A stretch of 64,000 bases of DNA, taken from NCBI RefSeq assembly GCF_019688735.1, contig NZ_JAIFYA010000002.1, positions 1 through 64,000 of the forward strand, in the 5' to 3' direction. The notes beneath the pieces were generated by a model. The model was given only the letters and a program-made list of their open reading frames with translations, ran no database searches and was not told where the DNA came from. A program made the position numbers and the translations under genes. The stretch comes from Thermosulfurimonas sp. F29 (GTDB lineage: Bacteria > Desulfobacterota > Thermodesulfobacteria > Thermodesulfobacteriales > Thermodesulfobacteriaceae). Positions 1-64,000 of the stretch are shown piece by piece. Numbering within the stretch: position 1 is the stretch's first letter; every line of letters starts with the position of its first letter.

Positions 1-1487
1 TTCTTCCCGTCAACCGCAACCTCCACCGCCTTGAGCCTCTCAAGATCCCTCATCACCTCCCTGTAAGACCCCTTACATCCCGCCTCCTTAAGCCTCCTCA
101 TCATCACCACCTCCAGCACAAAGGCCAAAAAGCAAACCATTATGTGGCCCCGTATCCGCTTCTCTGTCCAGTGATAAATAGGCCTCAGCTCCAAACCACT
201 CTTGATCTCCCGAAAAGCCCTCTCCACCCTCCAAAGATCCCTATACGCCAGCGCCGCCTCCTCCACCCCAAGCTCCGTATTCGTCTCAAGCACATACTTC
301 CCATCATACCGCGCCTCCTCCTCCAATACCTCCCGATCTATCGTAACCTCCGCCCCCTTCACCTTCAAATATCGACGATAACCCCTATTCCCTATAAGCC
401 CCTTAAGACCACCCGCCTTAAGCTTCTCCTCAAGCTTCCTTACCACCTCCTCCCTCGCAGCCCTCTCCCTCTCCGCCTCCTCCGGATTAAAACAAACCAG
501 GTAACGCCTGCCTTCATGCCAGACCTCTTTTACCCTCAAATTCCCTTTCACCTTCCGGAAACGGCCCCCTCTACCCAAAACCTCCTTCATGGCCCTAAGC
601 TTCCGCATCCTCACCCCCACCAAATACTCAAGCCCCAAAGCCTCGATCTCCTCCAAAATCTTCCGGCTCACCATCCCACGGTCAGCCACCAAAATCACCC
701 GCCTCACCCGAAACCGACCCCGCAACTCCTTAAGCACCGCCCAAAATGTCTCTACATCCGCCGTAGCCCCGGGAAACACCTCGTGCCCTATCGGCATCCC
801 CTCCCGCGTCATAAGTAAACCCAATATCACCTGCACACGGTCCGGCCTCCGGTCCTTCGAATATCCATACTCGCAAAACCCCTCCGCCCCTCTCCCCTCA
901 AAATACGCGCTCGTCGTGTCCCAAAACACCAAATCAAGCTCCAGACTGAAAAGATCCTTTATCCTCTCGAAAAGCTCTACCTCAATCTCGTCCTTATGAT
1001 CGGCCAAAAAATCAAGAGCCCGGTAAAAATGATGAAGCTCAAGCCTCTCAAACTCCGGCCGATATACCGTCTCCTTCCATCGGCTAACCCCAAGCTTCGA
1101 GGCCGGGTCACAGAGCCTGTTCAAAACCATGGCAAAAACCGCTTCTTCCACATCTATGGAAATTTCCGTCCCAGAAAGAAGCTTCCTCAGAATCCTATCA
1201 AGCTTAAGATCTTCCCATAGCCTTCTAAAGATCAACGCCGGACCGAAATCCTTGGCCCATTTGGCCTCAAGGGATCGGGCACAAGCCTCTATCCATTGCC
1301 TCCGGGAAAACCTGGCCAGCCCTTCTATCAGCTTGTCCAGTTGACCCTCCTTAAGTTTTTCCAGCCGTCCCAGGTTGGCTACGATCCTCTGGCGTACTTT
1401 TCCGTTAACCCGCTTGCCCTCAACGATATAGAGGTAGGTCCTGGTGGAGCCGTCTTTGTTTTTGAAGGTTTTGGTGCGGATATACAT
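1..1487 (-). CDS. IS1634-like (IS4 superfamily) transposase, partial
   Basis: The frame runs open from an ATG at 1487 down to base 1 without a stop, so about 495 residues are visible and the C-terminus lies outside the window. The translation carries the DDE-type landmarks of IS4/IS1634 transposases: a first Asp in VFWDTTSAYF, a second in ILVADRGMVS, and a C-terminal YRDLWRVERAFREIKSGLEL block that matches the Y-(2)-R-(3)-E-(6)-K signature. A short N-terminal region (YIRTKTFKNKDGSTRTYLYI) is also typical of IS1634. The enzyme would cut and rejoin IS ends. The visible part has no lesion, so the copy may be active. The terminal inverted repeat cannot be defined because only one end is inside the window. 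Confidence 0.88.
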   Translation of the reverse strand, partial: MYIRTKTFKNKDGSTRTYLYIVEGKRVNGKVRQRIVANLGRLEKLKEGQLDKLIEGLARFSRRQWIEACARSLEAKWAKDFGPALIFRRLWEDLKLDRILRKLLSGTEISIDVEEAVFAMVLNRLCDPASKLGVSRWKETVYRPEFERLELHHFYRALDFLADHKDEIEVELFERIKDLFSLELDLVFWDTTSAYFEGRGAEGFCEYGYSKDRRPDRVQVILGLLMTREGMPIGHEVFPGATADVETFWAVLKELRGRFRVRRVILVADRGMVSRKILEEIEALGLEYLVGVRMRKLRAMKEVLGRGGRFRKVKGNLRVKEVWHEGRRYLVCFNPEEAERERAAREEVVRKLEEKLKAGGLKGLIGNRGYRRYLKVKGAEVTIDREVLEEEARYDGKYVLETNTELGVEEAALAYRDLWRVERAFREIKSGLELRPIYHWTEKRIRGHIMVCFLAFVLEVVMMRRLKEAGCKGSYREVMRDLERLKAVEVAVDGK

Positions 1488-1676
1488 AGCACTAAAATAG
1501 TAGCATGATTTTCTTGTTTGTCAAGATGTAATTTTGTAGGCATAGCACAACATTTGAAGGCTAAGAGGATGAGTCGTAGGTGGAAGGAGGGAATTAGAGG
1601 GGCATTTAGGGGTTATTTCGGGCCGAAAATGCTCACTTGAGATTCCCCAGCCCCTTCCGACTGTCAAACTTGGGTT

Positions 1677-3140
1677 TTAATTTTTATCACGGCATTGTAT
1701 TTGATAGCGTTTAATTAATTGATAGACAGTTGGTCTACTTATTCCTAGAGTTTTGGCGGTTTTAGAAATATTATAATTATTACTTTTTAAAGTATGTAAA
1801 AGTGAATTTTTATCAACTTTTTTTCTTTTGGAATAAACTTTATGATCTGCTTTAGAAAAAATGTCGTCTATGCCTAGATCCTTAGGGGTGATTTCTGTAT
1901 TTTGAGAGAGAACGATAGCTTTGCGTATTCTATTGATCAATTCTCTTATATTTCCCGGCCATGTGTAATGCATTATTGCCTTTTCAGCTTCTTTGGATAA
2001 TTTTTTGTAGTCAATAAAATATTCTTGAGAAAACTTTTTTAAAAAATAATTAGCTAATATCAATTTATCTATTCCTCGTTCTCGTAAAGGTGGTAGTTCT
2101 ATTGGAACAACATTTAAACGATAATAAAGATCGGCTCTAAAACGTCCTTCTTTTACTTCATTATCTAAATTTTTATTGGTAGCTGCTAGTATTCTTACAT
2201 CTACCTTCCTGGATATAGAAGATCCTAACGGTTCTATTTCTCCATTCTCTAAAAATCGTAAAAGTTTAGCCTGAAGAGAAAGAGGTAATTCACCAATTTC
2301 GTCTAGAAATAAAGTTCCTCCGTCTGCTAGTTCTAGCTTTCCCGGGCGAGATTGAACCGCTCCGGTGAAGGCTCCTCGTTCGTATCCAAATAATTCTGCC
2401 TCAAGCAGAGTTTCCGGAATAGCAGCACAGTTGATTACTATAAAAGGTTTGGAATATCTTAAACTTCTTTCATATATTGCTTTAGCTACCAGTTCTTTTC
2501 CTGTGCCAGATTCCCCTAAAATTAATACTGGAATATCTAATGGAGCCACTTTACGAATAATAGAAAATATTTCTAAAATTTTGGGACAACTTCCTACAAA
2601 TTCAATGTCATCATTGTAGTTTTTAAGCGACAATAATAGTCTATTTAAGTAGGAATAAATGAGAAATAAATCAATATCTTTCAGAGCTTCTAGAAGTATT
2701 TTTATTCTAAGAAAGAAAGTGTTTTTAAGGTGAGTTCTCAGATATTCTTCGGAAAATATCTTTAAGGATAACTGGCATGAGGGACAATTATCTAAATTTG
2801 TGGTTACTGTGTAATTACAATATGGACATCTGTTTTCTAAATTTTCAGATAATATGTTATTAACCACAACTTTCCATAGTTTGCCAAAAATTGCTCTGTC
2901 AGTAATTAAAAAACGTACAACAGAGCCTTTCGTATCGTCACGAATTTTTTCAGCAATAAGTTTAAATCTTTCATTCTCGTTAGATATAAAAAGCTCTATT
3001 ATCTCGCCCACTTGAAGAGGAGGTCCCCCCCTGAGGATCCCTCCACTCAAACTTATACCTTCCATCCATACGGCCTCTTCTCCCCTCGGACCTGTTGCGA
3101 AAGCTTGGACCGGGCGTTTGGCACGGATATCCAGTCTCAT
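1677..3140 (-). CDS. Sigma-54-dependent activator with PilZ-like N-terminus and zinc ribbon
   Basis: This 487-residue protein has an AAA+ sigma-54 interaction domain with Walker A GESGTGKE near residue 208, the sigma-54-contacting GAFTGA loop and a Fis-type helix-turn-helix at the C-terminus (ISKTAKTLGISRPTVYQLIK). There is no receiver domain. The first about 95 residues resemble a PilZ fold (RLDIR, then GISLSGG and a beta-rich stretch), although the Asp/Asn of the usual D/NxSxxG motif is missing. Residues about 104-121 form a zinc-ribbon-like CPYC...CPSC pair. It probably opens sigma-54 promoters in response to a ligand, perhaps c-di-GMP. The first about 140 bases are GC-rich and the rest is strongly AT-rich, so the gene looks chimeric. 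No target promoter was recognised in the window. An ATG at 3140 follows a good GAGGAGG site. Confidence 0.85.
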   Translation of the reverse strand: MRLDIRAKRPVQAFATGPRGEEAVWMEGISLSGGILRGGPPLQVGEIIELFISNENERFKLIAEKIRDDTKGSVVRFLITDRAIFGKLWKVVVNNILSENLENRCPYCNYTVTTNLDNCPSCQLSLKIFSEEYLRTHLKNTFFLRIKILLEALKDIDLFLIYSYLNRLLLSLKNYNDDIEFVGSCPKILEIFSIIRKVAPLDIPVLILGESGTGKELVAKAIYERSLRYSKPFIVINCAAIPETLLEAELFGYERGAFTGAVQSRPGKLELADGGTLFLDEIGELPLSLQAKLLRFLENGEIEPLGSSISRKVDVRILAATNKNLDNEVKEGRFRADLYYRLNVVPIELPPLRERGIDKLILANYFLKKFSQEYFIDYKKLSKEAEKAIMHYTWPGNIRELINRIRKAIVLSQNTEITPKDLGIDDIFSKADHKVYSKRKKVDKNSLLHTLKSNNYNISKTAKTLGISRPTVYQLIKRYQIQCRDKN

Positions 3141-3294
3141 CTGTTCCTCCTCTTAAAAAAGAATAATACTTGAGGAAAGTCCCCTACAATTGGCTTAAAA
3201 GACAGAAATTTGATCCTTAAGTACTATAGATGCAACTCAGGAAAATTACGCAAATTTTGTGTTTAATTCCAATTTTATATATTACTCAGACGAT

Positions 3295-5367
<2,073 letters not shown>

Positions 5368-5423
5368 TTAAAATATATTAGCATTAAAAGAAAAAAGCCA
5401 AAAAAGGTCTTCAGGAGTTTAAC

Positions 5424-5942
5424 ATGGGCTATGCCCTGAAGATTTACGAAGCTTTCCGGGAATACGGGGAGGAAAAGGCCCGGATTCTGGCCGAGGCCTT
5501 CGAGGAGCTGGAAAAGCGTTATCCACAGATCCTGGACATGGCCACCAGGTCGGACCTTTCCGAAACGGAGCTCAAGCTCACAAAGGAGATAGAGCAAGTG
5601 CGCAAGGAGATGAAGGAGGCGGAGCTCAAGCTCACGAAGGAGATAGAGCAGGTGCGCAAGGAGATGAAGGAGGCGGAGATCAAGCTCACAAAGGAGATAG
5701 AGCAAGTGCGCAAGGAGATGAAGGAGGTGGAGCTCAAGCTCACGAAGGAGATAGAGGGGGTGCGGAAAGAGATGAAGGAGGCGGAGCTCAAGCTCACGAG
5801 GGAGATAGAGGGGGTGCGTCTTGAGGTGGAGCAGGTGCGCAAGGAAATAAAGGCGGTGGAGTCGCGGCTGGTGAGGTGGATGTTTCTTTTCTGGACGGGG
5901 CAGGTAGTGGCCATGGTGGGTATATTGCGTTTCCTCTTCTGA
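5424..5942 (+). CDS. Coiled-coil repeat protein with C-terminal membrane anchor
   Basis: This 172-residue protein starts with a short helical domain (residues 1-45), then has five near-identical 18-residue units beginning ELKLTKEIEQVRKEMKEA (residues 49-138), and ends in a hydrophobic segment (WMFLFWTGQVVAMVGILRFLF). The repeats have strong coiled-coil character. The layout is like the DUF1640/CCDC90-type proteins that are common in thermophiles and whose role is not known. The protein is probably tethered in the inner membrane with the rod projecting into the cytoplasm. An AGGAG site lies about 7 bases before the ATG. It is followed closely by waaA on the same strand. Confidence 0.8.
   Translation: MGYALKIYEAFREYGEEKARILAEAFEELEKRYPQILDMATRSDLSETELKLTKEIEQVRKEMKEAELKLTKEIEQVRKEMKEAEIKLTKEIEQVRKEMKEVELKLTKEIEGVRKEMKEAELKLTREIEGVRLEVEQVRKEIKAVESRLVRWMFLFWTGQVVAMVGILRFLF
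5568..5837 (+). repeat. Five tandem 54-bp coding repeats
   Basis: Five in-frame units of 54 bp each encode the 18-residue coiled-coil repeat of the gene at 5424. Units 1 to 3 are nearly identical at the DNA level and units 4 and 5 are progressively diverged. Low divergence at synonymous sites points to recent expansion by slippage or unequal recombination. Confidence 0.95.
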
Positions 5943-5953
5943 GAAGGGCGTGA

Positions 5954-7180
5954 ATGTGGCTGGCTCGTCTCCTCTGTCCCTTTTATCTCCTGGCTCAGCT
6001 TAGGAAAAGACGGCGCTCTCTTTTTTTCAGGCGATGGTGCCCCCGTCCGGAGGATCTTCCTCCTGCCCCCCGCGTATGGGTGCATACCCTTTCCGTGGGT
6101 GAACTTCAGGCCGCAGCCACCCTGGTGGAGGGTTTGAGGCGGAGGTTTCCGCAGTGTCATCCGGTCCTCACCGTGGCCACGGTCTCCGGGTACGAGGCGG
6201 CTTCCCGGCGCTTCGGCGAGAGGTTCGCGGTTTATCCCGGGCCCATCCACTGTCCGGAGGCCCTCCGGCGCTATGTGTCCGTCATCGATCCCCGGCTATT
6301 CATTCTGGTGGAAAGCGATGTGTGGCCGGATCTGCTGGGATGGCTGCGCCGCAGGGGCGTGCCCCTCATTTTTTTAAACGCCGCCCTCTCCGAAGGATCC
6401 TTCCGGAGACTCAGGCGGTGGCCGGCTCTGGCCCGGTGTTTTTTCGGGGCCTTTGAGGTGATAGGCACGGCCAGCCCGGAGGACCGCCGCCGGTTTTCCG
6501 TTCTAAATCCCGGCCCCCGGATACTCTATCTGGGCAATCTGAAGTACGATTTTCCTCCCCCTTCCGAGGGAGAGGTGGAGGCCCTGCGCCGGGAACTGGG
6601 GGCCTATCTCTCCCCTCCGGTGATCGTTTGCGGATCCACTCATCCGGGCGAGGAGGAACTCCTTCTGGAGGCCCGCCGTCGTCTTTCCGCAGGCACGCTC
6701 GTTTTATGCCCTCGCCGGCCGGAAAGGGCCTTGCGGGTTAAGGCCCTTGCGGAAGCGCTCGGTTTCAGGGCCACTTTGCGTTCCCGTCCGGGCCCCTGCG
6801 AGGTGCTGGTGGTGGACACCCTGGGGGAACTCCGGGCCCTTTACGCCCTGGCCGAGGTGGCCTTCGTGGGCGGGACCCTGGTGCCGGTGGGGGGACACAA
6901 CCTGCTTGAACCCGCCAGCGTGGGGGTGCCGCCCGTGTTCGGGCCCTATGTGGAGAGTGTTTCCGGGGTAGCCGGGGAGCTCGAGAAGGCCGGGGGCGGC
7001 TTCAGGGTAAGGATTGATCCGGAGGACCTCGTCCGAACCTGGAGACGGGTTCTGAGGGAGAGGTCGAAGGCGGCCCGGGCGGCCCGGGAGGTGTGGTACC
7101 GACACAGAGGGGCCCTGGAAAGACACCTGGATCTCCTGGCTCCCTATCTTTCTGGCCTTTCCGTCCGCCAAAGCGTATAA
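5954..7180 (+). CDS. waaA: 3-deoxy-D-manno-octulosonic acid (Kdo) transferase
   Basis: The 408-residue product belongs to the GT30 family, which transfers Kdo from CMP-Kdo to lipid A precursors at the inner membrane. It has an N-terminal membrane-associated helix, the HTLSVGE substrate motif near residue 44, the ILVESDVWPDLL element and a C-terminal CMP-Kdo site (LVVDTLGELRALY...FVGGTLVPVGGHN). It shows that the organism makes a lipopolysaccharide-type outer membrane. The start at 5954 is 11 bases after the coiled-coil gene, which suggests one transcript. Confidence 0.95.
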   Translation: MWLARLLCPFYLLAQLRKRRRSLFFRRWCPRPEDLPPAPRVWVHTLSVGELQAAATLVEGLRRRFPQCHPVLTVATVSGYEAASRRFGERFAVYPGPIHCPEALRRYVSVIDPRLFILVESDVWPDLLGWLRRRGVPLIFLNAALSEGSFRRLRRWPALARCFFGAFEVIGTASPEDRRRFSVLNPGPRILYLGNLKYDFPPPSEGEVEALRRELGAYLSPPVIVCGSTHPGEEELLLEARRRLSAGTLVLCPRRPERALRVKALAEALGFRATLRSRPGPCEVLVVDTLGELRALYALAEVAFVGGTLVPVGGHNLLEPASVGVPPVFGPYVESVSGVAGELEKAGGGFRVRIDPEDLVRTWRRVLRERSKAARAAREVWYRHRGALERHLDLLAPYLSGLSVRQSV

Positions 7181-7226
7181 TGTTAGGCACCTTTTACCCC
7201 ACGGTGTTCGGGAAGGAGGAGACTCC

Positions 7227-7643
7227 ATGGAAAAGGCCGAGAAGATCGCCCGTTACATGAGGGAACACGACCGGGTGGCGGTCTGGCTGGGAGTGGAGGT
7301 GCTGGAGGTGCGTCCGGGATACGCCCGCATGGCCATGACTGTGCGGGAGGACATGTTGAACGCCGCCGGGGTCTGTCAGGGCGGGGTAACCTTTTCCCTG
7401 GCGGACTTTGCGTTTGCGGTGGCGGCCAACAGTCACGGTCGGCTGGCCCTGGCGGTCTCGGCGCAGATATACTATCCCGCCGCGGCCCGGCTGGGGGAAC
7501 GCCTGGTGGCCGAGGCCCGGGAGGTTCATCGCACGGAAAAGACCGGGCTTTACGAGGTATCCGTTTCCAAGGAGGATGGTACGCTGGTGGCCTTTTTCAC
7601 CGGACAGGTGGTGCGCCGACCCCAGGAGTTCAACCCCGGCTAG
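7227..7643 (+). CDS. PaaI-type hotdog thioesterase
   Basis: The 138-residue protein matches the PaaI/hotdog acyl-CoA thioesterase family, with LNAAGVCQGGVTFSLADFAFAVA containing the usual helix with its catalytic acidic residue (D). It probably hydrolyses an aromatic or short acyl-CoA; the substrate is not shown by the sequence. A strong AAGGAGG site precedes the ATG. Its 3' end overlaps by 14 bases the 3' end of the convergent radical SAM gene. Confidence 0.9.
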   Translation: MEKAEKIARYMREHDRVAVWLGVEVLEVRPGYARMAMTVREDMLNAAGVCQGGVTFSLADFAFAVAANSHGRLALAVSAQIYYPAAARLGERLVAEAREVHRTEKTGLYEVSVSKEDGTLVAFFTGQVVRRPQEFNPG

Positions 7644-9411
7644 CCCTTACGGCGAGAGCCAGGAAGCGTTCCCCTTCCCGAAACAGGAGACGCTTGCGTT
7701 CAAGGTCGTCGAGAAAGGCCCTGAGCTTTTCCGCCGAAATTTTCGGAAAGGTCTCCGCCACCTCCCGGAAGGATCGGGGTTCGGTGAGAAAGAGGTATAT
7801 CTCCCGGGAAAGCCCCCGGAGACGATGGTGCAGGATTCGCCCCTCCGGGGTTACCTGGCGAATGATGAGAAAATCCCCACCCTCCCGATAGGTCAGAAGG
7901 GGGCCATGCTCTCGATAGAGTTTGTTCCACAGCTTTTGCCAGGTCTTCACCTTTTTTATGACCGGTTGCCAGAGTCTTTGCTGATGTTTGCGATCCCCCT
8001 GATAGGCCCAGGCCAGAGGGGTCATTTTTCTGAGGACCTCCGGAGGGAAGATATACCGGTAGAAAGGGTGGGGGTAGATCCGACGCAGTCCGAACCTTTC
8101 CGGATTTTGAAAGACCGGACTTTCGTAGCCGAGCCAGAAGGAGACCGTCTGAAGGGGACGGAAGGGGAAGACATAATCCAGGGCGGTCAGGGTCTCCCGG
8201 ATTTCGTCTTCCGTGGTGCCCGGAAAGTGACAGATGAGGTTGGCCGAAAGTTCCAGTCCGGCCTCCTCGCAGTGGCGCATGGCCGCAACATTGGCCATGG
8301 CCGTGGTCCCCTTGCCCAGGCGCCGGAGGAGAGAGGTGGAAAGGGCCTCGATTCCGATCTGAACCCAGTAGAGACCCCCTCGTCGCAGGAGGCGAAATTC
8401 CTCTGCCGAGTAAATGGCCCGGAGCTCGGCGAAGAACCGGTAGTCCCTACCGTCCCGGGAAAGTTCCTCGAAGAGGGTCAGGGCTTCCTTACGATCCAGA
8501 CAGTTGTCCATGAAGGCAAAGTCGAGGAGTCCGGCCTGAGCGTGCAGACGGATGTCCCGCAGCACCGCCCTCAGGGGGCGGCGGCGATAGCCGCACCACT
8601 GAAGGTTCAGGTTGCAGAAGTGACACTTGCCCCACCAGCATCCCCGGGAGGCCTCAAGGGGTATCAGCGGGAAGAAGCGCTTTTCCGGGGGCAGGTGGTT
8701 GAGCTCCTGAAAGTAATCGTCGTAAACGGGCGAGGGGATTTCCTCCGGGGGAAGGGTTAACTCCCCGCCGCCGCGAACTCGCCCCTCTTTCCGGAAAAAG
8801 ATCCCCGGAAGATCCTCTTCGGGCCCTCCCCGGGAAAGGGCCCTGATGAGGACGGCGAGCGGTCTTTCTCCCTCCCGGTTGATGACGAAGTCGATGAAGG
8901 GAAAGGCCTCCAGGAGACTGCGTCCCAGCTCCCCGGCGCAGAGTGCTCCTCCGAAGACGATGACCAGGTGGGGATGCTCCCGCTTGAGGAGGTTCGCCGC
9001 CCACAGGGACAGAGTGAGCTGGTTGAGACACACCGAAAAGCCGGCCACCCGGAAGCGCGACCAGGGAACGGCTTTGAGGTAGGCCCGGAGGTGGCTTTCG
9101 AGGAGGGCGAGGACCTCCTCGTAGGGACGCCTGAGGCCCTCCCGTCGGCTCAGGCGTTCGTAAAGCCGGCGGGCTCTATCCCGCCTCTCCGGAAAGAGCA
9201 GTCCCGCTCCGAGGCTTTCCGCAAGCCAGGAGGAGTCGCAGATCTTGAGGTAGTCTTCGTAGCCCAGGGCCGCGGCGAAGGAGAGGTAGGGATGATAGGT
9301 GTGCACCTCCACCTCCGGGAGCACCCGGCGAAGATACCCCTTGAGTACCCCCAGCTGCACCGAGGGGCGATTAAAAAGAGGCCAGGGCAAGGCCAGCAAC
9401 GCCACCCGCAT
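7630..9411 (-). CDS. B12-binding radical SAM protein, RiPP-maturation type
   Basis: This 593-residue protein has an N-terminal cobalamin-binding Rossmann-like region (VAGFSVCLNQLTLSL...VIVFGGALCAGELG), then a radical SAM domain whose cluster motif is ASRGCWWGKCHFCNLNLQWC near residue 260. The CWWG and FCxLN features are those of the family called RiPP maturation radical SAM protein 1. The cysteine spacing here is CX4CX2C instead of the normal CX3CX2C or the longer CX7CX2C of that family. The last about 75 residues look like a small winged-helix domain. No precursor peptide gene was found next to it, so the substrate is unknown. The gene is monocistronic and convergent with the thioesterase. 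Confidence 0.82.
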   Translation of the reverse strand: MRVALLALPWPLFNRPSVQLGVLKGYLRRVLPEVEVHTYHPYLSFAAALGYEDYLKICDSSWLAESLGAGLLFPERRDRARRLYERLSRREGLRRPYEEVLALLESHLRAYLKAVPWSRFRVAGFSVCLNQLTLSLWAANLLKREHPHLVIVFGGALCAGELGRSLLEAFPFIDFVINREGERPLAVLIRALSRGGPEEDLPGIFFRKEGRVRGGGELTLPPEEIPSPVYDDYFQELNHLPPEKRFFPLIPLEASRGCWWGKCHFCNLNLQWCGYRRRPLRAVLRDIRLHAQAGLLDFAFMDNCLDRKEALTLFEELSRDGRDYRFFAELRAIYSAEEFRLLRRGGLYWVQIGIEALSTSLLRRLGKGTTAMANVAAMRHCEEAGLELSANLICHFPGTTEDEIRETLTALDYVFPFRPLQTVSFWLGYESPVFQNPERFGLRRIYPHPFYRYIFPPEVLRKMTPLAWAYQGDRKHQQRLWQPVIKKVKTWQKLWNKLYREHGPLLTYREGGDFLIIRQVTPEGRILHHRLRGLSREIYLFLTEPRSFREVAETFPKISAEKLRAFLDDLERKRLLFREGERFLALAVRASRG

Positions 9412-9460
9412 CCTTCCCAGAATAACACCTTCACCCTTTCCGAAAAATAGGATCGGATCC

Positions 9461-9479
9461 TGTTAAATTTTTGTTAACA
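9461..9479. promoter_or_regulatory. Inverted repeat upstream of the Lon-like gene, possible operator
   Basis: TGTTAA and TTAACA form a perfect 6-bp inverted repeat with a 7-base spacer. It ends 9 bases before the predicted -35 box of the Lon-like gene, which suggests a binding site for a dimeric regulator. No regulator can be named. Confidence 0.4.
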
Positions 9480-9488
9480 AAAAGGCGG

Positions 9489-9517
9489 TTGCAAAGGGGG
9501 ATAACTCTAAGTATAAA
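9489..9517 (+). promoter_or_regulatory. Sigma-70-type promoter of the Lon-like gene
   Basis: TTGCAA at 9489 and TATAAA at 9512 are separated by exactly 17 bases. Transcription would begin within a few bases of the ATG at 9527, so the mRNA would be leaderless or nearly so. Confidence 0.65.
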
Positions 9518-9526
9518 GAGGGCGCT

Positions 9527-11959
9527 ATGGGGGAGAGGAGAGAGCTTCGTCCGGAGGAATTGCGGGTCACGGTGGATCCGGCCTCCCTGGGGGTGTCCTC
9601 TTCGGAGGACCTTCTTTCCGGAGAGACCCCGCCCATCATGGGGCAGGAGCGGGCGGTGGCCGCCCTTTCTCTGGGCCTCAAGCTCGACGACCTCGACTTT
9701 CACATCTATGTGGCCGGCGAGGCCGAATTCGGGGCGGGATACCTCACCCGCGTGCTCACCGAGGAGGAGGCCCGTCACCGTCCCACTCCCTCCGACTGGT
9801 GCTATGTCTACAACTTCGAAGATCCGGATCGTCCTCTGGCCCTGGAGCTTCCCGCCGGAAAGGGCCGGGAGTTCAAGAGGGACATGGCCGATTTCATTCG
9901 CACCCTTCGGGAGAGGCTTCCCGAGGCCTTCGAGGACGAAAGTTATGTGCAGAAAAAGGAAGCCCTCCTCAAGGAATTCAACCAGCGTCGCGCCCAGATC
10001 TTCGAGGCTCTGGAGAACCGGGTTAAGGCCGAGGGGTTCATCCTGAATGTGGAACCCATGGGTATGATGATCATCCCCGCCAGGCCCGACGGCACCCCCA
10101 TGACTCCTCAGGATGTGCAGGGCCTTCCCGAGGAGGAAAAGGAACGACTAAAGGCCAAAAGCAAGGAACTCCAGCACGAACTGAACGCCACCGTACGCAA
10201 CATACAGAAACTGGAAAAGGACCTGCACGAGGCCCTGCGCAACCTCGATCGGGAGGTGGCCTCCCAGGTAATCCAGTTTTACCTCAGGGACCTCCGCGAC
10301 AAGTACGCGGCCTTTACCCCGGTGGTGGAGTACCTGGAGGCCGTGGCCCGGGATGTCCTCGAACACCTGGACGAATTCCGGCAGCCTCACGGAAAGGAAG
10401 GAGCGCACCCCCCTTTCCCCGTGCCCGTGCCCCCGCGCGAGCCGGTTTTCGTGCGCTACGAGGTGAACCTCTTCGTGGACAATTCCGAGACCCGGGGGGC
10501 TCCTGTGGTTTTCGAACCCAATCCCACCTATCCCCGTCTCTTCGGCGCCATAGAGCGCAAGGCCCAGTTCGGGGCCCTTCTTACGGATTTCACCATGCTT
10601 CGGGCCGGAAGCCTCCATAGAGCCAACGGAGGGTTCCTCATCCTGCGGGCCCTCGACCTCCTGCGCAACCCCTTTTCCTACGAGACCCTCAAACGCATCA
10701 TCAAGAGTCGCAAGATCTTCCTTGAGGATCTGGGGGAACAGCTCGGGCTCTTCACTACCAAAACCCTGCGCCCCAAACCCATTCCCTTTCGGGCCAAGGT
10801 CATCCTCATCGGGGACCTCTTTCTTTACCACCTGCTCTACGCCTTTGACGAGACCTTCAGGGAGCTCTTCAAGGTCAAGGCCCCGCTTGAGGAGTGGGTG
10901 GATCGCACCGAGGAGCGCACACGGGAGTTTTTGCGCACCGTGGCCCTCATGGTCAGGAAGAAAAACCTCCTTCCGGTTTCGGCGGACGGTTTGGCCCGGC
11001 TGGTGGAATATTCCTGTGAACTGGCCGGACGCAAGGACAAGCTCTCCCTGAAACTCCCGGAGATATTCGATACTTTAAGGGAGGCCCACTTCTGGGCTCA
11101 AAGCGAGGGGGCTTCGAACATCACCGCTCAGCACATAGAGAAGGCCCTTGAGGAGCGTCGCCGCCGCCTCTCCCTTATCGAGGATCGTCTTCACGAGGCC
11201 ATCATGAAGGACCTCATCCGGATCCGAACCGAGGGGGAGGAGGTGGGGAGCATAAACGGCCTTTCGGTTTACGAGCTCGGCGACTATCGTTTCGGGCGTC
11301 CCACCCGGATCACGGCCAATGTCTCCCTGGGCCGGGAAGGGGTCATCAACATCGAGCGGGAGGCCGAGCTTTCCGGGAAAATCCACACCAAGGGAGTGAT
11401 GATCCTTTCCGGCTTCCTGCGGGAGCGTTTCGTGCAGGACAAACCCCTTACCCTTTCGGCCACGCTCTGTTTCGAGCAGAGTTACGGTCTGGTGGAGGGG
11501 GATTCGGCCTCAAGCGCCGAGCTCTTCGCCCTCCTTTCGGCCCTGGCCGGGGTGCCCATCAAACAGGGCATTGCGGTCACCGGTTCGGTGAGCCAGAAGG
11601 GGGAGATCCAGCCGGTGGGGGGCGTGAACGAGAAGATCGAGGGATTTTTCCGGGTCTGTGCCGAAAGGGGGCTCACCGGCGAACAGGGCGTCATCATCCC
11701 CGCGGCCAATGTGAACGATCTCGTCCTGAAAAAAGAGGTGGTGGAGGCCGTGGCCGAGGGGAAGTTTCACATCTGGCCCATCTCCCGGGTGGAGGAGGGC
11801 ATCGAGATCCTTACCGGCCTTCCGGCCGGGGAGCCTGGCCCGGATGGCCGCTACCCGGAGGGCACCGTCTTCTACCTGGTGGACAAACGGCTGCGCGAAC
11901 TGGCGGAACGGGCCCGCCTCTTCGGTAAGGACGCCAAAAAGGAAAACGCCGCCGAATAA
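9527..11959 (+). CDS. Lon-like ATP-dependent protease (AAA_32/LonB type)
   Basis: The 810-residue protein is of the YcbZ/LonB-like branch of S16 peptidases. The C-terminal proteolytic domain carries the Ser-Lys dyad in EGDSAS (S660) and GVNEKIEGF (K703), with the 43-residue spacing typical of Lon. The ATPase region has HRANGGFLILRALDLL and SRKIFLEDLGEQL. The place of the P-loop reads VAGEAEFGAGYL, which lacks the usual GK(T/S), as happens in some relatives such as YcbZ. It likely degrades misfolded proteins in the cytoplasm. Its end is 12 bases from the convergent end of secDF. See the promoter entry for a likely leaderless start. Confidence 0.92.
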   Translation: MGERRELRPEELRVTVDPASLGVSSSEDLLSGETPPIMGQERAVAALSLGLKLDDLDFHIYVAGEAEFGAGYLTRVLTEEEARHRPTPSDWCYVYNFEDPDRPLALELPAGKGREFKRDMADFIRTLRERLPEAFEDESYVQKKEALLKEFNQRRAQIFEALENRVKAEGFILNVEPMGMMIIPARPDGTPMTPQDVQGLPEEEKERLKAKSKELQHELNATVRNIQKLEKDLHEALRNLDREVASQVIQFYLRDLRDKYAAFTPVVEYLEAVARDVLEHLDEFRQPHGKEGAHPPFPVPVPPREPVFVRYEVNLFVDNSETRGAPVVFEPNPTYPRLFGAIERKAQFGALLTDFTMLRAGSLHRANGGFLILRALDLLRNPFSYETLKRIIKSRKIFLEDLGEQLGLFTTKTLRPKPIPFRAKVILIGDLFLYHLLYAFDETFRELFKVKAPLEEWVDRTEERTREFLRTVALMVRKKNLLPVSADGLARLVEYSCELAGRKDKLSLKLPEIFDTLREAHFWAQSEGASNITAQHIEKALEERRRRLSLIEDRLHEAIMKDLIRIRTEGEEVGSINGLSVYELGDYRFGRPTRITANVSLGREGVINIEREAELSGKIHTKGVMILSGFLRERFVQDKPLTLSATLCFEQSYGLVEGDSASSAELFALLSALAGVPIKQGIAVTGSVSQKGEIQPVGGVNEKIEGFFRVCAERGLTGEQGVIIPAANVNDLVLKKEVVEAVAEGKFHIWPISRVEEGIEILTGLPAGEPGPDGRYPEGTVFYLVDKRLRELAERARLFGKDAKKENAAE

Positions 11960-11971
11960 CCTTTAGCCCCT

Positions 11972-14560
11972 TTACTCCCCTCCCAGGCGCGGAGTTTTGC
12001 CCCTGTGCCACAGATAGACGATGGGACTGGCCACGAAGACCGAACTGTAGGTTCCCACGATAACCCCCAGGAGAAGGGCCAGGGCAAAGTCCCTGAGCAC
12101 TACCCCACCGAAGAGAAAGATGGCCAGGATCACCAGAAGCGTGGTGAGGGAGGTGATGATGGTCCGGGCCAGCATTTCGTTGACGCTGCGATTGATGATT
12201 TCTTCAAAGGGGGTGCGTTCGCCCAGTTTGCGGATGTTTTCCCGAATCCGGTCGAAGATGACCACGGTGTCGGTGAGGGAGTATCCCGCAAGGGTTAGCA
12301 GGGCGGTTATCAAAAGGAGGGAGATTTCCCGGTTCATGAGGTAGAAGAGCCCCAGCACTGCCAGCACATCGTGGAAGGTGGCCACCGCCGCCGCCACTCC
12401 GAAACTGAGCTTGAAGCGAATGGCCAGGTAGAGAATGAAGCCGGCCAGGGAGATCAGAATGGCGATGATGGCCTTGCGTTTCAGTTCCCGGCTTATGGCC
12501 GAACCGATCTCCTCCTTTCCGATGAGTTTAAAGTGAAGATCCGGAAACTTCTCCGAAAGCACCCTGGAAATGAGCTTTTCCGTGCCTCCCACGGTCTCGG
12601 TCTTTTCCCTTACCCGCACGAGCAGCAGATTCTGTCCCTTAACATCCTGAAGCTGTAGTCCCTTTATTCCGGCCCGGGAAAGGGCCTTGCGTATGGCGTC
12701 GAGCTTGAAGGGTTTTTCCGCCTGGTAGTAGGCCAGCACCCCTCCGCCGAGATCCACTCCCAGGTTGGCCGCTCCACGGGAGATCTGCACGAAGGCTATA
12801 AGGCCCAGGGCAACCAGAACCCCGGAGAGACCGAAACAGAAACGCCGGGCTTTCATGAAATTGATATTGGGCTTCCCGATGATCTGGAGAAAATTGATCT
12901 TCGGGGTGCGTCCCTTCACGATGAGGGCGTCGTAGACGATCCGGGTGGCGAAGATGGCCGTGAAGAGGTTGATCACGATTCCGGCCGAGAGGGTTACCGC
13001 AAAGCCCTTGATGGGACCGGTGCCGAACAGGAACAGGGCCAGAGCGGTGATCAGGGTGGTGACATGGGCGTCCACGATGGTCCAGAAGGCCCGGTCGTAG
13101 CCGGCGTTGATGGCCGCCCGGGGAGGACGGCCCAGGAGGAGCTCCTCGCGCATCCTCTCGAAGATGAGCACATTGGAGTCCACGCCCATGCCCATGGTCA
13201 GGATGATACCGGCGATGCCCGGGAGGGTGAGGGTGGCCCGGAAGAGACTCAGGACCGCGAGCAGGAAGAGCACATTGAGGATGAGGGCCACATCGGCTAT
13301 GAAACCGGAAAACCGGTAATAAATGATCATGAAGATCAGGACCGCCACTCCACCCAGGATGCCCGAGACGAGCCCCCGATGGATGGAATCCCGTCCCAGG
13401 GTGGGGCCCACGGTGATGTTCTGGATCACCTTGACCGGAGCCGGAAGCGCTCCGGCCCGGAGTACGATGGCCAGATCCGAGGCCTCCTCGTAGGTGAAGC
13501 CCCCGGAGATCTGGGCCTGTCCTCCGGGAATCCGTTCCCGGATCACCGGGGCGGAGCGAACCACATTGTCGAGCACTATGGCCAGCCGGCGGCCCACATT
13601 CTCCGCGGTCACCCGTTCGAAAATTCGGGCCCCCCGGGAGGTAAGGGTCAGGGAAACATAGGGTTCGTTGTAAGGACCTCCGATGCGCACATGGGCGGTC
13701 TTCACCATGTCTCCGGTGAGGAGGGCCCGGCGTTTGAGGATGATGAGGCGCTTTATGATCCGGCCGGTATCCCGATCCCGGGTCACCCAGAAGTACACCT
13801 CGTCGCCGGGAGGTAGGTAGGGCTTTAGAACCCGATTCAGGTCCTCCCGGGTATAATCGGGCTTTAAGCGCCCCTCCTTGAGGGCCCTGTCGATGAGGTT
13901 GTAATAGAAGTCGATCCTGCGCATGGCCTCTTCGTCCACCAGCTTGAATTCCAGCTGGGCGGTCTGGCCGATGAGCTTGAGCGCCCTCTCCGGATCCTTA
14001 ACCCCCGGAAGCTGAACTACGATCTCGTCCTTTCCCTGCCGGACTATGACCGGTTCGGTGACTCCGAACTGATCCACCCGGTTGCGGATTACCTCCAGGC
14101 TCTGCTCCACGGCGTGTTCCCGGATGAAGCGGGCTCTGTTTTCGGAAAGAGCCACCGTGATCCGGGGATAGGCCCCGGATTTTTCTTCCACGATCTTGAG
14201 TTCCGGATATTCCCTCTCGATGAGGTCCCTCGCCCGGGCCAGATCCGTGGCGCTCCGAAAGGAAAGCACGAATCCCTGAGGGGTTTCTTTAACGGAGACC
14301 CGGATTCCCCGTTTCCCCAGGGCCTCCCTTAAGTCCTGAACCGAGGCGTTAAGGGCGTTCTCCAGGGCTTTGTCCACATCCACCTTGAGCACCACATGCA
14401 TGCCCCCCTGCAGATCCAGCCCCAGCTTGAGCCTGGCTCCGTAAACATACTTTTTAAACCAGGGTGGAAGCCCCGAATAAAAGGAGGGGAGAATAAGGAC
14501 CGCGGAGATCAGGGTAAGGGCGAGAACCAGGGCTATCTTCATCTTGAGATAACGGGGCAT
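11972..14560 (-). CDS. secDF: SecDF fusion, protein-export membrane subunit
   Basis: One 862-residue chain joins SecD (about residues 1-545; GLDLQGGMHVVLKV, the large periplasmic P1 domain, GMGVDSNVLIFERMREE) and SecF (from about 560; VDLGGGVLAYY, SLTDTVVIFDRIRENI). About 12 membrane segments are expected. SecDF uses the proton-motive force to help pull secreted proteins through SecYEG. In many bacteria secD and secF are separate genes; here there is no break or internal start. A GAGGAG site lies before the ATG at 14560. No yajC gene lies next to it. Confidence 0.97.
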   Translation of the reverse strand: MPRYLKMKIALVLALTLISAVLILPSFYSGLPPWFKKYVYGARLKLGLDLQGGMHVVLKVDVDKALENALNASVQDLREALGKRGIRVSVKETPQGFVLSFRSATDLARARDLIEREYPELKIVEEKSGAYPRITVALSENRARFIREHAVEQSLEVIRNRVDQFGVTEPVIVRQGKDEIVVQLPGVKDPERALKLIGQTAQLEFKLVDEEAMRRIDFYYNLIDRALKEGRLKPDYTREDLNRVLKPYLPPGDEVYFWVTRDRDTGRIIKRLIILKRRALLTGDMVKTAHVRIGGPYNEPYVSLTLTSRGARIFERVTAENVGRRLAIVLDNVVRSAPVIRERIPGGQAQISGGFTYEEASDLAIVLRAGALPAPVKVIQNITVGPTLGRDSIHRGLVSGILGGVAVLIFMIIYYRFSGFIADVALILNVLFLLAVLSLFRATLTLPGIAGIILTMGMGVDSNVLIFERMREELLLGRPPRAAINAGYDRAFWTIVDAHVTTLITALALFLFGTGPIKGFAVTLSAGIVINLFTAIFATRIVYDALIVKGRTPKINFLQIIGKPNINFMKARRFCFGLSGVLVALGLIAFVQISRGAANLGVDLGGGVLAYYQAEKPFKLDAIRKALSRAGIKGLQLQDVKGQNLLLVRVREKTETVGGTEKLISRVLSEKFPDLHFKLIGKEEIGSAISRELKRKAIIAILISLAGFILYLAIRFKLSFGVAAAVATFHDVLAVLGLFYLMNREISLLLITALLTLAGYSLTDTVVIFDRIRENIRKLGERTPFEEIINRSVNEMLARTIITSLTTLLVILAIFLFGGVVLRDFALALLLGVIVGTYSSVFVASPIVYLWHRGKTPRLGGE

Positions 14561-14623
14561 TTCACTCCTCCTCTACATGAAGGTTTCCTTTCTCCTAGCG
14601 CAAAAGGGATATTTTGGCAACCT

Positions 14624-15457
14624 TTATCGACAGAGACCCTTACGGAGGTTGACGATGTTCTTATGTAAAAGTTCAAAAAAGGAAAGATGGCGATCTTCCT
14701 TGAAAAGGGGTAACCCTGGATTAAGGGTTAAGATTTCGATATCGGCTTCATTTTTGAATATAAGGGCATATTTGCGAAACACAGGATCCAGAAGAAACGC
14801 TACCCGAATGTGTTTTTCTCGTACCAGTGTCAGGATTTTTTTAAGTTTTTCGGGAGGCACCTCGCTCTCCGGATGTGGCCCGGCCAGAGCTATTTCCCTG
14901 AGACCGGCTTCCCGGAGGAATTTTTGCAGCGCCGCGTGGCCGATAATGATTACCTCCCTTTTCCGTGAACATTCGGAAAGCGTCCTCAGTTCTCTTTTTA
15001 AAGAGGTAATGTTGCGGAGGATGAGGCTCTTGTTCTGCTCGTAGAGAGGGGCCTTTTCGGGTTCAAGTTGTGCCAGCCTACGGGCCAGATTCTCCGCGAA
15101 TTGAGAGAGGAGATCCAGATCCAGCCATAGATGAGGGTTTTCAACGGGGCGTCCCCCGGAAAGAAGCAGGCTCTTGGCAGCCAGTTCCGGATTTTTAAGC
15201 AACCAGGACTCCGTGCCTACGCCCAGGATGAGATCACTTTCATATAACCATCGAAAGTCCTTAAAGCTCGGTTCAAAGTGGTGTGGGGAGATACCGGGGG
15301 GGATCAGAAGATGTATTCTGGCCCCGGGGGCAATTATCCGGGCAATTTCATACAGAGGAAAAATGGTGGCAGTAATCGTTGTAGAGGCTTGAACTGCATG
15401 GGTCCACGGAAAACAGAGTATCACGCAGCATATAACTATCCGGTAAAGCCTCTTCAT
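14624..15457 (-). CDS. TroA/ZnuA-type metal-binding lipoprotein-like periplasmic protein
   Basis: The 277-residue product begins with a secretion signal (IVICCVILCFPWTHAVQAS) and has the two-lobed fold motifs of cluster A-I metal-binding proteins: PHHFEPS, NPHLWLDLDLL and IIIGHAALQKFL supply three His ligands, and FLLDPVF the fourth acidic ligand. It likely captures Zn2+ or Mn2+ in the periplasm. The His-rich loop of ZnuA is absent. The ABC permease and ATPase genes are not nearby. It starts 9 bases after the lytic transglycosylase gene and is probably co-transcribed with it. Confidence 0.85.
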   Translation of the reverse strand: MKRLYRIVICCVILCFPWTHAVQASTTITATIFPLYEIARIIAPGARIHLLIPPGISPHHFEPSFKDFRWLYESDLILGVGTESWLLKNPELAAKSLLLSGGRPVENPHLWLDLDLLSQFAENLARRLAQLEPEKAPLYEQNKSLILRNITSLKRELRTLSECSRKREVIIIGHAALQKFLREAGLREIALAGPHPESEVPPEKLKKILTLVREKHIRVAFLLDPVFRKYALIFKNEADIEILTLNPGLPLFKEDRHLSFFELLHKNIVNLRKGLCR

Positions 15458-15466
15458 TCCCAGGGT

Positions 15467-16774
15467 TTATGCTTCCGGCCAGATGATCAGAATCTGCCCC
15501 GGCAGGATATTATTCGAGGAAAGATTGTTCCAGTTTTTGATTTTTTCAATGGATACCCCGAATTTCCGGGAAATTTCCCAGAGGGTATCTCCCTTACGCA
15601 CTTTGTAATAGGTGGCTCTGGTGGCCGGTGATGATATCCGGGCCAGGTAAAAAGTAGCCTGCTCCCGATAGGGGATGACCAGAATCTGGCCCACCCGGAT
15701 GAAACTGCCGGATATTCCGTTTACTCTTTTGAGAACCCGAAGGGGCACCTTGTAATAGGAAGCGATCTTGAGGAGGGTCTCTCCCCGTCTTACCCGGTGT
15801 CGCAGGGCCCGGCGATGATAGACGAAGCGCACCCGCCTTAAGTATTTTCGGACGGCTTCCGCAGTGCCGAAGGGGACTTTTACCGGATATTTATCGAGAT
15901 AAGGTGGGGTTTTGGCCCGGCGCAATTCGGCGTTGAGCCAGCGAATGGTTTCGTAATCCACCCCCGCGGCCAGGGCCACCATGCGGAGATCCGTCCCCCC
16001 GGGCACCATAACCGTCTCGTAATCGAGAGGCGGATCATACTTTACGAAAAAACCGAATCTTTCCGGATTTTTGGCAATAATTATGGCAGCCATCCACTTG
16101 GGAAGATAATTTTTGGTCTCTCTGCGGAGGAAGCCGTATCGACACAATCTCCAGTAGTCCCTGGTGCGATAACGGAGTATGGCCCTGTAGATTTTGCCCT
16201 CCCCGGCATTGTAAGCGGCACAGGCCAGGCGCCAGTCCCCGAACATGGAGTAAAGATCCGAAAGGTAGAGCGCCGCCGCGCGGGTAGACTTCTCCGGGTC
16301 GCGTCTTTCGTCAATCCAGTAGTCGATTTTCAACCCATACTTGCGGGCGGTGGAACGCATGAATTGCCATATTCCGCACGCTCCGGCTCTGGAATAGGCA
16401 AAGGGATTGAAACCGCTTTCTATCATTGCCAGATAGGCAAGATCCTTCGGTAACCCCTGTTTTTCAAATATGTTTTCGATTATAGGAAGATATCTTCCAG
16501 AACGTTTTAACCAGATGGCAAACAGATCTCTACGCTTGCCGGTAAAATATCTAATGAAGTAATTGACCTGGTCATTAAGATTGGAAGGCAGTCTTTCCGA
16601 AACGATTTCTTCTGGAAGGAGTTCAAGGTGTTCTTCCAGTACATTTTCGTCATTGTAATCTTCGGTTAAGGAATAGGCGTTTTGTTTGAAAGATAAAGTA
16701 ATATTGGGATCAAAACATATAATTACGATGGAAAGGAATATAACAGGGAAAATTAACCGCAAACTTACCCGCAT
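15467..16774 (-). CDS. MltD-like lytic transglycosylase with two LysM domains
   Basis: The protein has a Slt-type catalytic domain (MIESGFNPFAYSRAGACGIW, with the catalytic Glu in ESGFNP and AAYNAGEGKI later) followed by two LysM peptidoglycan-binding domains (HRVRRGETLLKIASYYKVP and YKVRKGDTLWEISRKFGVS). It cleaves murein strands in the periplasm. I prefer the ATG at 16774 because it opens directly onto a signal peptide (MRVSLRLIFPVIFLSIVIIC). The frame extends to a TTG at 16813, but that start lacks a ribosome site and would put 13 polar residues in front of the signal. Confidence 0.9.
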   Translation of the reverse strand: MRVSLRLIFPVIFLSIVIICFDPNITLSFKQNAYSLTEDYNDENVLEEHLELLPEEIVSERLPSNLNDQVNYFIRYFTGKRRDLFAIWLKRSGRYLPIIENIFEKQGLPKDLAYLAMIESGFNPFAYSRAGACGIWQFMRSTARKYGLKIDYWIDERRDPEKSTRAAALYLSDLYSMFGDWRLACAAYNAGEGKIYRAILRYRTRDYWRLCRYGFLRRETKNYLPKWMAAIIIAKNPERFGFFVKYDPPLDYETVMVPGGTDLRMVALAAGVDYETIRWLNAELRRAKTPPYLDKYPVKVPFGTAEAVRKYLRRVRFVYHRRALRHRVRRGETLLKIASYYKVPLRVLKRVNGISGSFIRVGQILVIPYREQATFYLARISSPATRATYYKVRKGDTLWEISRKFGVSIEKIKNWNNLSSNNILPGQILIIWPEA

Positions 16775-16943
16775 GATTGTCCCATTTATATCAAACATAA
16801 AAAATTGAGTCAAGATCTTAAGGGATGGTTCTTATTCAGGTGATTTTGAGTGGGTTCAGGGGGGGTGTCCCTGGACTCGTTTTCGGGGAGGTCTTGCGTA
16901 GAGTTTTTTTTATAAGTAAAGGATGGATCCGGGAGGTCGGAAG

Positions 16944-19169
16944 ATGAAGAAGGGACTCATAGTGGTGGAATCCCCCACCAAGGTGCGCACCATCAAAAAG
17001 GTGGTGGGATCGGACTACGAGGTGTGTGCCTCGGTGGGGCATGTAAAGGATCTGCCCAAGAGCCGTCTCGGGGTGGATGTGGAAAACGGCTTCGAGCCCG
17101 AATACGAGATCATTCGGGGTAAAAAGAAGGTCCTCGAGGAGATCCGGAAGCTGGCCCGCAAGGTGAACGAGGTTTATCTCGGGCCCGATCCCGACCGGGA
17201 GGGAGAGGCCATAGCCTGGCACATCGCGGAGGAGCTCCGCCCCCTGGGTAAGCCGGTGCGCAGGCTCCTTCTTTACGAACTTACCGCCAGGGGCATTCGC
17301 GAGGCCCTGCAAAACCCCGCGGATCTGGACGAGAGGAAGTACGAGGCCCAGCGGGCTCGCCGGGTTCTGGATCGCCTGGTGGGTTATCACCTCTCCCCCC
17401 TTCTCTGGGAGAAGGTCAAACGGGGGCTTTCGGCCGGTCGGGTTCAGTCGGTGGCTTTGCGGTTGATTTGCGAGCGCGAGGCCGAGATCCGGGCCTTTCG
17501 GCCGGAGGAGTACTGGACCATCGAGGCGGAGTTGCGCACCCTTAGGGGGGAGGACTTTCTCGCCCGTCTGGAGAAAAAGGAGGGCCGGAAGCTTCGTCCC
17601 CGGAGCCGGGAGGAGACCGAGGCCGTCCTCGGAGAGCTGGAGAGGGTGGTGGCCGAAGAGGGGCTGCAGGTGGCCTCGCTCAGGCGCCGTGAGGTCCTGA
17701 GGAAAACCCCTCCTCCCTTTATTACCAGCACGCTCCAGCAGGAGGCCTTCCGGCGTTTTCGGTTTCCCGCCAGAAAGACCATGTATCTCGCCCAGAGGCT
17801 TTACGAGGGGGTGGAGATTCCCGGGGAGGGGCCGGTGGGGCTGATCACCTACATGCGTACCGATTCGGTCCGGGTGGCCCGGGAGGCTCAGGAGGCGGCG
17901 CGCAGAATCGTCGAAAACGCCTTCGGAAGGGACTTCCTGCCGGAACGCCCTCCGGAGTACCGGTCTCGGGCCACCGCTCAGGAGGCCCACGAGGCCATTC
18001 GTCCCACCCGGTTCGACCTCCCTCCGGAAAGGCTTCGGGGAGTGCTCGATCCCGACGCCTGGAAACTTTACGACCTCATCTGGCGGCGATTTCTGGCCTC
18101 CCAGATGACCCCGGCTCGCTACGAGACCACGGTGGTGGAGATCGTGGCCGGCCCCTACGGGTTCGTGGCCCGGGGACGGAGGCTTCTGCACCCGGGTTTT
18201 CTGGCGGTCTATGCGGTGCCCGAGGAGGATCAGCTCCTTCCGGGCCTGGAAGAGGGTCAACGGGTGGAACTCAGAAAACTCCTTCCCAGGCAACACTTCA
18301 CCAAACCGCCGGCCCGTTATACCGAGGCCACCCTCATCCGCACCCTGGAGGAGAAAGGAATAGGGCGTCCCTCCACCTACGCCCAGATAGTGTCCACCAT
18401 CAGGGAAAGGGGATATGTGGAAAGCGTGGCCGGAACGCTTCGCCCCACGGAGCTGGGCCTGCTGGTGAACGAGCTCCTGGTGAAATCCTTTCCCGAACTG
18501 ATGGATCCGGGATTCACGGCCCGCATGGAGGCCTTTCTCGACGAGATCGCCGAGGGGCGGGCGGAGAGACACCGGGTGCTGGCCGGATTTTACCGTGATC
18601 TCCTGCGGGATCTCAGGGCCGCGGAAGAGAACATGGCTTCCCTTAAGGCCGGTCTCCCTTCGGGGGTCAGGTGCCCGGAATGCGGAGCGGAGATGCTTCT
18701 TCGGGTGGGACGCGCCGGTCCCTTCCTGGCCTGCAGCCGTTATCCTGACTGCCGGGTTACCGGGGATTACGAACGGGACGGGGAAGGGAAGCTACGCCTG
18801 GTCCGCCGGGAGGCGGAATCCCGGGGAAGCTGTCCGGAATGCGGAGGGGATCTGGTGCTCCGGAAAGGGCGTTTCGGGGAGTTTCTGGCCTGCGTGAACT
18901 ATCCCGATTGTCGCTATACGCGCCCCGTGGGCACCGGTCTTTCCTGTCCCCGGGAGGGCTGTGACGGAGAGATCGTGAAACGCCGCTCCCGCCGGGGGCG
19001 CACCTTTTACGCCTGCTCCCGGGCTCCGGATTGCGATTTCGTGCTGTGGGACGAACCCGTACCCGGGGAGTGCCCCTCCTGCGGAGCACCCTTTACGGCC
19101 CTCAGGGTCGGGAAACGGCCCGGACGCTACTGCCCCTTCTGCAAAGCCACCTTTGCCGAGGAGGCCTGA
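16944..19169 (+). CDS. topA: DNA topoisomerase I
   Basis: The type IA topoisomerase has the TOPRIM domain (LIVVESPTKVRT near the start and GPDPDREGEAIAWHI), the catalytic Tyr in GLITYMRTDS and the GIGRPSTYA motif. Four zinc ribbons follow at the C-terminus (CPECGAEM, CPECGGDL, CPREGCDG, CPSCGAPF). It relaxes negative supercoils. The ATG at 16944 is chosen because GGGAGG sits 7 bases before it; an upstream in-frame ATG at 16923 has no such site. The encoded protein is about 741 residues, complete. Confidence 0.97.
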   Translation: MKKGLIVVESPTKVRTIKKVVGSDYEVCASVGHVKDLPKSRLGVDVENGFEPEYEIIRGKKKVLEEIRKLARKVNEVYLGPDPDREGEAIAWHIAEELRPLGKPVRRLLLYELTARGIREALQNPADLDERKYEAQRARRVLDRLVGYHLSPLLWEKVKRGLSAGRVQSVALRLICEREAEIRAFRPEEYWTIEAELRTLRGEDFLARLEKKEGRKLRPRSREETEAVLGELERVVAEEGLQVASLRRREVLRKTPPPFITSTLQQEAFRRFRFPARKTMYLAQRLYEGVEIPGEGPVGLITYMRTDSVRVAREAQEAARRIVENAFGRDFLPERPPEYRSRATAQEAHEAIRPTRFDLPPERLRGVLDPDAWKLYDLIWRRFLASQMTPARYETTVVEIVAGPYGFVARGRRLLHPGFLAVYAVPEEDQLLPGLEEGQRVELRKLLPRQHFTKPPARYTEATLIRTLEEKGIGRPSTYAQIVSTIRERGYVESVAGTLRPTELGLLVNELLVKSFPELMDPGFTARMEAFLDEIAEGRAERHRVLAGFYRDLLRDLRAAEENMASLKAGLPSGVRCPECGAEMLLRVGRAGPFLACSRYPDCRVTGDYERDGEGKLRLVRREAESRGSCPECGGDLVLRKGRFGEFLACVNYPDCRYTRPVGTGLSCPREGCDGEIVKRRSRRGRTFYACSRAPDCDFVLWDEPVPGECPSCGAPFTALRVGKRPGRYCPFCKATFAEEA

Positions 19170-19173
19170 TCCG

Positions 19174-19356
19174 GTGAAGGTAAGGTGTCCGGTGTGCGGA
19201 GAGGAGGCGGAGCTCGTGGGCCGGTGAGCCCGGGCCCGGGTGAGGTGTCTCACCTGCTCAAGGGACTGGCCGGTGAGCCTTCTTTCCGAAGAGGCCCTGG
19301 CCGAGGCCCGGGAGAAGCTTTTAAGGGGGGAGAAGTCCTGCCGGAAGAAAGCCTAA
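19174..19356 (+). pseudogene. Small zinc-ribbon ORF interrupted by an in-frame TGA
   Basis: A GTG at 19174, preceded by GAGGAGG (19158-19164) inside the end of topA, opens a frame that reads KVRCPVCGEEAELVGR, then TGA at 19225-19227, then continues in the same frame as ARARVRCLTCSRDWPVSLLS to a TAA at 19356. The two halves together give a 60-residue protein with a CPVC...CLTC zinc-ribbon pair, so the reading frame is clearly one gene. The TGA may be a nonsense mutation, a sequencing error, or less likely a selenocysteine codon. A short perfect hairpin (GGTGAG, loop GTGT, CTCACC) follows 11 bases after the TGA. Confidence 0.6.
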
Positions 19357-20057
19357 CGAGACCCGAGCCCGGCTTTCGGTGTGGACCCCGGGCCGTTCTG
19401 ATCCTCACCGAGCCCGACTTTCGCTTTTTCAGGAAGTTCCTCCCTTTTCGGGAGGGACGGCGGCTTTTCCTCTCCGAGATCCGGTACGGAAGTGAGGGGG
19501 CCCTGGCGGGTCCGGCCCTGGGGGCCCCTCAGGCGGTCATGTTGCTGGAAAACCTGGCCGCGGCCGGGGTTGAGGAGGTCCTGGTTTACGGGTGGTGCGG
19601 CTCCCTGAGGGAGGATCTCCCGCCCGGAGAGATCCTCCTTCCCGAAAAGGCCCTGAGTCTGGAGGGCACCTCCCGCCACTATCTACCCCGGCGCCGGGTC
19701 TTCCGGCCGGCCTCCGGGCTTCTTCGGGGCCTGAAAAGGGCGCTTGAGGTGAAGGGGGTTTCGTTTCGGGTGGGGGCCCTGGTCTCCACCGATGCTCCTT
19801 ACCGGGAAGATCGAGAATTTCTCCGTCGTTTTTCCGCCCGGGCCGTGGCCGTGGACATGGAGACGGCGGCCCTGTTTGCCGCCGCCGAGGCCCTGGGACT
19901 GAGGCTTGCGGCTCTGCACCTGGTAAGCGACCGCCTGCGCCCCGAAGGACGCGAAACCCTCGCCCCCTCCCCCCGCGCCACGATGCGAAAGCTACTTTTT
20001 CCCCTATTTCGTGCCTTCTTGAGTTCGTCCGGTGCCGCTGGATTTAACCGGATTTAA
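19245..20057 (+). CDS. Nucleoside phosphorylase-superfamily protein
   Basis: The product belongs to the PNP_UDP phosphorylase/nucleosidase fold, with a phosphate or ribose loop (EVLVYGWCGSLREDLPPGEI) and the diagnostic VAVDMETAALFAAAEALGL. It would cleave a nucleoside in salvage or in futalosine or methylthioadenosine metabolism; the substrate is not decided by the sequence. The start is uncertain. The domain clearly begins near 19390 (AVLILTEPDF), but the last ATG, GTG or TTG in frame is the GTG at 19245, so at least 45 N-terminal codons overlap the zinc-ribbon frame in another frame. A noncanonical start after 19356 is possible. Confidence 0.75.
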   Translation: MSHLLKGLAGEPSFRRGPGRGPGEAFKGGEVLPEESLTRPEPGFRCGPRAVLILTEPDFRFFRKFLPFREGRRLFLSEIRYGSEGALAGPALGAPQAVMLLENLAAAGVEEVLVYGWCGSLREDLPPGEILLPEKALSLEGTSRHYLPRRRVFRPASGLLRGLKRALEVKGVSFRVGALVSTDAPYREDREFLRRFSARAVAVDMETAALFAAAEALGLRLAALHLVSDRLRPEGRETLAPSPRATMRKLLFPLFRAFLSSSGAAGFNRI

Positions 20058-20248
20058 TCAGGGGCCTGATCCCCCGGCATCCCTAAATCCTGAGTGGCAA
20101 TTATCTCCCTGCCTTTTCCGGCCATCCGGCTTGCTCCGGAAGCGTTCCGGACCGAATTTGAAGAAATTCGACGAAATTTTGTGAAAGAGTGCGCAAGTCC
20201 ATGGTAATCGGAATTTCTTCTTCTTACACTTCTCACACTTGATTGAAT

Positions 20249-20278
20249 TTGACTTCGGGCCTGATTTCGGGATATAAG
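20249..20278 (+). promoter_or_regulatory. Sigma-70-type promoter of the barrel gene
   Basis: TTGACT at 20249 and TATAAG at 20273 are 18 bases apart and lie 40 bases before the ATG of the barrel gene. The rest of the 260-base gap (20058-20317) shows nothing else that I can identify. Confidence 0.55.
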
Positions 20279-20317
20279 CCCGGAAAACGGGGAATTTTCG
20301 GACATTGAGGGGGACGA

Positions 20318-21149
20318 ATGCGTAAGGCTAGAGTAATTCTGCTTCTGGGGTTGATTTTTCTGCTGGTGGTGGTTTCGGCGGCCCCGGCCGGGGTGTGGAG
20401 GGTGAAGGTGCGGCCGGGGGTGATGGTGGGCGAGGAGGCGGCCTCGGACTTCTATGTGGACGCCTTCGTGCCCGTGGCCGGGGATAACGACACCGTCCTT
20501 TTCATGAACTACATCTACCGCTTCGGCACCAACGAAAGTCAGGAGTGGAACCTGGGCCTGGGGCTTCGGCAGATGTGGCGAAGCTGGATCCTCGGAGGCG
20601 TCCTTTACTACGACTGGCTCTCCTCCTCTCTCGGCAACCACTACGACCAGGTGACGCTTGCCCTTGAGGCCTTATCCAACAGGTACTTTGACGCCAGGCT
20701 GAACTTTTATCTCCCCATGGGCCGGCATGTGACGAAGATCGAGGACCGGGAGGTGGTTTCGGGGTATGTGTTTTCGGGCCGGGGGCTCTGGGAGGTTTAC
20801 GAGCGGATGAGGAGGTATGAAGAGGCCGCAAAGGGGGTGGAGTTCGAGGTGGGGCGGCTATCATCTTATCCTTTCCGGCTACAACGGCACGGTGCCTAAC
20901 AGTTGTGCGGACTAGAGAATTTCTGCTGGAGGTGGTGTGATAGGAGGCCTGCACCTGAAAGGATTTCGCCGGCTGGGGTTCTGGAGAGCTTTCCCGCGGC
21001 CCCGCGCGGGGCCTACATCATGTGGGGCGCCCCCGAGCGCCGGGCCCTCAATTGAGATCCGGGTGCCCTTTCCCTATCCGCGACGGCCGGAGCTGACCCA
21101 CACGCCCGAATTTGCGGCCCTTCAGGCCGGGGTGTACCGGGCGCTGTGA
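20318..21149 (+). pseudogene. Inverse-autotransporter-like outer-membrane beta-barrel gene, broken
   Basis: The open part (20318-20899, 193 residues) starts with a signal peptide (VILLLGLIFLLVVVSAAPAG) and has barrel-strand motifs of the inverse autotransporter family (GLGLRQMWRSWILGGVLYYD, ARLNFYLPMG). Frameshifts begin near 20860. The rest survives in other frames: GYNGTVPNSC at about 20878-20910, GGLHLKGFRRLG from about 20942, and the last strand IEIRVPFPYPRRPELTHTPE to the TGA at 21147-21149. The intact protein would sit in the outer membrane. Its tail (21087-21146) recurs at 21728-21787 on the far side of the TumA-like module. Confidence 0.65.
21087..21146 (+). repeat. Direct repeat A, copy 1: 3' end of the barrel gene
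   Basis: These 60 bases encode the last residues PELTHTPEFAALQAGVYRAL. About 50 of the 60 bases match 21728-21787 in the same orientation, with no gaps. The two copies flank the TumA-like antitoxin and its broken partner. Confidence 0.8.
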
Positions 21150-21169
21150 AGGTTAAGAAGGCGACCGGG

Positions 21170-21550
21170 TTACAGGTCCACCTCAAAGATCACTTTCTTG
21201 TAGGCGACCTTGGGTGTGAGGCGATCCCTCTTCCCCCGGGGATTTCTCTCGAGCTCCAAGAAGCCTAAATCGGAGAGGATCTTAACGTCCTGCTGAACGC
21301 TTCTCAGGTTGCGGTGAAGAAGGTTGGCAAGCTCATAAATGGACTTTGGGCGGTGTCTGCGCACGGCCTTAAGAAGCTCAAGACGTCTTTCTGAAAGCAC
21401 TTTTCGCATGGTTTTACAGTCCGGAAAAACCACAACATACTTTCCGGGTTTTGCTACTTTTCCTTTTGCAAGGGTTTCCATCACCGCTTGGGCCTCTCTT
21501 AAAGTTTCCTCAAGGCTTTTGATCTCCACTTTTACCTTTTTAGTTTTCAT
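21170..21550 (-). CDS. TumA-like antitoxin / HTH DNA-binding protein
   Basis: This 126-residue protein has a winged helix-turn-helix in its C-terminal half (KSIYELANLLHRNLRSVQQD, then a wing NPRGKRDRLTPKVAYKKVIF). It resembles the HVO_A0114 DNA-binding family, which pairs with TumE (DUF6516) toxins. A GGAGGAGGTG site lies just before the ATG at 21550. Immediately upstream on the same strand are remains of a TumE-like frame, so this is likely an orphaned antitoxin that represses its own promoter. It is complete, with no lesion visible. Confidence 0.7.
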   Translation of the reverse strand: MKTKKVKVEIKSLEETLREAQAVMETLAKGKVAKPGKYVVVFPDCKTMRKVLSERRLELLKAVRRHRPKSIYELANLLHRNLRSVQQDVKILSDLGFLELERNPRGKRDRLTPKVAYKKVIFEVDL

Positions 21551-21556
21551 GTTTTT

Positions 21557-21703
21557 TCACCTCCTCCAGGGCCTTCCAAAGTCTTCAAAAAGCTGAGCCA
21601 CCGTAGTGAACGGGTAAGGTTTCCTTTTTATGATAGATCAGCCGGACTCCCATATAAGGATTTTATGCCGTATATATAGAAGCCGCAAGCTGTATCTCTC
21701 TAA
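21557..21703 (-). pseudogene. Remnant of a TumE-like toxin gene
   Basis: On the minus strand one frame reads RYSLRLLYIRHKILIWESG, a stop, then SIIKRKPYPFTTVAQLFEDF and GRPWRR with a TGA 6 bases before the antitoxin ATG. The PYPFTTVAQLFEDF stretch resembles the conserved PYRF-x-S-x-EQL-x-DF C-terminus of TumE/DUF6516 toxins, and YSLRLLY the central strand. The N-terminal half is absent, being cut off where repeat A copy 2 begins. The assignment rests on short matches and on the position upstream of the antitoxin. Confidence 0.42.
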
Positions 21704-21727
21704 AAATAGTATATCCGTCTATTCCGG

Positions 21728-21799
21728 CCCGAGCTGACCCACGCGCCGGAGTTCGTGGCCCTTAAGGCCGGGGTGCGCCGGGCGCTGGCGGCGGCATAG
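21728..21799 (+). repeat. Direct repeat A, copy 2: orphan gene tail
   Basis: The frame reads PELTHAPEFVALKAGVRRAL, then AAA and a TAG at about 21797, matching the end of the barrel gene in sequence and frame. No gene body precedes it; the sequence immediately before it belongs to the toxin remnant. It is either a duplicated host gene end or the last scrap of a second barrel gene. Confidence 0.75.
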
Positions 21800-21911
21800 G
21801 AAGGCTTATTTCGGCGGACGGTTCCGGGCCCGGGAATGACCGGAAGGGCCATGAAGGGGAAACGGAGGCGCGGTGGTGGGTGTTTATTTTTTCAGATCCT
21901 GATATAAAATA

Positions 21912-21926
21912 TTTCACACCGTGAAA
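21912..21926. promoter_or_regulatory. Inverted repeat over the GTG start of the ATPase pseudogene
   Basis: TTTCAC and GTGAAA form a perfect inverted repeat with a 3-base spacer, and the right arm contains the GTG start at 21921. A TATAAA box lies just before it (21903-21908), so this could be an operator at the transcription start. There is no Shine-Dalgarno sequence. Confidence 0.35.
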
Positions 21927-22709
21927 CGAAATGCATACATCCCCAGGCTGGTGGCGGAGAGTCTGCGGCGGGCGCTGCGGTTTTCGCCGGTGGTGGTGCT
22001 CACCGGCCCGCGCCAGGTTGGAAAGAGTACCCTCCTCAGGAACGAGCCTCCGGTTAAGGACTGGCCCTATCTTACCCTGGACGACCCGGAGGTGAGGACC
22101 CTGGTGGAGCGGGCCCCGGAGGAGCTACTCTCTTATCTCCAGGGTTTCCGAGAGCCTGGCCGGAAGGGCGGTCTATCTCGATCTTACGGGGTTTCTCCTG
22201 GACGAGCTTTACGGTCCGCCGGAGGGGCTTCTTGCGCTAGCCCGGGAGATGAGGCTTCCGGAGAGGGCCGCTCCGGGGGAGGACAAATATCCCGAAATGG
22301 ATCCTCAAGCGGCCCAAATTCTACTATCTCGATCCGGGGCTGGCCTGTGCCCTGGCCGGATACACGCATCCGGAGGAGGTCCCCCGGGAGTTTCTGGGCG
22401 CACTCTTTGAGACCCTGGTTTTCATGAATCTCTGGAGTCTTAAGGATCTCGTGCCCGGAGCCGCGCTTTTCTTCCTCCATACCTCCGGAGGGCGGGAATG
22501 GGAGGTGGATTTTCTGTTAAAGTTCGGCCCTGCCTTTCAGGCCTTTTGAGGCGAAGCTCACCGGGAAGCCGGGGCTTAAGGACGCGGAGGCCCTCTTAAA
22601 ACTCAGAGAGATCCTTCCCGGGCTCGAAAAGACCTGGCTCGTGCATGCCGGAAAGGAGGCTTTTTCGCTTCCCGGCGGGGTGGAGGCCGTGCCCTGGTGG
22701 CGGCTTTAA
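21921..22709 (+). pseudogene. AAA_14/DUF4143-type ATPase, broken
   Basis: The N-terminus is intact (GTG at 21921; Walker A VVLTGPRQVGKSTLL; WPYLTLDDPEVR), but the part with Walker B is deleted. The rest survives in three frames: SLAGRAVYLDLTGFLLDEL at about 22150, RPKFYYLDPGLACALAGYTH from about 22310, REWEVDFLLKFG near 22510, and finally FEAKLTGKPGLKDAEALLKL to a TAA at 22709. These are the C-terminal nuclease-like parts of this ATPase family. Several deletions or frameshifts make function very unlikely. Its last 38 bases are repeated at 23471-23508. Confidence 0.85.
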
Positions 22710-22710
22710 T
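22673..22710 (+). repeat. Direct repeat B, copy 1: 3' end of the ATPase gene
   Basis: This 38-bp sequence encodes GGVEAVPWWRL and the TAA stop of the ATPase pseudogene plus one base. It is identical to 23471-23508 in the same orientation, and the pair flanks vapBC. Confidence 0.97.
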
Positions 22711-22737
22711 TGACTTTAAACGACTTTACGGTTTATT
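22710..22737 (+). promoter_or_regulatory. Promoter and operator repeats of vapBC
   Basis: TTGACT (22710) and TTTATT (22732) are 16 bases apart and form a modest promoter. GACTTTA occurs twice, at 22712 and 22722, exactly 10 bases apart, which is one helical turn and typical of ribbon-helix-helix antitoxin operators. The site begins directly at the end of direct repeat B copy 1. Confidence 0.45.
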
Positions 22738-22778
22738 TGATTGAATAAAAGGCAAATTTTTAAATCGAGGAGGAAAGG

Positions 22779-23015
22779 GTGAGAAGGGCCACGAAAGTCA
22801 TAACGGTTTCGCTCCCTGAAGAAACCTGGAAGGAGCTTAAGAGGAGGGCGGCTCTTTTGGGAAAGAGTATTTCGGCTTTTGTCCGGGAGCGCCTTGAAGA
22901 GGAACTCGGGAAGGAGAGGTTTTACATGGAGCTTGACCAGAGACTTCGGGCTTTGGCCCGGGAGGTGGGAGGGCACCTGGAAGGATGGGATCGCGAGGAA
23001 CTCTACGATGTTTAA
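22779..23015 (+). CDS. VapB-type ribbon-helix-helix antitoxin
   Basis: The 78-residue protein has an N-terminal ribbon-helix-helix DNA-binding domain (KVITVSLPEETWKELKRRAA) and an acidic C-terminal tail (EGWDREELYDV) that would wrap the toxin. The GTG start at 22779 follows a GAGGAGGAAAGG ribosome site. The stop overlaps the ATG of the PIN toxin frame by 8 bases, the usual TA operon arrangement. It would neutralise VapC and repress the operon. Confidence 0.85.
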   Translation: MRRATKVITVSLPEETWKELKRRAALLGKSISAFVRERLEEELGKERFYMELDQRLRALAREVGGHLEGWDREELYDV

Positions 23016-23429
23016 AGCCTTTTTGACACCAATGTGCTGGCTTACGAATATGAGAGAAAGGATCTCCGGAAACGGGCCATCGCCGGAGAATTGCTCGGCA
23101 AGTGGCGGTCTTCAGGAAAGTTGGTGATCTCGGTTCAGGTATTACAGGAATTGTATGTTGTTCTTACCCGGAAGATGGGAATTCCGGAGGAGAGAGCCGA
23201 AGAGGTTGTCCGGCTTTATGCGCAATTTCCGGTGGTTAATGCTGATCCGGATCTGGTATTGAGAGGAATCGAGATAAGCCGGAAGTATAGAATCTCCCTC
23301 TGGGATGCGCTTATTGTTAGTGCGGCCTTAAGGGCAGGATGCCGGACGATCTTTACAGAAGACCTCTCGCACGGGATGAAAATAGAAGGGATCGAGATTG
23401 TAAATCCTTTTTTTTTGGAAGAAACTTGA
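23008..23429 (+). pseudogene. VapC-type PIN toxin with a -1 frameshift near its start
   Basis: The ATG at 23008 begins MFKAF, but the catalytic FDTNVLAYEYE lies in the next frame, reached only if one T is added to the T5 run at 23020-23024. From there the PIN domain is intact to 23429, with the later acidic residues in SLWDALIVSAAL and FTEDLSHG. The only in-frame start after the shift (GTG 23034) would remove the first catalytic Asp. The toxin, a VapC-type ribonuclease, is therefore either inactivated or made through -1 slippage on the T run. Confidence 0.75.
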
Positions 23430-23470
23430 GGCACGATAATGACATCTGCCTTCCGGTGGCGAAGAGACCG

Positions 23471-23508
23471 CGGCGGGGTGGAGGCCGTGCCCTGGTGGCG
23501 GCTTTAAT
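23471..23508 (+). repeat. Direct repeat B, copy 2
   Basis: An identical 38-bp copy of the ATPase 3' end, with no ATPase body in front of it. Its last bases run into the stop codon of the convergent MFS gene (TAA on the minus strand at 23504-23506). Confidence 0.97.
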
Positions 23509-24694
23509 CCCGGGGGACGGCCTTAATCACCACCGGAACCAGGAGAAGGGGCGGGAGCGAGATCCAGAAGGTTAGGAAGAAGAACCCGGCGTAGCCCAGA
23601 TACTCCGCTCCGAACCCCCCCAGGGCCCGGGACAGGGTGAAGGACAGACTGAAAAGTGTTGAGAGCAGGGCGTACTGGCTGGCGCTCATGTCCTTCCGGC
23701 ATAGGCGCATGAGGAAGGCCAGGAAGGCCGCCGTCCCGAGGCCCCCGGTAAAGCTTTCCACGATGGAGGCTCCGTAGACCGTCCAGCGGGCGGACTCCGG
23801 AAGGGCGGCGTAGGCGTAGCCCAGGTTGGAAAGGGACTGGGCGAGGCCCAGCATCCAGAGGGCCCTAAAGAGCCCGAGATGCCGGATGAGTCCACCCCCC
23901 ACCAGCGAACCCACGATGGTGGCCACGCTTCCCAGGGTGCCGGAGATGAGACCGATCTCGAGTCTGGAAAACCCACGGTCCACCCAGAAGGGGTAGATCA
24001 TGGAGCCCATGGTGGCATCCCCGATCTTGAAGGTGAGCACGAAAAAGAGGACGGCCGGGGCATAGGGCCTTTTGAGAAAATCCTTTAGCGGATCGATGTA
24101 TTGTCCGAATATGTCGCTGCTTTTTTGAGTTATTGAGGGAAGCCGCATGTCCGGCAGAAGGAGAATGACGGCGGCCAGCGCCAGGAAAATCACCGTCAGG
24201 GCCAGGAAGGCCGGCCTGAACCCCAGAAAGTGGGAGAGGGCCACGAGACCGCCTCCGGAGCCGATCATGGCCACCCGGTAGGCCGAGACCCGCACCCCGT
24301 TTCCGGGGCCGAGTTCCTCCTCGGTGAGAAGCTCGATGGTGTAGCCGTCAACGGCGATGTCCAGAGTGGCCGAGGAGAGGGTACAGAGAAACACGAAAAG
24401 GATGTAGAGCTTTCCGGCCGGGGGAACCAGGGAGAGCAGGGCCACGGAAAGGGCCAGCCCCGTGAGGGCACCCAGCATCCAGTGATACTTCCGTCCGTAG
24501 CGATCCACCAGCGGGGCCCATAGGGGTTTCAGGCTCCAGGAAAGACCGGCCAGCGAGAGGAGACCTATCTCGACGAGGTTGACCCCCTCGGTCCGGAGAT
24601 AGACCGGAAGGGTCACATAGACGAAGCCGAAGGGCAGCCCCTCGGCGAGATACAGCAGGGCCACCACCGCCATTTTCCGGTAGAAATTCCTCAT
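23504..24694 (-). CDS. AmpG-like MFS transporter
   Basis: The 396-residue protein has about 12 membrane segments and the AmpG/PAT-family features YLAEGLPFGFVYVTLPVYLR at the start and SATLDIAVDGYTIELL in the middle. AmpG proteins import murein breakdown products, but this family is broad and the substrate here is not proven. The start codon ATG (24694) overlaps the stop of the upstream methyltransferase by 4 bases (ATGA), so the two are one operon. Confidence 0.85.
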   Translation of the reverse strand: MRNFYRKMAVVALLYLAEGLPFGFVYVTLPVYLRTEGVNLVEIGLLSLAGLSWSLKPLWAPLVDRYGRKYHWMLGALTGLALSVALLSLVPPAGKLYILFVFLCTLSSATLDIAVDGYTIELLTEEELGPGNGVRVSAYRVAMIGSGGGLVALSHFLGFRPAFLALTVIFLALAAVILLLPDMRLPSITQKSSDIFGQYIDPLKDFLKRPYAPAVLFFVLTFKIGDATMGSMIYPFWVDRGFSRLEIGLISGTLGSVATIVGSLVGGGLIRHLGLFRALWMLGLAQSLSNLGYAYAALPESARWTVYGASIVESFTGGLGTAAFLAFLMRLCRKDMSASQYALLSTLFSLSFTLSRALGGFGAEYLGYAGFFFLTFWISLPPLLLVPVVIKAVPRD

Positions 24695-25269
24695 AACCTA
24701 AACCCCGGAAGCATTTTCGGTGTCTCGCGACAATAGGCCTCGTATTCTTTGCCGAATCTCTCGTGAAGCTCTCTTTCCTCAAGCGGAATGATCAGGAGCC
24801 GGGTTAAAAGGAGGTCGAGGAGAGCCACCAGGGCCACCGTGAGATACCCGGAAAGGAGAAAGGTCCCGAAGAAGATCAGGCTGTGGGCGAGATAGGTGGG
24901 GTGACGGCACAGGCGAAAGGGGCCCTCGGTGACCAGAGTGTTTGCGGCGGAGGGCCTGAAGTGGGGCAGACCTATGATTCGCCTGCCCAGATAGAGAGCC
25001 GTTAGCACCTGGAGGAGAAGCCCGGCCAGGAGGGACACCGCTCCCAGGACCCTCACGGGGGCGGGAAGGTTGACAACCCCCGCGGCGGCAAAGATTTTCC
25101 GGGTAAGAACGAGGTAGGCTATAATCAACCAGAGGGTAACGATAACGGGATAAAAGAAGAGGCCCAGGGCTTTTCTCACCCTTGGAAGGAGGTGAAGGGG
25201 GAGCCAGAAGAGGGGGATCAGGGGCCAGAAGGCCGTGCTGAGGGCCGCGAGCCAGTCCGACCATTTCAT
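24691..25269 (-). CDS. Isoprenylcysteine methyltransferase-like membrane protein
   Basis: The 192-residue integral membrane protein has five or so hydrophobic segments and the ICMT/PEMT family signature GPFRLCRHPTYLA followed by EERELHERFGKEYEAYCRET, the S-adenosylmethionine binding region. Bacterial members methylate lipids or small molecules; the substrate is unknown. It is the first gene of a two-gene operon with the MFS transporter. Confidence 0.82.
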   Translation of the reverse strand: MKWSDWLAALSTAFWPLIPLFWLPLHLLPRVRKALGLFFYPVIVTLWLIIAYLVLTRKIFAAAGVVNLPAPVRVLGAVSLLAGLLLQVLTALYLGRRIIGLPHFRPSAANTLVTEGPFRLCRHPTYLAHSLIFFGTFLLSGYLTVALVALLDLLLTRLLIIPLEERELHERFGKEYEAYCRETPKMLPGFRL

Positions 25270-25346
25270 GACCAGAATTCTAAAAGTCTTTCGGAGGTAA
25301 GGAAAGTGCTATAAACTTGGATTCAAACCGGAAGGGGTAAAGGGGA

Positions 25347-26009
25347 ATGGGTTACTTCACTTCGGCCTGGGTGGAGGCGGCGCTCGAGCGTTACCGGAGG
25401 CGCGGGCCCCAGGACACCATCATGGGCAAACCGGTGGCCTTCTCGGACAGGCACTATCTTGCGGCCCTGCTTCACATCTACACCGGGACCCTTTCCCTGG
25501 AGAGGATCGCCGCGGTCGCCGGTATCTCGCCGGAGGATCTGCGTCTCCAGCGCTCCCAGGTGGATTTCATGAGTCTGGTGGACTACCTCCGGACCAGGTT
25601 CTCGGAATGGTTCCGGGAACACCTCCTCATGCGGGACTTTGCGCTTGCGGAGTACGGGCGACTGGCCCTGGAATACATCCACCTTGAGGAGCAGGTCCAG
25701 TCCCAGATTAAGATCCCGCTTTTAAACCAGCTAAAGAACCTCTGCTACGAGCTTGAAGACAAGCTCGCCGGGGGAAAGGTGCTTGCCCCCTACGATGAGG
25801 CCCTTTTCAGGCGACTTCTCCTCTTTTTCCTCTCGAGCGAGGCCTTAAGGCCCACCCTGAGCGCCCGCCTCATCAACCGGGCCAGGGAGGCCGGAGAAAG
25901 GGCCTATCCGGGAGAATTCGAGAGGCTCGAGATCCCCGAAAAGGAGGGGTTCCCGGAGGAGCTTTTCCGACACCTCAAGGCCAGCCTGAGCCATGAGAAG
26001 GGAGCTTGA
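25347..26009 (+). CDS. Conserved-looking hypothetical protein
   Basis: I do not recognise this 220-residue protein. It is mainly helical, soluble, without signal peptide or obvious motif, and has a helix-turn-helix-like start (LSLERIAAVAGISPEDLRLQ). GC content and codon use match its neighbours. Its end overlaps the start of nth by 17 bases, and an AAGGGG site precedes the ATG, so it is translated and part of the nth-rluD-coaE operon. Confidence 0.75.
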   Translation: MGYFTSAWVEAALERYRRRGPQDTIMGKPVAFSDRHYLAALLHIYTGTLSLERIAAVAGISPEDLRLQRSQVDFMSLVDYLRTRFSEWFREHLLMRDFALAEYGRLALEYIHLEEQVQSQIKIPLLNQLKNLCYELEDKLAGGKVLAPYDEALFRRLLLFFLSSEALRPTLSARLINRAREAGERAYPGEFERLEIPEKEGFPEELFRHLKASLSHEKGA

Positions 26010-26625
26010 GATCCTTGAGAGACTGAAGAAGGCCTATCCCGACGCCCGCATAGCCCTGCGCTTCGAAAATCCCCTGCAGCTCCTTATCGCCACCATCCTT
26101 TCGGCCCAGTGCACGGACGAGCGGGTGAACCGGGTCACCCCGGAGCTTTTCAGGAAGTATCCCGACGCCCGGGCCTTTGCCGAGGCCGATCTCGAGGAAC
26201 TGGCTCAGGACATCCGGGCCACGGGGTTTTACCAGCAGAAGGCCAGATACATCAAGGAGGCCTGCCGGATCCTGGTGGAAAAACACGGCGGCGAGGTCCC
26301 GAAAAACATGGAGGCCCTGCTCGAGCTTCCGGGAGTGGCCCGCAAGACCGCCAACATCGTGCTGGCCAACGCCTACGGCATAGTGGAGGGAATTCCGGTG
26401 GACACCCATGTAAGGCGGCTGGCCCACCGGCTGGGGCTTTCCCGGGAAAAGGACCCCGAAAAGATCGAGCGGGACCTTATGGCCCTTATCCCCCGGGAGG
26501 ACTGGGCCGTGATCCCCTATGTCCTTCAGGCCCACGGCCGGAAGGTCTGCACCGCCAGGAAGCCGAAGTGCGAGAGGTGCCCGGTTAAAGACCTCTGTCC
26601 CTCGGCCGGGGAACATCTTGCCTGA
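25993..26625 (+). CDS. nth: Endonuclease III
   Basis: The 210-residue HhH-GPD DNA glycosylase/AP lyase has the helix-hairpin-helix with catalytic Lys (LPGVARKTANIVLA), the catalytic Asp (PVDTHVRRL) and a C-terminal [4Fe-4S] loop with CX6-7CX2CX5C spacing (CTARKPKCERCPVKDLC). It removes oxidised pyrimidines. The family length is standard. Confidence 0.97.
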   Translation: MRRELEILERLKKAYPDARIALRFENPLQLLIATILSAQCTDERVNRVTPELFRKYPDARAFAEADLEELAQDIRATGFYQQKARYIKEACRILVEKHGGEVPKNMEALLELPGVARKTANIVLANAYGIVEGIPVDTHVRRLAHRLGLSREKDPEKIERDLMALIPREDWAVIPYVLQAHGRKVCTARKPKCERCPVKDLCPSAGEHLA

Positions 26626-27553
26626 GGAGAGGATTTTTCATTTAATAGTCGAACCGGAGGCCGCCGGCGAACGCCTGGATGTCTTCCTTTCCGGAAAAAT
26701 ACCGGAGCTTACCCGCTCGCGGGTAAAGAAACTCCTGGCCTGCGGCCTGGTTGAGATCCCGGGGGTGAAGAAGCTCAAGGCCTCCCGGCCGGTGAGGGCC
26801 GGGGAGGAGATCACGGTCCGGGTCCCCCCGCCGGAAAGGATCCGGCTCGAGCCCGAGGAGGTGCCCTTTGAGATCCTTTACGAGGACCGGGACCTGGCCG
26901 TGATCGTGAAGCCCCCGGGGGTGGTGGTGCATCCCGGAGCCGGGCACGCCGGGGGCACTCTGGTGCACGGTCTCCTCCGGAGGCTTTCCGGTCTTTCCGG
27001 GATAGGGGGGGAGCTGCGCCCGGGAATCGTGCATCGGCTGGACAAGGATACCTCCGGCCTCATGGTGGTGGCCAAGAACGACCGGGCGCATCTCGCCCTC
27101 ACCGCCATGTTCAAGGGCCGGGCGGTGGAGAAGTGGTACCTGGCCCTGGTCCACGGGGTGCCGGAGCCCCGGGCCGGGAAGATAAACGCGCCCATAGGCC
27201 GGCATCCCGTGCACCGCAAGAGGATGATGGCCGGGGCCCCCCGGGGACGCGAGGCCGAGACCTTTTACCGGGTGCGGGAGGCCTTCCGGCGGGCGGCCCT
27301 GCTCGAAGTCCGTCCCTATACCGGCCGCACCCACCAGATCCGGGTTCACCTCTCCCACATCGGCCACCCCATCGTGGGGGATCCCCTTTACGGGGGGAGG
27401 CGTCCTCAGGGTCCGAAGGCCGAAAGGCAGATGCTTCACGCCTGGCGTCTGGCCTTTGAACATCCCGTAACCGGGGAGAAACTCTCCTTCGAGGCCCCGC
27501 CGCCTCCCGATTTCGAAAAACTTCTTGAGGAGTTAAGGGCTTGCGGAAAGTAG
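26618..27553 (+). CDS. rluD: RluD-family 23S rRNA pseudouridine synthase
   Basis: The protein has an N-terminal S4 RNA-binding domain (ERLDVFLSGKIPELTRSRVK) and the catalytic motif HRLDKDTSGLMVVAKND with the nucleophilic Asp. It isomerises uridines in 23S rRNA (RluC/RluD group). I place the start at the TTG at 26618, which overlaps the nth stop (TTGCCTGA), because the S4 domain begins directly after it and no ATG or GTG is suitably placed. The end overlaps coaE by 13 bases. Confidence 0.92.
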   Translation: MPEERIFHLIVEPEAAGERLDVFLSGKIPELTRSRVKKLLACGLVEIPGVKKLKASRPVRAGEEITVRVPPPERIRLEPEEVPFEILYEDRDLAVIVKPPGVVVHPGAGHAGGTLVHGLLRRLSGLSGIGGELRPGIVHRLDKDTSGLMVVAKNDRAHLALTAMFKGRAVEKWYLALVHGVPEPRAGKINAPIGRHPVHRKRMMAGAPRGREAETFYRVREAFRRAALLEVRPYTGRTHQIRVHLSHIGHPIVGDPLYGGRRPQGPKAERQMLHAWRLAFEHPVTGEKLSFEAPPPPDFEKLLEELRACGK

Positions 27554-28140
27554 CCGTCACCGGGGGCCCGGCCACCGGGAAGACCACCCTTCTCGCCATT
27601 CTTAAGGACCTCGGCCATCCCGTCTTTTCGGCCGACGAGGCGGTAAGGAGGCTCATCGCTCCCGGCGGGGAGGCCCACCGGAGGGTGAAGGCCCTCTGCC
27701 CCTGGGCCGTAAGAGCCGACGGGACCCTCGATCGCCGGCAAATTCTCGCACGAATCGTCTGCGACGAGGTCCTCCGGCGGAAACTGGAGGCCCTGCTTCA
27801 CCCGCTTGTTAGAAAGGAGCTTCTTGCCTTCTTTGAGAGCCACTCCGGAGCCGATCTGGTCTTTGCCGAGATACCCCTTCTCTTTGAGGCCGGCTGGGAG
27901 GGGCTCTTCGACGAGGTCTGGGTGGTGGCCTGCGGAGAGGCCCTGCAGAGAAAGCGGCTTCTTAAGAGACTTGAGGATCCGGCGCTCGTGGAGGGGCTTC
28001 TCCGGAGTCAATTGGCGCTTTCCGAAAAGATAAAGAGGGCCCACCGCGTGTTTTCCTCGGAAAAGCCCCCTGAAGAACTTCGGCGGGAGCTTCAGGAGGT
28101 GCTCTCCAGGATGCGGAGGCCCGCCTCCGAGAGTCCGTGA
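27541..28140 (+). CDS. coaE: Dephospho-CoA kinase
   Basis: The 199-residue enzyme phosphorylates dephospho-CoA, the last step of coenzyme A synthesis. The P-loop is GGPATGKTT, and IPLLFEAGWEGLFDEVWVV and the RLLKR lid follow. The start is a TTG at 27541 inside the end of rluD. Its last 49 bases overlap the end of the convergent ribD. Confidence 0.95.
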   Translation: MRKVAVTGGPATGKTTLLAILKDLGHPVFSADEAVRRLIAPGGEAHRRVKALCPWAVRADGTLDRRQILARIVCDEVLRRKLEALLHPLVRKELLAFFESHSGADLVFAEIPLLFEAGWEGLFDEVWVVACGEALQRKRLLKRLEDPALVEGLLRSQLALSEKIKRAHRVFSSEKPPEELRRELQEVLSRMRRPASESP

Positions 28141-29216
28141 AGGAGGAGGGAATTCCCGAGGCGTTTTATACGGAGATCTTTAAGCCAGAGGGCCTGTGAA
28201 AGCCTGGCCGGGCCTTTTCCGGCCACCGCCTGCGGGGCTTCCTTCCCGCCGATGATCACCGGCCCCACGAAGAAGAAGATTTCATCCGCCAGCCCCTCGT
28301 CCAGGAAAGCCCCGTGGACCTCGCCCCCGCCCTCCACCAGCACCGAAAGGATTTCCCGCTTAGAAAGTGCTTCAAGGAGGGCTCCGAGGTCCACCCGCCC
28401 GGCCTTCTCCGGAACGCGAATGACCTCCACCCCCAGGGCTTTAAAAACCCTTTCCCTTTCGGGATCGGCCCCCTCCCCGCAGACGATCCAGGTGGGCACC
28501 TCCCGGGCGGTTTTAAAAACTTTGAATTCCGGGGAAAGACGCAGACGGGTGTCGAGAACGATCCTTATGGGGTTCCGGCCTCCCGGGATGCGGCAGGTGA
28601 GCTCGGGATCGTCGGCAAGGACGGTGTTTTTGCCCACCAGGATGGCATCGCAGAGGTCCCTCAGGCGGTGGGTGTGGCGGCGGGCCTCCTCCCCGGTGAT
28701 CCACCTGGAGTCCCCGGTGCGGGTGGCGATGCGGCCGTCAAGACTTGCGGCCACCTTGAGGATCACCCAGGGGACTCCGGTGAGGACCCGTTTCAGAAAA
28801 AATCGGCAGAGATAACGGCATTCCCTCTCGAGCACTCCGGCCCGGACCTCAAGGCCCCGGCTCCGGAGGTATTCGAGCCCTCCGCGGGCTTTCGGATTGG
28901 GATCCCTGGTTCCCGCAACCACCCGGCGGATGCCGGCCGCAAGGATGGCCTCGGTGCAGGGAGGGGTGCGGCCGTGGTGGTTGCAGGGCTCGAGGGTTAC
29001 ATAGAGGGTGGCCCCGCGGGCCCGCTCCCCGGCCCGTCTCAGGGCCTCCACCTCGGCGTGCGGTTCCCCGGCCCGTCGGTGATACCCGCGGGCCACGATC
29101 CCTCCGGTTTCCGGATCCACCACCACGGCTCCCACCGGAGGATTGGGGCTGGTGCGCCCGAGACCCTTCCGACCCTCGCGCAGGGCCTCCCGCATGTAAA
29201 AACGGTCGTCTTTCAT
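28092..29216 (-). CDS. ribD: Riboflavin biosynthesis deaminase/reductase
   Basis: The 374-residue bifunctional protein has the zinc-dependent deaminase domain (HAEVEAL and PCNHHGRTPPC) and the C-terminal reductase domain (LKVAASLDGRIATRTGDSRW, ILVEGGGEVHGAFL). It carries out the second and third steps of riboflavin synthesis. No other rib gene and no FMN riboswitch were seen beside it. It is transcribed divergently from the response regulator with only 26 bases between the starts. Confidence 0.96.
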   Translation of the reverse strand: MKDDRFYMREALREGRKGLGRTSPNPPVGAVVVDPETGGIVARGYHRRAGEPHAEVEALRRAGERARGATLYVTLEPCNHHGRTPPCTEAILAAGIRRVVAGTRDPNPKARGGLEYLRSRGLEVRAGVLERECRYLCRFFLKRVLTGVPWVILKVAASLDGRIATRTGDSRWITGEEARRHTHRLRDLCDAILVGKNTVLADDPELTCRIPGGRNPIRIVLDTRLRLSPEFKVFKTAREVPTWIVCGEGADPERERVFKALGVEVIRVPEKAGRVDLGALLEALSKREILSVLVEGGGEVHGAFLDEGLADEIFFFVGPVIIGGKEAPQAVAGKGPARLSQALWLKDLRIKRLGNSLLLHGLSEAGLRILESTS

Positions 29217-29228
29217 GACGAATTTGCT

Positions 29229-29234
29229 TATAAT
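29229..29234 (+). promoter_or_regulatory. -10 box of the response regulator, likely leaderless mRNA
   Basis: A perfect TATAAT lies 8 bases before the ATG at 29243, and no Shine-Dalgarno sequence is present. Transcription would begin at or within a few bases of the start codon. No good -35 box is visible. Confidence 0.45.
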
Positions 29235-29242
29235 AGACTTTG

Positions 29243-30592
29243 ATGTCTTCGGAAAGCCCCCGGATCCTGATCGTGGACGACGATCAGAGCTTTCAGAGGT
29301 TCCTTCAGCTCTTTCTGGAGAAGGAAGGCTATCGGGTGCTTATTGCCGGCGACGGCACGGAGGCCCTGAAGATCCTCGAACGGGAAGAACCGGACCTCAT
29401 CCTTCTGGATCTCCGGATGCCGGAGATGGGGGGGCTGGAATTTCTGGAGAGACTCAGGCGTGAGGGTCGGGAAACCCCGGTCATAGTCATAACGGCCTAC
29501 GCCTCCCTGGATTCGGCGGTAAGGGCCAAGAGGGAGGGAGCCTACGATTACCTGCCCAAACCCTTTCGTCTGGAGGACCTGCGCCGGAAACTCAAGGAGG
29601 CCCTGCGACGATTCCCCCCCGCGGAGGCTCCTCCTCAGGAATTCATGGGCATAGTGGGGCGAAGCCCGGCTATGCGCAGGCTCTTCGCCCTGCTTCCCAA
29701 GATTGCCCGGGCCGAAAGCAATGTGCTGATTACCGGTGAGTCCGGTACGGGAAAGGAACTGGTGGCCCGCGCCATTCACCGTCTCTCCCCCCGTGCGGAA
29801 AAACCCTTCGTGGTGGTGAACTGCGGGGGGATCCCTGCGTCGCTTTTGGAGTCGGAGCTTTTCGGCTACAAGGCCGGGGCCTTTACCGGGGCGAAACACG
29901 ATAAACCCGGGCTCTTCGCTCAGGCCCACGGCGGGACGATCTTCCTTGACGAAATCGGGGATCTTCCGCCCGAACTCCAGGTGAAACTCCTCCGGGTGGT
30001 GGAGTACAAGACCTTCACCCCCCTGGGAAGCACCGGAGAGATCCGGGTGGATGTGCGCATAATCTCGGCCACCAACAAGAATCTCGAGGAGGAGGTCAGG
30101 GCCGGGCGTTTCCGGCAGGACCTCTACTTCAGGCTGAATGTCCTCTCGGTGCACCTTCCTCCCCTGAGGGAACGCCGGGAGGACATCCCCCTTCTCGTGG
30201 AGCACTTTCTCAGGAAGTACGCGGAGAAGCTGGGAAAGAGCGGGATCGGCATCTCGGAATACGCCCTCAGGGCCCTGATGGAGTACGACTTTCCGGGCAA
30301 TGTGCGGGAGCTCGAGAACATCATCGAGCGCTCGGTGGCGCTGGAGACCGGGCCCCTGATCCTTCCCGAGACCCTCACTTTGAGGCCGGATCGGGATACC
30401 CCTCAAACCGGAGCGGAGGTCCGTCTCCCCCCTGAGGGCCTCGATCTGGAGGAATTCCTGGCCGGAATCGAAAAGAAGCTGCTCCAGGAGGCCCTGAGGC
30501 GCACCGGAGGCCACCGGGAAGAGGCGGCCCGGCTCCTCGGGCTTTCGGTCCGATCCCTCCGTTATCGGCTCCAGAAATACGGCCTGGGATAG
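29243..30592 (+). CDS. NtrC-family response regulator (PilR-like)
   Basis: The protein has a receiver domain (ILIVDDDQ, LILLDLRMPEM with the phospho-Asp), a sigma-54 AAA+ domain (GESGTGKE, GAFTGA, DEIGDLPPELQVK) and a Fis-type helix-turn-helix (REEAARLLGLSVRSLRYRLQ). It activates sigma-54 promoters on phosphorylation. The histidine kinase follows after 4 bases. With the six-membrane-segment kinase it resembles PilR, though no pilus genes are nearby. The ATG at 29243 is preferred to the TTG just before it. Confidence 0.93.
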   Translation: MSSESPRILIVDDDQSFQRFLQLFLEKEGYRVLIAGDGTEALKILEREEPDLILLDLRMPEMGGLEFLERLRREGRETPVIVITAYASLDSAVRAKREGAYDYLPKPFRLEDLRRKLKEALRRFPPAEAPPQEFMGIVGRSPAMRRLFALLPKIARAESNVLITGESGTGKELVARAIHRLSPRAEKPFVVVNCGGIPASLLESELFGYKAGAFTGAKHDKPGLFAQAHGGTIFLDEIGDLPPELQVKLLRVVEYKTFTPLGSTGEIRVDVRIISATNKNLEEEVRAGRFRQDLYFRLNVLSVHLPPLRERREDIPLLVEHFLRKYAEKLGKSGIGISEYALRALMEYDFPGNVRELENIIERSVALETGPLILPETLTLRPDRDTPQTGAEVRLPPEGLDLEEFLAGIEKKLLQEALRRTGGHREEAARLLGLSVRSLRYRLQKYGLG

Positions 30593-30596
30593 AGAG

Positions 30597-32039
30597 ATGG
30601 TGACCCTTTCCCTGTGGATACGCCTGTTGCTCTCCGTTTTCGTGGCTCTGTTCGTCTTTAAGCTGGAGAGGTTTTACCTTTTATACTTCCTGGTGGCCTA
30701 CATTCTGGCTTTTTCGGGATTGCTCTTCCGGCAGATTCGGAGTTCTTCCGGAGAGTCGCTGACCTTCTGGCTCGGCAAAATCCTCGACTTTTCCCTGGTT
30801 ACCCTGCTTCTCTACTTTACCGGGGGACGGGAAAGCCCCCTGATCTTTCTCGTTTTCCTTCCGCCGCTGGAGACGGCCCTTTCGGGGGACTCCGCAAGAG
30901 CGGATCGGGTTACCCTCGTTGCCCTGGGAATTCTGGTCTATTTCTTTGTCCTGCGGGACGGGACGCTCGATTTTACCGACTGGCTTTACTTTTTTGTCTA
31001 TCTGGGGGCCCTGGGGCTTACCGGCTTTCTGGCCCTTAAGTTTTCCCGGCTCCATTCGGAACTGGCCCGGCAGGAGGACATCCAGAGGTATCTCCTTTCC
31101 TCCCTTTCGGCGGGGCTCGTGTTTCTGGATCCGGAGCTACGGGTGCTTTCCTGGAATCCCCGGGCCGAGGAGATCCTCGGGAAGCTGCAGCGTGGACAGG
31201 GGCTTCGGGAACTGCTTTCCCCGGAGATAGTTCCGGTTTCCGGAAGGGGAGAGTTCCGGCACGGGGAAAAAATTCTGGGCTATTCCCTGTTTCCCCTGCG
31301 GAAGGGATCCCGGATCCTAGGCTGGGGTTTTCTCTTTCAGGACATTACCGAGGCCCGGCGGAGGGAGGAACGCCTGCGCGAGGCCGAGAGGCTGGCCTCT
31401 CTGGGGACCATGGCCGCGGGGCTCATTCACGAGATCAAGAATCCCCTGGCCACCATAAGCGGGGGGATAGAGTTTCTCCGGGAGAATCTCCGGGGGGTGG
31501 AGGAACTCGCTCCCATACTGGAGGTGATCTCCCGGGAGAGCGAACGCCTCAATCGCCTGGTGAACAACTTCCTCTTCTTTGCCCGGCCGGAGAGGGGCGA
31601 GCGGGAGGAATTCGAGGTGAGGGCCCTTTTTGAGGAGATAATACAGGCCAATCAGGACCTCTTCGCCCAGGTGGAGGTGCGGATGCGGGTCCCGGAAGTG
31701 AGGGTAAAGGCCAATAGGGAGCAGTGGCGTCAGATCTTCGAGAATCTCCTGCGCAACGCCGCCGAGGCCTCCCTTCACACGGGAAGACCCTGGGTGGAGG
31801 TGGAGATGGAGCCCGGGCGGGATTTCCATCGTTTCCGGATCAGGGACTACGGTCCGGGGATCCCGTCCGAGATACGGGCCCGAATGTTTGAACCCTTTTT
31901 CACCACCAAACCCCGGGGCACGGGACTCGGGCTTGCGGTTGTTTATCGAATTGTGGAAAATCTAAAGGGAGATCTGCGGGTAACCTCCCGGGAGGGGGCG
32001 GGCACGGTGGTGGAGGTCCGAATTCCGGTGGAGGGGTGA
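30597..32039 (+). CDS. Membrane sensor histidine kinase (PilS-like)
   Basis: The 480-residue kinase has about six N-terminal membrane segments, a PAS domain (LSAGLVFLDPELRVLSWNPR), the His box (LGTMAAGLIHEIKNPLATIS) and an HATPase domain with N, G1 and G2 boxes (NLLRNAAEAS, DYGPGIP, GTGLGLAVVYRI). It phosphorylates the regulator encoded upstream. The six-helix sensor and PAS layout resemble PilS, which senses pilin in the membrane, but the signal here is not known. Confidence 0.92.
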   Translation: MVTLSLWIRLLLSVFVALFVFKLERFYLLYFLVAYILAFSGLLFRQIRSSSGESLTFWLGKILDFSLVTLLLYFTGGRESPLIFLVFLPPLETALSGDSARADRVTLVALGILVYFFVLRDGTLDFTDWLYFFVYLGALGLTGFLALKFSRLHSELARQEDIQRYLLSSLSAGLVFLDPELRVLSWNPRAEEILGKLQRGQGLRELLSPEIVPVSGRGEFRHGEKILGYSLFPLRKGSRILGWGFLFQDITEARRREERLREAERLASLGTMAAGLIHEIKNPLATISGGIEFLRENLRGVEELAPILEVISRESERLNRLVNNFLFFARPERGEREEFEVRALFEEIIQANQDLFAQVEVRMRVPEVRVKANREQWRQIFENLLRNAAEASLHTGRPWVEVEMEPGRDFHRFRIRDYGPGIPSEIRARMFEPFFTTKPRGTGLGLAVVYRIVENLKGDLRVTSREGAGTVVEVRIPVEG

Positions 32040-32041
32040 GG

Positions 32042-32782
32042 ATGTTGCAGGACGGTTTCGAGGATCTGGCGGAAAGCCTCTCCCTCGAGGTCAGGCGCGA
32101 GATTGCCGAGAGATACTTTACCCACCGCAAGGTGCTCGAGGAGGAAATCGAGGAGTATCTCCGGGAGCTCAAGGAGTTCGAAAAGGAGGAGGAAAAGATC
32201 CTGAGGGAGATCGTAAGACTCATCTTTATGCTCAAGGACGAGGATCTGGTGCGCCGGTTCGAGGAGATCACCGGAAAATCCGTGCGTTCTTACCACGACG
32301 AATACCTGGTTTATTCTCCCACCATAAGAAAGAGGCTCTTTCGGACGCTCCGGACTCGGGGATTCACCTCCAAGGGGAAGTTTCTGCGTCTTTTTGAGGA
32401 CACCTACAAGAGACTGGTGACCGGGCTTCCGGAATATCAGAAAAAGCTCCGTGCTCTGGAGGTGTGGGCCAGAAGGATTAACGAGGACATAGAGGAATTC
32501 CACCGGGAATACGATCTGGGAAGTATTTTCGGCTTTTTCCGGTCCCTGGAAGGGGAGCGTCCCTCGGAACTGGCTGTCCCCGTGCAGGGGGAGGAGACCG
32601 GGAGGGGACTTGAAGAGCGGTTGCGGTTTCGGCCGGTCCCTCTTCCGAGGAGCCGTTTTCTCGACCTGGAGGGATTGCCACCCTGGAAAAAGGTGAGCGG
32701 GGCGCTTCTGCACCTGGCCAAGGAGGCCTATAGCCGTCACACCGGAGAGGCACGGAAGATCCTTGAAGACCTCACTTCTTAG
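32042..32782 (+). CDS. Hypothetical coiled-coil protein
   Basis: I do not recognise this 246-residue protein. An acidic coiled-coil stretch (KVLEEEIEEYLRELKEFEKE) near residues 30-60 precedes a helical region, and the C-terminus (PPWKKVSGALLHLAKEAYSR) may be another helical bundle. There is no signal peptide or membrane segment. The ATG at 32042 follows the kinase stop by two bases and has a GAGGGGTGAGG site. It sits between the kinase and tilS in one operon. Confidence 0.75.
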   Translation: MLQDGFEDLAESLSLEVRREIAERYFTHRKVLEEEIEEYLRELKEFEKEEEKILREIVRLIFMLKDEDLVRRFEEITGKSVRSYHDEYLVYSPTIRKRLFRTLRTRGFTSKGKFLRLFEDTYKRLVTGLPEYQKKLRALEVWARRINEDIEEFHREYDLGSIFGFFRSLEGERPSELAVPVQGEETGRGLEERLRFRPVPLPRSRFLDLEGLPPWKKVSGALLHLAKEAYSRHTGEARKILEDLTS

Positions 32783-34115
32783 AAAGGTTCGCCGGGCCAT
32801 CGAGCGTTACGGGTTGTTTTCCCCCGGGGACCGGGTCCTGGTGGCCGTGTCCGGGGGGGTGGACTCCGTGGTCCTTCTGGAGGTGCTCTGGTTGCTGGCC
32901 CGGGAGTACGACTTGAAGCTCTGGGTGGCCCATTACGACCATCGCCTGCGCAGGGGCTCCCTGGAGGACGCCCTCTTCGTGTATCGCAGGGTACGGGAAA
33001 AGGGCCTCCCCTTCATTTACGGGGTGGGACCGGTGCGGGAATACGCCCGGAGAGAGGGGCTGAGCCTGGAGATGGCCGGAAGGGAACTCCGGTATCGTTT
33101 TTTCGAGAGGTTGCGCCGGAATCTCGACCTTCAGAAGATCGCCCTGGCCCATCAGGCCGACGATCTCGCCGAGGAGGTGCTGCTCAGGTTTCTGCGGGGT
33201 GCGGGAAGGCGGGGACTTGCGGGTATTCCCGTAAAACGCGAGGGGTACATCGTGAGACCGCTCCTTCTGGTCACCCGGGAAGAGATCCGGGATTTCGCCC
33301 TGGCCAGAGGTCTCGACTGGAGGGAGGACGAGACCAATCGGGATGTGCGTTTCCTCCGCAACCGGGTCCGGCATCTGCTCATTCCCTTTCTGGAGAGGCA
33401 TTTTCACTCCCGGGTTCGGGAGAATCTCCGCCGCACCGCCCTTATCCTGGCCGAGGAGGAGGAACTCATCGAGGATCTGACCCGGGAGGCCTATCAGAGG
33501 GCCCGTCTCAGAGAAAAGGAGATCGCCCTATCCGTGCCGGTTCTGCGGGATCTTCCGGTGGCCCTGAGGCGCAGGGTCTTCTGGAAGGCCCTGGGGGAGG
33601 CCGGGGTGCCCCTCATGCGGGTGAGGCGGAGCCAGCTCGAGGCCCTAGAGGGGCTTCTTTCCGGAAAGGCCCGGGGGCCGGTGTCCCTTCCCGGAGGATT
33701 CGTGGCCCGGAGGGCCCCCGGAAGGATAAGGATCCTTTCCCGGGCCCTTCCACGGGTCGAACCCTTTCGGCTGGTAATCGAATCCTCCGGAGAGTACGAG
33801 CTTCCCGGAGGCTGGCGGGTGGAGGTGCGTTCGGGAGGGGATTGTCCGCCGGAGGCGGTGAGGATCAGGGGTTCTTTTCCCCTGGTCCTTCGCAACCGCC
33901 GGCCCGGAGATCGGATTTACCGTCCTGGGGTCGGGCACCAGAAGCTAAAAAAGTTCCTGTGGGAGCTGGGTCTGGATCCCGAGGAAAGGGATGCCTGGCC
34001 TCTCGTGGAAATGGAGGGCCGTATCGTGGCCATACCGGGTTGTTACCGCCATCCAGGTTTTGAGCCCCTGGAGGGGGAGGAGTTTCTCTGTTTGATTTTC
34101 CGGAAACTTGCCTGA
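32763..34115 (+). CDS. tilS: tRNA(Ile)-lysidine synthase
   Basis: The 450-residue enzyme makes lysidine at position 34 of tRNA-Ile2, which lets it read AUA. It carries the PP-loop ATP pyrophosphatase motif VAVSGGVDSVVLLEV and the HQADDLAEEVLLRFLRG region, plus the C-terminal substrate-binding domain (LRNRRPGDRIYRPGVGHQKL). The start is a TTG at 32763 that overlaps the previous gene by 20 bases; the ribosome site before it is weak. Confidence 0.95.
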   Translation: MKTSLLRKVRRAIERYGLFSPGDRVLVAVSGGVDSVVLLEVLWLLAREYDLKLWVAHYDHRLRRGSLEDALFVYRRVREKGLPFIYGVGPVREYARREGLSLEMAGRELRYRFFERLRRNLDLQKIALAHQADDLAEEVLLRFLRGAGRRGLAGIPVKREGYIVRPLLLVTREEIRDFALARGLDWREDETNRDVRFLRNRVRHLLIPFLERHFHSRVRENLRRTALILAEEEELIEDLTREAYQRARLREKEIALSVPVLRDLPVALRRRVFWKALGEAGVPLMRVRRSQLEALEGLLSGKARGPVSLPGGFVARRAPGRIRILSRALPRVEPFRLVIESSGEYELPGGWRVEVRSGGDCPPEAVRIRGSFPLVLRNRRPGDRIYRPGVGHQKLKKFLWELGLDPEERDAWPLVEMEGRIVAIPGCYRHPGFEPLEGEEFLCLIFRKLA

Positions 34116-34136
34116 TTCCCCAAAAAACTATACAAT
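34108..34136 (+). promoter_or_regulatory. Sigma-70-type promoter of ftsH
   Basis: TTGCCT at 34108 and TACAAT at 34131 are 17 bases apart, at the end of tilS. Transcription would start near 34143, in front of the AGGGAGG ribosome site used by ftsH. Confidence 0.5.
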
Positions 34137-34166
34137 GTATCGAGATAGTAAGGGAGGGAAGTTAGC

Positions 34167-35969
34167 CTGAATAGTTTCTGGCAGGGGATAGGATTTGTTA
34201 GTTTCCTGTTGTTACTTATACTGATAATCCTGTTTTTCAATTCTCCGGAACCTGCCAATATTAGTTACAATGCTTTTCTGGAAGAGGTTCGGAGCGGGCA
34301 CATAGAGGAGGTACACATTCACGGTTCGCGGGTAGAGGCTCGTGATGTAAGGGGACACAAATATATCTTCTACAAGCCGAACAATCCGGATTTTATTCCT
34401 TTTCTCAGACGCTATCTGGTGAAGATTTATCTGGAGGGAGAGCCCAGGGGGATACCGTTCTGGGGCTGGATTTTGTTAGGGGGTGTGCTGGTTGGGGTGT
34501 TATTTTTGATTTTCAATCGCCGGCCGGTATCCTTTCCTTCTCAGTTTTTTTCCTTTGTGCGGAGTCGGGCCCGTCTGATTCGACCGGAGGAGGTAAAGGT
34601 CAGTTTTCAGGATGTGGCCGGGGTGGAGGAGGCCAAGGAGGAGTTGCGGGAGGTGGTGGAATTCCTGAAAGATCCCCACAAATTTACCCGTCTGGGGGGG
34701 CGTATGCCGAAGGGCATTCTTCTGGTGGGTCCTCCCGGCACGGGGAAGACTCTCCTGGCCAGGGCGATAGCGGGGGAAGCCGGTGTTCCCTTCTTCAGTA
34801 TCAGTGGTTCGGATTTTGTGGAGGTTTTCGTGGGGGTAGGGGCGGCCCGGGTACGGGACCTCTTCGTACAGGCCAAGAAGTACTGTCCCTGCATCATTTT
34901 TATTGACGAGATCGATGCGGTGGGACGGCATCGTATGGCCGCGGCGGGAGGGGGGCATGAGGAAAGGGAACAGACCCTGAATCAGCTCCTGGTGGAAATG
35001 GATGGATTTGAATCTCAGGATGGAATCGTGGTCATTGCCGCCACCAATCGCCCGGATATTCTGGATCCTGCGCTCTTGAGGCCGGGCCGTTTCGATCGAA
35101 GGGTGGAGGTGCCTCCTCCGGATCTCAGGGGGCGGGAGGCAATATTGAGGGTTCATGCCCGCCGGATCCCCCTGGCTCCTGATGTGGATTTGGCCGTGGT
35201 GGCTAAAAGCACCCCGGGATTTACCGGAGCGGATCTGGCCAATCTTTTGAACGAAGCGGCTTTGCTGGCGGCCCGCCAGGGCAAAGACAGGGTGGACATG
35301 GAAGATATAGAAAGGGCCAAGGATAAGATCCTTCTCGGAAGGGAAAGGAAAGGTATCATCATCACCGAGGAGGAGAAGCAGCTGGCCGCCTATCACGAGG
35401 CGGGTCACGCCCTTATAGCGTATCTCCTGCCCGGGGTGGATCCCATTTACAAGGTTTCCATCATTCCCCGTTCCCGCACGCTGGGGGTTCTGCAGCAGCT
35501 CCCTATTGACGAGAGACATGTATATCCCCGGGATTATCTCATCAAAAAGATCATGATCCTTCTCGGGGGTCGAGTTGCCGAGGAATATGTGTTCGGTCAG
35601 GCCTCCACCGGAGCCGGCGACGATCTGGAGAAGGCCGTGGAGATCGCTCGCAAAATGGTCTGCGAGTGGGGTATGAGTGATAACCTGGGACCGCTGGTGT
35701 TTCCCTCCGGAGACTATCTCGGTCATATAGCTCGGGGATGTTTTGATATGAGAGGATATAGTGAGGAAACAGCTCGAAAGATTGACAAAGAGGTGGAAAA
35801 CATTGTGCGAAAGTGTTATGAGAAAGACCGAGAGTTGCTCGGCAAACATATTAAGTATCTTCACATCCTGGCAGAGACTCTGCTTGAGGAAGAAACCCTG
35901 GATGGAGAGACTCTGAAAAAACTCCTTTCCGATCTGGAGCCGTTAAAAAATGGGGTATTTCCGGGTTAG
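34167..35969 (+). CDS. ftsH: ATP-dependent zinc metalloprotease FtsH, apparent CTG start
   Basis: The protein has a membrane segment, a periplasmic domain, a second membrane segment ([18 protein letters not shown]), the AAA ATPase ([16 protein letters not shown]) and the zinc protease motif HEAGH. It degrades membrane and cytoplasmic proteins. The frame has no ATG or GTG that would give the standard N-terminus. A CTG at 34167 begins [15 protein letters not shown], which matches the usual FtsH N-terminus (MNxFxKN), and AGGGAGG lies 9 bases before it. The only later conventional start (TTG 34209) would cut into the first membrane helix. With the CTG start the protein is 600 residues. Confidence 0.95.
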
Positions 35970-36792
35970 GGGGAAGATTTTCAGGTGGGGCTTACGCACT
36001 TACATAATGGGAATTCTCAATGTAACCCCGGATTCCTTTTCGGACGGGGGGAGTTTTTATCACCCGGAGGCGGCGTTAAGACAGGCCGAGCGACTCATAG
36101 AGGACGGGGCGGACATTCTGGATATCGGCGGGGAATCCACTCGTCCCTTTGCCGAGCCCGTATCCGAGGAGGAGGAGTTGCGCCGGGTCATCCCGGTGAT
36201 CGAGGCCGTGAGGCAACGCTTCCCGGAGATTCCAATTTCGGTGGATACCTACAAGGCCCGGGTGGCCGAGGAGGCCCTTTCCGCCGGAGCGGACATCGTA
36301 AACGATGTTAGTGCTCTCCGTTTCGATCCGGGGATGACGGAGGTTATTCGCCGTCACCGTCCTCCGGTGGTTCTCATGCACATGAAGGGCACCCCCCAGA
36401 CCATGCAGATTGATCCCCGCTACGAGGATCCTGTGCGCGAGATCCGGGAATTCCTGCGGGAGAGAGCCGAGCTGGTCCGGTCCCTGGGGGTACCTCCCCA
36501 GGGAATCATTGTGGATCCCGGAATAGGGTTCGGCAAGCGCTTCGAGGACAATCTGGCCCTTCTCAGGGCCGTGCGGGCCTTCAGGGAGCTCGGTTATCCC
36601 GTGCTTTACGGTCCCTCTCGAAAGGCCTTTCTCGGGGAGATACTCAAAAAGGAGGCCCGGGAGCGGGACATCGGGACGGTGGCCACGGTGGTGTTTCTGG
36701 CCCTGTCCGGAGCGGATCTGGTGCGGGTTCACAATGTGGCCTGGTGCCGGGAGGCCCTGGCCGTGATAGATCATCTCCGGGAGAGGATATGA
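35950..36792 (+). CDS. folP: Dihydropteroate synthase
   Basis: The 280-residue enzyme joins p-aminobenzoate to the pterin pyrophosphate in folate synthesis. It shows the two DHPS signatures IMGILNVTPDSFSDGG and DILDIGGESTRP, and later LVRVHNVAW. It overlaps the end of ftsH by 20 bases and its own stop overlaps the cdaA start (ATGA). Confidence 0.96.
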   Translation: MGYFRVRGKIFRWGLRTYIMGILNVTPDSFSDGGSFYHPEAALRQAERLIEDGADILDIGGESTRPFAEPVSEEEELRRVIPVIEAVRQRFPEIPISVDTYKARVAEEALSAGADIVNDVSALRFDPGMTEVIRRHRPPVVLMHMKGTPQTMQIDPRYEDPVREIREFLRERAELVRSLGVPPQGIIVDPGIGFGKRFEDNLALLRAVRAFRELGYPVLYGPSRKAFLGEILKKEARERDIGTVATVVFLALSGADLVRVHNVAWCREALAVIDHLRERI

Positions 36793-37580
36793 CCCTCTGG
36801 CCCCCCTGGAAGTTCCTGCGCTGGCAGGATATCGTGGACATTTCCATTGTGGCATACCTGCTTTATCGACTTCTTCTACTCATTCGAGGCACCCGAGCGG
36901 TTCAAATGGCTGCGGGGCTGGCCATCATTGTGGTAATGTATTTTGTGGCCGATCAGCTGAAATTGCTCACCCTGCACTGGTTGCTGGGGACCTTTATGTC
37001 CTCCATCTTCCTGGTGGTGGTGATCATATTTCAGGAGGATATCCGTCGAGCCCTTATTCACATGGGCCGTTCTCCTTTTGTGAAGGTTCAGACCGAATAC
37101 TCTCAGGTGATAGAGGAGGTGGTCAAGGCGGTAGAGATCTTTGCGGAGAAGAGGATAGGTGCGCTCATGGTCTTTGAGAGAGAAGCCGGGCTTAATGAGT
37201 TTGTGGAATCCGGCACCCCCCTCGAGGCCCGGGTCAGTCGGGATCTACTGGTGAGTATTTTTAATCCCTCCTCCCCCCTTCACGACGGAGCGGTGCTCAT
37301 AAGAGAAAACCGGGTGGTGGCGGCCGGGGTCATCCTCCCCCTTTCCACCAACCCCATGATCGGTCGGGGGCTGGGAACCAGACATCGTGCGGCTATCGGG
37401 ATCACCGAGCTGAGTGACGCGGTGGCCGTGGTGGTCTCCGAGGAGACCGGGGCCATTTCGCTGGCCGTGGGGGGAAAGATCACCCGTGAGATCTCCCCTG
37501 CCACCCTCCGACGCATGCTTTCGGAGCTCCTGGGATTTCACTCCGTGGAGCCCTGGTGGAGGAGGAGAATCTTTAAATGA
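36789..37580 (+). CDS. cdaA: Diadenylate cyclase CdaA
   Basis: The protein has three N-terminal membrane segments and the DisA_N catalytic domain with SPLHDGAVLIR (DGA motif) and LGTRHRAAIGIT (RHR motif). It makes c-di-AMP from two ATP at the membrane. I start it at the ATG at 36789, overlapping the folP stop, because the first membrane helix begins right after it. The following gene is its usual regulator, cdaR, and glmM comes next, as in Gram-positive bacteria. Confidence 0.95.
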   Translation: MTLWPPWKFLRWQDIVDISIVAYLLYRLLLLIRGTRAVQMAAGLAIIVVMYFVADQLKLLTLHWLLGTFMSSIFLVVVIIFQEDIRRALIHMGRSPFVKVQTEYSQVIEEVVKAVEIFAEKRIGALMVFEREAGLNEFVESGTPLEARVSRDLLVSIFNPSSPLHDGAVLIRENRVVAAGVILPLSTNPMIGRGLGTRHRAAIGITELSDAVAVVVSEETGAISLAVGGKITREISPATLRRMLSELLGFHSVEPWWRRRIFK

Positions 37581-38230
37581 GGAAGTGGAAAAAGAAACAC
37601 GAAAACCTTTTGTTAAAGTTTCTGGCCCTTTTTTTTGCCTCACTTCTCTGGTTTTTCGTGGCCCTCCAGGAAAAGGTCAGCCAGGAAATACCCATCCGGA
37701 TCGTTTATCGAAACGTTCCTCCCGGCACGGTGCTTGTTCAGAGTGAGCCCGCTCTGGTCAGGGTAAAGGTGGTGGGGCCGAGGAGTCTGCTTCGATTTCT
37801 ACCGGATCATCCCCTGGTTGTCTCCCTGAATCTCGCCCATCTTTCCCCCGGGAGACACCGGATCCGGCTGTCCAACAAAATCATACACCTCCCTTCCGGG
37901 CTCAAGGTTCAGGAGATCAATCCTCCCCGGGTGGAGGTTTTTCTGGATCGTGTGGTGGAGAGATGGGTCAGGGTTACCCCGGAGTTGAAGGGGCGCCCGG
38001 AGGAGGGCTACCTGGTGACGGCCGTACAAATCAGGCCCCCGAGTGTGAAGGTCCGGGGGGCCCGCCAGATTCTTCGGAGGATAGAGACCATTTCCACCTT
38101 ACCGGTGGATGTTTCTCATAAAAAGGAATCCTTTGAGACGGAGGTCTTCCTGGAGGTCCCGGATGGGGTTATAGATATAAAGCCCAATCGGGTCTGGATA
38201 AAAGTTGTTGTGAGGAGGGAGTCTCCATGA
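37577..38230 (+). CDS. cdaR: YbbR-domain protein CdaR
   Basis: The 217-residue protein has one N-terminal membrane helix (LLKFLALFFASLLWFFVAL) and YbbR beta repeats outside the membrane. In Firmicutes CdaR binds CdaA and modulates its activity. The start ATG overlaps the cdaA stop, and its stop overlaps the glmM start. Only two YbbR-like units are visible. Confidence 0.88.
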   Translation: MRKWKKKHENLLLKFLALFFASLLWFFVALQEKVSQEIPIRIVYRNVPPGTVLVQSEPALVRVKVVGPRSLLRFLPDHPLVVSLNLAHLSPGRHRIRLSNKIIHLPSGLKVQEINPPRVEVFLDRVVERWVRVTPELKGRPEEGYLVTAVQIRPPSVKVRGARQILRRIETISTLPVDVSHKKESFETEVFLEVPDGVIDIKPNRVWIKVVVRRESP

Positions 38231-39573
38231 ATCTTTTCGGTACGGACGGCATCCGGGGAGAAGCCAATTGCCATCCCATGACCCCGGAGGTGGCCCTGCG
38301 GGTGGGTCTGGCTGTGGGATATCTTTTCCGGAATAAAGGACGCCATCGGAGAATCATTATAGGGAAGGATACCCGTCTTTCCGGATATATGCTGGAGATG
38401 GCCCTGGCCTCCGGGGTTCTTTCCATGGGGGCGGAGGCCTGGCTGGTGGGGCCTCTCCCCACCCCGGCGGTGGCCTTTCTCACCCGGGATCTCCGGGCCG
38501 AGGCCGGGGTGATGATTTCCGCCTCTCACAATCCCTTTTACGACAACGGGATCAAGATCTTCGGTGCCGACGGCTTTAAGCTTTCGGACGAGCTCGAGGG
38601 TCGCATCGAAGCCCTCATGGAGGATCCATCCCTGGAGGAGCTTCGAGCCCGGGGAGAGGGGATCGGCAGGGCCTACCGGATCGAGGATGCCCGGGGCCGA
38701 TACATGGTTTATCTGAAGAGGGCCTTTCCGGAGGATCTGGATCTCGAGGGATTGAAGATCGTGGTGGATTGTGCTCACGGAGCCACCTATCGGGTGGCTC
38801 CGGAACTTTTCGAGGAACTGGGGGCCACGGTGGTGCGGATGGGCTGCAATCCCAACGGGATCAATATAAACCGGGAATGCGGTGCACTTTATCCGGAGAC
38901 CCTTAAGCAAAGGGTCCTCGAGGAGGAGGCTCACCTTGGCCTGGCCTTTGACGGAGACGGAGATCGTCTGGTTCTGGTGGACGAAAAGGGCCGTTCCGTG
39001 GACGGTGATTATCTCCTGGCCTGCCTGGCGGTACATTTGAAGGAGAGGGAGTCCCTGTGGGGTGACACCGTGGTGGGCACGGTGATGAGCAATATGGGGC
39101 TTGAGCGGTTTCTGGCCTCCCGGGGCATACGCCTGATAAGGGCCCCCGTGGGAGATAGATATGTGGTTGAGGAAATGCGCCGGGGGGGCTATCTGCTTGG
39201 AGGTGAACAGTCGGGGCATATTGTTTTCCTGGATCAGGCCACCACCGGAGACGGGATTCTTACCGCGCTAAGGGTGCTGGCGGTCCTCAGGAGAAAGAAC
39301 CGTCCCGCCTCCGAGATCCTGGACCTTTTCGAGCGGGTTCCCCAGGTGTTAAAGAATGTCAGAGTACGGGAGAAACGGCCCCTTTCGGAAATCGACGGGC
39401 TTCCCGAACGCCTGGCCAGGGCGGAGAGGGAGCTCGGGGACAGGGGACGCGTGCTGGTCCGGGCCTCCGGCACCGAACCCAAGTATCGGATAATGGTGGA
39501 GGGGGAGGATCGGGACCTCATCGAGACGCTGGCCGAGGAGATCGCCGAGCACATAAGGAGAGTTCTGGGATGA
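38227..39573 (+). CDS. glmM: Phosphoglucosamine mutase
   Basis: The 448-residue enzyme interconverts glucosamine 6-phosphate and glucosamine 1-phosphate for murein and LPS. Motifs are FGTDGIRGEAN at the N-terminus, MISASHNPFYDNGIKIF with the phosphoserine, DGDGDRLVLVD metal loop and RASGTEPKYRIM. GlmM is known to bind CdaA in Gram-positives, and the gene order here is the same. Confidence 0.97.
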   Translation: MNLFGTDGIRGEANCHPMTPEVALRVGLAVGYLFRNKGRHRRIIIGKDTRLSGYMLEMALASGVLSMGAEAWLVGPLPTPAVAFLTRDLRAEAGVMISASHNPFYDNGIKIFGADGFKLSDELEGRIEALMEDPSLEELRARGEGIGRAYRIEDARGRYMVYLKRAFPEDLDLEGLKIVVDCAHGATYRVAPELFEELGATVVRMGCNPNGININRECGALYPETLKQRVLEEEAHLGLAFDGDGDRLVLVDEKGRSVDGDYLLACLAVHLKERESLWGDTVVGTVMSNMGLERFLASRGIRLIRAPVGDRYVVEEMRRGGYLLGGEQSGHIVFLDQATTGDGILTALRVLAVLRRKNRPASEILDLFERVPQVLKNVRVREKRPLSEIDGLPERLARAERELGDRGRVLVRASGTEPKYRIMVEGEDRDLIETLAEEIAEHIRRVLG

Positions 39574-39701
39574 GGCTCAAGCCCGGGGTCCTCTGGTGGC
39601 TTGCCGCCGGGGCTTTGATCGCGGGGATCCTTGCCGGAGGGTATCACTTTGTGTTCTCCCGGGCGGCTACCCTGTGTCTCTCCTGCATGGGGCTTCAGTG
39701 A
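39570..39701 (+). CDS. 43-residue CxxC membrane protein
   Basis: A short frame reads MRLKPGVLWW, then a hydrophobic helix (LAAGALIAGILAGGYHFVF), then ATLCLSCMGLQ and stop. One transmembrane segment followed by CLSCMGL resembles the small CD1871A-family CxxC proteins. An AAGGAG site precedes the ATG, which overlaps the glmM stop, and its own stop overlaps the GTG of the ferredoxin gene (GTGA). Translational coupling on both sides supports a real gene. It probably partners with the membrane ferredoxin protein downstream; its job is unknown. Confidence 0.72.
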   Translation: MRLKPGVLWWLAAGALIAGILAGGYHFVFSRAATLCLSCMGLQ

Positions 39702-40609
39702 AAAAGAGGAACTTCATTCAGTTCCTGATCGCGGTCTGGGTCAATTCCTACCTGGGTTTCCTGCTGAAGGGGGGCATATACACCGGAAGACTTAAAAACA
39801 TCTGTTTCCCCGGTCTCAACTGTTATTCCTGTCCGGCGGCCCTCATGGCCTGTCCCCTGGGTATCCTTCAGCATGTAATGGCCACCCTCCGGACCCTTCC
39901 CGAAGTGGCCGTAAGGGGGGGACTCTATCTGCTGGGAAGCCTTCTTTTTTACGGACTTCTTCTGGGGCGTTTCGTCTGCGGCTGGATATGCCCCTTCGGA
40001 TTTATTCAGGAGATGTTTTATCGTCTCCCCCTCCCCAAAATCTCACTCCCGCGCCGGGCGAGAGTACTCAAATGGGGACTTTTTTTTATTCTGGTTCTTG
40101 GCCTGCCCTTTCTCCATAAAGGGGCCACCGGCTACGGCGAAGTCTGGTTTTGCCGGATCTTCTGCCCCGCCGGCACCCTTGAGGCGGGAGTTCCCAGCCT
40201 CCTTCTGGTACCCCAACTCAGAGCACTGATAGGCTTCATATTTTACTGGAAGGTTTTGGTGCTAACTTTAATTGTGGTGGGTTCTGTACTGCATCTCCGG
40301 TTTTTTTGCAAAATTTTTTGCCCTCTGGGTCTTATCTATGGTATATTCAATAAATTGAGTCTGTTTCGCTTAAGATGGGAGGAAGATAGTTGCATTTTTT
40401 GCGGAATCTGTGAAAATGTATGTCCCATGGAACTGAAGATCCCCGGAGAAATAAATTCGGGGGAATGCATTCGGTGTTTAAATTGTCTAAGCTCGTGTCC
40501 TACCCATTCAATTTCTCTTAAGGCATCATTTCGTCTGGAAACCGGACTTGACCTTATGCCCCTTTCTGTAGCAGAAAAGAGACATGCGTCCCGACGGAAG
40601 GACTCCTGA
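39698..40609 (+). CDS. NapH-like membrane ferredoxin protein
   Basis: The 303-residue protein has about five membrane segments, conserved Cys-Pro loops (GLNCYSCPAALMACPLG, CGWICPFGFIQ, CRIFCPAGTLE, CKIFCPLGLIY) and two C-terminal [4Fe-4S] ferredoxin motifs (CIFCGICENVCPM, CIRCLNCLSSCPT). It would pass electrons across the inner membrane. Related proteins serve nitrate, nitrous oxide and other reductases; the partner here is not shown. I use the GTG at 39698, which overlaps the stop of the 43-residue gene; the frame extends further upstream without a better start. Confidence 0.87.
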   Translation: MKKRNFIQFLIAVWVNSYLGFLLKGGIYTGRLKNICFPGLNCYSCPAALMACPLGILQHVMATLRTLPEVAVRGGLYLLGSLLFYGLLLGRFVCGWICPFGFIQEMFYRLPLPKISLPRRARVLKWGLFFILVLGLPFLHKGATGYGEVWFCRIFCPAGTLEAGVPSLLLVPQLRALIGFIFYWKVLVLTLIVVGSVLHLRFFCKIFCPLGLIYGIFNKLSLFRLRWEEDSCIFCGICENVCPMELKIPGEINSGECIRCLNCLSSCPTHSISLKASFRLETGLDLMPLSVAEKRHASRRKDS

Positions 40610-41291
40610 GGAGATTCGTCCGGTTAAGATTATTCCCGGGTTTTTGAAGTATGCCGAGGGCTCCTGTCTTTTCGAGCTGGGGGATACGAAGGTCCTCTGT
40701 GCGGTTTCGGTGGAGGAGAAGGTTCCTCCCTTTCTCAGGGATACCGGTTGCGGGTGGATCACCGCGGAATATGCGCTTTTACCCCGGGCTACCGAGACAC
40801 GCACCCCCCGGGAGGTCTTCGGGCGCAGGGGGCGTTCCCAGGAGATCCAGAGACTCATAGGAAGGAGTCTGCGGTCGGTGGTGGACCTACAGGCCCTGGG
40901 GGAGAGGACCCTGTGGGTGGACTGTGATGTGCTTCAGGCCGACGGAGGTACCCGCACCGCGGCCATAACCGGGGCCTTCGTGGCCCTGAAGCTCGCGGTG
41001 AGGAGACTTCTTGAGAGGGGGGTTCTTGAGCGTGATCCGATAAGAAGTTATCTTGCAGCTATAAGTTGCGGAGTGGTGGGAGGGGAGATCCTCGTGGATC
41101 TTTCCTTTGAAGAGGATGCGGTGGCGGAAGTTGACGCCAATTTCGTTATGGCTGAAAATGGGGACTGGGTTGAGATTCAGGTTGCCGGAGAGAAAGGGCC
41201 TTTTTCCTGGGGGAGGCTGGAAGAAATGAAAACCCTGGCCGCACGGGCTATAGATAAGCTAATCTCTTTGCAGAGAGAGGTTCTGTCATGA
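40584..41291 (+). CDS. rph: Ribonuclease PH
   Basis: The 235-residue phosphorolytic exonuclease trims tRNA 3' ends. It begins MRPDGRTPEEIRPVKI and has GCGWITAEYALLPRATETR, the SLRSVVDLQALGERTLWVDC stretch and GGTRTAAITGA. It overlaps the ferredoxin gene by 26 bases and is coupled to rdgB by a 4-base overlap. Confidence 0.96.
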   Translation: MRPDGRTPEEIRPVKIIPGFLKYAEGSCLFELGDTKVLCAVSVEEKVPPFLRDTGCGWITAEYALLPRATETRTPREVFGRRGRSQEIQRLIGRSLRSVVDLQALGERTLWVDCDVLQADGGTRTAAITGAFVALKLAVRRLLERGVLERDPIRSYLAAISCGVVGGEILVDLSFEEDAVAEVDANFVMAENGDWVEIQVAGEKGPFSWGRLEEMKTLAARAIDKLISLQREVLS

Positions 41292-41902
41292 GGAGGAAGA
41301 CTCTGGTTCTGGCCACGGGAAACGAGGGGAAGATTCGGGAGCTTTCCTCTCTTTTGAGGGATTTACCCCTCCGGATTCTTACCTCCAGGGATTTTCCGGA
41401 GGTCCCCGCCCCGAAGGAGGTGGGGGAGACCTTTTTTGACAATGCCTTTCTCAAGGCCAGACACTGGGCACTTGCCACCGGTCATCTGGCTCTGGCTGAT
41501 GATTCCGGGATAGAGGTGGACGCACTGGGCGGGGCTCCGGGGGTCCGTTCCGCCCGTTACGCCGGTCCGGAGGCCACCGACGAGGACAACATTCGCAGGC
41601 TCCTTGAGGAGATGAAGGGTGTGCCCCGGGAAAACCGGACGGCCCGGTTCAGGTGCGTGATCATCGTTTACCATCCCTCGGGGCGCTGGATAAAGGCCGA
41701 GGGGGTGTGGGAGGGGCTTATTGCGGAGGAGCCCCGGGGGAACCAGGGGTTTGGTTACGATCCGGTGTTTTTACCGGTGGAGTTTGATTTCACCAGGACC
41801 GTGGCGGAGCTTTCCCCGGAGACGAAGAACCGTTTCAGTCATAGAGGTCGGGCGCTTGCCGCTTTGCGGGAAATGCTTCCCGAATTTCTCAGGGGCCTTT
41901 AA
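41288..41902 (+). CDS. rdgB: XTP/dITP diphosphatase
   Basis: The 204-residue Ham1-type pyrophosphatase removes non-canonical purine nucleotides. It opens with LVLATGNEGKIRELSSLL and has LADDSGIEVDALGGAPGVRS and GFGYDPVFLP. Rph and RdgB are a common pair; the proline tRNA follows 13 bases later. Confidence 0.96.
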   Translation: MRRKTLVLATGNEGKIRELSSLLRDLPLRILTSRDFPEVPAPKEVGETFFDNAFLKARHWALATGHLALADDSGIEVDALGGAPGVRSARYAGPEATDEDNIRRLLEEMKGVPRENRTARFRCVIIVYHPSGRWIKAEGVWEGLIAEEPRGNQGFGYDPVFLPVEFDFTRTVAELSPETKNRFSHRGRALAALREMLPEFLRGL

Positions 41903-41915
41903 AATATTTTTCGAA

Positions 41916-41992
41916 CGGGGCGTAGCGCAGCCTGGCAGCGCACCTGCCTTGGGAGCAGGGGGTCGGCGGTTCAAATCCGCCCGCCCCGACCA
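41916..41992 (+). tRNA. tRNA-Pro (anticodon TGG)
   Basis: The 77-base cloverleaf has a 7-bp acceptor stem (CGGGGCG with CGCCCCG), an anticodon arm CCTGC-CTTGGGA-GCAGG with anticodon TGG, a T-arm with GTTCAAATC and a discriminator A followed by an encoded CCA. It reads CCN proline codons. Confidence 0.96.
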
Positions 41993-42014
41993 TCAACATC
42001 CCTAAAAGTTATGA

Positions 42015-42042
42015 TAAACTTCCTTTCGGGGCCGGCCGATAA
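42015..42042 (+). promoter_or_regulatory. Sigma-28 (FliA) flagellar promoter of motAB
   Basis: TAAACTTC at 42015 and an exact GCCGATAA at 42035 are 12 bases apart, against the consensus TAAAGTTT, 11 bases, GCCGATAA. The -10 half is perfect. It sits about 28 bases before the motA ATG and predicts that motA, motB and the PilZ gene are late flagellar genes. Confidence 0.85.
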
Positions 42043-42070
42043 ATAGATTAGCCCGACTCGAGGAGGTCCT

Positions 42071-42835
42071 ATGGATCTGGGCACGATTGTAGGGCTGATT
42101 CTGGGGATGGTACTTCTCACGGGCTCGATAGTGGTAGGAGGCCAGGTCGGCATCTTTATCAATATCCCATCCGTTCTGATCACCGTGGGAGGAACCATTG
42201 CCGCCACTTTTATTCGATTCTCCCTCAACGAGGTCCTCGGGTCCGTAAGTATAGCCATGAAGGCCTTTTTCTACAAGATAAAGCCTCCCGAGGAGACCAT
42301 AAAGGAGATCGTAACGCTGGCCAACATTGCCCGGCGGGAGGGACTTCTCAAGCTCGAGAAGCAGCCCATCGAGGATCCCTTTCTCAAGAAGGCCATAATG
42401 TTCTGCGTGGACGGTCATGAGGCCGATTTTATCGAGGAGGTGCTTTCCAAGGAGATTCAGCTCACCGCCCAGCGGCACGAGACCGGGATCAACATGTTCA
42501 AGTCCATGGGGGATGCGGCTCCGGCCTTCGGAATGATCGGGACCCTGATCGGGCTGGTGCAGATGCTCAGTTCCATGGAGGACCCCAAGTCCATCGGGCC
42601 GGCCATGGCCGTGGCCCTGCTTACCACCCTTTACGGGGCGGTTATGGCCAACCTGATCTTCCTGCCCATTGCCGACAAACTCTCCCATCGCTCCGAGGAG
42701 GAACAGTTGACCAGGAAGCTCATCATAGAGGGCGTGCTGGGGATTCAGAAGGGGCTCAATCCCCGGGTTCTGGAGGAGGTTCTTCAGACCTTCCTCCCGC
42801 CCAAGAAGCGTAAAACTTCCGGACCCGAGGGGTAA
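42071..42835 (+). CDS. motA: Flagellar motor stator protein MotA
   Basis: The 254-residue stator subunit has four membrane segments, the cytoplasmic loop that contacts FliG, and the conserved GDAAPAFGMIGTLIGLVQML and MAVALLTTLYGAVMANLIF regions. With MotB it forms the ion channel that drives rotation. A GAGGAGG site precedes the ATG and a sigma-28 promoter lies before that. Confidence 0.96.
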   Translation: MDLGTIVGLILGMVLLTGSIVVGGQVGIFINIPSVLITVGGTIAATFIRFSLNEVLGSVSIAMKAFFYKIKPPEETIKEIVTLANIARREGLLKLEKQPIEDPFLKKAIMFCVDGHEADFIEEVLSKEIQLTAQRHETGINMFKSMGDAAPAFGMIGTLIGLVQMLSSMEDPKSIGPAMAVALLTTLYGAVMANLIFLPIADKLSHRSEEEQLTRKLIIEGVLGIQKGLNPRVLEEVLQTFLPPKKRKTSGPEG

Positions 42836-42838
42836 ATC

Positions 42839-43606
42839 ATGCCTGCCGAAGAGGAAAAATGCAAGTGTGAGGCAGGGGCTCCCAAGTGGATGACCACCTT
42901 TTCGGATCTGATGAGCCTTCTCATGTGCTTTTTCGTGCTTCTTCTCTCTTTCTCCGAGATGGATGTGGCCAAGTTTAAGGAGGTGGCCGGTTCTCTCCGT
43001 AACGCCTTCGGGGTCCAGCGCGAGGAGGTGGTATTTCAGATCCCCAAGGGGCTGGATATCGTCTCGCGGGAGTTCAATCCTCGCTTTACGGTGGAGGAGC
43101 TTCTGGAAAGGCTTAAATCCGCGGTCAAGCTGGAACTTATCAAGGGGCAGATCCAGATAGAGAGTCTGGAGGACCGCGTGGTTTTGCGTCTGAACGATCG
43201 TCTGGTCTTCCCCCCGGGAAGTGCCGAGCTGACCCCGCAGGCGAAGCATATTCTGGATAGTCTGGGGGAGGTCTTCAAGCTCTTCGACGGGGAGATCGTG
43301 GTGGCCGGACATACCGATAACATCCCTCCCCGGGGTGGGCGTTATCGTTCCAACTGGGAGCTTTCCGCGGCCCGGGCCGCCGCGGTGGTGGAGTACCTCC
43401 TCAAAAAGGGCTATGTGGTCCCGGAGCAGGTTTCCGCGGTGGGCTACGGGCCGTCAAGACCTCTATATCCCAATGACACTCCCCGGCATCGGGCCGCCAA
43501 TCGCCGGGTGGAGATTATCCTCTTGCAGAGGAAGACCCCGCTCTTGAAGTACCGTCAGACCTTTTCCGGACAGACGAAACAGGAAATCATTCCCAGGGGG
43601 CCTTAA
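42839..43606 (+). CDS. motB: Flagellar motor stator protein MotB
   Basis: The 255-residue protein has one membrane helix with the ion-binding Asp (TTFSDLMSLLMCFFVLLLSF) and a C-terminal OmpA-type peptidoglycan-binding domain (VAGHTDNIPPRGG, NWELSAARAAAVVEYL, NRRVEIILL). It anchors the stator to the cell wall. It starts 3 bases after motA. A run of three Cys close to the N-terminus (KCKCEAG) is unusual. Confidence 0.96.
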   Translation: MPAEEEKCKCEAGAPKWMTTFSDLMSLLMCFFVLLLSFSEMDVAKFKEVAGSLRNAFGVQREEVVFQIPKGLDIVSREFNPRFTVEELLERLKSAVKLELIKGQIQIESLEDRVVLRLNDRLVFPPGSAELTPQAKHILDSLGEVFKLFDGEIVVAGHTDNIPPRGGRYRSNWELSAARAAAVVEYLLKKGYVVPEQVSAVGYGPSRPLYPNDTPRHRAANRRVEIILLQRKTPLLKYRQTFSGQTKQEIIPRGP

Positions 43607-44173
43607 ATGGCAAAGAAGGAGCAAAACCAGAGTCGACAGCATGTTCGGATCGACGATCGGGTCCTGTTACGCTACCGACGCATCAGCCCGGAGGAGTTTC
43701 AGGAGAGGGTGTCCCGCTATCGCTCCGGGGAGGAGGAGCCCTGGGTGGATCCCATTCGAACCCCCGGTGAGGCCCGCAGGCTTAATTATCATCTTCAGAA
43801 GCTCAGGGAAAAGAACCGGGATCTGTCGGAGATCCTAGAGATTCTGGCCTTAAAACTCGATCGTCTCCTGGTCGAGGCCAAGGCCGAGGCCCTTAAAGAA
43901 TTCCGGGAGGTTAAGGTCAACATAAGCGGAGCGGGAATTCGTTTCGAACTGGCTCCCCTTCCCGAGCCGGGAGAGATCTTCGAGTTCGACATAGGTCTCC
44001 TTCCCGAGTATCACTTCATAAGGGCCTACGGAGAGGTGGTGCGGGTGGAGGGGCGCGAGGCGGCCTTCAAGTTCATCTGGATCACCGAGGAGGATGTGGA
44101 TCGCCTGGTTCAGCATGTTTTCCGGAAACAGCTTCTTCAGATCCAGGCCTCACGACGCACCGTAAAGGGCTAG
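43607..44173 (+). CDS. PilZ-domain protein following the stator genes
   Basis: The 188-residue protein begins directly after the motB stop. It has an N-terminal linker with RQHVRIDDRVLLRYRRIS, a helical insert (residues about 60-100) and a beta-rich C-terminal part with VNISGAGIRFELAP, the D/NxSxxG element of PilZ, and YGEVVRVEGREAAFKFIWI. It likely binds c-di-GMP and could tune the motor, like YcgR. The last 24 bases overlap the end of the convergent radical SAM gene. Confidence 0.75.
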   Translation: MAKKEQNQSRQHVRIDDRVLLRYRRISPEEFQERVSRYRSGEEEPWVDPIRTPGEARRLNYHLQKLREKNRDLSEILEILALKLDRLLVEAKAEALKEFREVKVNISGAGIRFELAPLPEPGEIFEFDIGLLPEYHFIRAYGEVVRVEGREAAFKFIWITEEDVDRLVQHVFRKQLLQIQASRRTVKG

Positions 44174-45721
44174 ACAGGCCCCGCAGGCGCGGCAGTTCTT
44201 TCGGGCCGGACAGCGGGGAGATTCCTCTCCCGCAAGGGCCCGTTCCCATTCCCTGCGCAGGAATTCCCGGTCTATTCCGGCGTGAACGACCTCTTCCCAG
44301 GGGAAAGGCTCCCGGGGCCCCCGGAAGAGATTCTCCGGAGAAGAGGGCAGGGTTCTCAGGGCCCGGGATAGAGACTCCCCCCGGGCCATTTCCCGGAGAA
44401 AGGGGGCGAGAACCTCGCTTCCCCGGGAAACCAGGGCCTGGATTTGCGCTTCCCTGATGGATTCGATGGAAACCCTTACCCCCCTGGCGGAGAGGGCTCG
44501 GCGCAGGTGTCGGGCCTTCTTTTTTAGCGTCGAGGGGGTTTCAAACGGAGCCCACTGAAAAGGAGTCCAGGGTTTCGGTACGAAGGGACTCAGGGAAACG
44601 GTAATCTCTTTTCGGGAGAGTTCTTTTATGCGCGAGACCATCCGGACGATGGCGGCGAGATCCTCTTCGGTTTCTCCGGGCAGTCCGAACATGAAGTAGA
44701 GTTTGAGCCGCCGGTTAGGCCAGTCCCTGAGGAGGGCCGCGGTGCGTAGAAGGGTCTCGTCGGAGAGGTGTTTGTTCAGAATGCGCCGGAGACTTTCGCT
44801 TCCGGCCTCCGGGGCCAGGGTGAGGGTTCGAACCTCCCGGAAGATCGGTTTTAGTTCCGGACTCAGGGCGTCGAGACGCACCGAGGAAAACGAAATTCGG
44901 TGTCCCCGGGAAAGGAGTTCCGAGGTGAACTCGACGATAGCCTCGGTTTTGAGAAATTCCAGTCCTATGAGGCCGACCTTTACCCCGGGGGAAAGCTCCT
45001 CCAGGACTTCGAAGAGGGCCTTACGGGAAGGGCGGCGCGGGGGTCTGTAGATGAATCCCGCGGCACAGAAACGGCAGCTCTCTCCGCAACCCCGGGTGAT
45101 CTCCAGGAGCTGGGTTTCTCCGAACTCCGCCTCAGGGGAGCGGAGGTGGGAAAGGAGGGGGCGGGTGAGCTCCGGCACTTTGGCTATGGAGACCGGGAAA
45201 GGGCCCTCGGGATTAAGGAATCCGGGGACCCGGGAGAGCCTGGCCAGTAGTTTTTCCCGTTCGGTGTCCCCGGAGAGAAGGGCCTCTACGAGAGGCTTTC
45301 CCAGGACCTCCAGTTCCCCCAGAAGAAAACCGTCCAGGAAGGGAAAAAGGGGGCGAGGGTTCAGCCAGATAGCCACCCCTCCGGCCAGGACCGGGATTTT
45401 TCGGTGTGAGGGCTCCAGCGGCAGGTCCCCGGCTGTCAGGATCCGTAGCACCCGGGGGTAATCCCCCTCAAAAGGTATTGAGAAAAGCACCACCCGGAAG
45501 TCCCTTAAAGGGCGTCCGGATTCCACCGAGCGAAGGGGAAGCCCCTCTGACCAGAAGAACCTTTCGCAGACGATTTCCTCCTCACGGTTCAGGAATTCGT
45601 AAATGGAAAGGAACCCCAGGTTGGCCATGCCCACGCGATAGGTATTGGGAAAGACCAGGGCCACCGGTAGGCGTCCCCGCCACCGTTTTTTTATGGTTCC
45701 GCTCTCGCGCGTAGGAGCCAT
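44150..45721 (-). CDS. TIGR03960-like B12-binding radical SAM protein
   Basis: The protein has an N-terminal part related to cobalamin-binding domains (VALVFPNTYRVGMANLGFLS), then ITRGCGESCRFCAAGFIYRP with a CX3CX2C cluster motif and FGLPGETEEDLAAI. The C-terminus ends in four Cys (CPARKNCRACGACLALYG), perhaps a second metal site. This family is widespread and its reaction is unsolved. I use the ATG at 45721, six bases inside a TTG start. Confidence 0.85.
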   Translation of the reverse strand: MAPTRESGTIKKRWRGRLPVALVFPNTYRVGMANLGFLSIYEFLNREEEIVCERFFWSEGLPLRSVESGRPLRDFRVVLFSIPFEGDYPRVLRILTAGDLPLEPSHRKIPVLAGGVAIWLNPRPLFPFLDGFLLGELEVLGKPLVEALLSGDTEREKLLARLSRVPGFLNPEGPFPVSIAKVPELTRPLLSHLRSPEAEFGETQLLEITRGCGESCRFCAAGFIYRPPRRPSRKALFEVLEELSPGVKVGLIGLEFLKTEAIVEFTSELLSRGHRISFSSVRLDALSPELKPIFREVRTLTLAPEAGSESLRRILNKHLSDETLLRTAALLRDWPNRRLKLYFMFGLPGETEEDLAAIVRMVSRIKELSRKEITVSLSPFVPKPWTPFQWAPFETPSTLKKKARHLRRALSARGVRVSIESIREAQIQALVSRGSEVLAPFLREMARGESLSRALRTLPSSPENLFRGPREPFPWEEVVHAGIDREFLRREWERALAGEESPRCPARKNCRACGACLALYGAS

Positions 45722-45857
45722 TCTCAAGCCGGTCCCCGGATCCGAAGGTCTGATCCGCCGTCTCGCCTGCCGAGCGGGATTTTACCTGCCACCGCCCGGA
45801 GTTTTAGCGATATTATAGCCACCGGGACGGCATTTTCAGACCACTCCCCCCGGCATC

Positions 45858-45887
45858 TTGACGATGCGATTCTGGTTTAAGTATAAT
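45858..45887 (+). promoter_or_regulatory. Sigma-70 promoter of the LamG/PEP-CTERM gene
   Basis: TTGACG at 45858 and a perfect TATAAT at 45882 are 18 bases apart. The site lies 57 bases before the ATG at 45945 and is one of the strongest promoter matches in the window. Confidence 0.75.
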
Positions 45888-45944
45888 GATTTATCCGTTG
45901 AGAAGGGGCCTCCTTGCAAATTGAAGGTATAAGGAGGTGGGCAA

Positions 45945-46772
45945 ATGTTGAAAAGGGTGCTCGTCTTCGCCTTGGTATTTTATGGACTGGTGGGGTATTT
46001 TACTCTGTCCTCGGCCACACCGCTTCCGCTTGATGATCTTGTGGCCTGGTGGTCCTTTGACGATCCGGAAAATTCTTTCAAAGACGAAACCGGGCATTTT
46101 AGGGATATTACGGTGGTAAGAGGTGACCTCCTACAGGTTGCTTCTGGTGAACGCGGGAACGCTTTGGAGTTTCAAAAGGAGGGTTATGACTATCCTTACT
46201 TTTATACCGATTCTTTAAAGTGGCCTACGGGATCCTTTACCATTGCGGGCTGGCTCAAGCCCTACACTTTAAATACGGATGGATTGTACTGGCTGGCCTT
46301 TGTGAGCAAGGGTGGAAACGATAAGTTGGGGAGTGCTGAGAATTCCTTTAACTTCGAGTTTCATAACGGAGAGGGGCATGTGCGCTTCGGAGAAGAGGGC
46401 TGGTATAATCAGTACTACACGCCAAACCCCATGGTGGAGAAGGGTGTTTTTCACTTCGTGGCCGTGACCTACAATGGCTCCACCCTTCGTTTCTATAAGG
46501 ACGGGTCCCTGGTGGGGGAGACCTATATCTCCGCCGGGATTCAGGCCAAGTATTCACCTATCTATGTGGGGGCCGATTTTCCGGGTTCGGACAACTACTT
46601 TTACGGCGTAATGGACGAGGTTACCCTCTGGCAGACGGCTCTTACTTCGGATCAAATTGCCACCCTTTATAACTACAACGGGGCGCCGGTTCCGCTGCCC
46701 CCTGCTCTTTTTCTTCTCGGGGGTGGTCTTCTCGGAGCTATTGGTTTACGAAAGGGGTTGATCCGACACTAA
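45945..46772 (+). CDS. Secreted LamG-domain protein with PEP-CTERM-like sorting tail
   Basis: The 275-residue protein has a signal peptide (VLVFALVFYGLVGYFTLSSA), one LamG/concanavalin-like domain of about 180 residues (WWSFDDPENSFKDETG at the start; GVMDEVTLWQTALTSDQIAT at the end), and a C-terminal VPLPPALFLLGGGLLGAIGL plus basic residues. The tail is a variant of the PEP-CTERM signal cut by exosortase. It may bind the polysaccharide made by the neighbouring cluster. No exosortase gene is in the window. Confidence 0.8.
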   Translation: MLKRVLVFALVFYGLVGYFTLSSATPLPLDDLVAWWSFDDPENSFKDETGHFRDITVVRGDLLQVASGERGNALEFQKEGYDYPYFYTDSLKWPTGSFTIAGWLKPYTLNTDGLYWLAFVSKGGNDKLGSAENSFNFEFHNGEGHVRFGEEGWYNQYYTPNPMVEKGVFHFVAVTYNGSTLRFYKDGSLVGETYISAGIQAKYSPIYVGADFPGSDNYFYGVMDEVTLWQTALTSDQIATLYNYNGAPVPLPPALFLLGGGLLGAIGLRKGLIRH

Positions 46773-47359
46773 ATTTCTTTCCGTCCTTCTTCCTCAGGTC
46801 CGTAAACCTTTACCGGGTGAAAACGATAGCGGATTTCGTTGTCCGCAGCAATGGGTGGCCTTAATCCGACTTGTCATTTTGAATTTTTCTGATATATTCC
46901 CCTGCGAGCTTCTTCCGTAATCGGCCTCTATGGCCTGAGGGTAGGGAATAATTTAAATAGAAGATTTTTCGTAAAAGTTTGTTGTATGTGGAGAGAGCTT
47001 TTGACAGGTAAAAGGGTTCTTGTTACCGGCGCCTGCGGCACGGTGGGAAAGGCTCTGTAGAGAGCTTCGGAGTGGCCATAGATTTGCTGGATGATGACGA
47101 TTTTAGCATGAGGAGGGGATTGTAGGCTGGGCGTCTGTAGCGGGAATAAATTGTTGATTTAGTTTTGCAAAGATCTCGAAAAATTAATAACGCTATACCA
47201 ATAGTGGTGATGTTTAGTAAACTTTTGTTTTAGTTTGAGACAGATGTGTATTTTAGTGAACTGGTAAAGGCTAGTGCCACTTTCTTTATTCCCGAGACTC
47301 TCAGAATAGTTGTAACCAACAGCTTAAAGTTGGGAGATTAAGTGTTTTTGAGGTTATAA
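46773..47359. other. 587-base gap with decayed gene fragments at the island edge
   Basis: This interval has no intact gene. Apart from the epimerase-like fragment at 46986-47060, a short frame near 47265-47340 reads VKASATFFIPETLRIVVTNS, which may be another scrap. The composition falls from GC-rich to AT-rich along it. I see no terminator or riboswitch that I can support. Confidence 0.6.
46986..47060 (+). pseudogene. N-terminal stub of a nucleotide-sugar epimerase/dehydratase
   Basis: ATG at 46986 opens MWRELLTGKRVLVTGACGTV, then GKAL and a stop. VLVTGACGTVGKAL is the first strand and the glycine-rich NAD-binding loop of extended short-chain dehydrogenases such as UDP-GlcNAc 4,6-dehydratase. 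The rest of the gene is gone. Confidence 0.6.
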
Positions 47360-48658
47360 GTGTTAGGTAGAATGGTAAGAGAGTTTCTTCAAAACAAGGA
47401 TAAAAAACAGTTATTTGAAAACTTTATATCTCTTTCGTTACTTCAAGGAGTAAATTATATTCTTCCTTTGATTACTTTGCCATATTTAGTTAGGGTCTTG
47501 GGTCCGGAAAAGTTTGGTCTCATAGCTTTCTCTCGGGCCTTTGTGCAGTATTTTAATGTCTTGACAGATTATGGCTTTAATCTTTCTGCTACCAGAGAGA
47601 TCTCGATATATCGGGAAAGCAAGGAGCGAATTTCTGAAATCTTCAGTGCTGTAATGATTATTAAATTGATTCTGTTAATTTTTTCTCTTGTGATATTGAC
47701 TATTATTGTTTTTAGTTTTCAAAAATTTCTAAGAGATTGGGAAATATATTACTTGAGTTTTGGAATGGTAGTGGGGCAAGTTTTATTTCCTGTATGGTTT
47801 TTTCAGGGGATGGAAAGAATGAAGTACATTACTTTTTTGAATTTGATGGCTAGATTGTTGTTTACTATATCTATTTTTATTTTTATACGAAAAGTTTCTG
47901 ATTATATATATGTTCCGCTATTAAATTCGGTTGGCATTATATCGGCCGGCCTTCTTGGAATATGGGTAGCTTTTAAAAAATTTCCTATTTATTTAAAAAT
48001 ACCTTCTTGGACCGAAGTAAAGCATCAATTAAAAGAAGGGGGATATATTTTTATTTCACGAATAAGTATAAGTTTTTACACCATTTCAAATGTGTTTTTT
48101 TTAGGACTATTGACCAATAATACTATTGTTGGAATTTATTCTGCCGCCGAAAGGTTAATTAATGCTATAAAAGCATTTAATAACGTGATACTCCAAGTAA
48201 TGTTTCCTTTTATTTCGAAAGTTGCTAAAGAATCTCCTTCCAAAACTCTTAAGATAGTGAATGAGGAATTAAAGATTTTTTTAACACTAGAGCTTGCTTT
48301 ATGTGTTTTTATATATCTATTCTCTTATAAAATTGTTTTAATCTTCTTGGGTAAAAATTTTATAGACTCTGCTCCAATCATTCGCATTCTGATCTTTACT
48401 GTTCCTTTGATTCTTGCTTCTGCTGTTATTGGGCAGCAAATTTTGTTGAATTTTAATTTAAAAAGGCTTTTTACGACGAGTATTGTATATGTTTCTCTCT
48501 TTCATTTAGTGCTTCTTCCTATTTTTATACATTTTATGGAGGGTATAGGAGCTGCAATAGTTGTTTTAATAACTGAGTGTGCTATTGTTCTGTTTAGAAT
48601 TGTTGGCCTTTATAAAGCAGATCGGAAATTATTTGCTTTACTCAGAAGAGCTTATTAA
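47360..48658 (+). CDS. Wzx-type polysaccharide flippase
   Basis: The 432-residue protein has about 12 to 14 membrane segments and the RfbX/PST family start (SLLQGVNYILPLITLPYLVR, then VLGPEKFGLIAF). It turns lipid-linked repeat units over to the outside of the inner membrane. The GTG at 47360 has a GAGGT ribosome site; the ATG at 47372 is an alternative. The gene is strongly AT-rich, unlike the housekeeping regions. Confidence 0.9.
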   Translation: MLGRMVREFLQNKDKKQLFENFISLSLLQGVNYILPLITLPYLVRVLGPEKFGLIAFSRAFVQYFNVLTDYGFNLSATREISIYRESKERISEIFSAVMIIKLILLIFSLVILTIIVFSFQKFLRDWEIYYLSFGMVVGQVLFPVWFFQGMERMKYITFLNLMARLLFTISIFIFIRKVSDYIYVPLLNSVGIISAGLLGIWVAFKKFPIYLKIPSWTEVKHQLKEGGYIFISRISISFYTISNVFFLGLLTNNTIVGIYSAAERLINAIKAFNNVILQVMFPFISKVAKESPSKTLKIVNEELKIFLTLELALCVFIYLFSYKIVLIFLGKNFIDSAPIIRILIFTVPLILASAVIGQQILLNFNLKRLFTTSIVYVSLFHLVLLPIFIHFMEGIGAAIVVLITECAIVLFRIVGLYKADRKLFALLRRAY

Positions 48659-48660
48659 TT

Positions 48661-49566
48661 ATGATTAAACTGCCGAATTTTCTAATAGTTGGAGCAGCTA
48701 AATCTGGAACTACATCTTTATATTATTACTTAAAAGAGCATCCTGAAATTTTTTTGCCAGATAAGAAAGAGTTGAGGTTTTTTTCTCAAATGAGAGGTGA
48801 TTTTAGAGGTCCGGGAGATGAAAATCTAAATAGAACAATTGTTAAAGATATTAACGATTATATGAAGTTTTTTGAAACTGTGAAAATGGAGAAGGCAGTC
48901 GGAGACATATCACCTGATTATTTATACTATTTTAGAAACTCCATTAAAAACATAAAAAAATTTTTGGGAGATCCGAAAATTATTATTATTTTAAGAAATC
49001 CTATCGAAAGAGCCTATTCCCATTATTTGTATTTTTTGAGAGATGGTAGAGAATATCTTTCTTTTGAAGAAGCTTTATCTCAAGAAGAAAGGCGGAATTT
49101 GCTTAATTGGGAATGGGCTTGGTTTTATAAAGATGTTGGTTTTTATTATAATCAAGTTAAAGCGTATTTAGAAAATTTTTCAGAAGTAAAGATTTATTTG
49201 TATGATGATTTGAAAAAAGATCCCTTAAAGTTAGTGCAAGATATTTATAAATTTTTAGAAGTTAATGATTCATTTGTTCCTAAAAGTATAAATGAAAAAT
49301 TTAATATATCTGGAGTTCCTAAAAATAAATTTTTGCATAAACTTTTAGTTCAACCAAATCCTATAATCTTCCCCATCAAATTTGTGCTCAAAAGTATGTT
49401 ACCCAGAGATACAAGACAAAGATTACGAAACAAATTTTTACAAAAAATTCTTAAAAAACCTCAAATGAAACCAGAAACTAGAGAATATTTGAAGCAATTA
49501 TATAAAGAAGATATTTTAAAACTTCAAGAGTTAATAAAAAGAGATTTATCTCACTGGTTGAAGTAA
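48661..49566 (+). CDS. Sulfotransferase
   Basis: The 301-residue protein has the 5'-phosphosulfate binding loop AAKSGTTSLYYYL near the start and the 3'-phosphate motif IIILRNPIERAYSHY, both diagnostic of PAPS-dependent sulfotransferases. It would sulfate a sugar in the polymer. It starts 2 bases after the flippase gene and ends 1 base before glf, so it is in the same operon. Confidence 0.9.
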   Translation: MIKLPNFLIVGAAKSGTTSLYYYLKEHPEIFLPDKKELRFFSQMRGDFRGPGDENLNRTIVKDINDYMKFFETVKMEKAVGDISPDYLYYFRNSIKNIKKFLGDPKIIIILRNPIERAYSHYLYFLRDGREYLSFEEALSQEERRNLLNWEWAWFYKDVGFYYNQVKAYLENFSEVKIYLYDDLKKDPLKLVQDIYKFLEVNDSFVPKSINEKFNISGVPKNKFLHKLLVQPNPIIFPIKFVLKSMLPRDTRQRLRNKFLQKILKKPQMKPETREYLKQLYKEDILKLQELIKRDLSHWLK

Positions 49567-49567
49567 A

Positions 49568-50716
49568 ATGTTTAACTATATTATAGTTGGATCTGGCTTT
49601 GCTGGCAGTGTTCTCGCTGAAAGGATAGCGAATATTTTAAACAAAAAAGTGCTGGTAATAGAAAAAAGGAACCATATCGGTGGTAATTGTTACGATTATA
49701 GAGATAAGACCGGAATAATTGTACACAAATATGGCCCCCATATATTCCATACAAATTATAAGGAAGTCTGGGATTATGTGTCCAATTTTACAGATTGGCG
49801 TATTTATTATCACAAGGTTTTGGCTTTCGTAGATGGCCAAAAAATCCCGATACCGTTTAATTTAAATTCAATTTATCAGATTTTTTCTCCATCTTTAGCT
49901 AATAAGTTAGAGCAAAAACTTTTGAATAAATATAAGTATGGCTCAAAGATTCCGATTTTGGAATTAAAAAAAACTGAAGATCAAGATTTAAAATTTTTAG
50001 CAAATTATATCTACAATAAAGTCTTTCTAAATTATACTCTCAAACAATGGGGCAAGAGGCCAGAAGAGCTCGATCCAGAAGTGACAGCCAGAGTACCTAT
50101 TGTTATAAGTAAAGAAGAGAGATACTTTCAGGAAAAGTATCAGGGTGTACCTGAAGAGGGTTATACACAGATTTTCCAGAAGATGTTAAGTCATCCCAAT
50201 ATAAAAATTCTGTTGAATACAGATTTTCGGGAACTCATAAGACTCGATTGGAAATTTCGGAAGATATATTTTATGGGGCAAGAATTCAAGGGATTATTGA
50301 TATTTACGGGTATGATAGATGAATTATTTGATTACAAATTTGGGATATTACCTTATCGCTCTTTGGATCTTCATTTCGAAATAATCGAAAAAGAATATTT
50401 TCAAGAAGTAGCTGTAGTGAATTATCCCAACGATTATGATTTCACAAGGATAACGGAATTTAAACACATACATCCTATCAAGACCAATAAGACGGTCATT
50501 CTTAAAGAGTTCCCGAAAGATTATGATCCGGAGCGAGATATTCCCTATTATCCATTTTTCGATAAAGCAGCTCGGGAGGTCTATGCTAAATATCAAGAAC
50601 TTGCCGAGAGATTTGACCATCTTATTCTTGTAGGACGATTGGCAGAATATAGGTACTATGATATGGATGATGTTATAATAAGAAGTTTAGAGGTATTTGA
50701 AGAAAGAATCAGGTAA
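49568..50716 (+). CDS. glf: UDP-galactopyranose mutase
   Basis: The 382-residue flavoenzyme converts UDP-galactopyranose to UDP-galactofuranose. It has the FAD-binding IIVGSGFAGSVLAERIA and VIEKRNHIGGNCYD, and the family motif HKYGPHIFHTN. Its presence means that galactofuranose is available for the polymer. Full length. Confidence 0.96.
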   Translation: MFNYIIVGSGFAGSVLAERIANILNKKVLVIEKRNHIGGNCYDYRDKTGIIVHKYGPHIFHTNYKEVWDYVSNFTDWRIYYHKVLAFVDGQKIPIPFNLNSIYQIFSPSLANKLEQKLLNKYKYGSKIPILELKKTEDQDLKFLANYIYNKVFLNYTLKQWGKRPEELDPEVTARVPIVISKEERYFQEKYQGVPEEGYTQIFQKMLSHPNIKILLNTDFRELIRLDWKFRKIYFMGQEFKGLLIFTGMIDELFDYKFGILPYRSLDLHFEIIEKEYFQEVAVVNYPNDYDFTRITEFKHIHPIKTNKTVILKEFPKDYDPERDIPYYPFFDKAAREVYAKYQELAERFDHLILVGRLAEYRYYDMDDVIIRSLEVFEERIR

Positions 50717-50719
50717 AAA

Positions 50720-51682
50720 ATGGCCAGTGCAAAAGATACTGTTTGCGCAGTGGTTGTTACCTACAACCGTAAGGTTTTGCTTATTGAATGTCTTGAGGCT
50801 TTGTGCAAACAGACTAGGCCGGTACAGGGAATTTATTTAATAGACAATGCTTCTACGGATGGTACCCCTGACTTGCTTCTGGAGAAGGGGTATATAAAAG
50901 AATTACCTCCTGAGAATTTGTTAGAGCCTTGGGAGAAAGAATTCGAGATAAAAAACTTAACTGATGGGCAGCATATAAAATTCTACTATGTTCGAATGCA
51001 TGAAAATACCGGTGGTGCTGGTGGTTTTCATGAGGGTGTAAAAAGGGCTTACGAAAGAGGCTATGACTGGTTATGGTTGATGGATGATGATGTTGAGCCC
51101 TTGCCAAAGGCGTTGGAGACTCAATTGTCATATGCAGAGATTTCTAAATGTATTCATCCGTCTAGAAAATATGTAGATGGCAGTAGAGTTTTGTGGGAAG
51201 TGTATTTGGATCCTAAGAGTTCTAAAGAGATTTTTTTGAAAGACAGATCTTTTAAAGAAAAAAATTTAAATTATTGTTTAGTAAATGTTGGATGTTTCGA
51301 AGGGATGTTGATTCATCGAGATATTGTTGCTAGGATAGGTTATCCTGATAAAAGCTTTTTTATTTCAAAAGATGATACTATTTATGGTTTTTTGGCAAGT
51401 AAATTTACGAAGAATATTTATATTAGAGATATATGTTTTATTAAAAAGGTTAAAAAACTAAATAAACTTTCCGGGAAATCTTTATATTATTTTGTCAGGA
51501 ATAGGTTTATTTTATGTTTATATTTAAAAAGAGAAGGATATTTCACTTGTAAGTCTTATTTTTGGATTTTTTATAAGGTTTTCAGAATGTTGGTGTTCAA
51601 TTTTGTAAAATTAGATTTAAAAAGTTGTTATTTTATCTTGAAAGGTTTGTCTAACGGTTTGAAATTTGTTTTAAAATCTTGA
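50720..51682 (+). CDS. GT2 glycosyltransferase, galactofuranosyltransferase-like
   Basis: The 320-residue enzyme has a GT-A fold: CAVVVTYNRKVLLIECLEAL, DNASTDGTPDLL, then HENTGGAGGFHEGVKRA and WLMDDDVEP, the metal-binding DDD. The NTGGAGGFxxG and DDDV features resemble GlfT-type galactofuranosyltransferases, and it directly follows glf. The acceptor is unknown. AT content rises along the gene. Confidence 0.85.
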   Translation: MASAKDTVCAVVVTYNRKVLLIECLEALCKQTRPVQGIYLIDNASTDGTPDLLLEKGYIKELPPENLLEPWEKEFEIKNLTDGQHIKFYYVRMHENTGGAGGFHEGVKRAYERGYDWLWLMDDDVEPLPKALETQLSYAEISKCIHPSRKYVDGSRVLWEVYLDPKSSKEIFLKDRSFKEKNLNYCLVNVGCFEGMLIHRDIVARIGYPDKSFFISKDDTIYGFLASKFTKNIYIRDICFIKKVKKLNKLSGKSLYYFVRNRFILCLYLKREGYFTCKSYFWIFYKVFRMLVFNFVKLDLKSCYFILKGLSNGLKFVLKS

Positions 51683-51709
51683 GTTTTTATTTTATAAAGT
51701 GCTTTAAAA

Positions 51710-52927
51710 ATGCTTCCTAAAATAGCTGTTGTAATTTCTAGTTTGATATTAATTTTGTTATCTTTTTATCCGTTAGCTTTTATAAGATTTTATATTGTCA
51801 TTAGGACACTTTTTCAGCCTTTTGCGAATAAGCATTTGACGTTGTTTGGGAATTTTCCTATTAATGCCCCATTGCCTTTAATTTTGTTGTTTTATTCGTA
51901 TTTGGCGTGTATTTTTAGGCAAGATTTTTCTTTATTTGTTCCTAATTCTGTATATCTTTATTTATTCCTTTTTTGGAGTCTGCTTTCTTTGATAAATTCT
52001 TTTAATTTATACGCTTCATTTGCTTTCATTTTTAAAATCTTAGCTGTAATTTCCGTTTACTTATTAGTTTATAATTCAATAGAATCCGCTGAAGATTTCA
52101 AGAAGATTCATAAGACAGTAGTGTTTTTAGCCTTAATAACTATATTCTATGGTTTTTGTCAAATTTTTTTAAAAGAAGGACAACCATTCTATGGACCTAT
52201 AGTAAGAATTAAAAGTTTTTTTTCTAGTGCCAATGAATTTGGTATTTTTCTTTCTCTAGCAATAATTTCAAATTTAATATTAGTAGCCATAGAAGGATTT
52301 GAAAAACAATATAAGATTTTCTTAAGCTTAATGATATTAGCCTATATTTTGGCTTTAAATCGTGGATCATGGATAGCTATGACTACTTCTATATTTTTGT
52401 CATATTTCTTTTTTAGGGATAAAATAAGATTAAGAAGTATTGTTTTACCTATTGCTATAATTTTTTTAATATTTTCTCCAATTATAATATTGCGATTTCT
52501 TCAATTGGAAAATCCTGCAGAAAATACCTTTGTAGGCCGTATAAATTTCTGGAAAAATATGCTATATTTAATACTGCAACATCCTCTTTTAGGCTTTGGA
52601 ATTGGAACTACTGAGTTAGTATTTCAGTCTCTAACTGGACGAAAAATATATCCTCACAATGATTTTTTAAGATTATTTTTTGAAATTGGATTCGGGAGTA
52701 TTTTTTATATCCTCTTTTTAATTAAATCTTTGTTGTTTTTTATTAAAAATAAAGCTAATAATTGGAAAACAAACTTTTTGTTTATTGTATCTCTTTTTTA
52801 TTGGCTAATTATTAGTATTCCCCAAAATATTGTTAATAATGTAGTATTATTTCCTTTATTTATGACTTTAATTGCTTCGGGATTAAAATATAACTTTTTA
52901 ATAAATTTTGAGGGAAAACACATGTAA
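51710..52927 (+). CDS. O-antigen ligase/polymerase-family membrane protein
   Basis: The 405-residue protein has about ten to twelve membrane segments and the Wzy_C/WaaL region with a large outer loop (ILQHPLLGFGIGTTELVFQS, then KIYPHNDFLRLFFEIGFGS). It is the best candidate for the repeat-unit polymerase or ligase. The PHNDFLRLFFEIG motif is typical of the family. Confidence 0.85.
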   Translation: MLPKIAVVISSLILILLSFYPLAFIRFYIVIRTLFQPFANKHLTLFGNFPINAPLPLILLFYSYLACIFRQDFSLFVPNSVYLYLFLFWSLLSLINSFNLYASFAFIFKILAVISVYLLVYNSIESAEDFKKIHKTVVFLALITIFYGFCQIFLKEGQPFYGPIVRIKSFFSSANEFGIFLSLAIISNLILVAIEGFEKQYKIFLSLMILAYILALNRGSWIAMTTSIFLSYFFFRDKIRLRSIVLPIAIIFLIFSPIIILRFLQLENPAENTFVGRINFWKNMLYLILQHPLLGFGIGTTELVFQSLTGRKIYPHNDFLRLFFEIGFGSIFYILFLIKSLLFFIKNKANNWKTNFLFIVSLFYWLIISIPQNIVNNVVLFPLFMTLIASGLKYNFLINFEGKHM

Positions 52928-53207
52928 ATTACTATGATTGAATGTAAACTTTATTATTTTTATAGTCCTCATTTAATATAAATCTATGAAGGATTTTATC
53001 GTTTAAAAGAGACTCATTAAGTTGAGTGTGTTTGGATAAAAATATTACAAAACGGTGGGATTGTCAAACAGTTTTTAGTGTTTATATGTAAGTTTAGGTA
53101 TATAGATGAAGCTTTTTTCTGATAAAACTATGTTTTTGGAGGGTGCTTAAATTTTAGTTTTGACCTTTTTCAAAGGTCTCTGAAAGATAAATAATTGGTA
53201 ATCTAAG

Positions 53208-54236
53208 ATGGAATTGCAAAAAACAAATAAAGTAGTTTATATTGTTGGAAATAGTAGAAGTGGTACTACTTTGATGAGTAAAATATTAGGAAATCATCCT
53301 TTGATCTATTCTTTTGAAGAATTACATTTTTTTGAAAGATTATATAATCCCGATTCTAAAAAATTTCTTAATGAGTCTTCTATTCTTGATTTATTAGCAG
53401 AACTTTTAAGATCATCGAGAGAGGGAATGTGGTTTAGAAATAAAAAGGATGAATATTATAGAGAAGCGCAAATTATATATCAAACATTTTTCCATGATAT
53501 AAAAGATATTTCTCCAATTGAAGTTTATAAATTTTTTCTTTATTATGAAACAAATAAAAACAAAAAAGAAATTCCTTGTGAACAAACTCCTAGGAATTTG
53601 TATTATCTTAAAGAAATATTCGAAAATTTCCCCGAGGCAAAGGTAATATATATGCTCAGAGATCCGAGGGCCATATTGTTATCACAAAAAAATAAATGGA
53701 AAATGAAATTTTTAGGGCATAGTAATATGCCTCTAAAAGAAGCTATACGTTCCTGGATAAATTATCATCCTTATACAATAAGTAAGCTCTGGAATTCAGC
53801 TTCCAAGGCTATTAAGCCTTTTTTGTCTCATCCAAACGTTTTAGTAGTAAAATTTGAAGAATTGGTAAATGATCCTTACAGAACAATTAAAAAAATATGT
53901 GATTTTTTGGAAGTAGAATTTTATAATGAAATGTTAGATGTTCATTTGGCCGGATCTTCTGTTTATAAAAAGGGTAAAAAAGGTTTCAGAAAAGAGGTGA
54001 TAAATGTTTGGAAAAATAAAGGATTAAATAAAACAGAAATATATATATGTCAAAAGATTAATATAAAAGAAATGGAATTTTGGGGATATAATCTGGAAAA
54101 AGTTAAGCCTAATCTTTTACTATTGTTTTATTATTTTTTAAATTTTCCTTTTAAAACTTTAGGAACTTTGTTATTTAATTTAAAAAGATTTAGAAATATA
54201 TTTAAAGCTATAAAACGACGTTTGTTATTTTTATGA
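53208..54236 (+). CDS. Sulfotransferase
   Basis: This 342-residue protein is a second PAPS-dependent sulfotransferase of a different subgroup: VYIVGNSRSGTTLMSKILGN holds the 5'-phosphosulfate loop and VIYMLRDPRAILLSQ the 3'-phosphate site. About 280 AT-rich bases before it hold no gene that I can see. It overlaps the acyltransferase start by 4 bases. Confidence 0.88.
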   Translation: MELQKTNKVVYIVGNSRSGTTLMSKILGNHPLIYSFEELHFFERLYNPDSKKFLNESSILDLLAELLRSSREGMWFRNKKDEYYREAQIIYQTFFHDIKDISPIEVYKFFLYYETNKNKKEIPCEQTPRNLYYLKEIFENFPEAKVIYMLRDPRAILLSQKNKWKMKFLGHSNMPLKEAIRSWINYHPYTISKLWNSASKAIKPFLSHPNVLVVKFEELVNDPYRTIKKICDFLEVEFYNEMLDVHLAGSSVYKKGKKGFRKEVINVWKNKGLNKTEIYICQKINIKEMEFWGYNLEKVKPNLLLLFYYFLNFPFKTLGTLLFNLKRFRNIFKAIKRRLLFL

Positions 54237-55276
54237 AAAAGAGAGAAATATATATAGATATAGCTAAAGGGATAGGAATTTTATTGGTAGTCTATGGACA
54301 TGTGTTGGCTAGATTTCAAGATGCTAATTTTTATTATTCTTGTTTGGTAATTCAAAATAAAATAATTTTTTCCTTTGTTATGCCTCTTTTTTTCATTATA
54401 TCGGCATATTTTCAAAGGGTTAGATTGGAAAAAGAAAAATTTGATCATATAAAATATCTTCAAAAAATTTCAAGTTCTCTTTTGGTGCCTTTTTATACTT
54501 TATCTTTTTTGTTTCTTCCGTTTAGTTATATCATTTACTTGACAGGTAATCAAAATTTAGGAGTTAATTTTGCTAATTTAAAAGAAATGCTTTTTGCCTT
54601 GTTTTTTCAGCAATCTAATACAAAATATTTGCCTTCTGGAGTATTATGGTTTTTATTTACTCTTTTTAGTTATCATTTTTTCTCATATTTATGGATCAGG
54701 ATTTTTAAATTTCGAGCAATATTTTTAGTAGTAATAGGAATTATTTTGAAAATTTTTTATCCATTTTTTCAAAATACTTACTGGCTTGGATTTAACAAGT
54801 TCTGTCAATTTTTTATTTTTTATGCTATTAGTTATGTCTTTGCTCATAAAGTTTATTTTACCGAAGATATTTTTATTAGTTGGTTATCTTTAATTTTTAG
54901 CTTTCTTATTTATCTAATTTTAATTTTTGAAGATAAAAACAATTTTCTGCTTCAATATGTTAGTTTTTTAGGGACAACAGGAATACTTGGTTCTTTTATA
55001 GTGATAAGATTTTCTTATTTGTTCAATTCGAAGTTAAAAACGAATTTAATTGTTAAAATTTTAAGCTTTTTTGGTAAGAACTCTATGGCTATATATGTAT
55101 TTCATGCTCCTACTTTTGTGATTTGTAAATTTTTTATTCTTTTATTGAACATTTCTAATATTTTGATAAAAATATTTTTTATTTTTGTTCCAAGCGTAAT
55201 TTTACCTTTAGTATATGCTAAAATTTTAAGTTTTTATAGGCCTGCCTATAAATTACTTTTAGGCCGCAATCCTTAG
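54233..55276 (+). CDS. Acyltransferase family 3 membrane protein
   Basis: The 347-residue protein has about ten membrane segments and the catalytic first helix DIAKGIGILLVVYGHVL with its conserved His, as in OafA/NodX-type sugar O-acyltransferases. It would acetylate or otherwise acylate the polymer. Very AT-rich. Confidence 0.87.
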   Translation: MKKREIYIDIAKGIGILLVVYGHVLARFQDANFYYSCLVIQNKIIFSFVMPLFFIISAYFQRVRLEKEKFDHIKYLQKISSSLLVPFYTLSFLFLPFSYIIYLTGNQNLGVNFANLKEMLFALFFQQSNTKYLPSGVLWFLFTLFSYHFFSYLWIRIFKFRAIFLVVIGIILKIFYPFFQNTYWLGFNKFCQFFIFYAISYVFAHKVYFTEDIFISWLSLIFSFLIYLILIFEDKNNFLLQYVSFLGTTGILGSFIVIRFSYLFNSKLKTNLIVKILSFFGKNSMAIYVFHAPTFVICKFFILLLNISNILIKIFFIFVPSVILPLVYAKILSFYRPAYKLLLGRNP

Positions 55277-55293
55277 TATGTTTAAAGTAAATT

Positions 55294-56499
55294 ATGAAAG
55301 TTCTTATAGCTAATAAATTTTTTTGGCTTAAAGGCGGCTCAGAAAAGGTTCTTTTTCAGGAAAGAGAATTTTTGATAAATAATGGAATAAAAGTAATAGA
55401 TTTTTCCATGCACGATCCCAGAAATTTTCCTTCTGAATATTCTTCTTATTTTGTCTCGCACATTGACTATCACGGTGCAAATGGATTCCAGACCAAACTG
55501 AAAAACGCCTTCAAGTTCATACACTCGCCGGAGGCGGTGCGGAAGATCAGGGCTTTGATCCAAAAGGAAAAGCCGGACACTGCGCACCTTCACAATATTT
55601 ATCATCAGCTCACCCCTTCCATTATTCATACGCTTAAGGAACACGGGGTGAAGGTTGTGTTGACCTTGCATGATGGCAAACTTATTTGCCCTACCTATCT
55701 TATGCTTGACAGAGATTTAAAGTCCTGCCTTGAATGTCAAGGGAGGCATTTCTATAAGCCTTTCTTCAAAAATTGTGCTAATTCGAGACTTCAAAGCTTT
55801 CTTTTGATGGTGGAGGCTTACTGGCATAAATTTTTCAAATCCTATGACAAAGTAGATCTCTTTATTTCTCCCAGCCGGTTTCTGGCGGAAGTGGTGGCGA
55901 TGCGGGTTCCGCGGGAGAAGATTGTAGTTTTACGAAACGGGATAGACCTTAATGAATACAGGCCTCCTTATGAGGATGAGGAATATGCCCTTTACTTCGG
56001 AAGACTTTCCCGAGAAAAAGGAGTGGAGACGCTGCTTAAGGCTCACTGGGAGGTGGCGGGAGAGATTCCCCTTAAGATAGTCGGAACCGGGCCGATAGAG
56101 GCTGAACTCAGGACGAAATATCCGGAGGCGGAGTTTTTGGGTTATCGGACAGGGGAGGAGCTCAAGTCGCTTGTGGCCCGGGCTTCCTTTGTGGTGGTGC
56201 CCTCGGAATGTTACGAAAACTGTCCTATGACTGTGCTTGAGGCCATGGCATTGGGGAAACCCATTATTGCAAGCCGCATCGGGGGGCTTCCGGAGCTCGT
56301 GGAGGAGGGTAAAACGGGGCTTCTTTTCGAGGCCGGAAATGGAGAGGAGCTTAAGGAGAAGATGCTTTTCTTGTGGAAAGATAGGGAGTTGCGATATGAG
56401 ATGGGGCGTGCGGCCCGGGAGAAGGCAGAACGGGAGTTTTCCCTGAAAAAACACTGTGAGGAACTCTTACGAATATATCGAGGGCTTCTTGAGAATTGA
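55294..56499 (+). CDS. GT4-family glycosyltransferase, mosaic composition
   Basis: The 401-residue retaining glycosyltransferase has ANKFFWLKGGSEKVLFQE at the start, the TAHLHNIYHQLTP region, GRLSREKGVETLLKAH, and the donor-site ECYENCPMTVLEAMALGKPI with its EX7E. The first about 150 bases are AT-rich like the preceding gene, and the remainder is near 50-55% GC. The boundary near 55450 suggests recombination inside the gene. Confidence 0.92.
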   Translation: MKVLIANKFFWLKGGSEKVLFQEREFLINNGIKVIDFSMHDPRNFPSEYSSYFVSHIDYHGANGFQTKLKNAFKFIHSPEAVRKIRALIQKEKPDTAHLHNIYHQLTPSIIHTLKEHGVKVVLTLHDGKLICPTYLMLDRDLKSCLECQGRHFYKPFFKNCANSRLQSFLLMVEAYWHKFFKSYDKVDLFISPSRFLAEVVAMRVPREKIVVLRNGIDLNEYRPPYEDEEYALYFGRLSREKGVETLLKAHWEVAGEIPLKIVGTGPIEAELRTKYPEAEFLGYRTGEELKSLVARASFVVVPSECYENCPMTVLEAMALGKPIIASRIGGLPELVEEGKTGLLFEAGNGEELKEKMLFLWKDRELRYEMGRAAREKAEREFSLKKHCEELLRIYRGLLEN

Positions 56500-56502
56500 C
56501 CG

Positions 56503-58593
56503 ATGAAAATTTTCTTAGGTGTTATTTCTTTCCTTTTCATTTTCTTGCTTTCGTCTCTTCCGGCGCAGCCGGTAGCGGAGATTACCGTCAACTTTGAGGA
56601 AGTGGGGATAGTTAACCCTTATGTTTTTGGTCAGGGCATTTTGGGCTTTGACCGTTGTTTGATTGTAAAAAAGAAAAAAAAGTTTTGTGTAAATGACGGG
56701 CGATTTACTAATTTTGGAGCAGGGGTCTGGGATCCGCTTTTGAGGAGGCCCGATCCGGTTCTGGTGGATCTCGCTAAAAAAATAAAAGTCTCCGTTTTGC
56801 GGTTTCCGGGTGGGTGTGGCACTCATCACTACGACTGGAAAAAGGCTATCGGCCCGGTCGAAAAGCGGCCCATGTATAAATTCGGCATAGACGAGTTCAT
56901 GAAGCTCTGTCGGGCGGTAGGAGCTAAACCTATTATTGTGTTGAGCTATTTCACCGGGACCTGTCAGGACCTGGCGGACCTGGTGGAGTATCTGAACGCC
57001 CCCCTCGGGACCAACCCCAACGGCGGAGTGGCCTGGGCGGAGGTACGGGCCGCCAATGGGCACCCGGAGCCTTACGGAGTTAAGTGGTTTGAGTTTGGAA
57101 ATGAAGTGTGGCATGGGGATCATAGGAAAATTTCCGCTGTAGATCCAAGAGAATATGGAGAACGGTATCTTGAATGTCAAAAGTTAATTAAAAACATTGA
57201 TCCTAAGATTGAACTCGGAGCAGTAATGAGAAGAAGTTTATATGGATTAGGCTGGTGGAGTCGAGCTGTTCTTTCTGTAATTAAAAAAAATGTTGATTTT
57301 GTAATTTTTCATATCTATCCTCCTGGTTATCGATCTGATAGAAATGAAATATCTACTAATGAACTTTTTAAAATAGCTTTGGCTGCTCCTGAGCAAATTA
57401 GCGATTCTCTTTTTAGGATTTCTAAACAATTAAAAGAAATTACTAGGAGAGAGATTCCGATTGCTATTACCGAATATAATGGTGGTTTTGTACAAAAGAG
57501 GCCGGTGCCATACAGGCATTCTCTAGGAAATGCTCTTCTAATTGCAGATCTTTTAAGAGTATTTTTGTTGCATGGAACATCTATTCTTTGTGCAAATTAC
57601 TGGCATTTCTCTAATTCTTATTGGGGTCTGGTTTACAACCCGAACTACATGAGGGGACAAGGTAGATATTACAAAAGGCCTAACTATTATGTTTTTTATC
57701 TTTATGCCAATCATTTTGGAGATATTTTATTAAAAACCCAAGTAAAGTCAAAGAGTTATTTTCAATCTGGATATAAAAATATTTTACCTTCTATAAAAGC
57801 TAAAAAAGTATCTTCTCAAAATTTGGATCTTCTAGATACTGAAACTTTTAGAGAAAAAGTTTTGAAAATTGATTTTAAATGGCTTCCTCCGTGTGTTAGA
57901 ATGAAAAAATATTTTGATTATTCGGTAATTCATTTTGATTGCGAAAAACATAATAAGTTAGGAATCTTTTTTATTGAAAAAATTCAAAATGTTAAACCTA
58001 ATTGGTTATATTTTTGGGAAGCCGAAATAAAAACAAACTTGGAAAAAGCATGGTTTTTTATAGAAATTAAAGATCAAAGGTATAGACGCATTAAACATTC
58101 AAAGATTTTATGGGGAAATACAGAGTGGATAAAAATCGGCTTTGATTTTAAAACTCCCGATAATATTAAAATTTTAAATTTGCTGTTTTTTATCAAAGGA
58201 AAAGAAAATAAAGGAATTAAGGGAACAGTCTATATTAAAAATATGAAAATTGGGGACCTTGGCCCCGCCCCGCAATACGGGCCGACGCCATATATTTCGG
58301 CCCTGGCGAGCACCAACGAGAAGAGGGATCGGATATACCTTATGGTGATCAACAAAAACCTGGAAGAGTCCATGAGGACGCGGATAAAAATCAATGGCTT
58401 TCCCTTTGAGCCCGTGGTTCGGGCCTGGGTGCTGAACGGCCCTTCGGTGGCCGCCACCAATGAAAATAGGCGGGAAAGGGTTAAAATACATTACCGTGAG
58501 ATTAGGGTGGCTCCTGAGGAGGGGGCCTTCTATTTCACCTTCGAGCCGCATTCGGTAACGGCCCTAGAGTTAACGCGCAGGGAGGGAACTTGA
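56503..58593 (+). CDS. Secreted GH51-like glycoside hydrolase, mosaic composition
   Basis: The 696-residue protein begins with a signal peptide (IFLGVISFLFIFLLSSLPAQ) and a clan A TIM barrel of the alpha-L-arabinofuranosidase type. The acid/base Glu is in EFGNEVWHGD (E201), and the nucleophile is in IPIAITEYNGGF (E324). A beta-rich, CBM-like region lies about 460-585 (FEATURES such as NWLYFWEAEIKTNLEKAWFF) and a C-terminal sandwich follows. It may trim furanosidic linkages (Araf or Galf) of the polymer. Bases 56503 to about 57090 and 58250 to the end are GC-rich; the middle is AT-rich. Confidence 0.82.
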   Translation: MKIFLGVISFLFIFLLSSLPAQPVAEITVNFEEVGIVNPYVFGQGILGFDRCLIVKKKKKFCVNDGRFTNFGAGVWDPLLRRPDPVLVDLAKKIKVSVLRFPGGCGTHHYDWKKAIGPVEKRPMYKFGIDEFMKLCRAVGAKPIIVLSYFTGTCQDLADLVEYLNAPLGTNPNGGVAWAEVRAANGHPEPYGVKWFEFGNEVWHGDHRKISAVDPREYGERYLECQKLIKNIDPKIELGAVMRRSLYGLGWWSRAVLSVIKKNVDFVIFHIYPPGYRSDRNEISTNELFKIALAAPEQISDSLFRISKQLKEITRREIPIAITEYNGGFVQKRPVPYRHSLGNALLIADLLRVFLLHGTSILCANYWHFSNSYWGLVYNPNYMRGQGRYYKRPNYYVFYLYANHFGDILLKTQVKSKSYFQSGYKNILPSIKAKKVSSQNLDLLDTETFREKVLKIDFKWLPPCVRMKKYFDYSVIHFDCEKHNKLGIFFIEKIQNVKPNWLYFWEAEIKTNLEKAWFFIEIKDQRYRRIKHSKILWGNTEWIKIGFDFKTPDNIKILNLLFFIKGKENKGIKGTVYIKNMKIGDLGPAPQYGPTPYISALASTNEKRDRIYLMVINKNLEESMRTRIKINGFPFEPVVRAWVLNGPSVAATNENRRERVKIHYREIRVAPEEGAFYFTFEPHSVTALELTRREGT

Positions 58594-59999
58594 AGGATAG
58601 CTGTCTCGAGTTTGTTCGGAATCAAAAGATAACTCCCTCACACCTCAGGGAAACCATTTGCTTCCGGGGAAAGAAGCTGCCGAAGAGATTTTTTTATGAG
58701 GAATTGCAGAGGTATTTAAGCGAATTTCTCGAATCCGGCCGGGGGATAAGGATGGTGGCCCTGGCCGGACTGCGAGGAACCGGGAAGACCACCCTCCTCT
58801 GGCAACTGGCGGACTATCTCCTTCGAAACTTCAAGGAAAGAGCCGAAGCCTTCTTTATAAGCCTTGATGTGGCCTACAGTTATGGTTTTTCGGAAAAAGA
58901 TCTTATCGAAGGATTGCAAAAAATATACGAAGATTTGAAGTCTCAAAGGAAAACACCGGTGCTCTTTCTCGACGAGGTGCAGTATCTCCCCAACTGGCCT
59001 CTGATGCTAAAAGTGCTCTATGACAGGTTCAAAGACTGTTTTATTTTCGTAAGCGGAAGCTCAGCCCTTTATCTTCACTCCACGGTGGATCTGGCCACCC
59101 GGTGGATCCTGAGATCCCTTCTCCCTTTGAGTTTTCGCGAGTTTCTAATGATAAAGGCCTTCCTGGAATCTGGCTTTGAAGTTCCTTCCTTTTCCCGGGC
59201 GGAGGAGCTCAGGAAGACACTTTTCTTCTCCGAATCGCTTGAGGAGTTAAAGAAAGGCCTGAAACTCGTAGAAAAAGAGGTGCAGGAGTTTTATAAAGAA
59301 AAGCTTCCCTGGCAGGAGCTCATTCGGGAATACATTTTATTTCATAATCTCCCCCGTTTTATCCCGGTGGAGGAGGAGAAGGTTCTGGCTGATCAGACCT
59401 TCGACATGCTTCAAAGAGTAGTCTATCAGGATCTCCGGAATCTCTACCCGGAAAACGAGGTGGTGAGTGTCTTCAAGCTGCTTTCTCAGCTTGCGGCCAG
59501 CGACGAAATAAACCCGGAGAGGCTTTCGCAGGATCTGGGGGTTTCAAGAAAGCGGATAGAACGAATAATAAAAAGCTTGATAGAAGCGGAAGTCTTATTG
59601 GCCTTTCCTCCCTATGGAGGAACCAAAACCAGAGTTGCCCGGCACAGAAAGGTCTTTTTCCTTTCTCCGACCCTTAGATACGGAATCCTCAGACAGCTTT
59701 TTGCGGACCTTCGGTCTTTCTTTTCCAGGTTTCTGGAGGATACCGTGGCCCTCTCTCTGAGGCGACTCCTTCCCAACAGAGTGTTCTATCTACCTACCGG
59801 AACCCAGAAGACCCCGGATTTTGTGGTGGAAACCGCTCTTGCACCCGTGGTTTTGGAAGTGAGAACCGCTAAAAGGGATGTTTCCCAGCTCAAGCTTAAA
59901 AATATGCGTTACGGTATTCTCCTGAATTTTGATCTGGAGGTGCCGGAATTCAGGGATAAAGTAGTTATCTTTCCTTTCAAGTGGTTTTTGCTTATGTAG
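58590..59999 (+). CDS. AAA_14/DUF4143-type ATPase
   Basis: The 469-residue protein has a P-loop (VALAGLRGTGKTTLLWQLAD), Walker B (TPVLFLDEVQYLPNW), the family motif LLPLSFREFLMI, a winged-helix (SQDLGVSRKRIERIIKSLIE) and a C-terminal nuclease-like domain (TPDFVVETALAPVVLEVRTA). These ATPases are widespread in thermophiles and their role is not settled. It is intact, unlike the related pseudogene at 21921. The TTG start overlaps the previous stop. Bases 59127-59175 recur at 62924-62972. Confidence 0.85.
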   Translation: MKDSCLEFVRNQKITPSHLRETICFRGKKLPKRFFYEELQRYLSEFLESGRGIRMVALAGLRGTGKTTLLWQLADYLLRNFKERAEAFFISLDVAYSYGFSEKDLIEGLQKIYEDLKSQRKTPVLFLDEVQYLPNWPLMLKVLYDRFKDCFIFVSGSSALYLHSTVDLATRWILRSLLPLSFREFLMIKAFLESGFEVPSFSRAEELRKTLFFSESLEELKKGLKLVEKEVQEFYKEKLPWQELIREYILFHNLPRFIPVEEEKVLADQTFDMLQRVVYQDLRNLYPENEVVSVFKLLSQLAASDEINPERLSQDLGVSRKRIERIIKSLIEAEVLLAFPPYGGTKTRVARHRKVFFLSPTLRYGILRQLFADLRSFFSRFLEDTVALSLRRLLPNRVFYLPTGTQKTPDFVVETALAPVVLEVRTAKRDVSQLKLKNMRYGILLNFDLEVPEFRDKVVIFPFKWFLLM

Positions 60000-60029
60000 A
60001 TTTTTACCTTAACATAGGGGGGTCTGAGG

Positions 60030-61007
60030 ATGGAGGCGGCTATCATTTTGACCTATCGCTGTATCTGCAAATGCTACATGTGTAACATCTGGAAGTATCC
60101 CACAAAACCTTCGGAGGAAATAAAGCCTGAGGTGCTGGAGAAGCTTCCGGACAATCTGGCCTTCGTGAACCTCACCGGGGGCGAGCCCTTTTTGCGGGAA
60201 GACATAGAAGACATTGTGGACATTGTGATGCGCAAGTCTAAAAGAGTGGTCATAAGCACCAACGGGTGGTTTACGGAAAAGATCGTAAATATTGCCAGGA
60301 AGTATCCCAAAATAGGTATAAGGGTAAGCCTTGAGGGGCTTCCGGCGGCCAACGATGAGCTACGGGGTATAAAGGACGGCTTTGACCACGGCCTGCGGAC
60401 GCTCCTTGAGCTTCAGCGCATGGGCCTGAAGGACATAGGCTTCGGCATCACGGTCTCCGACCGGAACGCCAAAGACATGATAGAACTTTACCAGCTTGCC
60501 AAAAGTCTGGGGTTCGAATTCGCCACTGCGGTTACTCACAATTCCTATTATTTTCACAAACACGACAATGTTTTCAAGGATCAAAGAATGATCGAAGATT
60601 GCTTTCGGGAATTGATAAAGGAACTGCTCTGTACAAAGAGGGTAAAGAACTGGTTTAGAGCCTACTTCAATTACGGGCTTATCCGAAGGGTGAGGAGGCA
60701 ACCGCGACTTCTTCCTTGTGAGGCCGGGACGGAGAATTTCTTCGTAACCCCTTTCGGGGAAGTGGTTCCCTGCAATGGTTCTCCGGAACCGTGGGTCATG
60801 GGTAATCTGAATGAGCAGGACTGGGATGAGATCTGGAACGGTGAGCAGGCCCGGAAGGTTAGAGAAAAGGTCAAAAACTGTGATAGGCAGTGCTGGATGA
60901 TAGGGACCGCCGCCCCGGTGATGAAGAAATATATATGGAAGCCTCTAAAATGGGTGGTGAGGAACAAGCTGCGGGTGATGATGGGAAAGGAGCCCTGTCT
61001 GGACTGA
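60030..61007 (+). CDS. Radical SAM/SPASM-type protein
   Basis: The 325-residue protein has the cluster motif CICKCYMCNIW (CX3CX2C), FVNLTGGEPFLREDI, and a C-terminal auxiliary-cluster region with CEAGTENFFVTPFGEVVPCN and CDRQCW. It may modify a peptide or a sugar. It lies between the ATPase and a glycosyltransferase at the end of the polysaccharide island; the substrate is unknown. Confidence 0.85.
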   Translation: MEAAIILTYRCICKCYMCNIWKYPTKPSEEIKPEVLEKLPDNLAFVNLTGGEPFLREDIEDIVDIVMRKSKRVVISTNGWFTEKIVNIARKYPKIGIRVSLEGLPAANDELRGIKDGFDHGLRTLLELQRMGLKDIGFGITVSDRNAKDMIELYQLAKSLGFEFATAVTHNSYYFHKHDNVFKDQRMIEDCFRELIKELLCTKRVKNWFRAYFNYGLIRRVRRQPRLLPCEAGTENFFVTPFGEVVPCNGSPEPWVMGNLNEQDWDEIWNGEQARKVREKVKNCDRQCWMIGTAAPVMKKYIWKPLKWVVRNKLRVMMGKEPCLD

Positions 61008-61011
61008 TTCC

Positions 61012-62133
61012 ATGAGAATCGTCGTATGCGGAACGAGGGGATTCCCCGGTGTTCAGGGAGGGGTGGAGAAACATTGTCAGGAACTTTACCCCAGGCTGGT
61101 AAAGCTCGGGTGCGAGGTTCTGGTCTTCACTCGCACGCCGTATATCCCCAGGGACAACCGTCTTTTCGAATGGCGCGGAGTAAAGTTTTACCATTTGTGG
61201 TGTCCGCGGAGAAAATCCCTTGAGGCCATAACGCATACTCTGTTTGCCGTCTCTTTGGCGCGGAGATTTAAGCCGGATATCCTGCATATTCACGCCATCG
61301 GTCCGTGTCTGGTCGTACCTTTGGCGCGGGCTCTTGGGTTCAAGGTGGTGATGACCCACCACGGGCCGGACTATGAACGGGCCAAGTGGGGACGACTGGC
61401 CAGAAGGGCACTCAAGCAGGGCGAAAGCTGGGGCGTGAGGTACAGCCACCGGGTGATCGCCATCTCCCGGGGCATTCAGGAACATCTGAGAAGGCTTTAC
61501 GGGCTGGAGGCCGTGTTCATCCCCAATGGGGTGCACATTCCGGAGGCCGTTCCTCCCGGAGAAGGGCTTTCGCGATGGGGACTTGAGCCCGGAAGCTATG
61601 TCTTTACCGCCTGCCGCTTCGTGCCGGAAAAGGGTCTTCATGACCTGGTTGAGGCCTATCGGCGGCTTGAAAATCCGCCCTTCAAACTCGTGATAGCCGG
61701 AGACGCCGATCACGAAACACCTTACAGCCGGAGGCTCAAAGAACTGGCCGTCCGGACGCCGGGCGTGGTGCTCACGGGTTTTGTTTCCGGAAGGCCTCTT
61801 GCCGAACTTTTTTCAAACGCCGGGCTCTTTGTGCTTCCCTCTTATTACGAAGGCCTTCCCATCGCCCTTCTTGAGGCCCTGAGCTACGGGCTCCCGGTTC
61901 TCGTAAGTGACATTCCGCAGCATCGAGAGCTTCCTCTTCCTGATTTTCGCTATTTTCGGAAGGGAGACGTGGCTCACCTGGCACAAGCTATGGAAAGTCT
62001 TTTCCGCCGTGGGGTATCGTCTGAGGAGCGCAGGGAATATTTGGACCTCCTCCGCCGCGACTACGACTGGGACCGCATAGCCGAGCGGACGCTCGGGGTG
62101 TATCGGGAGGCCCAAGACTTTCGCACTTCGTAG
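61012..62133 (+). CDS. GT4-family glycosyltransferase
   Basis: The 373-residue enzyme starts RIVVCGTRGFPGVQGGVEKH, has DILHIHAIGPCLVVPLARAL, the ACRFVPEKGLHDLVEAYRRL core and SYYEGLPIALLEALSYGLPV at the donor site. It would add a sugar to the lipid-linked unit. It starts 4 bases after the radical SAM gene. Bases 62050-62102, near its 3' end, recur at 62971-63023. Confidence 0.92.
   Translation: MRIVVCGTRGFPGVQGGVEKHCQELYPRLVKLGCEVLVFTRTPYIPRDNRLFEWRGVKFYHLWCPRRKSLEAITHTLFAVSLARRFKPDILHIHAIGPCLVVPLARALGFKVVMTHHGPDYERAKWGRLARRALKQGESWGVRYSHRVIAISRGIQEHLRRLYGLEAVFIPNGVHIPEAVPPGEGLSRWGLEPGSYVFTACRFVPEKGLHDLVEAYRRLENPPFKLVIAGDADHETPYSRRLKELAVRTPGVVLTGFVSGRPLAELFSNAGLFVLPSYYEGLPIALLEALSYGLPVLVSDIPQHRELPLPDFRYFRKGDVAHLAQAMESLFRRGVSSEERREYLDLLRRDYDWDRIAERTLGVYREAQDFRTS
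62050..62102 (+). repeat. Direct repeat C, copy 1: 3' part of the glycosyltransferase gene
   Basis: These 53 bases encode RRDYDWDRIAERTLGV and end 31 bases before the stop. They match 62971-63023 with one mismatch in the same orientation, and the pair flanks the AbrB/VapC module. Confidence 0.92.
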
Positions 62134-62219
62134 GTGCAACAAGGGATCGGGGGATCTTTCCGGGGGTAAGCGGTGCGGCCTCGCGGAGCATGGGAAAAAG
62201 GATGGAGTGGATCCATGTA

Positions 62220-62253
62220 TTGATAGGTATGAATTCATGCTTAATAATTCATG
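62220..62253 (+). promoter_or_regulatory. Promoter and operator repeats of the AbrB/VapC module
   Basis: TTGATA (62220) and AATAAT (62243) are 17 bases apart. AATTCATG occurs twice (62232 and 62246) within the spacer and over the -10 box, a good position for antitoxin autoregulation. The ATG of the antitoxin follows at 62290. Confidence 0.5.
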
Positions 62254-62289
62254 TAAGTAGAAAGTAATTAGTGAAATGAGGAAAAGTTG

Positions 62290-62511
62290 ATGCGTGCGAA
62301 GGTTGCTGAACGGGGACAGGTGACGATACCGAAACCTTTGAGGGATCGGTTGGGAATTCGGCCCGGGACTATTTTGGAATTTAAGGAAGAAGCAGGGCGT
62401 TTGGTAGCCGTGAAAGTAGAGACTTTGGATCCTATAGATCAAATTTATGGTCAACTTGGTCGGGGAAGGCATACGGACGAGATCCTCCGTCAGTTAAGAG
62501 AAAATAAGTGA
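62290..62511 (+). CDS. AbrB/VapB-type antitoxin
   Basis: The 73-residue protein has the swapped-hairpin AbrB fold (AERGQVTIPKPLRDRLGIRP, GTILEFKEEAGRLV) and a C-terminal tail for toxin binding. The stop overlaps the GTG of the toxin frame by 4 bases. The ATG at 62290 is preferred to a TTG just before it. Confidence 0.87.
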   Translation: MRAKVAERGQVTIPKPLRDRLGIRPGTILEFKEEAGRLVAVKVETLDPIDQIYGQLGRGRHTDEILRQLRENK

Positions 62512-62914
62512 TTACAGCCGTTGATACCAATATTCTGATAGATATTTTGGAACCTGATCCCCTTTATGGGCCCGCCTCAAAAGAAGCTCTAAAAAAGTGC
62601 CTAAGAGAAGGAAAGATTGTAGCTTGTGAAGTTGTATGGGCCGAGGTGGCTGTGGTTTATGTCGAGGCGCAGGAAGCCCTTATAAATTAGAGAAGATAGG
62701 GCTTGAATTTTCACCTATTGCTCGGGAAGCCGCCTTAGTGGCGGCTAAATGCTGGGCTGAATATTTAAAAAGGGGGCCCAAGAAGAGAAGGATTGCGGCT
62801 GATTTTCTCATAGGAGCTCATGCCTTGGTTCAGTGTGATCGTTTGTTAACCAGAGATAAGGGATTTTATCGAGAGTATTTCAAAGGGCTTAAGGTTGTAT
62901 ATCCTGTTGATTGA
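62508..62914 (+). pseudogene. VapC-type PIN toxin with an internal frameshift
   Basis: GTG at 62508 begins with the catalytic VDTNILIDIL and continues to EAQEALIN and a stop at 62690. The remainder reads YKLEKIGLEFSPIAREAALV to 62914 in the -1 frame and contains the rest of the PIN fold (DFLIGAHALVQCDRLLTRDK). Adding one T near 62680 restores one reading frame of about 135 residues. The four acidic residues of the active site are present but split. The toxin is probably inactive. Confidence 0.8.
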
Positions 62915-62923
62915 AAGATGCCG

Positions 62924-63023
62924 TTGAGTTTTCGCGAGTTTCTAATGATAAAGGCCTTCCCGGAATCTGGCTCCGCCGCGACTACGACCGGGACCGCATA
63001 GCCGAGCGGACGCTCGGGGTGTA
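62924..63023 (+). repeat. Chimeric scar: copies of ATPase and glycosyltransferase segments
   Basis: Bases 62924-62972 match 59127-59175 of the ATPase gene in 48 of 49 positions. Bases 62971-63023 match 62050-62102 of the glycosyltransferase gene in 52 of 53. Both copies are in the original orientation and share a two-base CT at the junction. The fragments do not form a gene; the second half is direct repeat C copy 2. Confidence 0.93.
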
Positions 63024-63031
63024 CGGGGATG

Positions 63032-64000
63032 TCATCCCAGAAAACGGCGCAGATAAGCGGCCTCGAGGATTATGTCGGTAAGTCGGCCCGGATCGTTTCG
63101 TTTGAGACGCCTTATGATCCGGGAGGTGGCCTCCTGATGAGCCGTATCGGGTGTGCAGTCCAGGCTGAGAGTGTTCAGGAGATCCAGGGCCCTCAGTAAG
63201 GCCTTTCTGACCTCCTCGGGCAGAAGATCGAGGACCCGGGGGTTAAAGTATTGCATGGCCAGGGAAAAGTCCCTCTCCAGGTTGCGATAGAATCCCTTGA
63301 GCTCCTGAAGCTCCTCCCGGGATAACACATTGAGTCCAAGGAGTTCCGGGGGAAGCCCCATGGAATAACATGCCCCGCAGAAACCTATAGCCCGCGGAAG
63401 GGTCACCCGTCCCAGACTCCGGGAGTATCCGAAAAGACCCACATGGAGTTTTCGCATGCGACGGCGGGGTATATCCCGGGCCACCCGGTTGACCAGCGGA
63501 GCCAGGGGCTCAATCAGTCGCTGGTACTCCCGGGAGGTCTTCTCCACCAACTCCAGGGCCTTCGCCTCATCAAAATCTTCCAGAGGGTAGCGAATAAAGT
63601 TTTTTATCTTTTTGATGGCCTCTATAACATCCTCGATGGGATTATCGTATTTAAAGGCCGACTGAACCGTGAAGGTCTCCACGCAGGGATACTCCTGAAG
63701 GACCAGCTCCACTGTGTAGGGGGTAAGATTTCCCCGAAAGGGAGGGGACCCCACACCCAGGATGGGATGGATCTCGATTTCCAGTCTGGACGCGAGTCTT
63801 TCCAGCCGCTTCAGGGCGATCTTGTTCGCCAGCACCGCACTCACACTCCCGTAATTGAGGGCCGGATCGGAACGGGCCAGGAAGACCCTCTGGTGCACGA
63901 TCTCCTTATCGGCAAGGTACTTTTCCAGGATCTCATCCGCCCGAACCATGGAGGGAATGTCCTCAAAAAGGGGGATTACCTGGATCCTTTCCGGCAAAAA
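63032..64000 (-). CDS. Archaeal-type phosphoenolpyruvate carboxylase, partial
   Basis: The frame is open to the right edge of the window, so only about 322 C-terminal residues are seen; the family is about 500. Motifs include RSDPALNYGSVSAVLANKIA, HPILGVGSPPFRG, TVQSAFKYDNP and GLFGYSRSLGRVTLPRAIGF, which match the archaeal PEPC family (PF14010). It makes oxaloacetate from PEP and bicarbonate. This form is found mainly in archaea and a few bacteria. Its stop lies 8 bases from the recombination scar. Confidence 0.9.
   Translation of the reverse strand, partial: FLPERIQVIPLFEDIPSMVRADEILEKYLADKEIVHQRVFLARSDPALNYGSVSAVLANKIALKRLERLASRLEIEIHPILGVGSPPFRGNLTPYTVELVLQEYPCVETFTVQSAFKYDNPIEDVIEAIKKIKNFIRYPLEDFDEAKALELVEKTSREYQRLIEPLAPLVNRVARDIPRRRMRKLHVGLFGYSRSLGRVTLPRAIGFCGACYSMGLPPELLGLNVLSREELQELKGFYRNLERDFSLAMQYFNPRVLDLLPEEVRKALLRALDLLNTLSLDCTPDTAHQEATSRIIRRLKRNDPGRLTDIILEAAYLRRFLG

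Follow-up and report, generated by a model that had tools for sequence, protein, structure and literature searches.

The 100 bases at positions 62924-63023 of the window (the whole stretch of DNA that was analysed, 64,000 nucleotides from Thermosulfurimonas sp. F29) are composed of parts of two nearby genes. They probably represent the remains of a second, redundant copy of the segment running from an ATPase gene to a glycosyltransferase (GT) gene, located beyond a toxin-antitoxin (TA) module designated C, and a probability of about two in three is assigned to this reading together with the history of duplication and decay proposed below. The features concerned are the following:

58590-59999, plus strand: complete gene of an AAA_14/DUF4143-type ATPase, from which the first piece derives (PF13173, E 5.7e-26)
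61012-62133, plus strand: complete gene of a family 4 glycosyltransferase, from which the second piece derives (PF13439/PF00534)
62287-62508, plus strand: antitoxin gene of module C, MazE/AbrB type (PF04014, E 2e-9)
62508-62914, plus strand: PIN (VapC-like) toxin gene of module C (PF01850)
62921-62972, plus strand: remnant of the second ATPase copy (of 59124-59175), 50/52 identical, with a left junction common to T. dismutans contig 23
62970-62973, no strand: probable deletion join with CT microhomology, from source position 59175 to 62050, by direct reading
62971-63029, plus strand: remnant of the second GT copy (of 62050-62108), 56/59 identical, not in frame with the ATPase piece to which it is joined
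63032-64000, minus strand: 3′ part of a PEP carboxylase gene of archaeal type (PF14010, E 5e-108), where the genus synteny starts

Positions 62924-62972 copy the ATPase bases 59127-59175 with 48 of 49 identical, and the match can be stretched leftward to 62921; positions 62971-63029 copy the 3′-end of the GT gene, with an identity of 52/53 when 62971-63023 alone is considered. Both pieces lie on the plus strand, in the orientation of their sources, and overlap only by CT; the two alignments thus confirm the two-gene chimera, with order and orientation kept, that had been described in the initial annotation, and its placement beside a third TA module is fair, a MazE/AbrB-type antitoxin and a PIN toxin being found at 62287-62914. 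The raw alignment scores are 46 for the ATPase piece and 50 for the GT piece, against a best value of 15 in 100 dinucleotide shuffles, which rules out a chance match; across the 2.35-Mb genome no other source was found for either piece, which also rules out a third locus. The ATPase piece is joined out of frame to the GT piece, therefore no chimeric protein is implied and a functional chimeric gene is ruled out. The GT match extends as far as 63029, shortly before the codon (63032-63034) that terminates the convergent PEP carboxylase gene.

One other genome carries the module C locus, that of Thermosulfurimonas dismutans S95 (G008), which is assigned to another genus than the genome of the window and was obtained by 454 sequencing (PMC4911364). 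Over window 55272-62967 its contig 23 runs colinearly, with 90% identity, and, directly after the same TA module, it contains an ATPase copy of about 740 bp corresponding to 59124-59518 and 59619-59965, i.e., to 59124-59965 less about 100 bp; this is followed by a GT copy starting at about 61943 and running for at least 118 bp to the edge of the contig. The two genomes have an identical junction, GATTGAAAGATGCC/GTTGAG, where the TA module passes into the ATPase copy, and the second ATPase copy of T. dismutans displays stops and frameshifts throughout; the PIN gene of module C, frameshifted in the window, is intact there. T. dismutans thus holds a longer, decaying copy with the same left junction, and the 100 bases of the window can therefore be read as the residue of a longer second copy. 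The join between ATPase and GT sequence differs, being from 59175 to 62050 in the window and from 59965 to about 61943 in T. dismutans, as expected from separate or successive deletions. The T. dismutans contig stops inside the GT copy, the right boundary lying beyond it, and a search for a continuation of this copy on another contig gave no match. Over 13 comparable bp, the GT copy of each genome resembles the GT gene of the same genome, and identity along the second copy is uneven (86-97%); these two features would need later gene conversion, recombination or a partly independent history.

Recurrence of the left junction in an independently sequenced genome makes an assembly artefact, which the initial annotation had put forward as grounds for dismissing the stretch, very unlikely. 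The same comparison bears on the mechanism originally suggested, a one-step template switch during replication or repair that copied 49 ATPase and 59 GT bases into this spot. Two colinear pieces meeting at a 2-bp microhomology fit such an event; however, it is contradicted by the longer chimera of T. dismutans, which combines the same two genes and shares the left junction but has another internal join, and an independent origin at the same left base in both genomes is implausible, so that a template switch retains hardly any probability.

The scar is carried by a polysaccharide block (window 47326-62967) with a per-segment identity to T. dismutans of 78-92%, locally up to 98%, whereas an 18-kb core region of the two genomes is only 71-74% identical. 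This difference points to a transfer of the block between the two genera; the scar would have moved with it and would thus be older than the transfer. Just to the right of the scar, from the PEP carboxylase stop codon (63032) onwards, the window is syntenic with four genomes of its own genus, and its PEP carboxylase has no match in T. dismutans. These borders could also reflect recombination between two versions of the polysaccharide locus at the time of horizontal transfer, leaving the end of the old version in place and with the TA module as a passenger of the incoming one. The contrast between 90% identity in the block and 71-74% in core genes, the beginning of own-genus synteny at the stop of PEP carboxylase, and the unevenness of identity within the copy, suggestive of allelic mixing, would all agree with such an exchange. 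T. dismutans, however, has the TA-to-ATPase junction too; this junction is therefore older than the last transfer and arose elsewhere than at the present site. Recombination between locus versions is accordingly improbable.

The hint in the initial annotation that fragments of this kind may adjoin TA modules proved fruitful, as bracketing repeats were found at other TA modules. In an 80-kb self-comparison (the window plus 16 kb), non-tandem repeat pairs with E up to 1e-3 occurred only around modules A, B and C, the pair at module C being formed by the GT piece and, with it, the scar's ATPase piece. The features of modules A and B are:

21084-21146, plus strand: left copy of the 63-bp repeat of module A, 86% identity
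21170-21550, minus strand: module A gene, HVO_A0114-type helix-turn-helix, probably antitoxin-like (PF25212, E 2e-21)
21725-21787, plus strand: right copy of the 63-bp repeat of module A, from self-comparison
22673-22710, plus strand: left copy of the 38-bp repeat of module B, 3′-end of an AAA_14 ATPase pseudogene, 100% identical to 23471-23508
22779-23429, plus strand: TA module B, ribbon-helix-helix antitoxin and PIN toxin (PF01402, PF01850)
23471-23508, plus strand: right copy of the 38-bp repeat of module B, overlapping the stop of a convergent MFS gene, where synteny with relatives starts

In modules B (PF01402, PF01850) and C (PF04014, PF01850) a gene for a PIN-domain toxin comes immediately after the antitoxin gene; by gene content they are predicted type II TA modules, in which inhibition of growth by the toxin and neutralisation by the antitoxin are expected. 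In both, a convergent gene has its stop next to or within the right repeat copy. The fragmented AAA_14-type ATPase pseudogene adjoining module B occupies window 21921-22709, and AAA_14/DUF4143-type ATPases are thus found at both B, as a pseudogene, and C, as the source of the scar.

A PIN toxin search of the whole genome returned 18 loci, of which 16 were retained, the other two being a PIN protein with a long frame and an integron cassette. Direct repeats (E < 1e-5) bracket 5 of these 16 PIN TA loci, as compared with 0.7% of random windows in a 400-kb sample of the same genome, chosen by position and not by content; the binomial probability is 8e-8, or 3e-6 if two neighbouring loci are taken as one, the control being random windows of one genome. 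Modules B and C were already known when the test was devised; with both omitted and the cluster counted once, 2 of 14 loci are bracketed (P 0.004). Among eight related genomes, 6 of 24 TA-like PIN loci are bracketed (binomial 2e-8), or 5/23 when the T. dismutans locus is omitted, these P values being approximate because the random rate derives from the window's genome alone. Two candidates were left out of the count, L074/L076, which is an integron-like attC array, and L122, whose repeats are of low complexity and not gene copies.

The 400-kb sample, which is independent of the 80 kb, contained five dispersed repeat pairs, of which two surround ParE-type TA modules and one a tRNA-end integrase island. 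The other two bracket inserts of another kind, namely 2-hydroxyglutaryl-CoA dehydratase genes between identical 73-bp repeats (L095:1319-3735) and a small membrane ORF of 62 aa between identical 57-bp repeats (L104:8519-8990), which shows that TA modules are not the only inserts with long duplications.

The repeats are copies of the neighbouring genes and differ in length from case to case: 63 bp at A, 38 bp at B, 205 bp at an rfbA-type gene, 181 bp at an AIR-synthase-family gene and 69 bp at cas6, with further cases in relatives and a decayed one at C. Indeed, an AbrB-PIN module lies between the rfbA-type nucleotidyltransferase gene and a 91% identical copy of its 3′-end, and a ParE module between the AIR-synthase-family gene (L093, identified to family level) and a 97% identical copy of its end, while the cas6 repeats, copies of the cas6 end, are identical and enclose a ParE-type module. 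In some cases the right copy ends a few bases before the stop codon of the gene, which a simple target duplication does not predict.

One comparison with an empty site comes from a related genome (G005), in which a complete dus-like gene and a partial copy of its start enclose a PIN module; at the same place in the sister species (G002), the upstream gene is followed directly by the dus-like gene, in a single copy. Positions 1-1239 of G005 align to 1421-2659 of G002, and 1871-3060 to 2543-3732, with an overlap of 117 bp in G002; according to these alignments, the PIN module of G005 was inserted and about 109-117 bp of the target were duplicated. Other loci compare less simply: at module B the ATPase is absent in relatives, at the AIR-synthase-family gene of G000 the native right neighbour differs, and a locus of G010 with 75-bp repeats has a multi-copy repeat inside the insert and no clean empty site. 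For module C, present in the window and in T. dismutans, no empty site is known, and the GT gene was found in no other genome.

Two further arrangements were observed. In L085 (G000:C2:612001-623000), several TA-like modules, separated by repeats of 175-302 bp with up to 99.7% identity, form a cluster between a flippase-like gene and an oligosaccharyltransferase-like gene, which suggests repeated insertions; in T. dismutans (L130, G008:C14 near 62566), a PIN module lies between two 50-bp copies resembling the 3′ part of a tRNA gene.

In the history proposed for the scar, the arrival of module C at the locus would have placed it between two copies of the ATPase-GT segment (about 3 kb, 59124-62108). 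The second copy, beside the module and under no selection, would then have eroded: in the lineage of the window a deletion with CT microhomology may have fused the ATPase copy to the GT copy, and the T. dismutans lineage would have lost other pieces, the polysaccharide block with the scar subsequently moving between genera. The same order, orientation and left junction would be produced by a tandem duplication extending from ATPase position 59124 to the TA end, after which deletions removed the second TA module and most of the second copies, the TA module having no causal role; decay by deletion is visible in both genomes. The initial annotation had stated that one tandem duplication alone does not account for the stretch, and we agree. 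An extra deletion is needed, removing the second TA module precisely up to the PEP carboxylase end, and the occurrence of repeats around TA modules in particular, as well as the G005/G002 empty site, is left unexplained. A tandem duplication is thus unlikely, though it keeps some weight. For module C, insertion with a long target duplication is favoured over tandem duplication with loss of the second TA module because of the TA bracketing pattern and the G005/G002 empty site; the choice is not settled, and module C needs a duplication of about 3 kb, larger than in the other cases.

The bracketing repeats are taken as a sign that TA modules often insert with long target duplications in this bacterium and its relatives. 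Candidates for the physical mechanism would be repair of a widely staggered break around the incoming DNA and homology-facilitated illegitimate recombination. The latter occurs in natural transformation, where one homologous anchor and one microhomology joint can bring in foreign DNA and duplicate the target.

Insertion with long target duplications of variable length, of the order of 100 bp, has been described for restriction-modification (R-M) genes (Nobusato et al. 2000, as cited in PMC1643837, PMC3031569 and PMC3874152), and PMC3874152 treats R-M and TA systems together, the long-duplication insertion being reported for R-M systems. The cases found here share with it a small addiction-type unit, devoid of its own transposase, placed between direct copies of the target; copies of variable length (38-205 bp in the simple cases); and, for the PIN module of G005, a single copy at the empty site of a related genome (G002). 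They differ in that the earlier reports concern R-M genes, chiefly in Helicobacter, whereas the present inserts are PIN and ParE TA modules in Thermodesulfobacteria, and in that module C would need an unusually long duplication; the inserts are type II TA modules and not R-M systems, hence the likeness is one of pattern, not of gene type. For vapBC in Sulfolobus, flanking degenerate IS copies have been reported instead (PMC3718332).

For TA modules, long target duplications were not found described in the open-access literature that was searched, and the claim of novelty is limited to that literature. The pattern bears on the way in which chromosomal TA modules spread in the absence of transposases and integrases. 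A tentative proposal, somewhat less probable than not, is that stand-alone TA modules in Thermodesulfobacteria are minimal, transposase-free mobile units that duplicate a long, variable stretch of their target, the scar being an insertion fossil. Should the pattern survive a wider survey, it would extend the R-M pattern to TA modules, with one mode of insertion for both; bracketing repeats would then represent a computable signature to date and count TA insertions, and the scar shows how fast such duplications erode.

Other mobile systems resemble these loci in part. Integrative elements at tRNA genes or other gene 3′-ends, with the att repeats of tyrosine recombinases, also have direct gene-end repeats flanking the insert, and the genome contains a classical one (L091), in which tRNA-end repeats surround integrase-like and IS genes. 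Unlike them, the TA inserts are about 0.6-0.9 kb long, with neither a recombinase gene nor a common att sequence. An IS element or transposon is rejected, modules B and C having no transposase and the repeats varying between 38 and 205 bp.

In integron attC cassettes, too, TA genes are mobile and lie between repeats about 60 bp long; however, attC sites are palindromic and alike across cassettes, whereas at A, B and C the repeats consist of ordinary coding sequence, differ in each case and are devoid of CTAACAA/GTTAG-like palindromes, so that these modules were rejected as attC cassettes. Such palindromes do occur in an array downstream of rplQ (L083, G000:C1:54001-63000), where five imperfect palindromes of 58-64 bp with CTAACAA...GTTAG ends, at 256, 1305, 3445, 3898 and 4612, separate small genes (YafQ-type toxin, HicB, PIN), forming an integron-like attC cassette array; similar repeats are found in T. 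dismutans contig 17, in G005 and beside rplQ in G002. Finally, the window contains a tandem repeat with a 54-bp period at 5566-5818, inside or beside coding sequence.
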